DNA from: Hericium rajendrae
Lineage: Eukaryota > Basidiomycota > Agaricomycetes > Russulales > Hericiaceae
Assembly (NCBI GenBank): GCA_033439255.1
Contig: CM065881.1
Location: 1,550,001 to 1,614,000 of the forward strand
Length of the DNA: 64,000 nucleotides
Reading direction: 5' to 3'
The notes under the pieces are model-generated. The model did not search any database. It worked only from the letters and a program-made list of their open reading frames with translations, and was not told the DNA's origin. Below, one piece after another: positions 1-64,000 of this stretch. Position numbers and translations under genes: made by a program. Position 1 is the stretch's first letter; every line of letters begins with the position of its first letter.

Positions 1-483
1 CTTGTCGAATTCGCGGATGAATTCTATCCAGCGGAGGGTGTCCTCGCCACATGCAAACCATATTGCTTGCACTTGATTTTGGAGCGCAATTGCGAGCAGT
101 TCGACATCGGAGGACTTAGGTTTCTCAAGCTTCCAAGCAAGGAAACCAACGCCAATTGGCAAGGGCCCTGAGGGGATGTTGAGGGCCGATCTGGCGATAT
201 TGATTTGATTGGTGAATTTGGCTGGGCCGTCATACGCTAAGGTCCAGGAATATCTAAGCTCAATTTATTGAGACGCCGAAGGGGCCTGACATACTGGGAG
301 CTATAAATCCAAAGCCTCCTCCGATGGTGACTTGGGCAGCCAGAGCACCCCCGCTGGCCCCTGCCATGGGCGCCAGCACGACAGGAGTGCGCACGCCTTC
401 GTGAATGATATCAGTGAGGCATACTCCGAGGTCGGCCAAGATAACTCACGCAAAAGGCTTGTAATCGACGTCTTGATAGACAT
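1..483 (-). CDS. Nitronate monooxygenase-like protein, 3' end cut by window edge
   Basis: N-terminal part of an FMN-dependent TIM-barrel enzyme of the nitronate monooxygenase (2-nitropropane dioxygenase) family, which oxidises alkyl nitronates. Seen: start MSIKTSITSLLR, then a 52-nt intron (GTGAGT...ACGAAG), then VRTPVVLAPMAG followed by a glycine-rich strand ending GGGFGFIAP, then after a second intron a segment containing IARSALNIPSGPLPIGVGFL and, at the edge, ACGEDTLRWIEFIREFDK. Intron 1 sits exactly where it does in the complete paralogue at 1465-2753, and the proteins align throughout, so the two are duplicates on the same strand with the bL34m gene between them. The splice around positions 245-300 is uncertain: the segment equivalent to QIKMKEIG of the paralogue is not obvious, so a small exon may be missed or the copy may be decaying. 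The catalytic half lies outside the window. Confidence 0.8.
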
Positions 484-855
484 GCCGGTGGTCTGAGATG
501 TCGAGGTTCAAGAGACGACGCTCACCGTTTAATCAGTGCTAATAGACCCTAAAATGCCGAGCAAGACACGAGTATTGCCTGAAGATCGGCCGAGCGATCA
601 GCTGCTGAACTTAGACTAAGGGTCGTGCACTCCAATAATGTCGTTAGCGAACAGAAGCGCCTTGCAGAACAAGTGGTTTCGGCCGTGCACGAATCGAAAG
701 GACCCGAAAGCACGCGCACCACCGACATTGAATATTTTGAATGGGCCAGTCTGCGCATCGCGTCGGACGATCCCCGCGTTGCTTGTCCTTGTTTGTCGCC
801 GTCCAATCTGGCTTCGCGTCGCGACTGTGAGCACACTGTCCTCACCATCGCTGCC
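484..855. other. Intergenic, divergent promoter region
   Basis: Gap of 372 bp between the start codons of the truncated NMO (minus) and bL34m (plus). The bL34m frame stays open upstream to 625, but that extension does not look like a presequence, so I treat it as untranslated leader. No clear TATA box or repeat was seen. Confidence 0.4.
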
Positions 856-1206
856 ATGCCCAGGCTCCCCCTCCACCTCTTCAGGGCCTTGCGCACTGTA
901 CAAGCGCAGGCCCACCACCTTCCAGTTGTCAACCGTCATGCAGCAGTCATCCCCGCGACCCGTCTCTCATTCCTTGCCACGCGTCCTCCGCCCATGAGCC
1001 TCGGCAGTCTTCTTCCTATGGCCAATGGGCCCACCTTCGCGCCTGCTTCCGTTCAAGTCCGGCATAAAGCCCGCGGAAACGAGTACCAACCGTCACAGCG
1101 AGTCAGGAAGCGTAGACACGGGTTTCTCGCGAGACAGAGGTCTGTGGGTGGACGGAAGATTCTGGCGAGGCGGAAGGCGAAGCAGCGGCGCTTTTTGAGT
1201 CACTAG
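856..1206 (+). CDS. mrpl34: Mitochondrial ribosomal protein bL34m
   Basis: Intronless gene of 116 codons for the mitochondrial large-subunit protein of the bacterial L34 family. The last 43 residues match bacterial L34 closely: [20 protein letters not shown], then a segment rich in Arg/Lys with [15 protein letters not shown] near the end; L34 has the same FQPS, RSHGFRAR and LARRRAKGR blocks. The first 70 residues ([16 protein letters not shown]...) are Arg-rich, lack acidic residues and form a plausible matrix-targeting presequence. I chose ATG at 856 for this reason; the frame is open further upstream to 625 but that part contains many acidic residues. It lies between two NMO paralogues on the opposite strand. 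Confidence 0.92.
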
Positions 1207-1464
1207 CTTGGTATGGTCCATTGCTAGTCACCATCTGTCTTGCTTCTGATTTTGAGCACCGTTCTAAGGCTTTTGTTCTCGGAGATGCACTCCGGCAGTA
1301 CAGCACGCTAGGAGATTCGTCGCGGCTAAGCCGGGTAGAGTGGATAGGGCTCATACACTCATACGTCCACTTTGATCCAACACGATGGCAACGTCAGTCA
1401 TCGTAGAAAAGGTCCTATTTACATGATAATACAACAAATTCTACAAACACTATCCATTCCGAAT

Positions 1465-2753
1465 TCATGCTTCAGACACCAGACGCGAAGATGCCTGCAA
1501 TCGCTTGACAATACCGCCATGCAATTCACGGACGATATCCTGGAATACCCAGATAAGCATATCGTGTCTAGACAACGTAAAGGAGAAGGCAAGCAACCAC
1601 TCACTTGAGCCGGCATTATTTTCTTCGCCAATCCCGACCCGGCCCCGGCGAAGATAATCAGTGAATCGAGTTGGCCCTTCTGCATACCCTCTAAAAACTC
1701 TTCCCTCACTTCCTTGAGGTCTCTGCCCTCAGCTACTTTTTGAATAGCAGCGATGCGCAGCGCGCGCCCGTCAATGCCATCAGGAAACCCGCTGAATCCA
1801 CCCATAACGTCGAATAACTCCGACCGCACGGTCGAGGACGGGTCGGCCGCGATAATAGCCTGCTTGAACGGCTCGGGATATTGTGTCTCGGGGGTAAGCA
1901 CAAACCGGGTGCCGAGGAGTGCACCGGAGGCGCCGAGTGTCAGATATGCGGCCACTTGACTGCCATTGGTGATGCCGCCTGCTGCCAGAACGGGAACGGG
2001 GACGCCTCCGGGGAAGGCAGCAATGATTTGCGAGACAAGTGTGAAGACCGATGGCGCGGCGATCCATCCGTGGCCGCCCGACTCGTTTCCTGTCGATACG
2101 CGTAAGCCTGGGGTAGGCATGAGTGCAGTAAAGAAACAAACCTTGCGCCACAAGAACGTCGACCTTCCAATCGTTGATGGCGGTGATCGCCTGGGTGAGA
2201 GTGCCGACTTGAGTGAAGACAAGCGTCTTGTGGTTGTCGCCCGCCTTCTGGTCGTACTTGCGGACGTAGTCTACCCACCGCTTCGTATCGTTGCTGAGTG
2301 CAAAAATGATCGCTCGCACACGGTTTTCCAAAGCAATGTCCAGCAACTCGATGAGGTCAGACTGCTGCTCGAGCATGAACCCAAGGAATCCAGCGCCAAT
2401 AGGCAAGGGTCCGTGGGGGATGTTCAGCGCCGCTCTGGCAATGCCGAACTCTGCTCGGAAGTGGTCGGCGTCCTCGTAGGCTGTCCGCAGGGTCATGCTG
2501 GGCACCGTCAAATGGTGTATCCTCGAACTTACATACGCCAATTTCTTTCATCTTGATCTGGGATGCAAGGAATCCGAATCCCCCGCCGAGCGTGACATGG
2601 GCGGCGAGCGCGCCCCCGGCCGCGGTGGACATGGGCGCGAGTACGACAGGAGTGCGAATGCCTTCGTATGCGCCGACGTCAATCATACGAATCCATTTCC
2701 TAGCATTTCAGCGACTTACCGAGAAGGCCGGTAATGGACGTTTGGATCGACAT
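1465..2753 (-). CDS. Nitronate monooxygenase (2-nitropropane dioxygenase family)
   Basis: About 340 residues, the usual family length. FMN-binding TIM-barrel oxidoreductase acting on propionate 3-nitronate and similar nitro compounds. Exon 1 gives MSIQTSITGLLG; a 55-nt intron ending ACGAAG follows, then IRTPVVLAPM and a Gly-rich strand (GGGFGFLASQ). A second intron (2526-2564 region) leads to the central block with NIPHGPLPIGAGFLGFML. A third intron splits CAAG/GA to give the signature QGNESGGHG, then PVPVLAAGGITNG and the phosphate-binding GASGALLGTRF strand. The C-terminal part has KGQLDSLIIFAGAGSGL. A last intron (GTGAGT...TTCCAG) leads to the ending DIVRELHGGIVKRLQ, with stop at 1465-1467. 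The catalytic His of QGxExGGH is present, so the copy looks functional. Related to the partial copy at the left edge. Confidence 0.92.
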
Positions 2754-3196
2754 GATGTTTGGAATGGACAAGGAAGGAAGGAACCAACTGCTTGCTCATT
2801 TTAAATCCATGGTCAGACGGAGGTATCTACTCTCCAGATGACCACTGAAGATCCCTAAGGCATCCCCTGAGGCCTGAAGACCCTGACATTCACATTCTCG
2901 TGGACTGATCGCACGAATACAATCGATTGCTGAGCGCTGGCGGCCAATTGCGGGCTCACCTTGGTGTCAGCATTGAGACTTACTGTGCATTGCTCGCCAA
3001 GAGCTGACATGTCCAGCCCGACGGGGTCACCGAGTATAATAAGTGCATGTTCTTGGAAGTTGCGCTGCGCAGCTTGACCCACTCGGTGCACAAGTCAACA
3101 ATGTTTGTGCTTGTTTGTCGCAATCTTATTGCAGCTGCCTTTGCGCGTCCGAAACTCGTGTTCTGCACCTCTCGTCCATCGTAAACATCGCCCATC
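2754..3196. other. Divergent promoter region NMO / SmB
   Basis: 443 bp between two start codons on opposite strands. Nothing beyond ordinary intergenic sequence was recognised; the pyrimidine-rich stretch before 3197 is a likely SmB leader. Confidence 0.4.
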
Positions 3197-3965
3197 ATGG
3201 TGAGTCCCTCCGAGTCTTCAGCTCTATGGTTTGCTTACGCTTTCCCGCGACGGTAGCCGCCTCCCAAATCCAAGGGTGGGAAAATGCTTAGCCTCATAAA
3301 CTGGAGGCTGAAAGTCACCATCAACGATGGTCGCGCCCTCACGGGCCAGATGCTCGCCTTCGACCGGCATATGAACTTGGTGCTCGCGGACTGCGAGGAG
3401 TTCCGTCGCATCAGGCCGAAGAAAAAACCCGGCGAGACTGAGGCCGGCCCCGAGCAGGAGATGAAGCGCACATTGGGCCTCGTTATCCTGCGCGGAGAAT
3501 CAGTCGTGAGTCTGACAGTAGAAGGGCCGCCTCCCGTCCAGGAAGAAGATAAGAAGGCTCAGGTATGCACTTTACACACCGTTTGGGCTCCCGTTCTCAC
3601 ATCTCCTGCGCAGCTTCCATTTGGTCCAGGTCGCGGGGCTCCGGCAGGCCGTGGTATGGGCATGATGCCTCCCGGTAAGTTTTCCGCGTCTGTTGTCGAT
3701 CAGAGAGGGCAGGCACTGACCGTTGTGTATGATCACCATAAGTGGGCCCGCCGTCACTCGCGCGTCCTCCGATGCCGTTTGCGCCGCCAGGCATGCCTGG
3801 CCAGCCGCCTCCTGGATTCCGCCCTCCCGGCTTCCCCCCGAATGTTCCTTTCCCGCCGCCACCAGGCTTCGGCGGACCTCCTCCTGGGTAAGTACTCATC
3901 ATTGTATGTGGGAGCGTTCTGTTCATCACCGTCGCCTTCGTAGCTACCAGGGTCCGCCTCAATAG
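3197..3965 (+). CDS. SMB1: Small nuclear ribonucleoprotein SmB
   Basis: Core Sm protein of spliceosomal snRNPs, 178 residues from five exons. The first coding exon is only the ATG (3197-3199); a 57-nt intron follows and exon 2 opens PPPKSKGGKMLSLINWRLK. Sm1 motif: VTINDGRALTGQMLAFDRHM with NLVLADCEEFRRI. Sm2 motif: LGLVILRGESVVSL with EGPPP after it. The tail is the family's Pro/Gly-rich region (FAPPGMPGQPPPGFRPPGF) ending GYQGPPQ. Introns: 3200-3256, 3563-3613, 3675-3742, 3888-3943. The donor directly after ATG is GTGAGT, and the alternative of starting at the internal Met would lose conserved upstream residues. In the nucleus it forms the heptameric ring with SmD1, D2, D3, E, F and G. Confidence 0.93.
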
Positions 3966-6900
3966 TGGAGGGGTAGTGTGACCCAGTGTATCATTGCGTT
4001 CTTGGACAAAACAGGAGCGGGGCCCTCATATGTAGGTTTCCGTATCGACAGGTGTATAATGCCACATTTGGCCTCCAGAGGTTTGTGGATGTATTGACAG
4101 TAGGCATTGTCGCGGCGGTGGGCTGGTGGTTCTCAAAGTGTGTTGCTATTTGCCGGCGTCCGCTATTTACAATGCCATTTGCTTTTACTGTAACTGCTCT
4201 TATCCTCTTGTGACCACGCTCTGATACGGTTTGTGCCAGTATTCTCACTGCTAAGTTTGTTTGTCTGCGTGCCTGTGATCCTTCGTTACCTTATGAAATG
4301 CTTCTCAGAGCAGTGCGGTCCCTTGTTCCTTTTCACGGCGACGATTCTTCACAGGCTGCTCGAGGACCACCTTCTTTGTTGATCACGGACCTGCGGAGTC
4401 GGAGCAAGTGTGAAGAGCTCTGCCGTTCCGCACAAGTCTCGCCCGGCAGGTAGGCCCATCGTGCGACTGTCACCGTTCGCCATTTTGATATGGGGTGCCC
4501 TTCGCTGTCAGGTTGCCCAGGGACTTTGGCAAGCTGTCCGGCTTATGGGCAGATGCTTGCGCCCCCACACGGCCGGCGCCACGTACATGCGCGCTGCGGC
4601 ACTTTGCACATGCAGCGTGTTAGGGACGCAACGTGGGGCTTGTGGACGCCCGGCGGATTGCGCACCTCGATTGCGGTTCTGGAATTTCGTTTTCGTCACT
4701 GCAGGGCAGATCTGAAGCCTGAAGCTTGAAGGCTCGCGATACCGCCCTTCTGACGCCGCATTGCGCGCGCGACGTGCTCAGGTGATGTCGTGCGGCCGTG
4801 CAGCCTCAGCCCAGCATCGTGGCCGGAGGGTAGGCGCCTGGGTGTCGTCAGGCGGATTGCGGATTGCCAGGCTGGTCGACGTCAATGCGGTCATTGCAAT
4901 GCGCCGAGCTCGCGCGCGGCCACGCCAACCTGTAGATAATGGCGCATCTGAAGACATCATTGACAGAGTTTGCAGGAATTCTTTGATGATGAATGACTGT
5001 CCGCAGGAATGTAGGTGTGTGCCCCGTAGTTCCATGCAATGTGACAACGCTGATCTTATGCAGTCCGCAGGAGGAATTCCCAACTCCCATGAGTGTTTCG
5101 CATGGGATTGTGCGCCTGCAATGCATGCTGGATACGGACGGATCGTTCTAGCTTGAACGTTGCAATGACGACAAACGTTCGATAACTTGGCGTGCCTCGT
5201 GGTGATCGACTAATTAACTATGTCCACCCGAGCTTCACGGGCCCTCTATTCAGATCTGCCAGATGCGCCTCGAGAACACACAGTCTCAAATCACAGCCGA
5301 TGTGCAAGGACTACGGTGCGGAAACGCGTCCTTCCTTAGCATCCTGGACCGTCGATCATTAACACTGACGTCCGTGCACAGGGGATAACAGAAGCCACTG
5401 ATTGTGGCGGGGCCTTCTGTGACATCGTCGTCCAACGAACATTGTTGCTTCCTTCCGGATAACTCAGATTGGTGAGTTCCGAGACGCCTTGTCTGACGAG
5501 CCGACAAATTATCAAGTTCAGCTGATACGAAGTTTAACAAACCCTTCCCTCGGGTCGCGTAGTTGTCAACTGAGCATGGAGTCCTGGACCACTGGGACAG
5601 CGCGCCTGGTCTGGGCTCAGGGTCTTTGCAGGGTCTTGGGTGGCCTTGGGCGCCGAGCACGCAGGCAAGCTGTCACATATGTTCCGTTTCGACGATAGTT
5701 CAGCTACGATTTAGACGGCGAAGCCATCTGGCATTGATACGGTGGCGCAGGTGGCGGCGCCGTGCCTGTCGGCGCATGAATCGCGCGCTTGTCGGCGCTG
5801 TCAGCAGCGACGGCAAGCCTGCAGCGTGCCCGACAGGACGGCCCACCAGACCGCAGACTGCGCCCGCCCGCCCTGCCTAGTTGCTGGCGCGAGCTAGAAG
5901 AGGCGTGCAAATGCGCGTAGGCGGGCTTCTGCCAGTTCTTTCCTGGTAAGAACGGCCTGATTATTACGCCAGGAGTGCATGCGGCTATCGGATGGATGCT
6001 GTCTGTTAAGCTTCGAGCAAGGTAGGAAGGATGCCTCCAGAGTCCATGGCGGCAGGGCGAGGGCGACATATCGAGCTTAATCGTGTCGCCTCAGCCGACC
6101 TCTGTGCGCCCTCACACGTGCCGACTGCGAGCACGTTCCACTATGCCGCCGCAGAAAATGCAGGCTCCATGCACATGCCGCAGTAGGCGCAGACCCCCGC
6201 GCATCGAATGGTGCGCCCCAAAAATTGGACGATTGGGCGGCTGCCTTGGGCACGGTGGTGGGCAGCACAGGATGACTCCAACGCTAAGTCCGTCGTTCGA
6301 TCGCAATAGAGTCGAGCAGCTGTGCATTGAATACTCAGATCCAGATGGGGATCGACCTTCGCTGAACTGAGCCAAGAAATAAAATTGTGCAGCCGCGTCG
6401 GTGGAGGATACGCTAACGGATGCTGCATCCGTCTTCCGCGTCGGGGCTGTCCTTCGGCCCTGCATGGGACGATCCCGAGACCATGATCTGGGAGGCGGGG
6501 GCGGAAGGACTTGAGCGGGGACTTGTTGTGGTCCGAGCGGGATTTTGAGGACCCAACACACGGGAGTCACGCTGAGATAAGGCGTATTGGGAATAGACGG
6601 ACGACTGCGAGGGTGTGCGTATACCCAGGTCCGACGCCATCGCGGCTGGTCCCAGACACGCTATATATACTTAACCAGTGATGTCGGCCCTGGCAGCGAC
6701 GATCGCGCCGCTCGAAAGGCTATCCGCGTGCGCACCGCCGGCGGATGCAGCATTGCATGGACGACGTCGAGCGGGCTGACTCGCATGCGTACCAGGAGGA
6801 CGCCGAAAGCGTGCTGGGCGCTGCGCATGGGGTCTACTGATTTGCAAATGCGCCGGGGTGCCGGGGTGGGAGGGCAGAGGGACAGATCTGGGGAATCTTC

Positions 6901-7780
6901 AGTCGATGCGGGGCAGTGGTCGGGGGCTGTGGGCGCGGGGGCCTGCCTTATCGCATCACGTCTCTTCGAATGGCGCCGCGGCAACGGGCTTCGAGAACGC
7001 GGACGCGACTTCCTGACAACTGTATTGTATTTGCCGTGTGCACGTTGCCCGCAATTTTAGCCCTACGCTGCCTCCTCGGTGGAGCACGCCATGAAACCGA
7101 CCAGCTTCCGTGATCCCGCGGTGGTCCCTTGTTTGCTGATCGCGAACGCTAAATTTCCCTGCCTCAGCATCAAACTTTCTTTGCAGGAAGGCACACGCAT
7201 GAACTGGGTCCCCGCCCAAGGCTGGGGAGAAACGTCTCTATAATGGTGCGACGCGATATGCAAAATAGACAGTACAAATAACATACTCGTACACGCACGC
7301 CGGGCGATAGATGGTAGTGATCGAGAGAAAAAAGATATGCAGGGGGGTAAAGATCACAAATGGTGTGGGAGCGGGGTCATGTGCAGTGTAGAAGGCAACG
7401 GAAAAGGGGGGACGGCCAAGAGACACAGGCACATGGAAGGGGGGTGCAGGGAGGGTGGGTATGTGTATGAATAGAAAGAGGATCATGGGATGAGAGAGTG
7501 GACTGGAAATGCGATGATTCAGTGTGTAAACGCGTGTGTTGGGGGACAGGGAAGTGGATATGCTATTTAACGAACGGCTGACGAGGTGTGGATTTTGAAG
7601 ACGGGATTTTGGATGTGACGGGAGACGAGGCCTTTCCAAAGAGCGGGATGACGAGAAAACTAGGAAAAAGGGCCCGAAGGCAACGGTCGCAAGTTGAGTC
7701 CGTAGAGGGAAATGAATTAGGCATGAATACAGAGAAAGGGAGCCGAGAAACCGACACGTCTATCAGGTGTGCGAAACCGA
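3966..7780. other. 3.8 kb gene-poor GC-rich stretch
   Basis: Many short open frames on both strands but none with a recognisable family, conserved splice pattern or coherent length (longest about 157 codons). It is GC-rich, which alone produces spurious open frames. The last 500 bp (about 7,250-7,780) are purine-rich on the plus strand and probably hold the 3' untranslated region of the Ecl1-like gene. A TATA-like TATATATAC stands at 6,661-6,669 with no convincing gene behind it. A long noncoding RNA or decayed element cannot be excluded. Confidence 0.5.
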
Positions 7781-8715
7781 TCATGAGATGTATATGCGTG
7801 CTGTCTTGCGCCCCCGCGAACGGTACGCCGGGTGCTCGTCGGCGGCTGGTTGCGGTGGGACAGTCGAATGGCATTGCTTCTTAGGTCCAGCCGAGTTCAA
7901 GAACCAGCCAGACAAGAACTCGTCCTCTCGGCTACTCCATTCACCCTTCGACGGCAGGAGATCCTCATCAGGCACCGCGAGGGGGGAGATCATCCCGCGG
8001 TGGGCACGCGCAAGTATTGTGAATGGTGTTGAATCCAGTCCATGGACAGACGGGTCACGCGCGGATCGTTTTTGCGGAGGCGGAAGCTTCGCTGCGGTGG
8101 GGGCTACCCAGGTCCGCATCTGGGTCGCAAGTGCACCGAGAATGGACGGCTTGGCTACCACCGGCGACTGCACACGGGAGGAAGCGGGGGTGACGACAGA
8201 GTCGGTGAGGAACGAGGTGGTCATGCTGAGTTCGTCCGCCGAATGGCGATGAACGACAGCGTGGTCGGAAGAATGAGGGGTGAGGATCGGTTTTGAGGGC
8301 TTCGGCTGCGCCGGATGCGGAGTAGACACTGAAACGGACGGAGGGAGGGGACGACGGTGCATGTCGAGGAGCTTTGGTCGGGGAGTTTTGGGGGAGGAAT
8401 CGCGACTGGCGTCCTTCTCCGGGGGAATACCAGGCGAGACCTCGCGGGCCCAGGCCAGGATGCCGGCATGGTCATTTCCCGTCCAGCGGCTGGTCGAGGG
8501 AGCACTAGCGGATGGATACGCTTGCTCATACTGTTCGAAGATGGAAGAGGGAGTGGAGGAGGAGGGATTGTCCGAATGGTAGCATTCTGCAGAGCAGTAC
8601 ACGTCTCCGCTGCCGCTGTTTCCGTCCTAATGGGGAGTTAATGAGTGCGACGAAGACATGACGGAATGGTACGTACGAGGTGGCGGCTGCAAGCCAAGCA
8701 CCAGTCTGTGTCCAT
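7781..8715 (-). CDS. Ecl1/LSRF family small zinc-binding regulator
   Basis: Two exons (8677-8715 and 7781-8626) separated by a 50-nt intron, giving 294 residues. The extreme N-terminus reads MDTDWCLACSRHL, then DGNSGSGDVYCSAECYHSD: a CxxC...CxxxC knuckle in the first 30 residues. This is the hallmark of the fungal life-span regulatory factor family (S. pombe Ecl1-3), short proteins that extend chronological life span and answer to zinc or sulfur state. The remaining 260 residues are Ser/Pro-rich and look disordered, with several SP/TP sites typical of phosphoregulation. The intron splits the two halves of the knuckle in phase 0, which supports the start at 8715. The C-terminal end (RGRKTARIYIS) is taken from the open frame; a further intron there is possible. 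Confidence 0.78.
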
Positions 8716-9165
8716 GACGAATCGTAAGGGGATGGAAGGGGTTATGAAAGGAGGTATGAGAGGGGCGGTGAGGAGGTGGTAGGAATCAGGCGACCTGAGT
8801 CTTATACTGAATGCGGAACCAAACAGGGAAAAATAGCTGGCGGCAATAAATCTGAGATGAACCTGGATGCATCTCAGATCTGCCTCGCCTAGCCGAGATC
8901 TCACTTTTAATTTTCATTTTTGATATGCGTCCATGGACCGTCGACGCTCGCGTGGACGAGGACGTCTCTACGAGTACATCCTCCTTCGAATCGACAATAG
9001 TACATCATTGAGCTCCATCCACCCCGCAAGACAGCCCTCCAGCATACTCATCTCACTCAAGCACTCCATCACCGCCAGTCGTGTCTTGCTTCGCTCGACA
9101 GGTATTGCCTGTGAAAGGGTCAGCTACCTCACCACCTGTCTCCCACCCTACTCACATCAACATAG
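8716..9165. other. Intergenic between Ecl1-like gene and SET gene
   Basis: 450 bp upstream of the Ecl1-like start and downstream of the SET-protein stop. It should hold the Ecl1-like promoter. No repeat or RNA gene seen. Confidence 0.4.
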
Positions 9166-11113
9166 TCACCCATCGCAGCACTGCTGTCCAGATCCGTACC
9201 CTCTCTTAGCCGATTTAATCTTCCTCGACATAATGAGTCGACCGTGTGAATGATTCCACCCAGGATCTACGCGTCGTCTCCAGTCAGCGACGCCATTGTC
9301 TTTCAGGGTCATATATAGCTCCTTCCTTCTCACCTCACACGCTACGTCGTCACCGTATGTGTCGGCCTTGGGCTGCGTCACTACCTCCTCAAGCGACGTC
9401 CGTTCCACATGGTTCTGTACTTCCGCTACGTGTTTCAACAATCCTATTGTTCTATAAGCGGGCACGAGCTTGCTCTTCTCGTCTTTCTCGTACAGCGAAA
9501 TGAGCGCGCACATCACCCACAGCGAATGTGAGATCGACCCATCCGCCCTCACACACAACAGGGGCGCGTTGTCCCGCGACAATAGATCGTCGGCGGCGTG
9601 TTCTCCGGTAATGTCGCTGGACACCAGAGCAGAATCCGCCCACTCCTGGTGCCCGCGCCATGTCTGAAGGACTTCTATGAACGCGCCGCTGTCCCCCCAC
9701 GACGACGCGCCAGTCAGACTAGAAGCGGCCCACGCGGCCTCCGCTGTCCAGACTATCATGTCGTTATCGTTTCCGTCTAGAGCAAACCCGTAATGCACGA
9801 GTAGCTCTGCGTTGGTTAGTTTCTCCCCATATGTGTTGAATACCTCGACCCCAGGGGGGATCGTCGCGTTGGAGACCATTTCGCATGTGCTCTCGTCCGC
9901 GTCGGGGCGCATCTGGGCAGCGTCGCGGGGAACCAGCTCCGGCGAAGCTTCGGCGTCCCGGTCGTGGGGACACTCGAAGAGGGCGCCGCACACGACACAA
10001 ACGTCATGATCTGACTGTTCAGGCAGGAGAGCGGCACGGATTGCGGACACGGCACGGAGGGATTGTGGCGTCAGTTTCTGCGAACAGAAAAGAGGTGCGG
10101 TGGGAGTACCTCGAGATGGACGTGGTGGTCCTGGGTATGATTGAACCTGTATATAGAAGGTCCCACCCCATCCGGGCCCGTATCAGCTTCGCATTCTCAG
10201 GAGCGCACCACGTCCGACTACGGCGGCACTCACGCGTCGGCGATGGGCACCATCGACAGCCCATGGTAAGCGTCCACCACAAACGCGCGTGAGCTCACGA
10301 GAGCGAAGGCGTGGCAGAACGCGCTCGGCGTCGTGGGCAGCCCCAGGCGCACCAGGAGCGGGTGCACTGCGTCATGGTAGAAGCCCCGGACTTCTTCCTG
10401 CGATAGCAAGTATATCAGTGCGCTAGGGCCGCCTCCTATCGAATCACCACGCACCACGATGCTGCGCCCGGTCTCGCTCACGAAGTGCGCGGAGGCCTGT
10501 GTCCTCTGCAGCCATCGCGCGGCTTCCGTGCCGTCAGCATCAGTCGGCCCCGTCCCATCGGATGCGACATCAGAACCCCAGAAGAGCCCGATGCCGACCC
10601 CGTCGCCAGCGTGTGGTAGTGATGTGAGGTAGCCGAACCAGCGGGACGCTTCCCCGCGCAACCTGTAACGGCAGCGAAGATCGCACGCTCGGTATTGGCC
10701 TGGATCGACGACGAGCAGGAAGATCTCACAGTTCAGAGTGCACGGCCAGCGCGAGCGCGAGCTGCGCGCCGATGCCGTAGGGCGCGTGTTCGATGTGGTC
10801 CGACAGGGAACAGGATCGCGCGGACAGCACCGCTGATTTCGGTATGGAAACAACTGTTGGGATCAACGTGTACGCCAGTCAACGCTGTCATGCAAGTCGC
10901 CGCCGACGCGAGAGCGTGGATCAATGTATCTGAGAGGGCGAACTTACGTGAGGTCGAGCAGGGTATCAGGTCCTTGGAACGGACTGATATTCCAGCGTTC
11001 TCATCGTCGATGAATTCGAGCCTGGGATCTATTCGGATGCCGTTGTGTGTGCACCAGGCTAGGAGGGTTCTGATCCGGTCTGACGGGAATCTCGACGTGG
11101 TAGCTGAGGACAT
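9166..11113 (-). CDS. SET-domain lysine methyltransferase, Rubisco-LSMT/SETD-like class
   Basis: Multi-exon gene of roughly 540 residues. Start MSSATTSRFPSDRIRTLLAW at 11113. N-SET: WCTHNGIRIDPRLEF then, after an intron, IPKSAVLSARSCSLSDHIE; the next exon has LLRGEASRWFGYLTSLP, the usual W-x-x-Y-L-x-x-LP block. C-SET: ADAFNHTQDHHVHLE, reassembled across an intron with GC/G phase, carries the NH motif that binds S-adenosylmethionine; VFNTYGEKLTNAELLVHYGF is the terminal SET tyrosine block. Between these lies an insertion with CVVCGALFECPHD, a CxxC/CxH cluster that may bind zinc. The C-terminal region after 9,900 resembles the Rubisco-LSMT substrate-binding lobe in position only. Likely substrates are ribosomal or other nonhistone proteins, by family analogy. 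Exon borders near 10,400 (GTGCGT...ATCGCAG) are provisional. Confidence 0.82.
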
Positions 11114-11209
11114 CGGCCGTAAGAGGTGGGAGTACAAGGCACGCGGCGCAAGTCGAGGCTCTAGGTACTGTCATTATCAAATCAGGCTGACTAGATCGAC
11201 GTCTGTTCA

Positions 11210-11990
11210 TCACTGCTCCTTTTTCTCGCTTTCTGTGGACTCTGCGACGCTCGCGGTCTCTGCCTGCTGCTGTCTCCCGAACTTCGCGATCTCGCGCGCT
11301 TCGACGCGTCGGGCGTACTCCTGCCCGGCCTGGTGCAAGAAGCACGTGTTAGCTAGCGAAGAGAGGAGCAGCGGCTCGCGTGCTCACCTGCAATGCCAAA
11401 ATTGCACCCAGGAGGATGATAATGATGGTGTTGCCTGCAGAGGCAATGCTCATCGCTTCGATCTGGTCGTCGCGCGTGTCAATGCCCTGGATTGGCGCGA
11501 CCACTGTCCGTAAAGCGGGTATGACGACGGCCGTGTAAACTGAGATACAGAAGATGAAGATGACTAGTTGCAAAATTGCATGAGCGGCACCGTGCTGACG
11601 AAAAGGGAGGTCGAACCTAGAGAGCCACCATCGAAAAACATCGCGCTCTCATCCCACTTGTGCACCTTGCCTATCAGCGCCAGCACCGTCACACCCATCA
11701 TGCCATGCAGCAATGCCTGCAATTATGATACAATCAACCAGACTACAATCGCGCGGAAAGAAGGACGTACTTTGATCGCTGGCGGTGCATTGAAAAAAGT
11801 CGTATAGAACTGGAAGCCATCTTGAACCGTCTCGTCGGAGAGCGTGACAAATAGCACGCGGTGGTCGACGTTGAAGCATGCGAACAGTACACCTGTGCAC
11901 AGCCCGTCAAGTATGGTCCCGTTGCGTAGCTCTGCACGTACCTAGAAAGAAACATACAGACGACAGCACGGCAGCCTGGCGAAAGCCCAT
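11210..11990 (-). CDS. SHR3: Shr3-type ER chaperone for amino-acid permeases
   Basis: Five exons, about 190 residues with four predicted membrane segments. Start MGFRQAAVLSSVCFFLG, then GVLFACFNVDHRVLF, the first two hydrophobic blocks; FYTTFFNAPPAIK matches the conserved Shr3 block before membrane segment two. Next ALLHGMMGVTVLALIGKVHK, FFDGGSL, then after an intron VIFIFCISVYTAVVIPALR, a close match to the Shr3 sequence around its last segments. The tail (AGQEYARRVEAREIAKF...) is charged and cytosolic. In yeast Shr3 sits in the ER membrane and lets amino-acid permeases fold and enter COPII vesicles. The gene ends only 97 bp before the SET gene start, so the SET promoter must be short or overlap this 3' end. 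Confidence 0.82.
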
Positions 11991-12409
11991 GATGGAGAGA
12001 AGGAGGACTGAACGCGTCCGGGAATGATCGAGTTCGCCCTGTACAACGCGTAACTTACATACGTTCCTTGGCGCTGCAATTTGAATTCACGTGCCAGCCA
12101 TGGCATTTCAATGAAGTATCTTCATGATCCCAAGTAAGAGTCTCTGATGCTATGAAGTTCCGAAGTCAAAGTTCATTTGGACAGCCTTATGCCGCACTTC
12201 TCGACATCGAACCAGCATCGAATTTGTACATAGTAGTAAACAGTGTCCGACGAAAAAGTGTACGTATAATGTAGCCATGAGTGATGCAAGGGGGTATACG
12301 ACTATGATGGCAATTAATCAGACAAACATAAATCGGCCAAAAAAAATGAGTACAGTATCCGTCGACACCGAACGCGGGCATAAACATGTTTGAGCAGTCA
12401 GACCCCTGA
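11991..12409. other. Intergenic Shr3 promoter / RhoGAP 3' flank
   Basis: 419 bp between two minus-strand genes. It holds the Shr3 promoter and the RhoGAP 3' untranslated region. No structured element noticed. Confidence 0.4.
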
Positions 12410-15400
12410 CTACCTTGTTGCGCGCGATGGCGAATGCGTTGGAGCAGATTCGCCTCCAGAACCAGAATGAGGGGGATGCGGGGATGCGGATGGACGTGGT
12501 GACACAGGCAGCCCCATCATACGACTGTGTCGTCGCGAAGCATTAGTCGATGTCGTGATGTTCAAGCCCCGAGAAGCTGCTACATTAGAGGCACGTGAGC
12601 GGATGGTGGACAAGCCGTCTGCCTCGGATATGTCGGCAATTGGACCCGCGTCGCTGGGTATTTCGTTATCAGTGGCATCCGTGCCGCTCTCTTCGTGCAC
12701 TGAGAAATCGTCGCTGTCTTCTAAACGGGCATCGTCTGGGGCTACGATTGTCAAGATTCCATATTAGCCGAATTGCTGGGCATGCAGACAGATAAGTAAT
12801 AAAAAAAACGAACCAGATAGCGACCGTCCAGATAAACCAAGTAACTGGTCAGCTGCAGCCTCTGAATACTGACGGCTGTTTCGACGACTGATGTCCGATG
12901 CGTGCTCAGTTGTCACCATCTCCCCACGGCTGCTCTCCTCATCGTGGAAGAATTCAGTGTCCGCATCTGCGTCGTCATCGATATGAAAGACTCCGTTGAA
13001 TTCTGCAAGCATGAGGCTCAGAACGCCAGCAGGAATGCCCAGCGTCGGGCTGAAGACAATGCCAACATTTCGCATGGTCATCTTGTTGAGGTTGGCATTG
13101 TCCACGATCTTGATAAGATGGGCCGTGAGAGCGCGCAGCAGACTATAATTAGCCAGCGGAAGGGCTGAGACGAGCCGGGTTAGCTCTTTCACTCTGTCCT
13201 TCTGGTCGACCAGATCTGTGGATGGGATAGTAAAATTGTTCTACCAAGCCTCGTGCCACTAGACGTACCTATAACTTTGAGGAAGCGCATGTGTAGATCA
13301 CGGGTTAGGATGCTCGACGGCAACTCGCGAAAGAAACTCTTCAGAAGTCCGGCAATCGCGTGAGGATCCCAATACTCGTCTGATGCCAGCAGATCAACAT
13401 CGCCCTCTACACGTAGGCGTCAGTACCTCGCTTGTGTACAGTCAATGAAAACATCACCATTGTTAAACCTGTCCTTGAGACTCTTGATGACAGCGGAGCT
13501 TCCACTTAGTCGATAGATACCCTCCTCTTGCTCTGCTTTCTTCCTTTCGAGATACTGGATACAACGAAATACAATGGCGGGAAGGCTTGCTATTTGGGCG
13601 ATCTCCAATGACTCGTCAATGCTGACACCGAAAACGTTGCGCGGGACATGGGGGACGGCTTGTGGTTTCTCTGCTATTGTCAAAACAGACCGTCAGCATG
13701 GACAAATGCAAAGGCGATAGAAATGACAGACCACCCGGGCGTCCAAAGTTCCAGAACATACGGGACTTCGCCTTCTCTCTGCGTTCACTTGCTGGGGCTT
13801 CTGGGGTGGCCTCTTTCGCACCGAATTTGTAGCCGGCTGGGATAGGAGTGCCATTCATGGGACCGGAAATCTTGACCTTTCCGTTCGCGTCTGGTCTGGG
13901 AGTACTCTGGCCTGCGTCCGGTGATGGTGCGCGATCTGGTGCGTGCGGAGTGCTTGGGGTGGACTTGACAGGATCGAGAGAAGGTTGGTAGTTATTTCGC
14001 GACGGATGTCTGTGCCGCGAACGTTCTGGTGAAGGCTGAGGAAGCCGCCCATGCCCACCTCGAGAATCTGCTAAATCGGGATAGTGTCCTAACTCGGAAT
14101 TGGCACGGGGGGCCGCTACCAGCAGATCTGCACCCGTCGCTTGCTCCAGCGGGGACGGGGTAGGAAGAGAGCTAGAGAGGGGAGGCTCAGATGCAGGGGC
14201 AGAAGCCGCGTGGCCTTTCTCGAGAAGCCGCTTGGCAGTTTGAGTATCAGAGAAGGAAGGAATCTGCCGGTCCATTGGAGAGTCATTGCCTTTCAGCGGA
14301 CTACCGTGGATCGAAGCCTCATCGAAATTTGGCGTGCTTTGGAAGAGCTTTGCATTGGCATGATCCTGAGACAGCTGTGAAATTGGGACCGCTGAACCAA
14401 CTGCGATGTCATCCTTGGACATCGCACGCCCAACTGGCTTGCGATCACGATGAATACCAGCGATATCGACAGGAGCATTAGAACTGGTGCTTGAGCGTGG
14501 AGCACCAGCGGCAACGCCGGGATTGATAGACGTGTTGACAGAAGGTTGAGGCTGGCCTGCACTGTTGGACGGTACAGGTTCATCGTTGTACGATCCTGTG
14601 ACATATCGGACGAGGATGTCCACCCATTGATCCCGCTCTTCGTCACTTTCCGCGCAAAGAACGTGTCGATGAGATGAAACGGCACCCTTCCTTGGTTCAA
14701 TGACAAGGAAAGCATGCCTATACTCATTCTCTTCGTCGGACTCTCGCCTGTCCACTGGCTTCTGTTGCCTTCCTATCTGCGCACCAGTAATGGGTATTGA
14801 GCCCAGGTGAGTACCACCACGCTAGAACGCATTGGCAATTAACGTGAAGCACATGGCAGAGTAAATTGCGTCACTTACGCTTTCGTAATACTCCAGCACA
14901 GGGCCTTGAACTACGAAAAATCTTGTCTTCCAACCACCAAAGTTCTTCCCACGTTTAGTCAGGTAACCTTCCTTGTACCCTTCGCGCGAGACTGGCTTAT
15001 TTGTCTCTTTTAAGACGTCTGAGGTCAAGAATGCGACGATTTCATCGTTATTCTTGATTGGAAGGTTGACCACTGCCTGGAGATACTGCTCCATGATGGC
15101 CTGAGAACAAAGCACATAGTTAGCGACACATATGCACACTTGTGATCCCAACTTACTTTGCGCTGGTCCACTCTAGAGGGTGCATGGTCTTTCCATAACT
15201 TTCCGTCAGGTAGGTTAACCATTTTCTTCCCCACAGTCTTTCCAACTCGTGCCCTGATCCGCTGGTCCAACCCCAACACGTCGCCATACGTCTTTTCAAT
15301 GGTCCAAGGCTCCTTCCCGCTACCTGCGTTCACGAACACCGTGAATGATAAGACATCCTTCCCTCGATCATTGGGTCGAATAGTCGAGTTTGTCACTGTG

Positions 15401-17031
15401 ATACGCGTCCGAGGGAGATCGTGCGGCAGCAGAGGTAGTGCGCGAAATTTCGCGTTGCTGCTCTGCGACGGCATGATCGAGCTGATCGCCGATAACACTG
15501 ACGTGTGTTTATCGATCTTTAGGTGAGGGCTACTAAGACCCGTCGAGCTTGCTCTCTCAGTGTAAGCAACCGAATTATCATCTGAAAGCGTGGTCGATGA
15601 CGCGTGCTGTGCGAATCCAGGATGCAAAGACGACGGAATGGATGGAGACTGTGAAGTCTGTTGGATTGATGGGACACGCTGTGACTCTGGGGGTACGGCG
15701 GGGTTGGTGGAGCTTAGATGGGATGGAGGAAGGGGAAAATCTTCCACAGAAGCTCCCCGATGTCTGCCGGTGTTCTCCTCTAAAGAAGGTTTGCCTTCTA
15801 TATCGGCGGGACTTGAAGATACAGCGCTTCTCTCTAAAACCGACTCATAGAAACTACTATCTTCATCTTCCATATCCAGGAACTCGCCGTCAGATAATTC
15901 CTTGCGAATGGACGACTTGTCTATGGATTGATTAGGTGCAAGGGATGAGGATGGCGATTCAGCCCGGCTCTGATCACTGCTGGGAATACGCTCCGCCATT
16001 CTTGGACTGGGCAGAGGGAATTCTTCCGTGACAGAGATGAACCGCTTTGCTTCATCTGAGAGGGATAGGGCCGACTCCCGAGAAGTCATCTGCGCGCGGA
16101 TGTCGAGGGTAAGACTCGTGTTGCTAGAGACATGTTCAACTGATGCCATGGAGGGATGCTCCTGCGGCGAAATACCAACAGGTGATACAGATGCGCTTGG
16201 AGACATAGAGTCCGCTTGGTTGTTAATCGTCGGGATGTGAATGGGATGAACGTCGTCGGAAGACTCCGCATGTAATCTAGGATTTAAACTGTGTGTTCGG
16301 GATGGTCCCTGCAAGGTCAGAGGTATAGAAGGATGGTCATGTACGCTGGGCTCTGAAGGGTGTTCTGGAGTTGAAGATGGCTGGTGTGGTTGCGTTTCAG
16401 AAATGGTGACAAGGGGAGGAGCAGATCGCTGGTGACCAACGAATTCGACCGGCTCGGTAACAGAGCCTTGCATCATTTCTTAGAGTACGTATACAGAAAG
16501 TTTCCAGGGAAGATCAGTCAGCAGTTAACGGGAAATAGTGAAACACTCACTCGGATCATTTGATGAACGTGGCTTCGTCGTTGTCCTTGAACTTGAAGAA
16601 GCTTGCGACCTCTCGGGAGGGCGGAGGCCAGAGTTCAACGCGGGTTGCCTCGAGGCTTTCTCTTTCTCCCTGAGATTCCTGATTATCGCTTCCGTACTGT
16701 GACCTAGCTCCTGGAGTTTAGCCTTGTAGGCATCCCTCTCCCCTCTGACCCTTTCCAAATCCTTCGAGCTCTGACTATATGCAGCACGGGCTTTTTCCAA
16801 TAGTTTCCACAACTGTGCGTTCTGGCTTGACAGAACATTACGTTCTGACACAGATTGTTCCAGAGCAGCAACGGCAGGATTTGGTGAGTTGGCATGCGCT
16901 GCGAGTGCCGAGTCGACAGTGATGGGCGTCGTGGATTGATGCACAGATGACGAAGGTGTCGGCTTAGGTGTTAAAGAGGGAAGTGAGGGATCATGCCCTC
17001 GTCTTGGAGGTGTAGCCAAAAGGCCATTCAT
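12410..17031 (-). CDS. Bem3-like PX-PH-RhoGAP protein
   Basis: Large gene of about 1,400 residues. Order of domains: N-terminal coiled coil (about residues 70-130, NAQLWKLLEKARAAYSQ...); long Ser/Pro-rich linker; PX domain (about 520-640, RITVTNSTIRPNDRGKDVL, then KTVGKKMVNLPDGKLW); PH domain (about 660-780, KEGYLTKRGKNFGGWKTRFF, VLEYYES, then RHVLCAESDEERDQWVDIL); a disordered linker of about 280 residues; RhoGAP domain (about 1,060-1,250) with VFGVSIDESLEIAQI, the arginine finger in EEGIYRLSGSSAVIKSLK, and NLNKMTMRNVGIVFSPTLGI. This architecture is that of Bem3 and its relatives, which switch off Cdc42 at sites of polarised growth; PX and PH domains bind phosphoinositides. Start at 17031 (MNGLLATPPRRG) follows an in-frame upstream stretch that looks noncoding. 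The last exon (12410-12754) is acidic then Ser/Pro-rich. Confidence 0.88.
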
Positions 17032-18211
17032 GACCGCTGTCGTCAGATTAGATGTTGCTCTATCTAGGGCAACACGCGTGAGATAGGACGACAGGAAAAG
17101 AATAGCAAAGCGCGTGCAGAACCAGACAACTGTAATATAGAGAAGGAGCTTACAGAGATCAATAGTGGCATGAAAGAGCCAAAGGCCACCGAATCGGAGC
17201 AAGTGCCGAGGCCAAAAGACGTCTTTGGATTTCGGGTTACAGTATCAGAAACACACCCACCAGAACGAAAATGATGCTCACTAGCAGTAAGCACTGGAAC
17301 AGCGGTCGCTCGGCGAAGTAGAGAGGAAGTGGGATGATGGGAAGAAGGAAGGAGGAACGCTTTCAAGGCTCTAATAGCTGCAGCTCCAAGCGTTGCTACT
17401 CGCCTTCCAAAATGCCTAGTAATTATGTAACACATTCTCACTCGCCGCTCGGCGCTTCGTTTTCGTTCTCCTCGCTTTGAACCGGCATGCGTGGTACTCT
17501 CTCACTGAGTCTCTCGATCTGATGATGTTCTCTAGGGTTGCTTTGTCCTAAGTATTGTGATCGTTGCCTTCGAGTTTGAACCTTGACCTCAACTCTTGGC
17601 ATCGCCATCAGCTGGCCTGTCGTATGTTTGCTTGCATATGAATCTATGATGATCACTACTCCTACTCCGTTTGGGATCTGCGCTTTGTGCAGTAAGTATG
17701 CCATGTATTTGCTTGCCTCATTCTGCACTGTGCAGGCAGTTCCATCTGCTGTGTTTATGGGCGATTGTTGTCTATTTTCCTGTTTTTAGAGTTGCGCCAA
17801 TTGTCTCGCGCTGCTATGTAAATGATGACGTAAGACCGTATCACAGCAATCAGTACATCTGCTGTAGCTCGGTACTACTTAAGTACTTAGCGCTTAGTAG
17901 CTGTGTAACTTCAGCCTGTGCTGGGCTTGCATATTCTGAGTGGCTGCGTTAGAGATTTATTCGTACGACGCTGTCCCTGCGACTTCTTATCTTGTTTCTA
18001 CTCGAATTTTGCGTCTATCCTATCAGTTCAACATCACAGTGCCATATCATAAGGTAGCATATCGTAACTTACCACGAACAGGTGAGCATTCCTCCGTTCT
18101 GAGAAGCCTCTTTCACTCGGTCAAGCATCTATTGAGAATCTCGTAGAAGTCTTCCAGTGGATTGCTTCTCAGGACTCAAAAGGCCTGGGCTTTGCACACA
18201 GGTGGATTGCC
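17032..18211. other. 1.2 kb divergent intergenic region
   Basis: Lies between the RhoGAP gene (minus) and the serine dehydratase gene (plus). Short open frames only, none recognised. It should hold both promoters. A small unrecognised exon at 17,040-17,440 on the minus strand is possible, since the frame is open there, but nothing conserved was seen. Confidence 0.4.
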
Positions 18212-21200
18212 ATGCTGCCTTCTTGCATTCGTGGCATTTCCAGTCCTGGACGCTGGTCACGTCTTCCGCTATTTTCCCGACCAGTGATTCATGCCCGTGG
18301 ACTCTCAGCCACGCATTGCAAGAGGAGCGAGATGACTGCCCTGAAATCGTTTGAAAATGAGGATAGGGATCGGAGCAGTTCAGAGGGTCCCGTCGACAAG
18401 CCAGAACATGCAGTCATTTCGACGTTTGATCTCTTCAGTATAGGCGGTGCGAGCCTTATCGTCTTCAGTCATAGCCTTATGCTAATGCTTCAAACCGGTC
18501 ATTGTAGTGGGTCCAAGTAGTTCACACACAGTCGGGCCTATGCGTGCAGGAAAGATCTTCATTAATGACCTTGAAGAGCTGCAACTTCTTGAAAAGGTGA
18601 TGTTGAATATAATGGTTTGAAATCCTGTATCTAACATCGAGATAGGTCAAAACCCTCAAAATTACACTGTAAGCCATCCTCTCAGTGTCACGTCAGCGAA
18701 TAACCTTGAGAATGAATGATGTGTTATTGTAGATATGGATCTCTGGCCGCTACCGGTATGTGAAGGTGTTCCTGCCCGTGTCTCCAGCTGATAATCATAC
18801 CTGATTATAGGTAAGGGGTGCGTGCTCATGCTTTTACTGTCTGTACCAATCCTAAATTAACTTCCGTCCGTACAGCCATCACACACCTCAAGCAATCCTA
18901 CTCGGGTTGGAAGGTACGTTCATTTACAGATATAGGTTGCAAATTTTGCATCTGTTGTCGATCGATTAGGTTCCGATCCGGAGACCATAGACACTGGAAC
19001 TATCCCGTCTCGGTACGCTACTATCGTCAAAGACAAGACACTTTTCTTAGGTGCAAAGCATAAAATCACGTATGACATGGACCGCGACATGTTATGGCGT
19101 TGGGATCAGGTCTTGAAAACCCACCCAAATGGTATACGATTCTCTTGTTTCGATGAGGACGGGAATTTGCTCGCAACCAACGAGTACTTCAGGTGAGTAA
19201 CTATGCATATCCCTTGCTGGTAATAAACATCTCTCAATGCTTGAACTTACAGCGTTGGGGGCGGATTTGTGGTAAATGACAAGACCAAAGGTAGATCTTA
19301 CCTCACGCCCATCTGTCTTTCGTGCGTATCATGACCAAAACACAGTCGACGAGAACCTATTTTACAAGGGCGTCGACAAGAAGAGCGTCCATGGTGCCAG
19401 ATTGCACCAGTCTCACAGCCTGGCCGAACCCAATGAAGAACGAGAGTCGAATTCGCAGGACGACGAGCATCCACCTTATCCGTTCACGTCGGGAGACAGT
19501 CTCCTGAATTTGACTCGCAAGCATAACGTGTGTCAGTCTCATCTCAGTAGCTGAGGTTGACCTAACGTTCCTTTACATGGTACAGATGACGATTTCCCAG
19601 ATCGTCTATGACAACGAGCGTTTTTTTGGTTTGACAGATGATCAGATACATATCAAGGTAAATAGTGGACAGGTCCAGCTTAAATACACTGCTGACGTTC
19701 ATGTTTTCTGTCTAGTTGATGCGTATCTGGCGTGTTATGGACGACTGCATTCGTACTGGTGTTGCAACCACAGAGACAACGTTACCCGGTCGACTGGGTC
19801 TGCGCCGTCGCGCCCCGATGCTCTATCGGCGTCTTATGCGAGGGTCTGTTGGTGTCGTTCAGTCCATATTGTTCAATTAACAGATGCCTGCGTTAGTTTT
19901 TACCCAGGCGTTGCTGGACCTCATCTGTCAGCAGTTGGTGATGGCTCTAAGTCCTATGGGTCAATTGAGGCCCCTGAATCCGAGAAGAATACCAGTAGTG
20001 GGCAAACATCCATCCAAGGACAGACGTCTTTGAACGGACGGAGACTTGCGCGTGCAACGAGGGTGGTAGGATCGTTAGACCACCCGGTACTACCAGAGCC
20101 ACCCGTATGCATCCTTTTATTCCCTCGTTGTCTACTCTGCTAGATTCTTACTTCATTTACAGCGTAAAACTATGATCCCCGCAGTTGATTTTCTCTCCTG
20201 CTATGCAATCGCCGTCAATGAGGTCAATGCGAGCGGAGGTCGTATCGTCACTTCACCCACCAATGGCGCTGCTGGCGTCATTCCCGCTGTATTGAAGTAT
20301 ATCGTTGAGGCGAGTGCCTGAGATTTCTTCCAATTTCCGCACTTGAGCAGTCCGATTTTTAGTTCGTGAGCGACGATCCAGAAAAGTCTGTGAAGACTTT
20401 CCTTTTAACGGCCTCAGTAAGTATCATGTGTTATTAGTTCAAATTTTCGATAACACAGATTATCGCAGGCCATTGGGATGCTGTTCAAACGTGGTAGCAC
20501 CATCTCGGCTGCGGAAGGCGGGTGTCAGGCTGAAGTTGGCGGTAATAATATTTTACGCAATCGAGATAAGTGCTGACAGGTTGTCACAGTTGCTTGTTCA
20601 ATGGCTAGCGCCGGATTTGCAGCTTGCATGGGAGGTTTGTCTATGATATACCTTTACTACATGTGACTCACCGTTACTCTATAGCATCACCAGAAACCGT
20701 TCTCCAGGCTGCAGAAATTGGAATAGGCATGGCATTCCAGGATTTTCATCTCCCTCACTAACTTCCATGATTTTTTCCCCAAAGAACACAATCTTGGCTT
20801 GACTTGCGATCCTATAGATGGATTGGTGCAAGTGCCTTGCATCGTAAGTGTGACGACATATAGTAATCATTAAATGATATTGACATCATGCTTATTCCAG
20901 GAACGCAACAGTCTCGGTGGTCAGTGAATGCACTTATGCTGCGCAGGCTAGGGTACTAAAACTGGCTGGCACCCATCTACAGCTGTGAAAGCTGTCACCG
21001 CAGCTCAGCTATCCATGGCTGCGGATGGTGTATACAGTGTCACCTTGGACGAAGCTATCGAAGCAATGCGGCTCACGGCAGCAGACATGAGTGTAAAGTA
21101 CAAAGAAACGAGTCTTTCGGTACGTGATCATCCTGTCTACTAATGTCTTATTTATTGATGTGCACTTTAGGGCCTAGCTGTAAGTATTGTCTTATCGTAA

Positions 21201-21269
21201 CGACATGTTCGTTCGCTCAACCTTCCGCAGACCACCGTTCGCATTCCACTCACAGTTCCTGCCTGTTAA
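18212..21269 (+). CDS. L-serine dehydratase, bacterial-type iron-sulfur form
   Basis: About 540 residues in many small exons. Converts L-serine to pyruvate and ammonia with a [4Fe-4S] cluster rather than PLP. Beta domain: [20 protein letters not shown] assembled across an intron, then [20 protein letters not shown]. Alpha domain: [40 protein letters not shown], then the three cluster cysteines in [26 protein letters not shown] and its second Cys followed by [16 protein letters not shown]-terminus: [33 protein letters not shown], ending in the conserved terminal Cys. Start at 18212 adds an Arg-rich leader that could target mitochondria; ATG at 18332 is the alternative. Two oddities: a 9-nt microexon at 21171-21179 and an apparent GC-AG intron at 20727-20784. 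Single-chain SdaA-like enzymes are mostly bacterial but also occur in fungi. Confidence 0.9.
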
Positions 21270-21483
21270 CCGCTGCCGACGGTATTCCGATTTTCCGACA
21301 TCTACTCGTGCTTGGGTCACTTGCTTTCGCATTGTAAATTGGACATTCTGGATCTTAAGAGTATCTTTCGAGTCGCCGGGTTCCGCTAAACATCCCTCCT
21401 CGGAATTGAGAAACATATACACAGCTAGACTAAAGACTATGCATGGATAATGATACTATGGCTTTGCGGTAATGGTCGGCCAT

Positions 21484-23257
21484 TTAAGCAAACATTTTCT
21501 GTTCTTGCAACCATTTTACTGACGCTTCGATATCAGCCTCTATATCATAATGCCAGATATCTTCCCACAAATCCTGTAAATCGGCCTGTCGCTCTCTAAG
21601 ACTGGGTCCTGATGGTCCGTGTCCCTCATATACATCCCCAAAATGTTTGCTTTGTTGCAGCACGGAGTTCGCTCGGGGCGCCCGGATGCGATCGTATGCT
21701 CCAAGTACGGCCTTCACAGGTATAAGAGTGGGGGAAGATTAGGTCCTGCGGGGACACGTACCTCTAGATTAGATGCATTCGCCTGCGGATGGGCCAACAG
21801 GCGTGTAATCACGTATGAATCTTCAATACCTTGTCCTGCGCCTGCGCCAAGATGAGGTAGCATGGCATGTGCCTGTTTGGAATATTAGTTGCTTCCAAAT
21901 AATCTGTTCAGTTCGGTCCGCGGACTGACCGCGTCTCCGATCAATGCAACCCTGCCTTTCACGAACGAAGGGAGGGGGGGGTACAATCCGTGTAAGGACC
22001 ATTTCGTTGGGTTCTCTATAAATTGGAGAACCATTCGCGCATCGTCGCCCCAGTCGCTGAATTGGCTCAACAGTTCATCCTTGGACGCTGGAACAACCCA
22101 AGGCTCCTCTAGAGGAAAAGATATGTGTCCCATCGGCCAGCTGAAGTCCGTTACGAAAGCTACGACGTTTAGCTGGGAGTTGAGCGATCTAAGTGAATAT
22201 ACCGCAGAGCTAAAAGCACAAGAGTTCTTACAATTTGCTGCTTTCGAATCGGGAAGGTAATGATGTGCTAGAAAAACCCCGAAGGATATAGACAGTCAGA
22301 TCGAACCACGAGGAAGCATACATACCCTCGAATCTCCCATCCAGCAAATTGGCGTGGGTGTGAGTTGTGTCTTGACGCCAGCTCTCACGAGTTCCTCGAT
22401 GCTGACAAGGCCACGGTAAGCAACGGTGTTTGTGAATGTCGGCACATAAGGAGTGGATGATCCGTAGACGACGAAATTGCGGACGGAACTCTTAATACCA
22501 TCAGCACCTATAACAAGGTCCGTCTCGTGCGTTGTGCCATCCGAGAAATGCAGGACAATAGGTGACCGCTCGGAAGCCGAGACAGAGATATCCGTGCAAC
22601 GTTTGTTGAAGTGTGTAGGAGTGACTCGAGGGTCAATAAATTTGACTAGTGCATCAAGGAAAGAGGCCCTGAGAAGCATCGTGATCAATCATCCGCGTGC
22701 CTCTCCTGCGTGTGCTGAAACGTACCGATGTATTCCTAGCCCAAGGTCGTCTTTATGTGCAGGATACTAGATGTGGCCAAACAGCATGAGTACGCACACC
22801 TCAGAGGCGAGAAAAAGTCTACATTGTATACGGTAGCATGACCATTAGTGCCAAGTTGAAATTTGAAAGAGCGGACAGCGGGCGGGTCTTCAGATGAAAA
22901 CGCGGCTACGTCTTCCAATAAACCAAGATATCGCAAAACACGAACAGCATTAGGGCCTGTTCATAGAGGATAATTGAGCTTTACACGACTAGGTTGGCAT
23001 GCTTCAAGTTCAATACCAATGCCAACGCCTGCTCCAACTTCTCCATACTTCGACTGTGATTATTGTATGTAAGCACGGATGCAAAGTGAATGGGAAGATA
23101 TATGAGGAGGTAGCCGTACCGCTGCTTCAAATATCTCAACCTGAAGACCAGCTCGAACGAGGCCAATAGCACCGACAAGGCCACAGATTCCGCCTCCTAC
23201 GATAGCGACGCGGAAATCTTTCCGCAGTCCACTATGTGCAGGGGAAACTTCAACCAT
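21484..23257 (-). CDS. FAD-dependent monooxygenase, salicylate hydroxylase-like
   Basis: About 430 residues, class A flavoprotein aromatic hydroxylase. Start MVEVSPAHSGLRKDFRVAIV; Rossmann GxGxxG motif is VAIVGGGICGLVGAIGL, followed by LQVEIFEAA and, after an intron, SKYGEVGAGVGI then GPNAVRVLRYLGLL. Second signature DG: THETDLVIGADGIKSSVRNF. Third FAD motif GD: VKGRVALIGDA, continued after an intron by AHAMLPHLGAGAGQGIED. C-terminal part has NSVLQQSKHFGDVYEGHGP. All three flavin motifs are intact. Salicylate 1-hydroxylase-type enzymes decarboxylate and hydroxylate aromatic acids; the substrate cannot be told from sequence. It is convergent with the serine dehydratase (215 bp apart) and divergent from the PQ-loop gene. 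Confidence 0.88.
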
Positions 23258-23965
23258 GACGAGTGGCTAGATTGCGACAGGGATGAGCTGGCTGAAGAGA
23301 CCTAGTGGGGGATTTCGGTGAAGCTCAAGACTCTGGAGCGCAGCTTCATATCTTCATATATGGATAATATGGTGCAACAGCTGCAGAATCACGAGACAGA
23401 ACCGCAGACCATCACGGCATGGACAGGATTTCCAGGGAACTTCACATGTCTAAAAAAAACCATGTGAACGACAGGACGTACATAGATAGCTAGTGAAACA
23501 GATTTAGCGTCGTTTACTGCCATTGAATTGTAGTCATCATGGACTTCCTTGTTCATGAGCTGACAGACTTGATCGCTTCATCAGAGAGACGGACTGTCAA
23601 ATATTTCTTTATTGGAGAGCGGCGTAGTATACATTATTGTCACCAAGAACGCTAGCTCGGGCTGGCCGTCGCTGGCCGTCTGGTAAAGCCGGCGGTGCGC
23701 CGGAGCGGCGCGCGGGGCTGCACAGAAGAACACGGGACGGGCCGCTCGACGCGCCGACTTCCGCAGTGATACAACGCAGCAGGCGCGCGCTCTTTCGCCT
23801 GTACGCAACGTCGTCGCTGTTCGCTGGGGACTGGGTCAAGCTCCTCGTGGCTCTCACATAACCTCGTCCGTGGATGCTCAAACGGTACATCTAGTACACT
23901 CATTGACATCAATCCACTGGTGCTGTCGAGCCTTGTTGCGCCGGGCGACTTGAAAACTACATTAA
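23258..23965. other. Divergent intergenic region FAD monooxygenase / PQ-loop gene
   Basis: 708 bp between two start codons. The middle part (about 23,640-23,870) is GC-rich and gives short spurious frames. No gene recognised. Confidence 0.4.
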
Positions 23966-25084
23966 ATGCCTTCATGGTTGTCTACGTTGGCCTCTATAGG
24001 GATGGCTGTCGGGCCTCCCTTAGTCTATGCTGATCAAGCATACTCCATCATTCGCAAGCGGTCTGTAAACTTGCCACTGCTTGTGTTATGCATTGCCTGA
24101 CCTACATCTCTTCCTTCCTTTGTAGAGACTCGGAAGGGTTTTCTCGTGATATATGCGCAGTGTTGTGGGTGCTCAACTCTATGACGGCATATTCAGTCTG
24201 TTTCTAATGTCTGGAACAAGGCTGTTCGCGAATATAACCCGATGCTTCTTCTGGCTCGGCAAACAGTTTGAATTCGCCCTGTTAATGCAATCGTTGCTCA
24301 TGATCATTGCCCAAGTCAGTAACGTTCCTGGCATTTGCTTGATACTGAACCGAGTGTGAACTAGCTGGCGCTTCTTTATATCTGCATACGATTTCAACCG
24401 AAACACAGCCCTGAACACCTAGGCACTTCCACTCGCCCGCTCTCGTTCTGGCAATGGCGGACGTATTCCCAGTATATTGAGTTTCTGGCTGGCTATATGT
24501 GCGCTGTCAAGGACCATATGACAGATTATGATTGCAACTGATGCATCTTAGCCTGCTTCTCTTCATCCTCGTGCTCATTTTTGGTCGGATGGAGACTTTT
24601 GTCTCGGTACTCGGATTCATAGCCTTGGGATTGGAGAGTACATTGCCGATACCACAACTTCTGAGGTATCTATGATAGTCGTGATTAGTGTGTTGAGTTG
24701 TTGACAGAATTGCCAACAGCAATTACAACCGCAAGACGCTATACGGGTTTCGGATGTCGACTCTTGTTGGTTGGGTTGGAGGCGACAGTTTCAAGTGAGA
24801 CCTGCTATTTTTCTAAACTGTACTTTATCTGAAAATCTTTCAGGACTATATACTTCTTCTTGCAACAGTCTCCATTACAGTTCAGAGTCTGCGCAATATT
24901 TCAACTGTCTATCGACCTCGGTGCGCCTGATTGCACGGTTTTCTGGAGTGATCATGACTGACTCTCATCGTCTGTAGCAATAGTCGTGCAACGCTTTATT
25001 TACGGGATTTTACCACCGCCAGATACAATGGCAGAGGTGGACGAGTTGGAGCGAGCTTTGGCTTTGGAAGAGGATCCTGAGTGA
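23966..25084 (+). CDS. PQ-loop repeat membrane protein (Any1/SLC66A2-like)
   Basis: Multi-exon gene for a seven-helix membrane protein of about 270 residues. First PQ-loop-type repeat: MPSWLSTLASIGMAVGPPLV, YADQAYSIIRKRDSEGFS, then ANITRCFFWLGKQFEFALLM after an intron. Second repeat: FVSVLGFIALGLESTLPIPQ, then NYNRKTLYGFRMSTLVGWVG and GDSFKTIYFFLQQSPLQFRV. The C-terminus is acidic (EVDELERALALEEDPE). The closest families known to me are yeast Any1/Cfs1 and human SLC66A2 (PQLC1), which act in phospholipid asymmetry of Golgi and endosomal membranes by antagonising flippase defects; the sequence supports the family, the function is by analogy. One exon near 24,480-24,600 is assigned with less certainty. 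It lies 317 bp upstream of the clathrin gene. Confidence 0.83.
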
Positions 25085-25401
25085 TAAGTAGTCGAGTTAA
25101 ACCATACTTCGATTGGGCAGATACATGGACGTAAGAAACTAGAGTAGAACGACTTGTTCTTATAATCCAAGAATCTGCAGTGACCTAAAAGCTCGAATGT
25201 CGAGCGTTGTGATTTTGTGAATGATTGGACGCCATGTCCAGTGTCGCTGCGCGGTCCGAGGGTGAGAAGTAAACAAGCCCAAATTGATGTGGTTACCAGT
25301 CCCTGTAGTACGGCCACCACCAGCACCCATTCCTTATTCGCCTCTTTCACGTCCAGGCCTCCCATCGACGACTACTTCTGACATCTCCTCCGGAAGCAAC
25401 C
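25085..25401. promoter_or_regulatory. Clathrin heavy-chain upstream region
   Basis: 317 bp between the PQ-loop stop and the clathrin start. It must hold the clathrin promoter and leader. No TATA box stands out. Confidence 0.3.
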
Positions 25402-28400
25402 ATGGACGCCTCGAAACCCATCGCGTTTTCGGAACACTTGCAGTTGTCTAGTCTCGGTATCCAACCTGCATCCATTTCTTTCCAGGTGCGTGTCTCGCGA
25501 CTGTCATGCTGTCCTCAACCAATGACCGTGCAATGACCCTTTGTAGACATTAACACTCGAGTCTGACCATTTCATATGTATTCGAGAGAAAGTTAATGAA
25601 CAGAACCAAGTCGTCATCATCGACCTTGCAGATGCCAACAATGTCATGCGTAGACCTATTTCCGCCGATTCTGCCATTATGCATCCACAGCAGAAGATCT
25701 TGGCACTGAAAGGTTCGTCGTGTTCATTTCTGTCCCGTAGTTCGTTACCGACCTATTGCCTGCAGCTGGGCGAACACTGCAGGTATTCAATATCGAGACC
25801 AAGCAGAAGGTCAAGTCCCATGTAAACAACGAGGACATCGTCTTTTGGAAGTGGATATCGGACACCGTCCTAGGCCTTGTCACTGATACTGCCGTCTACC
25901 ATTGGAGCATCTCCGACCAGACCTCACCGCCACAGAAGGTTTTCGACCGCCATGCAACCCTAGCTGGTTCTCAGATCATCAACTACCGCATCTCCCCCGA
26001 TGAGAAGTGGATGGTATTGGTTGGCATCTCAGGGAACGCAACCAACCCCTCTGCCTTCAAGGTCAAAGGATCTATGCAATTGTATAGCAAAGAGCGGGGT
26101 GTGAGTCAACCTATCGAGGGACACGCAGCGGCGTTTGCGGAAGTGAAGTTGGACGGTCATCAACATACGACGAAGTTGTTCGCTTTCTCGGTACGGACTG
26201 GCAACGGGGCCAAAGTACGTTGCTCTTATATTTCGTATGTCATTTTATATACTGAGGTCTACTGCAGCTCCATGTCGTGGAGATAGATCACCAGGCACCT
26301 GATCCGCCCTTCACCAAGAAAGCTGTCGATGTATACTTCCCCCCAGAGGCTACCAACGATTTCCCTGTCGCCTTGCAAGTCTCGAAAAAACACGGCGTTG
26401 TTTATCTGGCCACGAAGTACGGGTTCATCCATCTGTATGACCTTGAATCGGGCGCCTGCATTTACATGAACCGAATCTCCGGTGAAACGATCTTCGTCAC
26501 ATCAGAGCATGAGGCGACCAACGGAATTCTTTGTGTCAACAGGAAAGGTCAAGTATTGAGCGTGAGCATCGACGAAGCCACAATTATTCCGTACATCCTC
26601 CAGACCTTAAACAACACGGAATTGGCGTTCAAATTGGCGAGCCGAGCGAATCTGCCTGGTGCCGATGATCTATATGTCCAACAATACCAGCAACTCTTCC
26701 AGAGCGGGCAGTTTGGCGAGGCGGCGAAGGTGGCCGCAAACTCGCCCAGGGTAAGTGCTGCGTTGTGTCTTCCAGACCAATGACCAAATATTGAACTGTG
26801 TGCTCTATCTAGGGCATTCTTCGTACTGCGCAGATTATCGAGTCGTTCAAGACGGCGCCCACGCCTCCCGGAGGATTGTCACCTATCTTGCAGTACTTCG
26901 GTATTCTGCTGGAGAAGGGTGAATTGAACCACTTAGAATCCGTGGAACTGGCGAGGCCCGTCCTGCAGCAGGGAAGGAAGCAGTTGCTAGAAAAATGGCT
27001 GAAGGAGAACAAGGTTCGTGCGGTATTTTATTGTCGGGAGATATATGCTGATTTGTACGCTCACGGCAGCTTACATGTAGCGAGGAGCTCGGGGACATCG
27101 TTCGCCTGCACGACATGACGTTGGCCTTGAGCGTTTATCTGAGAGCCAATGTGCCCAACAAAGTTATTGCTTGCTTCGCCGAGACTGGTCAGACAGACAA
27201 GATTGTCCTCTATGCAAAGAAAGTCGGCTACCAGCCAGACTATGTTGCCCTCCTGCAACATGTTATGCGCACAAACCCTGATAAGGGTGCGGAGTTCGCA
27301 TCACAACTGGCAAACGACGAGTCCGGTGCGCTTATTGACATTGAACGGGTATGTGCATCGTGTTACCTCAAAAATGGCTGTTATCTAAACCTTGTTTCAG
27401 GTCGTCGATATCTTTATGTCCCAGAATATGATCCAACCTGCGACGTCATTCCTTCTCGACGCTTTGAAAGATAACAAGCCAGAGCAGGGTCATCTACAGA
27501 CGCGCTTGCTGGAGATGAACTTGATACATGCTCCTCAAGTCGCCGATGCTATCCTCGGAAACGAGATGTTCTCACACTACGATCGGCCGCGGATCGCAAA
27601 CCTCTGCGAAAAGGCAGGGTTATTGCAACGAGTTCGTGTTTAGCCTTTTTTTTTTAGTTTCTTCTCTGATGGCTTGTGCAGGCACTGGAACATTATGAGG
27701 ACTTGGCAGATATCAAACGTGCGATCGTGCACACCAATGTTCTCGCCCCTGACGTGAGTACTCGCCATATCGTCGTTCTAGTTCTTAAACTCAAATCATC
27801 GTTCGCAGTGGCTTGTCAACTACTTCAGTCGTCTCACAACCGAGCAATCCATGGCGTGCATGCAAGAGATGCTTCGCGTGAATATGCGCCAGAATCTGCA
27901 AGTTGTTGTGCAGATTGCGACAAAGTACTCGGATATTCTCGGAGCGGTGAATCTCATCGACATGTTCGAGTCCTTCAAGAGCTTTGAAGGTAAGTTTACG
28001 TGTAGCTCACAATGCTCATATTCTGATAATAGTTCTAGGTCTTTACTACTATCTCGGATCGGTTGTTAATCTGAGCGAGGACCCAGAAGTCCATTTCAAG
28101 TACATTCAAGCCGCTACTCGTACTGGGCAGATCCGCGAGGTTGAGCGTATTTGTCGTGAAAGTAACTTCTATAATCCGGAGAAGGTCAAGAACTTCCTCA
28201 AGGAAGCCAAGCTTGCCGACCAACTGCCTCTGATCATTGTCTGCGACCGCTTCGACTTCGTTCACGACCTTGTTCTCTATCTGTATCAGAATGGCCTGAC
28301 CAAGTTCATCGAAGTATATGTACAGCGCGTCAATTCCGTCCGAACGCCTCAAGTCATTGGTGGCCTGTTGGATGTCGACTGCGACGAGACCACGATCAAA

Positions 28401-31400
28401 GGTCTCCTGGCTTCGGTGACGGGGAACTTCCCAATTGATGAGCTTGTGCACGAGGTCGAGCAGAGGAATCGACTGAAGCTCATCTTGCCATGGTTAGAAG
28501 CTCGCGTGCAGGCTGGATCTCAAGACCCGGCTGTGTATAATGCTATGGCGAAGATTTTCATCGACAGCAATAACAACCCCGAGCAGTTCTTGAAGGAGAA
28601 CAATGTAAGGTCTCCTGCAATGAATATGTTCTTACTAACGGAATATCATGAAGCTCTATGAACCCTTGGTTGTAGGCAAGTTCTGTGAGGCTCGTGATCC
28701 TTATCTTGCCTACATCGCATATGCGAAGGGATTCTGCGACGACGAACTCATTGCTATTACGAATGACAACTCGATGTTCAAGCAGCAGGCTCGGTACTTG
28801 GTGAAGCGTCGTCAACCAGACCTATGGTCACAGGTCTTGGTGCCTGATAATGTTCATCGCCGGCAACTCATCGACCAGGTAATTTTCCCGGCTTGATTAC
28901 GGATACAGACTCTAAACTTCGCCTTTTGTCAGATTGTGTCCACAGCCATTCCGGAAAGCACTGATCCGGATGATGTTTCCGTCACCGTGAAGGCGTTCTT
29001 GTCTGCTGATCTCCCGATCGAGCTCATCGAGCTATTGGAGAAGATCATCATTGAGCCATCTCCATTCAGCGACAACAAGAACCTGCAAAATCTGCTCCTC
29101 TTGACTGCTATTCGTGCTGATAAGGGCAAGGTTGTCGGTTATATCACGAAGCTACAGAATTATGACGTCGCCGAGATCGCGAAGATTGCTACCGACCATG
29201 GACTGTATGAGGAAGCTCTCACCATCTACAAGAAGTACGAGCAGCATGCAAATGCCATCAACGTCCTCGTTGAATACATCGTCTCTATCGACCGTGGTCT
29301 CGACTATGCGAACAAGGTCAATCGGCCGGAAGTTTGGAGTCGCCTTGCCAAGGCCCAGCTGGACGGTCTGCGTGTGAAAGATTCGATCGGTTTGTTGCTT
29401 GATTATCCTTTCGAGCTCGAGACTCATCCCCGTCATAATCAGACTCGTACATCAAAGCGGCAGATCCTTCGAATTTCGCAGAGGTCATTGAGATCGCCAA
29501 TCACGCGGGCAAGCACGACGACCTTGTTCGTTATCTGCAGATGGCTCGCAAGAGTCTTCGTGAACCGAAAATCGACACAGAGTTGGCCTATGCGTATGCA
29601 AAGACCGACCGTCTTCACGATATGGAGGATTTCCTAGCTATGACAAACGTTGCAGATATCCTGGAAGTTGGCGAAAAGTGTTTCAACGATGAGCTTTACC
29701 AAGCCGCAAAGTTGCTGTTCCAGAGCATCTCAAACTGGGCTCGTCTGGCGACTACTTTGATCTATCTCGGGGAAAATCAAGCTGCAGTTGAGAGTGCGAG
29801 GAAAGCAGGCAATACTCAGTCGGTCTTCGTATCATTTTCTTCCGAATTCGCACTCATTGTCCCGACAGGGTCTGGAAGCAGGTGCATGCTGCTTGCGTAG
29901 AGAGGGCGGAGTTCCGTCTGGTGGGTCCTTACCTGATTTGCAACTCTTGCTGTTCTTACGTTCCCCCCCCTTCCCCCAAATACAGGCTCAAATCTGCGGT
30001 CTCAATATCATTGTCCATGCGGTTAGAATATTTCCGGATAAAACACTCTTCTTGTCTAACAGAAATAATAGGAGGAACTACCTGCCCTCATTCAAAGTTA
30101 TGAGCGTCACGGTTACTTCGAGGAGATATTGTCACTCCTCGAGGCTGGCCTCAGTCTTGAAAGAGCTCATGTGTGTGATCTCCTACATGCAACTATTTCT
30201 AACCTGACGTGTCCTGTAGATGGGAATTTTCACGGAGCTGGCGACCCTTTACAGCAAGTACAAGCCTGAGAAATGTCAGTGTATTAGCCTTCGCATGCTT
30301 CTAAATACTGATTTTCGTCCGCAGTGATGGAGCATCTGAAGCTTTCGTCTCTCGCATCAACATTCCGAAGGTTATCAAAGCTACAGAGAAGGCGCATCTT
30401 TGGCCAGAGCTCGTCCTTCTTTATATCAAGTACGACGAATTCGTGAGTTGTTTTTGTATGGTGCATTTAATGTCTCATATACAACCGAAATTCAGGACAA
30501 TGCGGCTCTGGCGATGATAGAACGTTCTTCTGATGCATGGGACCACAACCAGTTCAAGGACGTTGTTGTACGGGTCGCCAATGTGGAGATGTGAGTGTTT
30601 ATGCCTCCTGTGCTGCATGCAATTTTGACGTGGAAATGTCGGTAGATACTACAAAGCGCTATCATTCTATCTGCAGGAGCAGCCAACGTTGCTGACGGAT
30701 TTACTGTCTGTCTTGATTCCTCGAATTGACCATGCCCGCGTCGTCCGCACATTCCGCCAAATCGATCATCTCCCGCTCATCCGGTCGTATCTAATTGCCG
30801 TGCAGCATGTAAGTTTAAATATTTTAGGGACATCATTTCCCTTGCTCATGGAGAGACACCAGCTCAACATCGAGGCTGTCAATGATGCCTACAATGACTT
30901 GCTGATTGAGGAAGAGGACTATAAGACACTCCGGGATTCCATTGATAGCTTCGATAATTTCGACAGCATAGCGCTGGCAAGGAGATTGGAACGCTCCGAG
31001 CTGTTGGAATTCCGACGCCTAGCTGCTCATCTTTATAAGGTTAGTACGCTCCGGAGTTTTCATCAGCGCACGATCTCAAGTTGTTTGCAGAAATCTTCCC
31101 GATGGGAAGAGTCGATCTCTTTGTCAAAGCAGGATAAGCTATATAAGGATGCGATGGTCACAGCTGCTACTTCCAGCACGACAGAAGTGGCCGAAGAACT
31201 TCTGTCCTATTTCGTGGATATCGGGAACAAGGAATGCTTCGCTGCATTACTGTACATCTGCTTCGACCTCTTGCGTTCCGACATCGTGGAGGAACTATCA
31301 TGGCAACATGGCCTCAACGACTTCTACATGCCATTTAAGATTCAGAACCAACGAACACTTGTAGAAAAGGTAATCGATTATTTGTCCGTGCTGGCCGAAT

Positions 31401-31757
31401 GGTGACTGACGCTTCGGATATGAAGATAAATGCCCTCGAGAAGGAAGTCAAAGAGCGGTCCAAAAAAGAGAGTCAAAAGGAGCAGGCTGAGGCCGAAGCT
31501 CCCATCATCAACCCTGGCGGTTTCGGTGACCGACTTCTCTTGACACAGGGGAATGGGTGAATATCTTTCGGCGTTTGCATGTCCAATACTCACTGACTTC
31601 CGACTTTCATCTCAGTTTTCCAGGACAAGCTCCTCCGCCTATGATGAATGGCACTGGCATGGCCTTCCCACCTGTAAGTATCAGCCATCATCAAGTACTA
31701 ACTATCGTAACCGATCTTTGTCTTCCACAGCAGATGACCGGGTTTACTGCGTTTTGA
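25402..31757 (+). CDS. CHC1: Clathrin heavy chain
   Basis: About 1,680 residues in some twenty exons, the normal length. N-terminal seven-blade propeller: start [20 protein letters not shown], then blocks such as [19 protein letters not shown] and [20 protein letters not shown]. Linker and leg of CHC repeats follow, e.g. [40 protein letters not shown] region, and [20 protein letters not shown]. The proximal segment carries the light-chain binding region, with [20 protein letters not shown] and [19 protein letters not shown]. The trimerisation end reads [20 protein letters not shown] and closes with Met/Gly/Pro-rich [10 protein letters not shown]. It forms coated vesicles at the plasma membrane, Golgi and endosomes. 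Introns are short and canonical, e.g. the one ending at 29,449 that joins KDSI to [10 protein letters not shown]. No frame breaks seen. Confidence 0.97.
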
Positions 31758-32344
31758 TTTCGTTTTGTTTTAACCTCTCTACAAACATGTATACATCGAG
31801 CCACATAATTCCATGTCTTTCGTAATGTCAGTTGAGTGGAGTCTGTATCAGTGTTGTGATAGATTATGAATTCCCTCCAATAGTGCGTGAGTGCATGATC
31901 AGGACTTCAGGGACCGGACAGATAAAAGTAGATGAAGACATGCATGGTGTCTGAAATCGACGTAGTCGCCTCTTATTATCCAGATGGGCTGGCACCATCA
32001 GTCTGAAGGGTCAGCTGCAGTACACATACAGATCGGCGACGATCAATGAATGGATAACTTAGGTCCAAAGGTCTATGAGAGACGAATGAAACTGTTCAGT
32101 GCAACGACTTTGCGCTGCTGCAGTGTTCTTGAACGAATCTATGAGAGACGAATAGCAGTGTTTATGGTAGGTTATCGGGGTATGGTATGCATACAAATGA
32201 TCAGTACAATCTCTTGGTCCGAGTGAGGTCAAATATGGATGGTAAGTAAGGGTATGGATAAATCAACAATGAGAAGCCCAAAGAAAAGGTGCATGTGACA
32301 AATGAACTGGAAAACAATCCACTACGTAGAGATGAACCTTGGGA
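31758..32344. other. Convergent 3' region of clathrin and Rho3 genes
   Basis: 587 bp between two facing stop codons. It holds two 3' untranslated regions. A direct repeat CTATGAGAGACGAAT occurs at 32,071-32,085 and 32,139-32,153; otherwise nothing. Confidence 0.4.
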
Positions 32345-33472
32345 TCATATGACAACACATCCGCTGCTGCCGCTGTATGTCCCTGCGCCTTTGGGGCGTG
32401 TCGTCAGGGATACACGGGCTGCTTCATAGAACACCTCGGTCACACCTCGATTATGCTTCGAACTGCATTCTTTTGCTCATGATTAGACTTGAAAAGGGAT
32501 GAGAAGAAAAAGAAGCTGTTTCACACCAAGATAGCGAGAAGCACGTATGCGACGTGCCACAGACAATCCTTCCTCATATTGTACGGGCTGCATGCCATAT
32601 CGCGCCAGTCTATCCTTTACGGATCGATCGTCTCGCAGGTCACATTTCAAAGCTGCCAACGGTTGAGAGGGAGCTAACGCATTGCGAGAAGAAGTGCTTA
32701 CCAACCAAGACCAGCTGATATAGCAGATACAAGTCAGCCCGAGACCTGCCCTATCTGGGTGTGAAAAAGAACTACCTTGACGCCTGGGCAATACTCAAGG
32801 ATCTCGTCCAGCCACTACAAAAGATGTTAGAAACCAGAACATTGTTTACGAATGAGCAGTCGACCTTTGATTCAACATTTTCCAAAGATGTGGGATTATC
32901 CACCTCGATGTTCGTTGTGAGTATAGATTGGTGAGAAGAGGAGAGGATTATTAGACATACAGAGAAGCAAATCATTACAACATGTGTCTCTGCGTAACTC
33001 AATGATCGAAGCCGGTCAAACTCCTCTTGCCCTGCATGTCCGAGCCAGTCAGACTGATTTATAAGTATAAGGAGGCAAATCATACCAGCAGTGTCCCATA
33101 GACTCAGCTCGATGGGCTGGTCATCGACGTAGAGATCATGCACATAGTTCTCGAAGACCGTCGGTTCACTGAAAGGGCACCAGGTGAACAAGCACGTTCG
33201 GACGGGTGAAGTGTCAACGCACTATACTTGGGTGAAGAACCCTCGTGTGAAGACGTTCAAAAGGGAGGTTTTGCCTGAAAATGGCACGAATGAGATACGA
33301 ACGAAGGCAGAAGCGAGAGGACACAGACCGCATGCACCGTCTCCGCAGACAACCACCTTTCTTTGCAGCTGAAGATGATACTCGTAAGAATGGTAATGGG
33401 GAACATGTGGAGACTTACAGGTCTGGAACGACCAAAGGCTGGTTTCCCGGAAGAGCTGCCGCAAAGTGGCAT
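32345..33472 (-). CDS. RHO3: Rho3-type Rho GTPase
   Basis: About 230 residues, several introns. P-loop: [19 protein letters not shown], with the loop itself split by an intron after ...GAC-G. Switch I effector region: [20 protein letters not shown]. Switch [22 protein letters not shown], with an intron between TAG and QEE. Base-specificity motif [10 protein letters not shown] and C-terminal [18 protein letters not shown]. The protein ends CVVI, a CAAX box for prenylation. The N-terminus ([18 protein letters not shown]) has cysteine near the start, compatible with palmitoylation as in yeast Rho3. RLRSLSY and the FEN effector region fit Rho3 better than Cdc42, Rho1 or Rac. Rho3 directs exocytosis and actin at growing tips. 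Convergent with clathrin, divergent from the CUE-CCCH-Smr gene. Confidence 0.92.
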
Positions 33473-33675
33473 GGTCAGGACGAGGAGTAGAAGGGCGCTC
33501 GGCTGCAAGAGTTAGTGTTTAGTGTTGTTGACGCGTAGCCGATGCTTACATCACGAACCAACGTCCCGCGGCGACGACACGAACGTTGGCAAGCCATCCT
33601 CACCTTGACCGCTGTACATGTACAGATCCCCTCTCCTCCGCGAGAGCATTTCTCTCATTCATTTCACCACCAGCC

Positions 33676-36558
33676 ATGCTGTCGTCTATGCTAGCCATTC
33701 CCCCACCCCGCTCAGAATCCGGTAGCATATCCGACTCCGGCTCTCTCTCAGGTCATGAGCCCTCCTTGGCACCTGCACGCTTTCCCCATACCCGTGCTCA
33801 GCTCTCTGCCATTGCCCGACAGTATAAGCCTGACAGTTACGACAGCGATTTCGAAGGTGACGACTTTAGTCGTACCAGTCCTAGTTTTGTTGCTAGGGTC
33901 GTCAGTCTCCTCGATCAAGAACGCGAGGATGAGCTGAAATCGCTCCTCAAGGACAAGTACGGTGACATTGATGCCGAGACTGTACGTCTACTTTATCTGA
34001 TAGTCTTAGTGTAGTTAATAAACTCTTCGTAGCTGGAGCAGCATGTACTTGATCTCATGCATAAGCATCGGGATGACAGTGCAGGTGTTCCGTTTCTTTT
34101 CCTGACACCAACGCGTCGCCCTATTTCTCGCCCCTCTTCGCGAGCTTCCTCGCACTCTGTTCGTCTGATTCCGAATCGTCCAGACACACCCAACTCGGCC
34201 CCCAGCTCTCCTCTGGCCTATGTTTTTCGCAGACCACACACTCCAGCCACTTCTCCATTGGGCGTCGGCCAGATTCAAACATCCTCATCTTATATGTCCG
34301 GCCCCGGCGGGGAGTCCACTGCTTCTTCCCCTACAGCTTATAGCGTGCCGCACTCACATTCGCAGTATGCTACCAGTCTTCCATCATCACCCCTTTCCTC
34401 GCCTCGTCTTTTGAATGCAAAAGCTCATGAATTCAAGCCCTATCCTCGTCCACTCTCTGCTGCCTCCTCCAATCCTGGTACACTGGCGGGGCTCAGAGCT
34501 CTGACACCCTCTCCTGACCTCTGGGCCCATAGCTCCTCCAGAGCGACCTCTAACCTAGCCATTGCCGCTCCGCTCATCCCAGACCAATCTCTTCTGTCAC
34601 GTTCCAACACGCCCAGTTCGTCCTTACGTGCATCCATCAGTCCTGGCGAGGAGGACGAAGATGATCCTTTCGATCCTTTTTCAACCAAGGGCATCCGGCG
34701 CTCGTTTCATTCCCCTTCTAGTGCCAGTTTTGAACCTTCATGGCTCGCTTCTTCGAGTTCCTCTTCCTCCTTTTCACCAGATGCTGGTGCTGAGCGTATA
34801 ACGGCATCTTTTGGATCTCAGACGTCTCAGGACAGCAACGCGGGTGCAAACTGTGCAGACACGGATGCCAATGACTTGCTTACTGATGGTATGACGCCAT
34901 TTGATGTCCTGTCATCCGTCTTCGGGACTACGCTTGCTCCTTCGGAACTGGAAGAAGCCTTGGCTGCAAATGGATATGATTTTGAGCGCGCTATGGCATG
35001 GCTTGTCGATCGGACGGGCTCGGCCCAATATCATGGACCACCTGTTCAACACGCGAAGCAGCAGAATCTGGGCGGTCGAGTGTCTTTGGTATCTCGGGAT
35101 GGTCATAGTGCTACAGGTCTCGTGCGAGGGGGAGAACCGGATACCAACCAGTCGACGTGGGTCATGCCAGGAATAGTAAATTTGTCAGCGGTCGTCCGGT
35201 CGCAGGTGGGAACAGAGTGTGCAGATACTTCCTAGCTGGAGAGTGTTTACGGGCAGATTGCCGTTTTAGGTAAGCTTGAATGTGCTTCTTGTTAAATGGC
35301 ACACTGAGCTATCTATCTGTTGAAACCAGTCATGACCTTGAGCGTGCTTTATGTCGCTTCTGGTTGCGGGGAACATGTGCAAAACAGGAGAATTGTGAAT
35401 TTCTCCACCATCTTCCTCAAGATGTTGATGTGCCAGGCTTGACTGCCGCGATGTCTCGCGCCGACCTTATGAACTCTCAACCAAGCCTTGACGCGAGTCC
35501 TCCTCTTGATGACTTTCCTACTTTGGACCACTCCAATCCTATCGACGATCAGGGCCGCCGCGGCGGCTACCAAGCTCGAACGTATCATGATCCAGGAAGG
35601 ACCAGATTCGCCACGGCCGTCAAGAAGCCTCCGCCTTCCACAGCATTTCAAACGAGAGACCATGCTACCCTCGCTGCTAGGAGAGAGGCCATGGGCAGCG
35701 CCGCTGACTCTTTGCACCATCGTACCGCAATCGTGGCGCCGAAGCCATCTCCGCGGCTTAAGTTACGTCCTGCTACATTGCTCCCTACGTTGCCGACTGG
35801 CGAATCCGTCAACAGCCTGTACATGGCATACCGATCTCGCGCACTTCAGCTTGGTGCTGCGCGTAATGCATGCTTGTCACGCGCGGCCGATGCTTGGCGA
35901 CGTGGAGATGGGGCTGCCGCTAAGAGATTTAGCCGAGAGGGTCACGACCTGAACACAAAAATGGCTACAGAAATGGCAGAGGCTGCTGCCAAACTTGTGC
36001 AGGAACGCGCGCGGCTCACAGAACAAGCTGTCAAGTTGCGTGACTCCAGCTGGTCCGATGATCCTGGTGACCGGACGAGCAAGGGTCAGAGCTGTGGTGA
36101 AGGATTCGGTGTCGTCCTTGGTGTTGCCCGTATGGATCTTGTCGGAGAAAATGGGAAACTAAGTCCGGAGGAGAGGACCGAAAGCATTCTTGACTTACAT
36201 GGATTGCATTCGAACGAAGCTTCTGAAGTGCTTGAAGAATTCTTACTGGCTGTAGGTCCTTATTATCTGGCCTTGATATGTATTCTCACATATCTTCATT
36301 GCAGTTGGAGCGCGAGCACTTCTACGGGTTGGGTGAGTCCCTTTCTGTACTGGAGAATCTGACAGGATTAGGTATTGACTGGTCGTTCCAGCTTACTTAG
36401 TTGTCGGAGAAGAAAAACATACTGGTACTCAAGATACCAAACGTGGTGCATCGCGTGAGCGTTTAGCAGCTGGCGTCCGAGAATGGTTACATCGATGGGG
36501 TTACCCGTGGAGTGAACGCGATGGAGTGATCTGTGTTGATCCCCTGACGCATTTATGA
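33676..36558 (+). CDS. CUE-CCCH-Smr domain protein
   Basis: About 800 residues. Start MLSSMLAIPPPRSESGSISD. A helical N-terminal block (VARVVSLLDQEREDELKSLL) is followed by a Ser/Pro-rich linker, a CUE-like segment (TPFDVLSSVFGTTLAPSELE, ALAANGYDFERAMAWLVDR), two CCCH fingers (CRYFLAGECLRADCRFSH and CRFWLRGTCAKQENCEFLH), a DUF1771 helix (LYMAYRSRALQLGAARNACL, AAKRFSREGHDLN) and a C-terminal Smr domain (ILDLHGLHSNEASEVLEEFL, YLVVGEEKHTGT, ending CVDPLTHL). The Smr family includes endonucleases acting on mRNA at stalled ribosomes (yeast Cue2); the DLHG motif is intact. The reading frame changes between the CUE part and the first finger; one missing G in the run at 35128-35132 would explain it (see findings). 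Clear introns: 33981-34032, 35270-35328, and one before YLVVGEE. Confidence 0.82.
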
Positions 36559-39199
36559 TTGGCGACCTTGTCCCTTGAAGACAGGTACGATTTATTAGAT
36601 TCAATTCAATAGCTAAGCTTATAAAACTTACAGCAGATCTGACTTACGTTTGTCTTAGGACTGAATTACATTGGCCTAAGCATTTACTGTACTTCGAAGT
36701 TCGTCAGATAGGATTTGTATAATTAGGCAATTGCTACTCGGATAGGTGTATGCTGTGTACATTTAGGTTAGATCAGAAATTTGAACAAGTCATAGGAATT
36801 TTAATTGTAACTATTGTGCACATAGAAAGTAAATGTGTAATTTATAATAATGTCAGATCTGTTCAAAGTCTGTCTAATGTATGGTTGCAAGTAGACCATC
36901 TTATTGATAGATTAAATAATTTGGTTATTTCAAACATAACAAATATGAGATCAAATATATCAGCCATAGTAAAAATGAGAAAGCAGATAAATGAGAAAGC
37001 TATTTGATGCCTTAATTCAGAAATGAGCATAAAAATAGAATGTATTAATTACAAAAATTTTCAGTTGAGCCTAGAAAAAAATAATAGAGGTTAGTAAGAT
37101 AATTATCATTCTTTGATCTGTCATTACATTTGACTAAATTTTTTTGAACACTTATTTTTTTAAGTTAAAATAGATCTTATTCATCATAAGAGACATTATA
37201 TGCTGTGGCAATCAAGAGACCCCAGAGATTTTATTTCCTGATACAAGGCCTCCTTATTCAGAATCTCCAACCAATCATCTCCCTTTCACTACACTTTTTT
37301 TTCTCAAGTCAGCTGGATTGTTGTAGTGAATATCTCCTCACCTTCTATATTTTGGCTCTATTATAAAAACTCAAGGTGATAATATATTCATTCAGATTTT
37401 TGAATTTAAAAATCTTGTTATACCCAAAATTGATGAGTCTACAACTGTAATAGTACAATATTAACATGCATTATATCATTGACTTTAACTATTCTATGAT
37501 TCTTATGTACATATACCATTAGTTAGCAACATAAATATGATATATATGATCAACTCTTATAAGTTTACAAAAGACTGTATAGAGTTGAGTGTTGCCACAT
37601 TGTATGAGCAGCAGGACAAAGAATGTTGTCTAAATATAGGCATGATTTGTCATCTCAAGTGTGGCTATACTAGAGCATCACAACTCAACAAGTCGAAACA
37701 TTGAAGTTCTGTCTCAAGATAAGTCCACAGTATGTATTGATACTTATGCATATGGAATTATAGGTTCTACTACTGCTCTTGCCTCTGGGCTTTGTATCTG
37801 GACCTTGCTTTATGCATTAAATACTATCGAATTTGAATTCTCACTTTCAAACTATATTTTGTATACTGGCAGAAATTAATTATCAAATATGGCAACGACT
37901 TTCTGGTAGAATTGTCTGTTGACTAGCACAAAGGTTCAAGACAACAGAAAACTCATGCAAATGCCTATGAGCATTAATTGTGCAAATATCACCTTAAGCA
38001 TATAAAAAACACTATTTAATCTAATTTAATCATAAACAGTTTAGCTTCTACCTCTGATAACTCTACATTTTCTACCATCTTATGTATCTTTGCACTTTAT
38101 TTTATATATAATCTTGTATATTGTACTGTGCACACTTGTCATATCTTATTATACTCAGCCTGATGTATGTTATACACTATTAAATATACTTATACTATAA
38201 ATACTTGTAATTTCAGACATTGTACAGTTGAACAAAGCAAATGGCCAATCATGTGATCAATAGCAGACCTTATTTGGCTACTCAAGATCTGATGGCTGTG
38301 CTTAGCTTATGTCAACAGTAGTTGCTGTTGCACTCTCTGCTCTCTCTTCTTCTCTTCAGATAGCTTTGAAGTCAGTGTGATACTACTAGTAGTGCACACT
38401 GACTACAAGGCTTGAACATGCCCAGTTTCCATCTGTAGCAAGTTGCAGCTGAGGTGTCCAATGATGGTGTGGGACCATCACCAACTTTATGGATCTCTTC
38501 TGATAATGTGACATAGAGATCAGGCCATGGCCCTCTCAATACTACATGAATCAGAATGAGTGAAAGCTTGTTTGAATCAAATTTACAATAGCTTTAGAAT
38601 GATGCCATAAACAGCAAGTTAGTATGACAAAATGCTGACCTATTGGACTATATGTCTGTGATGATGTGGCAGACTAATTACTTATAGCTCTGCTGATACT
38701 GCATCAATTATGCTGTATGAGGGCTTATTGAACTCAGATTTACAATAGCTTTCTAACAGTACAGTATACAACATCATAGCACTATTGGTTGTTGAGATAG
38801 TAGACAATAGTGTTTTGCTAATATGGCACATAAATCAAAGAAAATCTCAGCTTCCAGTGATCCGATTTTTGTATTTTAAATTGTGTTGGGAAGACATGAT
38901 TTAACATCTTTGAACACAATTTACTGTTTGTTGATTGATAGCTTTGTTGCAGAGCTGTAAAGCAATCACTGTATACAGTGTATTGGCTCTCTAAGCAATT
39001 TATGCTTATGTAAGCAGGTGCTCAGACCTTGTTCGGCTGCATAAGTCCTGTGGGATCACATGACCGAGTCTCAGGACCCACTGCCATGGATAAATTGCAT
39101 TTTTTGCTCATTTGAGTAATACACAGTATCTACATTTGTTTGCTGTGTATCATTTTAGTGGCTGTATCTTTTTGTATGCAGTAAATTGTATTGAAGACT
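36559..39199. other. AT-rich repeat island I, left part
   Basis: About 2.6 kb of AT-rich sequence with a sharp composition change from the gene to its left. Only short open frames; the longest (36750-37007 plus, 85 codons, rich in Asn/Ile) looks like chance. A repeated phrase near 38,570 and 38,730 (attgaactcagatttacaat and a close variant) hints at old tandem duplication. I see no gene here. Confidence 0.5.
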
Positions 39200-39745
39200 G
39201 GCTTTCTGATAGATTAGGATGTATTTGAGAACAAGTGAATTAGTTGAGTACTGATTCAGTTAGCTAGTATTCAAGCATTTTAGGGGAAAAATGCAGAAAC
39301 AATCTGCATTCTGCGAGTTTTGCACCAATCCTAACACATGAGGTACCATAGGAAGTTATAAATTAGTAGATTCAGATGCACTTTAGAACAAGTAAATCGG
39401 TGGGGAATTGACCAAGATAGCTAGAGTTCAAGCATTTTAGAGGATGGAAAAAAGAAACACTTTGCATTCTGCACTTTTTTAACTGATGGAAACACATGAG
39501 GCATGACTGGAAAGCTATGAATGAGTAAATTTAGATAAACTTGAGAACAAGTAAATCGGTGGAGAATTGACTGAGTTAGCTCAAGTTCAAGTGTTGTAGG
39601 GAAAAAATGTGAGAATTCATTGCACTCTGTGAGTTCTGCATGGATCAGGATGCAAAAAATACTACCAGAAAGCAATAAATGAGTAGATCCAGATGCATTT
39701 GAGAACAGATGAGTTGGTTAAGAACTGATTAAGTTACATCAAATC
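39200..39745. repeat. 157-159 nt tandem repeat, four diverged units
   Basis: The anchor AACA in 'gagaacaagtaaatcggt'-like sequence recurs at 39230, 39387, 39546 and 39704, a period of 157-159 nt. Each unit also carries 'tcaagcattttag'-like and 'gcattctgc'-like segments in the same order. Units are clearly diverged. Confidence 0.8.
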
Positions 39746-39765
39746 AAGTGCAAACAAAAGTCCAG

Positions 39766-39836
39766 CCAGAGCTGGAGTTGAACCTGCAAACTCATCAGGT
39801 CAGTGATCTTGCAATTAGATAAGCTAACTGCCAAAT
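39766..39836 (-). repeat. tRNA-derived SINE-like head
   Basis: On the minus strand this segment has an exact pol III B box (GGTTCAACTCC, plus-strand 39774-39784) with a T-arm pairing at four of five positions, and an A-box-like TTAGCTTATCTAATTGC about 45 nt upstream. The anticodon arm does not fold properly, so it is not a working tRNA. The 157-nt repeats lie directly downstream on the same strand, as the body of a SINE would. Confidence 0.55.
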
Positions 39837-40072
39837 GGGGGTAGTGGTCATTTGAGGTGTCATTTTCGATAGGAAAACCCAGTATAGAGTAAATGATTCT
39901 AAGGAATCATAATTACACACAGCATGTGCATGTGTCATCCTCAGCATCTGCATGCATACATCTTCAGCATCTGCATGTATATGTCTTCATCTAGATGTAC
40001 CATGTCTTACATGTGCATGTGGTGTTGAGCGAGATCAGTGTACAGATTGTACTCAGACAAGCACATACATGT

Positions 40073-40137
40073 GCAAGGTCACCAGTGTATAGGCAAGGTC
40101 ACCAGTGTATAGGCAAGGTCACCAGTGTATAGGCAAG
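40073..40137. repeat. 20-nt tandem repeat, three perfect copies
   Basis: Unit gcaaggtcaccagtgtatag at 40073, 40093 and 40113, followed by five more matching bases. A recent microduplication. Confidence 0.95.
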
Positions 40138-40316
40138 AGGGTATGATATGAGGAGGGCTGATTGGGATACACAGATGGTATGAGGCTGGGAGCATGTTGA
40201 GGCATACTTACTAAGTCACATGGATGTCTGAATGCACCTGCATCTGGCATCTTATCACCTTTGAGAATGGAACTCAATGATTCACCTGAAGTGGCATTGT
40301 TGAAGTGCAGTGCACA

Positions 40317-40511
40317 TATCAGGAAACTTCTCACATTCCTGGCTTTACTGTTGTAGGTCTGATGTTACTGTTTTGGACCTGATATTACTGTTTTCAGACA
40401 TCTGGATCTGACTTGTGTCTGAGAACAGTCTGAAAACAGTAACATCAGGCCTCAAACAGTGACATCAGACCTACAACAGTAAAGCCAGAAAAGTGAAGAG
40501 TTTCCTGATGC
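40317..40511. mobile_element. Long-hairpin MITE, copy A
   Basis: Near-perfect inverted repeat of about 80 nt per arm with a short centre around CATCTGGATCTGAC. The outer ends read tcaggaaac...gtttcctga. Each arm is built of 20-nt direct repeats of the form TTACTGTTNTNGGNCTGATR. The same sequence recurs at 58983-59177 and, as one arm only, at 56911-57012. Target-site duplication not clear. Confidence 0.8.
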
Positions 40512-40631
40512 AGCATTCTACTGCATTGCCAATCAGCAGACAAATCATCGAGTTGACAGGATGTGCAAGAGTCAGCAGCCATGTCATTGCTTATGGGTTG
40601 ACATCTGAGAAAAACACCAGAGGTATATTGC

Positions 40632-40856
40632 ACTATGTAGTCTACATAGTTCTAATAGGGCCATAGCAGTCCCCTTTTCTTCATAGCCATCTCATAGTAG
40701 CAAGATAATCTACATAGGGCTACATAGCTACCATAGGACAAGGTAGTAGCTATGGTAGTTATCATAGCTATCATAGCACAGAGTGTAAGCTATCATAGCT
40801 ACTATAGCTACCATAGTATAAGATAGCTATGTAAGCTATGTTAGCTATATGATATA
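40632..40856. repeat. CATAG/CTATGATAG-rich block A
   Basis: Dense degenerate repeats of CATAG, GCTATGATAG and their complements, about 220 bp. Similar blocks occur at 46891-47093 and 59992-60210, two of the three beside a hairpin MITE. Confidence 0.7.
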
Positions 40857-41038
40857 TCTTTACTGTCATATTATATCCAGTTATTTAGGCTTCTCTCTAT
40901 TAGAACTCAAAACATCGAAAATTTGAAAGCATTATATTAAAAACAATATTTCATTGCAATACATTAATACAAATTACAAGTGACTACAAAGCTCCAATAT
41001 ACTACAACAGATAGCAACTTATAATCAACTCAAGCTAG

Positions 41039-41110
41039 GTAAGATAAAATACAAGATAAGATAAGATAAAAGATAAGATAAAAGAACATAAGCTAAGATA
41101 AGATAAGACT
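41039..41110. repeat. GATAA simple repeat
   Basis: Imperfect tandem AAGATAAGATAA array inside AT-rich DNA, upstream of the copy-A divergent promoter. Confidence 0.85.
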
Positions 41111-41277
41111 TATCTCAAAGATCAGAAAAAGTGAAAATATGATCTAAACATAGGTTAATAACTTAGATCAAGATAAAACATATATATAAAACATAAAACA
41201 TACTCAAGAAAATAAAAAGCAAAAATATGAAGTCTACAAAGAACATTAAGATTAGTGGACAAGAAAACAATATAGCA

Positions 41278-41386
41278 ACTTACCGAACATGAGAAGGTCC
41301 AAGTAAAGAGGAGAGAGGAACGAAAGACAGAAGATGGTGGTAGTAGGGAAGAGAGAGAGAAAGCGAGTCGCACATGCCTTATATAG
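41278..41386 (-). promoter_or_regulatory. Minus-strand TATA promoter and first exon, module copy A
   Basis: On the minus strand CTATATAAGG (41386-41377) is followed by a pyrimidine-rich leader and then ATGTTCG joined directly to a GTAAGT donor (41283-41278). The same order and spacing (TATA to ATG 96 nt here, 98 nt there) recur at 60605-60716. A conserved protein downstream could not be found, so this is a promoter plus a tiny first exon of unknown transcript. Confidence 0.6.
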
Positions 41387-41787
41387 ACGTGGCGATCAGA
41401 GCATCAAATGTAGCTTGCTGAGACCGGGCCGGGCATTGCACCAGAGGCTGGCCATTAGATTCCATTAAATGGATTGCAATGCCTCCGAGCATATCGCACA
41501 GTAGGTATATGGGTAGCTCATTCATTGTACTAGTATCTACTTTTTATATCTCTTGCCTTTTTAAAAAAATTAAACCAAATTTATTTGATTTGTTGGAGTG
41601 CAAACCGCCAGGCGCATGAGTCGAGTGCTGTGGCTTCAACACTCGACGCAACTTCCTCTCTTCAGCTCTCTCCTTGTCCCCTCGTCTCCTTGTCCCCTCA
41701 TCTAGCCCTGTTTCTCTCCCTCCAATGCATGGTGCGGGACGTCGTTCGGAATTCAGGAGGGCAAACAAGTGTTATGAGGGCTGAAAG

Positions 41788-41833
41788 GTAAGTAAAAATT
41801 TACTTGTTTCATCGTCTTTTCGTACTAATAAAG
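41788..41833 (+). other. Plus-strand intron of module copy A
   Basis: 46 nt from GTAAGTAAAA to TAATAAAG with a TACTAAT branch point 6 nt before the acceptor, typical of fungal introns. The matching 47-nt intron at 61125-61171 has the same donor and branch point. It is directly followed by a hairpin (41833-41865, GCGAGTATCG.../...CGATACTTGC, 14 of 16 pairs). Confidence 0.6.
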
Positions 41834-42328
41834 CGAGTATCGCTTGTTGAACGAGCGATACTTGCATTTGCTTTCTCACAACCCCACGCACCACACCCCT
41901 ATTGCCTTCGACACCCCGTGCTAATATCCACGAGCCCGCTGTGGCCCCCATCTCCTGACAACGCTGTCTGCATCTGCGTTATCGTGTCCCATTGCCACGG
42001 CAATGAGGCATGACTACGTTGCTCGCCTGGCCTCCTGCCGCCCTTGCATCCACTCAAACACCTCTGAACGCCCTCAACAGGTCCTTGCAAACCCACCACC
42101 TCACCAGCTCCATGCCTGAGCACCTCCGTGCCATCGACAACACATTTGCGGCCACGATGCATGGCTGTGCATGCACACGGCCATGCACGCCCACCCGCGG
42201 CCTTGCCAGCATGCAAGGACACAGGGCCATGCATGGTGCGAAGGCCTGTGCGAGGCTCTGAGTCCCCAGCCTGCGTGCGCATGCCCGTGGCGACACCAGT
42301 CCCAGCTATGAAATTATATTATGTACCA

Positions 42329-42403
42329 GCAACTTGCCTGAAGTGTATTACAAAAACCCTGGCAGTTGCTGCCCAGAGCCTTGCCATGTACATTATAATT
42401 CAC
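42329..42403 (+). repeat. Inverted repeat arm 1 (75-nt core)
   Basis: Matches the reverse complement of 45939-46013 at 66 of 75 positions without gaps; all nine differences are transitions, most of them C-to-T or G-to-A at CpG of the other arm. The similarity continues weakly outward on the left (cgtggcgacaccagtccc against cacgaggtgtcccagtc). Confidence 0.9.
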
Positions 42404-42445
42404 TCGTATTATAATCTATGTCGGGGCCGCTTACCGGGCCGTACA

Positions 42446-42553
42446 CTACGCACTGCTGCACGCTTAGTGTGGCTACGCACTGTCGCACGCTTAGCGCGGC
42501 TACGCACTGCCGCACGCTTAGCGCAGCTATGCACTGCCGCACGCTTAGCACAG
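42446..42553. repeat. 27-nt tandem array, four units
   Basis: Units begin at 42446, 42473, 42500 and 42527, pattern ctacgcactgccgcacgctt plus seven more bases. The period is a multiple of three. Confidence 0.95.
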
Positions 42554-43749
42554 CTACTCGCTCGGCACCATGCTCACTCTGCCTCGGCACTGTCCACTGC
42601 CCTGTGTGCTTCCCGCCTTGGCTACATGCCCACTGCCTCCCGCCCCGCCCGACCTCGGCTACGCGAGCGCTTGGCTACACGCTCGCTTGCACGTCTCGCC
42701 CTCAGCTACATGCCTGGGCCTGCTCCCCACCGCTGCTCGCTCGCATGTCCCACCCTTGGCTACGTGCCTGGGCCTGCTCCCCGCCGCCGCTTGCTCTCCG
42801 CCGTGCATGCTTGGCCTCCCGCCTCGGCTACACACCTGTGCGCCTCCTGCCATCAGCCCCTCAGCTATGCGACTGCGTGCACCTCCTGCCGCCACCATTC
42901 GTCCCACAGTGCCTCTGGCACCATTGCCGTGGCGCACACCATCAGCGCTGCTGGTGCTGCTGCCGTCGTCGCTGCTACGTCACTAGCATGCACAGATGTG
43001 GGCAGTAGTCTCGCGCACTGCTACTGGGGCCCATGAGTGGTTGCTGTGCATGGCGCGTGGCTGCTGTGCATGGCGCGCTATTGCTATGGCATCGAGTGCG
43101 GGTGGCGACAGCGTGTGCTGCTGCAGCGTGTCACTGTTGGGGTGAAACACATCGTGTGCGGGCCCCGGCGTGCGTTGACCGATACTCAGGGGTGCAGGGG
43201 GCTGCGTGGCAGCAATACGAGGGGCATGGGGGAGGTGGACACATACAGCAGGTATGCTGGTGGTCGGCACACGCGTCTTGGTGTCTTGGTGCTGGGTGCT
43301 GGGTGGGGCACGCGCGCGTGCACAGGTGTCAGGCACGCATTGCACACGTGTCAGGTGTGTGGATTTGGGTCTTATGCGGGTGCTTGCACGTTCGAAGCAT
43401 GTTGAGCGCGCTTGTGTGTGTGAATCCGGCACTCGTAGAAGGGGGCAGAGAGCTGCTGGAAGCCGTGGGCGTGTGGTCGAGGGCCCGGGATGGCGCCGGA
43501 TGTGCGTGATGGCTAGGAAAAGGGGAGCAAGCAGATAGGGAGGCGAGACACATGATGGGTGCAGAGCTACGCATCAGCGTGAAGAGGAGGAGAGGGCACA
43601 GGACAGGGAGGGTGTGCAGGTGCAGAGAGAGAGGGACGAGCCACGTACCAGCTGTGACGCAGCTCGGCAATCGCCAAACGTCAGTGGCTGAAGGCTGAGA
43701 TGACCGACGTTCGAGGACAGGTGTGCGCACGCACGAGTTTGGGGCCATT

Positions 43750-44600
43750 CTGGCCAGGTATTGAGGTACAAATGCATAGCTACTGTAGTCAATAACGTAT
43801 ATATGAAATTTCGCACAAATATGAAGGCATTTCGAGCTAGAACGACAGAATTATACTAACCCTACTGTAACCCTAGATAGTATGTCTTGAGATGCAGGCT
43901 TTATCACTGAGAACAATACTTATCTCACTGATCGAAATGTTTATATACTTAGTATACAATGTATATACAAAGACTCAAATTTTTTTGACTCCATTTCAGA
44001 GCTTGAGATCCGAAATACGTCTAAAAACATAGTCCATGGAGCGAAAAATCATCTATTTGACTAGATCCTAGAGATACAGCCACTCACAAAATATAATAAA
44101 GTCATAATATGCTCCACAGATATGCTACAATGTATTTATATAACCCGATACAATGTGCGAGGGAGATATGCTGCACAATTGCAGCTCGAATCTTGTGCCC
44201 GGCATGCCCGAGACCTCGATTCGAACTCGACGCGTTGACAAGCGCTGTCCATTTTAGACATGCTTATCGCTGCTTCACACACAGAATGCTTTCATTCCAT
44301 TCGACTCGTACCAAATTTCGTATTTACATCCTTGCATTGTATCTCCATCTACTATATTATTTGTAGAATTGAATCCAATTTATTGGGTTTGAAAGTTCTC
44401 TTCGAAGTTTGGCCAGCCTCGTTCGGTGCCCTGTTTGGCAATTGCCGATTGGCACCACAATGCTTGTGGCTGGCACTGAGGTGGCCTGTTCTCCTCCTCC
44501 TCTCATCAAGCAGGGACGACGTAGGGCTCAATAGCCCACAAATTTGTAAGTATTTCATTTTCAGTCTGTTATGTACTCGTGTCACTAGCTCCCTCGCGCG
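43750..44600. other. AT-rich centre of the inverted structure, with a third intron-like signal
   Basis: AT-rich spacer between two GC-rich arms. At 44369-44400 it carries an AATTGAATCCAATTTATT motif like the one about 220 nt upstream of the introns in copies A and B, and at 44546 a GTAAGTATTTC donor. It lacks the minus-strand TATA/ATGTTCG part, so it may be a partial third copy of the module. Confidence 0.45.
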
Positions 44601-45800
44601 CTGACGTGGCACGACAGGCCGCACCATGACACCCCTCCACCTCGCCTCCACCTCGCCTCCACCTTGCCTCCCCATGCTCGCAAATGTGTGCCCGACGTCC
44701 CCACCACACTCGTGCGTAATGACATGCGCTGCGCACTCGCACCCACCCTTTCCCGCACGCATACCGCCGTTGCATGCCAGGAGCATCCGTGCCGTGTCCG
44801 CGTGCTCCAGCGTCACATGCACATACTCCAGCACGACACCGGCATGCCAGCACCCCGCACGCATGCAACAGCACCATGCCGCCATGCCAGCACCCCCCAG
44901 GCTGCACCCAGGCTGCCGCCTGCACGTAACAGCCCTAGATCTGCGTGCCCAGCACCCCGCGTGCACGCAACAGCACCACGTCACTGCACCAGCACCCCGC
45001 GTGCACGCAACAGCACCAAGCTGCCATGCCAGCACCCCCCAGCCCACATCCAGCTCGCCGCCTGCACGTAACAGCCCCGGATCTGCGCGCCCAGCACCAC
45101 ACCGGCATGCCAGAACCCCATGTCCTGCGCGCTCCAGCGCCGTGGCCCGCGCATCCCAGCACCATCCCCATGAGGCCATGTGCCATGCCCCGCACCACCA
45201 ACGTGCCATGCCCCACGCTTCCGTGCCCGTGTGTCCCAATCCTGCGCACTTCAACGGCGAGCTTCCATGCCCCAGCACTGTCCCCATTCCAGCACCGTGC
45301 CCCGCGCCGCTGTGCCCACGCGTCTCAACCCTATGCCCCACCCGCAGCAGCAACAGGCCCACGCGTAGCCGCACGCTGTGCCCATGTGGGGCCAGCGGGG
45401 CACGGCACGGGCGGATGCGCGGCCAGGCAGTGGATGGTGCATGCAGGGTGGAGCGCGTGCCAGCGGCAAGTGAGCAGGCAGCACCCATGCCGATACCCCG
45501 ATCGCCCAGCGGCATGCATGCTTTGCAGCGAGTAGTGTGTGCCTCATGCGTGCATAGCCACGGTGCGAGAGCGGGAATGGCATGCCTGGGCGCAGTGGGT
45601 GGTGGGAACTGGGCAGGACGATAGGCGCCGGCAAGCGCACGGAAAAGCACCAGCGAGCGTGAGGGGAGCACTGGCGAGCGCGAGGGAAGCACCGGCGAGC
45701 GCGAGGGGAGCACCGGTGAGTGCGAGGGAAGCGCCAGTGAGCAGAAGGGAAGCGCCGGTGAGCAGGAGCACCAGCATACCCATAGCCGAGCGGTGAGCGC
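44600..45800. repeat. GC-rich minisatellite stretch, right arm
   Basis: GC-rich with recurrent phrases such as acgcaacagcacca and ccagcaccccgc between 44,830 and 45,080. Frames are open on both strands (453 codons minus at 44352-45713 is the longest), again low complexity, so no gene is called. It contains the 21-nt array at 45646-45770. Confidence 0.55.
45646..45770. repeat. 21-nt tandem array, six units
   Basis: Units start at 45646, 45667, 45688, 45709, 45730 and 45751, consensus agcaccggcgagcgcgaggg plus one base. Confidence 0.95.
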
Positions 45801-45821
45801 ATCCTGAACAGTAGTGTCAGC

Positions 45822-45846
45822 AGCCGAGATCCTTACGATCTCGGCT
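45822..45846. other. Perfect 10-bp hairpin
   Basis: AGCCGAGATC, loop CTTAC, GATCTCGGCT. It stands at the junction between the GC-rich right arm and an AT-rich segment, as the hairpins of the module copies stand at AT/GC junctions. Confidence 0.8.
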
Positions 45847-45938
45847 GGTATGTTTTTTTATGCAATGCTATATGTTTTTCGTGGCCCCTGGGCTATCCCA
45901 GGTGCCGCTGTGCTGCATTATAATGTGGCTTAAGCGGT

Positions 45939-46013
45939 GTGAATTGTAATGTGCGTGGCAAGGCCCCGGGCAGCAACTGCCGGGGTTTTTGTAATACGCT
46001 TTGGGCAAGTTGC
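45939..46013 (-). repeat. Inverted repeat arm 2 (75-nt core)
   Basis: Partner of 42329-42403; keeps CpG at most positions where arm 1 has TpG or CpA. Confidence 0.9.
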
Positions 46014-46039
46014 CTTATATAATGTATTTCAGTGACTGG

Positions 46040-46760
46040 GACACCTCGTGGCAACCTGTGCATGCATTCTCGCATGCGAGTCCGGGGCTCCACGAGTGCG
46101 CACACAACCGCGCACGGCACACATGCCTGCAGGAGGCCCCGGCTATGTGACTACACCCTTGCATGCTCAGACGATGTGGGTGCATCTGCACCAGCTCCCA
46201 CATGCGAGCACGAGCACAGCCATGTCAGGCCCCCACCACCATAGTCATGACAGCCCCCCGCCACCATGCATGACCCGCGCACCTCGTGCACCAATGTCTT
46301 GCTCCGCACGTGGCCCCCTGTATGACTGCCTCACCCGCGCACGTACACGGCCTCATACGACCATGTCAGCTCGTGCACGGCCCTTCGCATGACCTTCTGT
46401 GGTTGCCTGCACAGAGTGAGCAGCTCACTCCACGCACGGCCATGACAAGCTCGCGCACGGCCATGGCAAGCTCGCGCACAGCCATGGCAAGCTCGTGTGC
46501 ACCCGCATAAAGCTCGTATGACCATGCCAGCTCACATGCGGCCATGCGCGACTGCGCCAGCTCACGCATGGTCCCATGTACGGCCACAACGTGCCGCACA
46601 TGGCCGCGCAAGCTCGCACGTGACCATGCTCGATCTGCGTCCCCTGCCCCGCCTGCTACTCATGTACGCGATCACCCGCCCGCCCACAGCATCCCAGATG
46701 ATGCGTGCATGATCGTGTGGCATCACCAGTGCATGCATGCATGCACATAGATGGTGACGA
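46040..46760. repeat. GC-rich minisatellite stretch, outer right
   Basis: Similar to the sequence left of arm 1, rich in CATGC words. Holds a 21-nt array (46447, 46468, 46489; unit aagctcgcgcacggccatgg plus one base). No gene called. Confidence 0.6.
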
Positions 46761-46890
46761 GCAATGTATGTGAGGGCATGAGGTCCACTCAGCACCTTTT
46801 CTCACTAGTCTCTTAGTTCTAGTGGTCCCTTTGTCATAGTTACCTTTGAATACAATATGATTTTGATTCAATGTCTTATGTGCCTATCTG

Positions 46891-47093
46891 GGTTATGATA
46901 GTGGCTGGAGTAGCCATAGTACCTATAGTCTGGCTAAGGAAGTATGATAGTCCTATGTATGTGACACCCCTAGTTATAGAGGCTATGTCACCCTATGTAT
47001 TTAACACTTCAAGCTATGGAGGCTATCATAGGCCCCATAGCTCCATATAGCTGAATAGCTCAACTTGATAGCCCCTATAGCTCACTGATAGCA
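46891..47093. repeat. CATAG-rich block C
   Basis: Same word usage as blocks at 40632-40856 and 59992-60210, with repeated 'gaggctatg' and 'ccctatgta' phrases. Confidence 0.6.
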
Positions 47094-47689
47094 CTCATAA
47101 CAGGACTTGCTGCTATATAAAAATCCTTTTTCTCAGATGGAGCATGCATGTACAGTGGATCGTGCATAGGTTGGTAATGACATGTGCAGGGATCAGTGAT
47201 GTGCATGGGTTGACAGAAAGCTTGCAGTTCTGCATGCATGTGCAGGTTGACATCAAAAACCTTGACAATTTTCTGATGAGTCTGACAGTTTTCAACCCTA
47301 TCTGCAGCTAAGATAGGCGACAGCCAAAAACAACCCCTGTTATGTAAGCGAGTCAGACCCTGGATGGCGATGACAACTCCTCCATGCTCACTCACCCAAT
47401 CATCAATCTACCTTCTGGGATGCATACATAGGATGCGTGGGCACAGATGCCTGAAAGAATTTTGGGTAAAAATGAAGAACTGGGGGTGGTATAAGGTCTA
47501 CAATCCACACCAACTGAACTTTTTCCTATAATGCTTTTCTGTGCTTTCCGATGCTCCTGGTATGTTTTTCAAAATTTGAGTCAACACGATTTGGCGGGTC
47601 ACATGACTTATGTAATCCATCACATGACATTATCATAACCAATTTGGGTTAGATCAGTAGATAAGATAAACTGAATGCTCGCACGCAAC

Positions 47690-48080
47690 AATGCACCGCA
47701 GCGCGGCCATGCATAGCGCGTCTGCACCATCGCACACAAAGTCGCTGAGCACTATATCAATGACCTCCGTGACACCGCAGCCTGTGAGATCCTTCGCGCC
47801 CACCCGCGCTCAGCATCGCCCAGATCTCGGGGTCCGTGCGGGTGCGGCCTGGTTTGCAGAGATGATGGTGCTCCAATCGAAACTTAGCATGGACATTGCA
47901 CACATGCTCAGGATGATGGCTTTGTGGCCCTTGCCCGGCTCGACGTGCAGGTGGCCGCAGCACTCCAGCCAGGTGTATGCACCGGACGTAGTGCACGCGA
48001 AATGCTCCCGCTCAGACCGGGGTACGAGCCTCCCCCTGAAATGGGTTGGGAGGCTGTTGCTGAAATTTTTTGCAAGCCTG
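47690..48080 (-). pseudogene. Frameshifted coding relic of unknown family
   Basis: GC-rich islet in AT-rich DNA. On the minus strand one frame reads HFACTTSGAYTWLECCGHLH and another RTRTDPEIWAMLSAG; after a one-base shift near 47,810 the sense continues AKDLTGCGVTEVIDIVLSDF and GADALCMAALRC to a stop. The switch keeps a protein-like composition, so this looks like a decayed exon of a mobile element or lost gene. I do not recognise the family. Confidence 0.45.
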
Positions 48081-48089
48081 TGAGTCCTA

Positions 48090-49137
48090 ATTGATGAATG
48101 CATGGACAGTATACTATTTCATCAACCCTCAGCCCTACATCTGGGGCATTTTTAGACAAAAGCTCAGTGAGGAAAGTGTCAGGCCTCCCAAATTTGGCGG
48201 GTTCTCATGCTACAATTACATAATGCCCAGGGGGGTCATTTTTGACTGTCATCTATCTTACTGCAGAGTCTGATCTGTCTAAAGCCACTTTTCAAATGAT
48301 TATATCTGATTGAGCTTATATATTTGAGAGTCAACATCTATTGTTAGATATAGCAGTCACTCATCTCTAACTGTATATCATAATAGAATTTCTGATATTT
48401 GAAATTTTTATAAATCTGAGAGCATTTGTGAATCTGCTCCAAAGAAGCTGGTGAGGATTATTATGATGTGATGCATGTGATGAGCTAGTGCTCGAGTCAG
48501 GAGGGAGCATCCTTGTCTGAGAGGTTCAGAGAACTGAAAAGCAAGAGTAATAGAGACTGAGTGCTAACAAAGTTAATCTCCAGGTCAGCCTACCTACACA
48601 CAGAAGGCAACCTTTCTACACATGACTAGGAAGCTAGAGAGTCCTATGTCCCCTGTTTAATTGATGAAAGACTCTGAACAATGGAGCACAAGGCAGAGGT
48701 GTGTCAGAAAGAGAGAAACCCTAAAAAGGGAGAGTGCCTGAAGGTGAGAAGGAGTGTATATACTCGAGCCAAGTAACAGGTGAGAAGAAGAGATATTCAT
48801 ATTACAAAGCAAGCCCAGCATCATATCTGGGCTGACTCCTAACCCTAGGTACATGCATAGCATAAGGCTAGGAAATTCTACAAAAGTAATGCTGCCCCAT
48901 TACAGATAGCCAGTCAGAAAGCATCTTCAGATAGAAACTATATACATTCAAAGCTATAAACTTCAGGCTACTTCCTCTCACTATAAATCTTACACTACAT
49001 GCATTTGCATGAGTCCTGAGATTGACTTCTCCTTGACATCCTATATCTCATTTAAGTCATAAAGTATGGGTGCAAACGGGTGCAAAAAGTACATGCAAAT
49101 AGGAGCCAAAAAATCGAACAAGTCATTGAAAAACAGA
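48090..49137. other. AT-rich right end of island I
   Basis: About 1 kb without a gene or recognisable repeat, ending at the transcription-factor stop codon. Confidence 0.5.
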
Positions 49138-52100
49138 TTACACATGATTGAACTGAGCCACAAGGCTCTGCCAAGCAGCATTTGGATCATTACTAGAGCC
49201 CATATCTCCAATATTCTGAGCCGGCTGCTGAGGCCCAGCAAAATATGATGTTGCTCGAAGGGAGGCGGCATAATCGAAGTTGGGAACAGAGAATTGATCG
49301 GTTACGATTCCTGTCATCGACGACATTCCAGGATGTGTGTTCACGTAACCGAGTTCTGCAGCGTGAGATCCTTGCCATTGTTCCGGAGGCATGGTATATG
49401 ATGTATAATCCTGCGGAAGTGATTGATAACCGTATCCCTGCCACTCTTGCTGTAATTCGGTACTAGAATAGCCCGGAGATGCAGAAGAAAATACAGGCGT
49501 AGGATGTTGATGCTGATATGAGGGAGGCGTGGGCATATGGCTCAAATGAGGGGAATTGTGCGGACTCGAGGAGGGAAGGGATGCAGCTTTCGCAGGGGAG
49601 GATGGTGTAGTCGATGCCTTCCGAGGCACAAGACGCGTCTTTCCTCCCAAGGTAGCCATCTCGTCGTCTTCACGCTTAACATCACGGAACTCGGGTGGAG
49701 ACAGACGGGAAGGTGATAGCATGGGATTCTGTCCCTGAAGGTCGGACATAGAAGCAATTGCTCGTTCTCTCTGCTTCCGCAAGACAGGCTACGTAACTCC
49801 AATAAGCTCGGCTGTATAATGAAATGGCATCAATACTTACGAGAACTTTGACCGCACGAGGATTCTCCGACACCTGCTCAAACAGGCGCAAGGCTGAGTC
49901 GAGATGGGATAGGGCAGACCGGGCCAGAGCCATTGCCGGACATTTAATGGGTATGGACCCTAGCACAATCTGGAAGGCCCTTTAGCTTCGGATACTCCAA
50001 ATACTGTAGTATTGACTCACCGCGCACGAGAAGACATGCGTAAAAAGAAACCACATGCGCTCAGTCAGGGCTGGTTGCTGCGAGAACAAACTTTTGATTA
50101 AACCGACAAAAGAGCAGGCACTGTTATATGCTGCCAGCACTGATGGTGCATATTTACTACCCAGAGGATCGTCTGAGTTATCTTCTATGGCACGAGCGAA
50201 GAAGCCACGGTGCATATAGAAAAGTGCTTTCAGACACGATTAGCATGGACACAATAACCTACATGGAAGAATGAAGACGCACTGATCTCCCTGATAGCGA
50301 AGCCAACGTAACGCTGCATTGTCAGAGGGGCGGGCGGAGGCTCAACTTCTCCCATTGGACCTCCGAAACCAGGGACTTGTAATGAGGGAGGAGTGTAGAA
50401 GTTGCGAACTTTCTTGTCTAACTCTTGGATAACCTTATAACTTGGTGTACGGGCACCAAATGCTTGATCGTGAACAATACTCAGGCATTGAGATGAGAAC
50501 CGGTGCTTCCAGAGGGCAACTGAAGCAGAAGTATAGGGTAAGTTCCCAATTCCAAAGTGGCCAAGATATACGAACAAATCATCTCTTCTTCGCCCTGTTC
50601 GTTCTTGAACGATTCGTGTGCCATTTGACAATCCATGTGAAGCAAAGAAAAAGATGGCGGCCTTCCATATGTCAGGCTCTAGACCCCCATCAGTACTAAC
50701 GCTACGACATCGTCCGAAACCGCACTAACCTGCCAGGAGTCATATGTGTATATCTCCCACATCAACGACCTACGTCTATGAGTTTCTTCGCTGCTGAGAT
50801 TCCATTTCCCACTATCTCTGTCTATGTTGCTTGTAAGCCCATGTAGTAAACAGACATCTAGACACATACGGAGTCCACACTGTGACAGGGTGAGCTCCGT
50901 GACACAGATCGACCAGCATGATGAGCAACTCACGCTGTGCGCCAACTTTACAACTAATCCCATCAACGCCCAACGGGGACCATCAATGTCAGAAAGGAAC
51001 ATAAAATGCGACATAAGAACCTGACCAACGACAGAAACATTGAGGACAAATGTTGTGGATATAGGGACAGCAGGACAACACACCAGTGCTTGAATTGCAG
51101 TAATTGATTGCTCCTCAAAAATGGAATCGACTGCCAAAGATGCTCGGCCTAGTTGGAAGTAGTGATTAGCATCGTACGACTGAGGGGGCCGTTCCAAGTC
51201 AAGTAAAGCTCCAATGGCCAAAACCATGAAAAGCACCGCCAATCGATGGGAAGCAATAGGATCGTGCTCTGGCAGGACAACTTGAGGATCGTATATGCGC
51301 AAGAAGACTGTATCGTGGAACTCTTGTTGATCGATGGGTGTGTACCTGCACCACGTCGATATTAAAAGAAAGAAAACAACCCCTCAGTTATTTAGACGTA
51401 CATCCATGCAGCATGCCTGAAATATATGTCTGCAAACTGTCGAGCTTTCGCTGAATCTGGAAGAAGGCCGATTAAAGTGCCCCGGATGCTCTCTGCAGAC
51501 TTCCCTGCGCTCGCAGCGAGAGGGAACGCGTGAGCAAGCCATGGAATATCCGCAGGAAGAGGAAGTTCTGGGCTGGCTAGTTCTTCTTCATCGCTACCTT
51601 CTTCATTCTGCCGGAATCGGGATGAGCCAATGAAACTTAAGGATATGTCAGTGATGTCTGATCCTGACCTTGAGAAGATACTTGAATCAAACAATCAGTT
51701 GACGGAAGGAGACAAATGCTTTCATAGAACATACCCAAGAATTTGCTGTTTGACCGAAGAAGTTTGTTCTACCTTTCTCTGAAATCGAACTGACAGTCGT
51801 TGAGCAAAACTTCAGACTCGCTATGCTCGTATCTTACAGTGATCCGACAGCGTCAATTGCTTCCGCTGTTTCCACCTCTGGTGCTGGTGGCAACTCATTC
51901 CTTGCTTCACGTTCTAATGGCCGCTTAATTTGCAATAGATCATCACTCAAAAGAGGATGTCTCTCGGATGAGCGAAAAGAATAGGATTCTGCCAGAGCAT
52001 CTTCCAGCTGTCTGACGCGGCTGGATAGTTGACCGATCTTGTCATGTAGTACTTCAGTGTTGGCAAGTATGAACCTGCGGGAAGCTGAGCAATCCAGTGA

Positions 52101-52495
52101 GACCGAAAGAACAAGCAAACTTGCCTATTTCCCTTTCCCGTTGTCAGCGAGCCTGCGAGCAATCTCAGCGGGTATCCACGATAATGGTTCAAGTGAGTTA
52201 GCTCACCGTCAGGACAGATCGCTGCGCAGCCTTTCTTTACACAACTGGTACAAGGAAAGACACGACTGCATCTACGCTGGATGAGTGATGAGATCTATGA
52301 TGTTAACGTCTGACAACCAACCTCAGCTTGAGTCTGAAACACAACGAAAGTCAGAAAACAAGTAGTGAATTCCATAAGTACACAAACTACAGACCTTCGA
52401 CATTCGGCACAGGATAGTGCTGCACTGCGGCGACGCTGCTTTGGAGAAAGAGACGCCGGAGAGGATGGATCATTGGAAGATAGAAAAGAAGCCAT
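49138..52495 (-). CDS. Zn2Cys6 fungal transcription factor
   Basis: Multi-exon gene of about 850 residues. Start MASFLSSNDPSSPASLSPKQ. The binuclear zinc cluster is assembled from small exons: ALSCAECRR, then LKLRCSR with VFPCTSCVKKGCAAICPDG, giving the CxxC...C...CxxC...C pattern. A short coiled coil follows (LHDKIGQLSSRVRQLEDALA), as is usual for dimerising regulators. The middle is the fungal-specific regulatory domain: LAVLFMVLAIGALLDLE, YFQLGRASLAVDSIFEEQS, LMGLVVKLAHSVGLHRDSGK and RRRSLMWEIYTYDSWQSLTY with GRPPSF. The C-terminus is Ser/Pro/Gln-rich, probably an activation region, ending WQSLVAQFNHV. Acts in the nucleus on CGG-type sites; the target pathway is not predictable. Its stop codon lies at the edge of island I. 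Confidence 0.9.
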
Positions 52496-53088
52496 GTCTC
52501 GAAAAGAGTCGGAAAGGCGGTCTGGGTGGAAGGGGCACCGAGACGCGAGAGACGATCGGGGATGCGGGAAACAAACAGAGGGCTACAAAGCGGAGTGAAG
52601 ACAGTCACTTATAGATAGCCAACCCAATGCCAATCTTGTAGCTTGCGATGTGCGATCAGACACACAAAATATTTGTTCTTCACTCCACAAGCGAGGCACA
52701 GCCAAAAAAAAAAAAAGCAGCAACTGCAGAACTTTCCGCGGGGCTAGGTGCTAATGCATCATCCCCAGCGCTCGCAACACAAGGTCTGGCACTGAAGGGC
52801 ACTGATCGCTCGAGCAGATCTCCTATCTAGATACCCGAGCTCAGTTGATGATGCAATGCACGGAAGTCGACATTTGTAACAATAAGCTCCTTGATGTAGG
52901 TGCGTATGTATGTACATTATTGCATGACAGAGACTTACCATTCCACTGCTCCCAGAGTTCATGCAGATACGATCGTCCAATTTATTTAAACTGCAAAACG
53001 GGTATCAATGGGTGACAAGTGAAGAAAAATCATCATCCTAGTGTCGAAAGAACCGCCCAAAATCATCCATTTATCATCCATCAACTCG
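52496..53088. other. Intergenic region between transcription factor and coiled-coil gene
   Basis: 593 bp holding the transcription-factor promoter and the coiled-coil gene 3' region. A 13-nt A run occurs near 52,705. Nothing else recognised. Confidence 0.4.
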
Positions 53089-54511
53089 CTACGCTACCAC
53101 TCTGATATCGCTCTGATCCATGCCCTTCATCGCATTCGTTGTCCTCTCCACATCAGAAGACGAAGTATTGGCGAGGTCCGGAAATAATCCCGTAGCTGGT
53201 TTCTCAGACGCAGGGCTCACTGGCTCTACAGAATCGGCTACGGAGGACGCGTCTGATCCACTTTGCAAGGGCTCCCGAACCTGTGTGTGCTGTTGTCGTG
53301 CGACAAAGAAACCACCGAACTTCTTCGTCAGTGTTTCCGAGGAGCTGGGGGTTGAACCGGTATGAACAGAGGAAGAGGACAGTCCCATCTCCGCACCACT
53401 GCCCGCACTCCGTCCATGCTCAGCCCGCCATAACTTCAGGCCCCATAGTCCTGTCATGGAACCGCTTTGAGTGCTTTTGCAATCCGTGTCCGGAGCTTGT
53501 GGAGTGGTCGGTGATTGCATATCATCTGCACGAGCCACGCCAACGTTGTTCTCCGCAATGAACTCTCGCAGGGCTCTGACGCAAGTCTCAGAAGCCTCGC
53601 GGGCTTCTATTGCTTCTGTGAGTTCATTTCGTACTTCCTCCAAAGCATCCTTCAGCGTCCTGACCTCGCGTTGCAAAGATTCTATCTTCCCTGCCTGCAT
53701 CTTCGCCGAGCTATCAATATGTTCAGATGGTGCCTTTCGGCCAAATAAACCAGATAGACGTTTTGAAGGAACACTAGGAGATCCGCCCAGGTCCGGAAAG
53801 GATGCGAATTGAGATGGAGAAACGGGCGGGACTGAATGATCTCCTTGTGCGACACTTGACCAAGGACCGCTGTCGGAGACAGAAGAGATACGCCTGTGAC
53901 CGTGAGTAGAGAGGGGCACTCCTGACCCAGTGAGTGGTGTGAAGGACGCTCGCTTGCTGGAAGAAGGTCCAAATGGAACGGAAGCTCTAGACAAATCCAA
54001 TGACATGTTGGATGCTTGGCTCGTGCGACGGCTCTGAGTCTGTAGACGCATGAGACCGCGTCTGATGTAGGGCTAAGCTTGAGGGCTGTTTCGTAAAATA
54101 GACAGCAGGAGATCCTCACCTGCTTTCTTCAACCTTACTCCGAAGCATCGATATCGACTCTTCATCGTCTCCAATCTTCTTCTTTGCCTCAGACAGTTCC
54201 TCCTGCATGATTGTCCGTGTTTCCATGACCTGACGCAGTTCACTGCTTAACTTCTGCTCCCTGACTTGACATGCATCCAAAGCAGTCTGCAATCCATCAC
54301 GGTCCCTCGTCGTATCAGCTAGGTTCATCCGAAGAGTTGTCACAATAGCGGCGAGAACGTGAGGATCGAGTGATTGTGGGCGTGCATCCTGAGGAGATGG
54401 TAATGAGTCATTATCAAGTTGACGTTCCAGTTCAAGGGTGAGATCGAAGGAGTGGGGACGGTTTGGATCGTGACCGGGTAATTCATGACTTCCCTCAGCG
54501 TCGCCGGGCAT
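53089..54511 (-). CDS. Coiled-coil protein of unknown function
   Basis: Two exons (54120-54511 and 53089-54061) with a 58-nt intron, 454 residues. No family recognised. Seen: an acidic N-terminus, a coiled coil at about residues 55-130 (QVREQKLSSELRQVMETRTI, EELSEAKKKIGDDEESI), a Ser/Pro-rich middle with KRLSGLFGRKAP, a second coiled coil at about 245-290 (KIESLQREVRTLKDALEEVR) and a C-terminal region with TKKFGGFFVARQQ and WGLKLWRAE. The two short aromatic-basic motifs (LSGLFGRK, KFGGFF) are similar in layout and could be peptide docking sites. Start at 54511 is the first ATG in frame. Similar fungal proteins are seen near polarity scaffolds, but that is only a guess. Divergent from the proteasome gene, 237 bp apart. 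Confidence 0.75.
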
Positions 54512-54748
54512 TATGTGGATGAAAGGGACAGAAGAAGGCAAACAATGTGTACTGTGTAGTATATGGTTACCGAATGCCCCGGTGGCAGCTGGTTACAACA
54601 TTATGTATGCAAGCGCTGGCGGTTTAAGCTGCCAAGGTGCGTGGTCACGTTTAGATTACATAATAGAAATAACAGTAGTAGTGGTAGGAGGACGCGCGTC
54701 GACGCGCATCACTTTCCTTGGTTTCAATCCACCACATTCTGCATCCTT

Positions 54749-55989
54749 ATGTCGAGGTCTTACGATCGCGGTACGGAGGTCTACTTTGGATTTATAGCCT
54801 ATCTTGATGCTTACTCTCTCATAGCCCTTACTGTCTTCTCCCCTGATGGGCATCTATTTCAGGTTCGTCTCGTACTTTGGCCTTTATTCTCAACGAAGAC
54901 ACATTGTTCGCGATGGCAGGTGGAGTATGCGTTAGAAGCTGTGCGAAAAGGGACGTGTGCGGTATGCCCAGTCTTCTATCTGACAATTCACCTGCCTACA
55001 CGTATAATAGGTTGGCGTGCGGGGTCAAGACGTTGTAGTATTGGGAGTTGAGAAGAAGTCAGTTCTTCAACTGCAGGACCCGCGCACAGTGCGTAAGGTA
55101 GTCATGTTAGATGACCATGTGTGTCTTGCGTTCGCGGGTGCGTCATCTCTAACACTTGAAACGAAGGCTCAAATGAATGATGTGCCACAGGCTTAACGGC
55201 CGATGGCCGAGTTTTGATTGATAAAGCGCGGACAGAGTGTCAGAGCCATCGACTCACTGTTGAAGACCCTGTTACTGTTGAATATATCACCAGACACATA
55301 GCTGGCATTCAGCAAGTGAATCACCAACGTGCTTTCATGTTATTCCCAACTTACCCACATTTCCACAGCGTTATACCCAGTCTGGCGGTGTCCGTCCCTT
55401 CGGGATTTCTACACTCATCATCGGGTTTGATCCGAACGACACGATACCAAAGCTTTATCAGACGGAACCGAGTGGTATTTATAGCGAATGGAAAGTAAGG
55501 AGAGGACATATCGTTCAAGAATAGTCACAGCTGACCACCTGGTTTAAGGCAAATGCAATTGGACGGTCATCGAAGACTGTCCGCGAATTTCTTGAAAAGA
55601 ACTATAAGGACGGGATGACTCGCGATGAAAGTGTTAAGCTCACGGTCAAGAGCCTGCTGGAGGTAGTCCAAACAGGTGCTAAGAATATCGAAATCAGCAT
55701 TATGGAGAGTTATGGCCACATTACGGTGCGTGACATCATAAATTGTATCCAGCGAAACGTGAACAGACTTGCACAGAACCTGGACTTGCCCCAAATCGAA
55801 GCAATCGTACAAGAGATCGAACGCGAGAAAGAAGCAGGTAAGTTGGAATGGAGGGTCTTTTGGCTTCCCAGCACTGACGGCCATATTTCTTCAGAGGCTG
55901 AGAGGAAACGCTCGAGATTGGCGGCCACTGCTGCTGGCCAGGCTGCAATGACAAGCCGTGCAGATACATCAGGGGCATCTGGACAGTAA
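54749..55989 (+). CDS. PRE6: 20S proteasome subunit alpha4 (PSMA7/Pre6)
   Basis: About 255 residues in seven or more exons. Start MSRSYDR, then after an intron [13 protein letters not shown] and [14 protein letters not shown]: the YDR...[15 protein letters not shown] signature of alpha subunits. The alpha4-specific stretch [58 protein letters not shown] and [20 protein letters not shown] matches PSMA7 rather than other alphas. Then [40 protein letters not shown] and [10 protein letters not shown]. The end has [17 protein letters not shown] and a basic-acidic tail. As an alpha subunit it has no catalytic Thr and forms the outer ring gate of the core particle. Exon ends were set by frame; the splice before NLDLPQIEA is the least certain. 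Confidence 0.95.
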
Positions 55990-56700
55990 ACATCTCACTT
56001 TGACTGTACAACTTTCAGTCAAACGCTGGGACCGCTATTGATCATCTGCAAATAATAGAAGGATTTTTGTAATTTACGTGCATGATGGCTTAAATAAGAG
56101 ATGGCGTGTGCAAGCAGTATCAAAGGATACTTCTGTTCGTTCATGCACGTACCTACAGCCAGTTTACTCGCGATTAAAATATTTTAATCTAGGCTAATAG
56201 TCCTAGCGTCCAGACTGCCTGAGCTCCGCTCACTCGCAGCCAAGGGGCGTCCGGAATCCTGAGCGCCCAAAAACGACTTCCCAGTGGTATGACATGAAAA
56301 TCGAGGACCCCGAAGGGTAACGCCACAATTTGCAGTATCCTCGCCTTGCTCAGTGAATCGCTCACAGAGACTCGTTCGTCTTCGAACAAAGTGGTGGAAA
56401 TCGATGACTAGCGTGACCGATTACATGCTTAGAGTACACATGAATATTTTCGCCATTTGTCCTGTCATCATTGCCTGACAATCTAAATAGCATTCCAACA
56501 TTTCGTGCTGCGCCGCCACCCGCCGACGCGAACGTGCCGTGCTCAAGCGCCCAGGCTGGCGCTCACTTTGCGCTCACTGCAAGCCCACGACGCGTCTCTG
56601 ACTAAGATTTTTTTCCGTTTATAGTCATGGTAGCGGTTTCCTGGGGTCCTTCACGGAGGGGTAGTCATTTTAGTAAATTCTGCATCAGTAAAACGGTCGG
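55990..56700. other. Proteasome 3' flank and left edge of island II
   Basis: About 0.7 kb with no gene. A change of base composition towards repeats begins near 56,640. Confidence 0.4.
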
Positions 56701-56703
56701 GAG

Positions 56704-56885
56704 GGCTCAAGAGCTCCAAGAGAGCTCAAGCACTTGGGGCTACTTGAAGCTCATTGAAGGCTCTTGCAAGCTATCGTGAGATTTGCCTCTTTCCTAAAGA
56801 GTCTGATGTTGTTCGGTTTAGATTTCATCCTAGTTTGGACATGGCAGTCTCTCTTTTCAAGAGCTTGCAAGAGATCCTCAAGATA
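56704..56885. repeat. CAAGAGC-rich block, left
   Basis: Repeats of CTCAAGAGC, CTTGCAAG and variants. A similar block lies at 59425-59625, on the far side of the MITE at 58983, giving a mirror-like layout. Confidence 0.65.
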
Positions 56886-56910
56886 TTAACTAAACTAGGT
56901 ATTTGTCGAC

Positions 56911-57012
56911 TGCATCAGGAAACTCTTCACTTTCCTGACTTTACTGTTGTAGGTCTGATGTCACTGTTCGAGGCCTGATGTTACTGTTTTTAGACTGTTT
57001 TCAGACACAAGT
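56911..57012. mobile_element. Hairpin MITE, single arm
   Basis: Starts gcatcaggaaactcttcact and continues through ttactgttgtaggtctgatg to tttagactgttttcagacac, matching the reverse complement of the right arm of copy A. The second arm is absent, so this is a truncated copy or one end of a larger element. Confidence 0.75.
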
Positions 57013-57095
57013 AGGGACCGACACGAGTCAGAGTCACGTGCAGGTCAACACAGGTAAACCTGCGAGATTTACCCACGGGTTCCTGACCCATGGAT

Positions 57096-57135
57096 CTGGA
57101 TCACCCGGTGGCAGAAACCTGTCCGGATCCAGGTC
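57096..57135. repeat. 40-nt direct repeat, left copy
   Basis: ctggatcacccggtggcaga...ggatccaggtca, repeated with few changes at 58495-58534 in the same orientation. Both are embedded in dense 'gacctgcgag' and 'gacccgc' words. Confidence 0.75.
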
Positions 57136-57199
57136 AAGATTTTACTGAAATCCATTGACCTGCGAGTAACCTGTAGTGACCCGCAACTATTTGGCAAAG

Positions 57200-58490
57200 A
57201 GATAGTAATTAAATGAACTCGTTGACAACTTCTCATAGATCTTGTCACTGAGTTCAGTATTTCTTCTTTGGAATCCATCTTCACATTCAGCATCGGTGCA
57301 CTACAACATCGTAACTAAGTTTATACCAACTGTACGAACTCGCTTGGTGCCCTCACCACACTTACTTAGCGTCGTCTGGCAGCCATGGGCTTGCAGGGGC
57401 CGTGCACGAGCGAGCAGCGAGGTGACACATTGGACACAGTTCTGTCATGGGCTCCTTCAGCACAGGACATACCGCGCCACCAGCACCACCGTTGTGAAAT
57501 ACCACGAGCACCTCGTCGCCGTGCATGCACTGCACAAGCTCGGGCGCTCTGGACGTGGTTCTGTGCAGGCACCCGAGGCACAGGCAGCACAGCAGCGGGC
57601 ACATGGTGAGGAACGCAGGGTCTGCGGCGAAGGCCGTCGAGGTCAGTGGCACGAGCGCGCAACATGAGGAGCACGTCCACGAGCACGCTCGCACTGAGGC
57701 GCAACGTGTGCAGCATGGGCAGCAGGAGCACACGTGTGAGCCACACCGAGGCATCGCCGGGCGTGTCCACGATGTCGCGTGTGCAGCTGGGAGAATGCTC
57801 GACGATGTCGAGGAGATGCACGGTGGAGCACAGGAAGCGTGAGCATGAGGCCCGCGAGGCGGAGCCAGGGCAACAGCAGGGCAATCTCGGCGGGACGGGT
57901 GGGGGTAATTGCACACTGTTGAAAGGTGGAGAGACACGCGGGCCCGGACATGGTATTGAAGTCGTTGCATCGGGCGGGTGCTCAAGTAGGTGGGCACGAC
58001 ACCACATGAGTGCTGAACGAATGGTAGTCAAGCCTTGTTGCTACAGCAACAAGGCCTGACGGTTCGCTGTTGGCAGTTGCTAGCCTTCCACGTGCTACAC
58101 CGGGGCCATGTGTACTCTTAGGGGTGGAGTGGGGGCCGAGGTGCAGCATTAACGTGTCGACGAGGGTATGGTGGGTGCTCAGATGATTGTCGAACATGCG
58201 GGTGACGAGTAAGAGCGCGAATGACGTGCGAGAGGTGAGAAAAAAGTCGAAGGACGGTTGATAAATGATAAAAATCAAGTCTCGCTCGTATCGAGTGAGA
58301 CTCACAAGATTAGTACAGAACAATGAGATAAAAGTCTTTTTGACTCACCCGAAATCCCTCTGGCACCTACAAAGCCCTCCTTACTGTCAACTTGAGGAAA
58401 GATCGCGAGAGAAGAGGATGGTAAGGCGTAGTATGTAGAGAGACCGACTGACCTGCGAGTGACCCGCGATGTCACAGGTACTCGACCCGC
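57200..58490. repeat. GC-rich stretch between the 40-nt direct repeats
   Basis: GC-rich centre (57,360-58,080) with overlapping open frames on both strands (221 codons minus at 57366-58031), flanked by less GC-rich DNA. No family recognised. The flanking direct repeats could be LTR-like or target remnants. Confidence 0.45.
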
Positions 58491-58494
58491 GGCT

Positions 58495-58534
58495 CCGGAT
58501 CACCTGGTGGCTGAAACTCCGCGGATCCAGGTCA
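58495..58534. repeat. 40-nt direct repeat, right copy
   Basis: Partner of 57096-57135, 1.4 kb apart. Confidence 0.75.
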
Positions 58535-58639
58535 GCCCTGGTGCCACATTGAATACCCGCGGGTTCGGATCCGGGTCACCTGCGAGTGCACTCGTGTCGA
58601 ACCCTAGGGAGTGCAAGAGAGTGGTAGCAGTGGGTGTAC

Positions 58640-58933
58640 TCAGTCATGACATGTCGTTCTCCATTGTGCAGGCACTGAGCAGTGCAGGCAACAGCACGAG
58701 CAGGCCCTGTTCCACCATGCATGGTGCTTCATGTGGATCTCAAGTGCAGGATGCATCTGGTACCCATCACCCGCCATGTTCTTCTCCACTATCTGGATGT
58801 GCATGAGCAGCTGTTGCAGGTGCAGTGACTGCACATGCAGTGCAGCATACACCTCAAGGTTTGTAGGCAACCTTGCACCGGGCGAGGGTGGGACATAATG
58901 TGTGGTGCAACACAATAAGGCTGTGAGAGGCAC
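58640..58933 (-). pseudogene. Coding relic of unknown family
   Basis: One minus-strand frame reads smoothly for about 60 codons (HYVPPSPGARLPTNLEVYAA, LHLQQLLMHIQIVEKNMAG) while the others are broken. It looks like a piece of a decayed protein-coding element; no family recognised. Confidence 0.3.
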
Positions 58934-58982
58934 ACATGCTCACTGTACCTCCTACAGCACATCTCATGTCACTGCACAGCCA

Positions 58983-59177
58983 AAACTTCTCACTTTCCTG
59001 GCTTTACTGTTATAGGTCTGATGTCACTGTTTTGGGCCTGATATTACTGTTTTCAGACTGCTTTCAGACATCTGGATCTGACATGTGTCTGAAAACAGTC
59101 TGAAAACAGTAACATCAGGCTCAAAACAGTGACACCAGACCTACAACAGTAAAGCCAGAAAAGTGAGAAGTTTTCTG
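58983..59177. mobile_element. Long-hairpin MITE, copy B
   Basis: Same two-arm structure and centre (CATCTGGATCTGACATGTGT) as the copy at 40317-40511, again with 20-nt internal direct repeats. Left end is eroded (caaaacttctcac in place of tcaggaaacttctcac). Confidence 0.85.
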
Positions 59178-59424
59178 ATGCACCCATTGCCTATCTTGCA
59201 GTATGTGCAGAAGTTCTACAAGTCTGCATTTTTTGGCATGCTCTGCGGCACACATGAGGCTGAGCGCATACATGTGTGGCTACTCAATGCTGATGTGGGG
59301 CTGGTGGAGACCTGGACACATAGGGTAGTCTTCACTTTCAAGTTTTGCTTTCTTCTGTAGTTGTATATATTGTAGTCTATATCATGGAGAATACAATGCT
59401 GTTTTCAAACTAAATATCATCTCA

Positions 59425-59625
59425 AGTGCCTTCAAGAGCCCTCAAGAGCCCTCAAGAGCCTGCAACTGCTGCATTAGGATGCTCTTCCATATTTGGAAAG
59501 GTGTCTTGACAGCTCTTGCAAGCTCTTGAAAGGCACGTTCAAGCTTGATTGTGACTATCCAGAACATAAGAGTCCTTGATCGGTCTTGAGCTCTTGAGCC
59601 TCTTGCAAGATGCTTCAAGGACTTG
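59425..59625. repeat. CAAGAGC-rich block, right
   Basis: Contains three consecutive copies of caagagccct and many CTCTTGCAAG words. Partner of the block at 56704-56885. Confidence 0.75.
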
Positions 59626-59991
59626 TCCATTCTACTGATGTGATCCTGAACACCTCTTGCTCGCAGCACTTCCTCTCCTGTGGGTGTTGGCTCTTCGTGA
59701 GCTCTCATGCCAGTGTGACATTTTTGCATCCATGCATCTTGTGCACTCTGTGATCTCATGCCTCAGTCAGCCTGAAGAGTGCTGTGCTGGTCATTCAGAG
59801 GGCTTCACCTTCTCTTCACAACCATCATGCACCTTTAGGTAAGATATCTCTTTTCCTCAATAGGCCTTCTCTTCACAACCATTGTGCACCTTCAGCATGA
59901 CAGTGAGTTTAATGCATACTTGAAATCTTTGATTTCTGTCAAGTTCCCCACTCTCCAGAAGGTCTTGTTCATCAGAAAAATTTGCAGGTCC

Positions 59992-60210
59992 TACATAGCT
60001 CTATAGATCTTATATAGAAGTCATAGGCTCATAGCACCTCCCTTTACTACATAGCTCTCATAGCCTAAAGGGAGAGCTATGGAGTGCCATGAGATGCTAT
60101 AGAGCTAAAGAGGGTGCTATGAACTACTATCATAGTTATCATAGCTAACTATGAAGCCATAATAGGATGCATAGCTATAACAATTATCAGAGCTATAATA
60201 TCTATATGTA
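59992..60210. repeat. CATAG-rich block B
   Basis: Same word usage as block A (40632-40856); lies between MITE copy B and the module promoter, as block A does. Confidence 0.7.
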
Positions 60211-60604
60211 CTATATTGGATAGGCAAACTTGACAGATCTATCCAAGCAATAGAGCCTATCAAAGCTATTCAAATTATAGCTTGACTAAATAATATATTT
60301 AGATACATTCTTTTTTAAAATGAATAATCACACATATAACAATATCAAGAGGACTGAATAAATCAGATTATATTTATCATTCTAATCTATTACAAAATCT
60401 CATAACTAACTACAAATATATATACCACTAAAACTAGAAAGATAACAAGTCAATACAAAGACTACAAAAAGCGAAAATATAACCTAGAAGTATAAGCAAT
60501 AGTTAGTAAAAGAGTAAAACTTATCAAGCTATATAACAAAAGTGTAACCTATAACAGAACAAAGATATAAGAAAAGTATGACTTAAAAAACATAAAGCAC
60601 AAGA

Positions 60605-60716
60605 ACTTACCGAACATTGTAGAAAGAAGTACAAGTTGAGAGCAAGCTCCGAGCGAAGGAAGAAGGTAGTGGTTGAAGGGAGAAAGACGACGCATGTTGT
60701 GCGAGGTTTATATAGC
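60605..60716 (-). promoter_or_regulatory. Minus-strand TATA promoter and first exon, module copy B
   Basis: CTATATAAAC (60715-60706), pyrimidine-rich leader, ATGTTCG then GTAAGT donor (60610-60605). Layout as in copy A at 41278-41386. The AT-rich DNA downstream on the minus strand has no recognisable coding exons. Confidence 0.6.
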
Positions 60717-61124
60717 TGAGCGCGGACATGCCCGGTCGGAGCCACAAATGTGGCTACCGCGCGCAGCCGTGTGTCGCGAGAAAGGCTAGGTATCTAGACT
60801 TCTTTAACTTAAGTTGCCTGTCCTTAGATGTACTGTGTAGCAGATAGTTATGTAGCTCATTAGTTACAATTTCATAAACTATCTATGCATGCTCCGTTTT
60901 TTCTGAATTTAATGCGATTTGATTTGATTTACTGAGTCTCGGAAACCATAGACTCGCATGTTCGGTGGCTGAAACACCGAATGTATGTCAAGTACTTACG
61001 AACGTCCTCGACTCTTCACTCGATATCAACCTTCAATCAGCCCAGTTCATCCTCTTCCTCATTTCCTCCCTCCCTCAACAACTCGATCACCGGTGGGAAG
61101 CGATAGCGAGCTAATGGGCAACAG

Positions 61125-61171
61125 GTAAGTAAAAAAAGCAGTTCTATGATCTTCGTACAGTACTAATTCAG
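61125..61171 (+). other. Plus-strand intron of module copy B
   Basis: 47 nt from GTAAGTAAAA to TACTAATTCAG, with the same donor and branch point as copy A. It is followed at once by a hairpin (61171-61203: GGGAGTGTCGCCC, short loop, GGGCGATGCTCCC, 11 of 13 pairs). Confidence 0.6.
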
Positions 61172-61203
61172 GGAGTGTCGCCCGTTTTATGGGCGATGCT
61201 CCC

Positions 61204-61960
61204 GTTCTTTGTCACTCCACGCCCCGGCCCCCATGTCCTACCCCTCAACGACTTCCATTCCCCGTAGCACATCGCTGCTGCCACGTTATATGCCTCCCTC
61301 CTGCCTCCTGGTGTGTGCTGCCAATGCGCACGTCCCGTCAACGTGCACACGTCTGCCAACATGCATACGCCCCGCGAGTGTGCATGTCTGCGCACGGGCC
61401 CACCAGTGCGCACGCACCTGTGCATGGCCTCGCATGCCGGCACCACGTATGGCCAGCCTCGCGTGCTGGCAACAGCGTGTGCATGGCCTCATTTGCCTAC
61501 GCACGCTGTACGGTCTCACCTGCACCCATCTGCGTGTGCTTGCCCGCGCCCGCCTGTGCGTGCATGGCCCCACCCGTGCATAATGCTGGTCATCAACGCA
61601 AGACATCATGCAGGCAGCCGTGATGTGAGGTGCACTCCCTGCCCTGCCAGTGTTCTCTGCGCTGTGCCTGCGCACTCCCTGCAGCCTCCGTGCCCTCCCT
61701 GTGGTCTCCATGCTCTCTTGTCGCCTCCACACCCTCTGCGTTGTCTCCATGGCCTTCCCATCGCCTCCACGCCCTCAGCTCGCCTCCACGCCCTTTGTGC
61801 CACCTCCACGCCCTTTGTGCCACCTCCACGCCTTCCGCACCGCCTTCCCGCTGCCTTTCCACCCTCCGCGCCACGTCCACCACCTGCGCGCTGCCTGCGC
61901 ACCCTCTGTATCACCTCCACGCCCTTCGCACGAGTCCTAGTTCCAGTCTCAATCAATAAC
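61204..61960. repeat. GC-rich minisatellite stretch of copy B
   Basis: GC-rich, CGCACG and CCACGCC words, frames open on both strands, no gene called. Contains a 20-nt array at 61781-61840 (unit cgcctccacgccctttgtgc). Confidence 0.55.
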
Positions 61961-62130
61961 TTGTGATCATCTTTGCAAGTGCCATGTGTATAGCATTGGC
62001 GAGATTTGAACGGCCATTCAATTTTTAATTGACGGCAAGTTTACTTTCATTTTGACGCGCCGTTAATTCTTAAATGAAGGGCCATTTATCACACGTTTAC
62101 AGGCCGTTCTCAACTTATAACAGCATGGAG

Positions 62131-62340
62131 CTCGGGCTCGGGCTCGGGCATGGGGGCTCGGGCTCGGGCTCAGGCTCAGGCTCGGGGAGCGCAAATACTG
62201 GGTGCGCGGGCGCGAATACTGGGCGCGCGGGCATGGATACTGGGTGCATGGGCGCGAATACTGGACGCGCAGGCATGGATACTGGGTGCATGGTTGGGGG
62301 TACTGGACGCGCAGGTACTGGGTGCATGGGTGGGGGTGCG
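62131..62340. repeat. GGGCTC microsatellite and 21-nt minisatellite
   Basis: GGGCTC hexamers at 62131-62186, then 21-nt units starting at 62194, 62215, 62236, 62257, 62278 and 62299 (pattern aatactgggtgcgcgggcgc plus one base). The exact 21-nt step holds for at least five periods. Confidence 0.9.
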
Positions 62341-62640
62341 GGCATGGGGACTGGGGTGCAGGGGTGTAGATACTGGGGGCGTGGGGATGGCTACTGGGGG
62401 TGCAGGGACGGGTACCGGGGGGGGCATTGGGGCTGAGTGTGGGTCCGGGGACGCCGGGTGTGAGTGACATAAGTGTACCATCGGCGAGCGCGCCATGTGC
62501 AGGGCATGGGTGTACCACACGCGCACCATCTGCGGGCGTACCACGCACGGGGGGGAGACAACGTCAGCGGGCGCACCACGCACATGATGCACGCACGCCG
62601 AGCGCAGGTTCACCGGTGCACTGCAGCCCCGCATGAGCAT

Positions 62641-62815
62641 GAGGCAGTCCGGGGGGAATAGTTTGCTGATCCCGTGTTGCTGGGGTCCTGTGTGATCACA
62701 TGCAGCCGTGCTCGAAAATCTGCTAAGTCAGTGCAGGCAATGGTCGAACAAACAAAACAAGAAAGAAATCATGATATACGGGGCAAAATTCATGACAGGA
62801 TATCGTAAGTATGCA
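62641..62815. other. Spacer before KDZ-type fragment
   Basis: Short 3' flank of the transposase fragment. Nothing recognised. Confidence 0.3.
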
Positions 62816-64000
62816 TTATGATGCGCCGTCTTCAGATGTAACTGACGCTCCGGCGGCAGCAAATAACGATGAACGGAAGGGGGTGCAGAAGGTCGGCAGG
62901 GAGGACATCGTGCCAAAGGCAGCTACCCACTCTGGTTCCAGGTTGAAACTCTCGAGGAGTGGAAGCCATTGTTTTGTGAAGGAGATCCTCAGAGCTTCCT
63001 CGATGGAAGCCTGCTTGGCCGCATACGCAGCAAGGCCACTGCAGATATCGTTGCCGGCCATCGCACGAGCTACTGCGCATTCACGCCATTGCCTCGCATC
63101 TGATTCGAAAGACTTGACCACTCGGCCCATCTCCTCCTGGATAGCGTCAACCTCCTCAGACCACCTGCGTGCTCGAGCACGCGTCTTTGCCCACTCAACG
63201 CGTGAGCTCACATTGAAATCCTCTTCACCCTGGCCATCCTCTTTGACAGTAGGTGCCTTCAGAGTCAACCAAATCCAGGACGGCTCTCGCCGACCTTCAC
63301 TCCTCTCATCGCCTTCGCGACCCGGGCCTCGAATATCTTCCGTCTTCAGAACACAAAGATGCATGCTCCAAAGACCACCGGGCTCCAAGGTTTGCAGTGC
63401 AGTGCGCGCAGAGTTGTAACGAGCATGGACACGCTGGATACGAGCAGAGAGCTGCTCGAATACAGTGTGCACGCATGTGTTCGGCTTGTTGCCAGTCCTG
63501 GAGACATTGAGGAACTTGAAATCGTACACAGATTGCATTGTGCGGCGGAGACGGCAGATATCGTCAAGCACATCATCAGCCTGTGCTTCACGAAGGCGAC
63601 ACTCCATTGCACGAAGAGCTTGCATGGTATCACCGAGACAATGGCTGGTTGGTAATGATGAGGGGAGGAATAACTCCATGTTCTCAGCATTCTTCGCGGG
63701 ACTTCCACTGGAGGACTCAGTCAGGACGTCTCCAGCTTCGTCGTCATCGTCATCGTGAAGGTTGGATATCGTCGGTGACCAGGTCCGAAGTGAAGCGACA
63801 GTCGGCATATAAACATTTTGTGCTGAGCGCCAGAAAATAATACATTGGGTGAGAGCAAGCCACCGCTTTCGGATCTCGGTGATTTCAACCAATGAAGGCA
63901 ACGACTTCACAGATTGAACACGTTGCTTTAGGGATCACCTATGAAAGAATTAGCAGAACTTTTGCAAGATATAGTGAATGGACTTACTGTAATTCTTCCA
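62816..64000 (-). mobile_element. KDZ-type transposase, C-terminal part, cut by window edge
   Basis: Open minus-strand exon of about 370 codons ending with TAA at 62816, continuing to the right edge after a short intron (donor GTAAGT at 63987-63982; the acceptor ending at 63926 keeps the frame: RIT then QRVQSVKSLPSL). Seen: VEITEIRKRWLALTQCIIFW, an acidic run HDDDDDEAGD, a helical block RAMECRLREAQADDVLDDIC, then VEWAKTRARARRWSEEVDAI and QEEMGRVVKSFESDARQWRE. The W-KTRAR-A-RW-EEV--I-EEM-RV pattern is what I know from the C-terminus of CxC2/KDZ transposases (Kyakuja-Dileera-Zisupton), which are abundant in mushroom genomes. Catalytic residues lie outside the window, so activity cannot be judged. 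The frame is unbroken, suggesting a fairly recent copy. Confidence 0.65.

Follow-up and report, generated by a model that had tools for sequence, protein, structure and literature searches.

Non-autonomous transposons with PlavakaB-like ends in Hericium rajendrae carry a conserved non-coding cassette with predicted splice signals and a covarying hairpin

We have characterised a family of DNA transposons in the genome of Hericium rajendrae, two copies of which, A and B, lie in the window, that is, the whole stretch of 64,000 nucleotides analysed here. These elements are mobile units with terminal inverted repeats, and their interior carries conserved splice signals and a hairpin whose arms covary. 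From these features we infer that the elements are transcribed and spliced, that their promoter is used in both directions, that the hairpin acts as RNA and that a helper transposase is involved. In the reading that we prefer, and to which we give an even chance, they would be non-autonomous transposons with PlavakaB-like ends, helped by Plavaka, that contain a bidirectional promoter for two divergent spliced non-coding RNAs. We commit ourselves to the view that selection maintains the conserved cassette as a putative spliced, non-coding transcription unit. In the common view, non-autonomous DNA transposons are transposon ends with filler. The type of transposon is known here, and the conserved, predicted spliced non-coding cassette appears to be the new feature: within the open-access literature, the titles and opening lines of abstracts mention no non-autonomous DNA transposon with such a cassette.

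Both segments from which the analysis started, and their components, are found where a sequence-only reading of the window had placed them. On the minus strand, ACTTACCGAACAT occurs at 41278 in A and at 60605 in B. TTATTTGATTTG is located at 41581 in A and GATTTGATTTG at 60916 in B, the plus donor AGGTAAGTAA at 41786 and 61123, and the branch point TACTAAT at 41823 and 61161, after which the hairpin comes in both. The distances from TATA box to ATG, 96 nt (A) and 98 nt (B), also held. In a shuffle check set beforehand, the local alignment of A with B scored 399, far above dinucleotide-shuffled sequences (204.6 +/- 13.6, maximum 248, n = 200; z 14). Further copies of both segments, for which that reading had asked, are present in the genome from which the window comes (46.8 Mb, 19 contigs), where the best 40 of 230 first-look candidates for segment A showed 69-100% identity and the best 40 of 125 for segment B 68-100%, the query itself and partial matches being counted. 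Segments A and B are the interior of larger DNA transposons. The segment of 600 bp is therefore not the unit, as had been supposed; in the copies fetched from the genome, homology takes in about 630-790 bp more on the left side of the segment and, beyond the hairpin on the right, roughly 1.0-1.7 kb; for copy A, the nested insert is left out of the count.

The borders of the unit are inverted repeats, CATCT or CATCA on the left and AGATG or TGATG on the right, in every one of the 12 copies that were read at both ends, and the same 12 copies show an exact 2-bp target duplication, a 3-bp duplication being found in none of them. The suggestion of a shared mobile unit was thus correct. Eight of these copies end in CATCT..AGATG, two in CATCA..AGATG (the C1 copy and the second C9 copy) and two in exact CATCA..TGATG (C9 and C3). 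Type A borders read CATCTGAGAAA...TTTCTCAGATG, and those of a relative of copy B read CATCAGAAAAA...TTTTTCTGATG. Excluding nested inserts, the 12 elements are 2312-3735 bp long, and of 38 loci, 24 have the left-end motif where it is expected. One copy (C3:1368993) sits inside a Plavaka transposase gene, apparently within an intron, and an uninterrupted relative (L064) provides the empty site of this insertion, with the duplication TT. Considering the inverted ends, the 2-bp duplications and this pair of filled and empty sites, we assign the family to the DNA transposons.

In the window, copy A (40602..47139, plus strand) has the ends CATCTGAGAAAA...TTTCTCAGATG and the duplication GA, and measures 6538 bp with its nested element. 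Its left and right terminal inverted repeats (40602..40613 and 47128..47139, plus strand) and the CATAG-rich subterminal repeats of its left side (40633..40860, no strand assigned), which are present on the right side too, were read in the sequence. The leftward unit, on the minus strand, has a TATA box conserved across copies (41379..41386) and a predicted first intron of 50 nt (41234..41283) with the conserved donor CG/GTAAGT. In the rightward unit, on the plus strand, the predicted intron (41788..41837) measures 50 nt to the GAG of the hairpin arm and 46 nt to an AG at 41833, and the hairpin at the 3' splice site (41833..41865) was defined by folding and covariation. The interval 42295..46047 (no strand assigned) is missing from an 89% identical C2 copy, the junction showing an overlap of 9 bases. 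Its inverted ends measure about 105 bp (42299-42403 and 45939-46042, 83% identical), and its 9-bp duplication is imperfect. It is thus a nested second element outside the family, presumably MULE-like by the length of its duplication. It contains most of the tandem repeats and minisatellites around copy A, so that the minisatellites earlier assigned to the repeat are, beside this copy, mostly not family DNA.

Copy B (59970..61938, plus strand) starts with CATCAGAAAAA, its left end reading CATCA, and is truncated: homology to its nearest relative, in C9, stops at about 61938, and the right end is lost. The conserved minus donor with ATG (60605..60617) and the TATA box of the leftward unit (60708..60715), both on the minus strand, were located by the alignment of A with B. 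The predicted intron of the rightward unit (61125..61175, plus strand) is 51 nt long to the GAG and 47 nt to an AG at 61171, and the hairpin at the 3' splice site (61171..61203, plus strand) was defined by folding. Host genes occupy the space between the two copies, where ORFs at 49-56 kb resemble, as judged by eye, a Zn-cluster regulator and a proteasome subunit. The palindromic hairpin MITE near the copies (40318-40512, 56910-57012 and, in part, 58982-59182) had been listed with the layout of the repeat and is a separate repeat, not part of the unit. Its ends, CATCAGRAAAC and TTTTCTGATG, are similar to the ends of the family's elements.

The conservation profile of the cassette was calculated from 24 of 38 aligned copies, the other 14 being near-duplicates or interrupted (L033, L037). 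Mean pairwise identity per 20 columns was 0.68 at the minus donor, 0.73-0.84 in the block of TATA box and leader, 0.74 at CGATTTTATTTGATTTG, 0.70 at the plus donor, and 0.74 and 0.78 over branch point plus hairpin, and it was 0.43-0.59 in the tail and in many stretches between these peaks. The promoter, both 5' splice sites, the branch point and the hairpin are thus kept across diverged subfamilies. The proposal that the conserved spacing suggests function gains from these peaks, and from the covariation described below, at the level of sequence.

Signals of a predicted intron recur throughout the genome on the rightward side. The pattern of branch point plus hairpin, with at most one mismatch, gave 459 genomic matches, as against 17 for the reversed control. 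Of the distinct hairpin contexts, 66 extend far enough upstream, and in 58 of these a GGTRNGT donor stands no more than 62 nt away on that side (control windows, 2 of 50). The donor positions imply introns of 46-51 nt, with the spacing from branch point to hairpin preset by the search pattern. The acceptor that occurs throughout is a GAG within the hairpin's 5' arm, and with it the predicted introns measure 50 nt in A and 51 nt in B. The plus intron of 46 or 47 nt described before stands for A and B insofar as the earlier AG exists in both, but this AG is absent in several subfamilies. On the minus strand of the left arm, 25 copies contain 20 intron-like units (100 shuffles: 2.1, maximum 5), 66 occurrences of GTAWGT (shuffles: 18.4, maximum 31) and 29 of TTTTCGCTTTT (shuffles: 0.03, maximum 1); by the rule used, 9 of the 25, copy B included, have no such unit. 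The copies are related by descent, and copy counts are therefore not independent. These conserved signals are those of a spliced non-coding RNA gene, as which the cassette may be read.

The hairpin folds at -23.6 kcal/mol in A (z -8.45) and at -27.8 kcal/mol in B (z -7.75), and the antisense strands fold too, at -15.5 and -21.2 kcal/mol. Covariation was measured on 24 aligned hairpins, near-duplicates excluded, against 500 shuffles. In this set 98.1% of the cells are paired, compared with 90.5% in shuffles; 25 cells are changed on both sides, compared with 6.7, a count that no shuffle reached; and a covariation score of 0.307 stands against 0.157. Two weaker measures gave 5 pairs with a double change (shuffled 2.6; 17 of 500 as high) and 15 further pair types (shuffled 15.4; 401 of 500 as high). 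When the partners are slid by 1-3 columns, pairing falls to 20-56%. Among 37 distinct arm pairs, G.U outnumbers A.C by 35 to 9 when cells are counted and by 12 to 6 when distinct position-types are counted (p 0.12), so that the wobble tests favour RNA in direction only. Of 38 imperfect stems without a tie, 26 fold more stably as the sense strand (p 0.017 before any correction, including one for relatedness).

A symmetric subfamily has a predicted intron plus hairpin on both strands. The hairpin pattern led to 20 new loci, four of which (L070, L072, L073 and L083) showed, by eye, a second branch point plus hairpin on the opposite strand, and the strict pattern confirmed the opposite-strand unit in one of three extended loci (L088, which is the L072 locus). 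The hairpin on both strands follows the direction of the transcript, and this favours the RNA reading. The element of L087, in C1, spans 399-4133 with the duplication TT and matches its own reverse complement at 60% identity over 752-3710, a self-similarity that may in part be due to its low-complexity tails. A second palindrome, GGGAACTGTTTTGCTGCAGCAAAACAGTTCCC with variants, lies at both outer ends and in the middle of this element (748-790, 2213-2255 and 3675-3712) and is present in L033 as well.

On the coding side, the plus-strand ORFs of the tail are long (up to 480 aa in L001-L038), yet they have no codon signature, and we rejected a protein-coding tail. In six pairs of copies the substitutions are scattered over all codon positions; of the 63 indels in the tails, 17 have a length divisible by three, which is under the one third expected by chance. 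Seven long ORFs from seven copies gave no Pfam match. ATGTTYG is found in just 12 of the 31 copies with the minus donor read; ATGTTCG is thus not a conserved start, as had been thought, and a conserved minus-strand peptide was also rejected. An ORF of 1424 residues beside the C7 copy (L042) reads, by eye, as a Copia retrotransposon and is outside the element. A known RNA family was rejected as well, with 0 Rfam matches at gathering score in the whole window. The GC-rich tails of L035, L022, L028, L001 and the C13 copy contain a palindrome like GTTGCCRTGGCAAC, which we take to resemble the RFX X-box.

Among known systems, PlavakaB of the CMCT clade is similar to the family. It is described (PMC12730594) with 2- or 3-bp duplications and the termini 5'-CATCA..TGATG-3'; the family shares ends of the CA..TG type starting with CATC and the 2-bp duplications, but most of its copies end in CATCT..AGATG, and the exact termini are limited to the two copies given above. 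Its genome is rich in Plavaka genes, with 132 Plavaka-domain stretches. On the other hand, the copies read carry no Plavaka gene, as also the seven ORFs without a Pfam match indicate, and have the conserved non-coding cassette with predicted splicing instead. We have therefore filed the family solely as a non-autonomous element with PlavakaB-like ends. KDZ elements (Kyakuja-Dileera-Zisupton) occur in the same genome with 172 stretches, but we rejected them as owner, since the family has 2-bp duplications where, according to PMC12730594, Zisupton has 8-bp and Kyakuja 7-bp ones. In L065, the sole KDZ locus read, matches to family loci are limited to a repeat of about 400 bp. The genome also has 46 stretches matching TET/JBP, 38 of them above the family cut-off. 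Together, these loads of Plavaka, KDZ and TET/JBP stretches point to an agaricomycete host. MITEs are short, under about 1 kb, and have no conserved interior unit. The family shares with them and with other non-autonomous TIR elements the inverted ends, the many copies and the lack of a transposase, but its length of 2.3-3.7 kb and an interior in which promoter, splice sites and hairpin are conserved place it outside the MITEs. Like retrozymes (PMC4918200) and Helenus and Ajax (PMC10886601), it would have an RNA feature, not a protein, as cargo; those are reported to be retroelements, whereas the family consists of TIR DNA transposons in which a hairpin sits where the predicted intron ends.

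Based on these results, we propose that a Plavaka transposase of the same genome probably moves the elements in trans, because their ends and duplication resemble PlavakaB and the genome has abundant Plavaka-domain stretches. The conserved bidirectional promoter would produce two divergent, spliced, non-coding RNAs, of which the rightward one would have a first intron of 46-51 nt with its 3' splice site within the foot of a stable hairpin. Most likely, the cassette keeps the element transcribed and the hairpin limits or regulates intron removal, tuning the use of the 3' splice site. A bolder version, which we offer tentatively and consider unlikely, is that the hairpin embedding the 3' splice site is an RNA switch on splicing and that the non-coding bidirectional RNA gene is the essential cargo, diversified over a long time under selection, e.g., for managing host RNA silencing or the chromatin state.

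The strongest rival, a real possibility although we doubt it, is that selection acts on an autonomous two-gene divergent master of Plavaka type, from which the non-coding copies were repeatedly derived, so that conservation and covariation would reflect the master. A promoter followed by short 5' introns does look like a gene start, and Plavaka genes abound in the genome; however, none of the loci read has the cassette followed by a transposase, and the matches listed (about 100 of 459) include, by eye, no Plavaka or KDZ gene starting with the cassette, which argues weakly against the master. If the palindrome were instead a DNA site for a dimeric protein, either a host factor or the transposase, the paired changes would track binding specificity. 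Its near-perfect symmetry, the folding of the antisense strand and the non-significant count of distinct wobble events agree with this, but the palindrome is fixed in position beside branch point and donor and, in the symmetric subfamily, follows the predicted transcript on either strand, and the excess of G.U cells and the more stable sense stems also speak for RNA; accordingly, we regard a DNA site as improbable. That the bidirectional promoter and first introns were captured from a host gene pair is hardly credible to us: a divergent promoter with an intron close to each 5' end would fit, but among the matches read, a part of the total, no donor locus lacking inverted ends was recognised, and the near-symmetric L087 element suggests that one unit was duplicated.

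Returning to the putative spliced non-coding cassette, many diverged subfamilies retain promoters, splice sites and a covarying hairpin with no detectable protein. If transcribed, they would lend themselves, as a natural series, to the question of why a transposon keeps splicing. A possible reason is that splicing signals to RNA silencing; reports from Cryptococcus that deal with RNAi and stalled spliceosomes may be compared.

Several loci show further arrangements of these elements. In L041 (C13:655000-663000), two inverted copies (772-3442 and 7552-4884) are 99.4% identical, with tails facing each other about 1.4 kb apart and differing duplications, TG and TT. L040 (C2:3910600-3919400) has several element copies inside or beside a short-unit tandem array. 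L037 and L012/L018 are interrupted between promoter and intron, apparently by the repeat of about 400 bp that is also found at L065:7220-7631. Between L010 and L013, the module from promoter to hairpin is 74-83% identical and the tail 91%, and it looks as if modules had been swapped between subfamilies.
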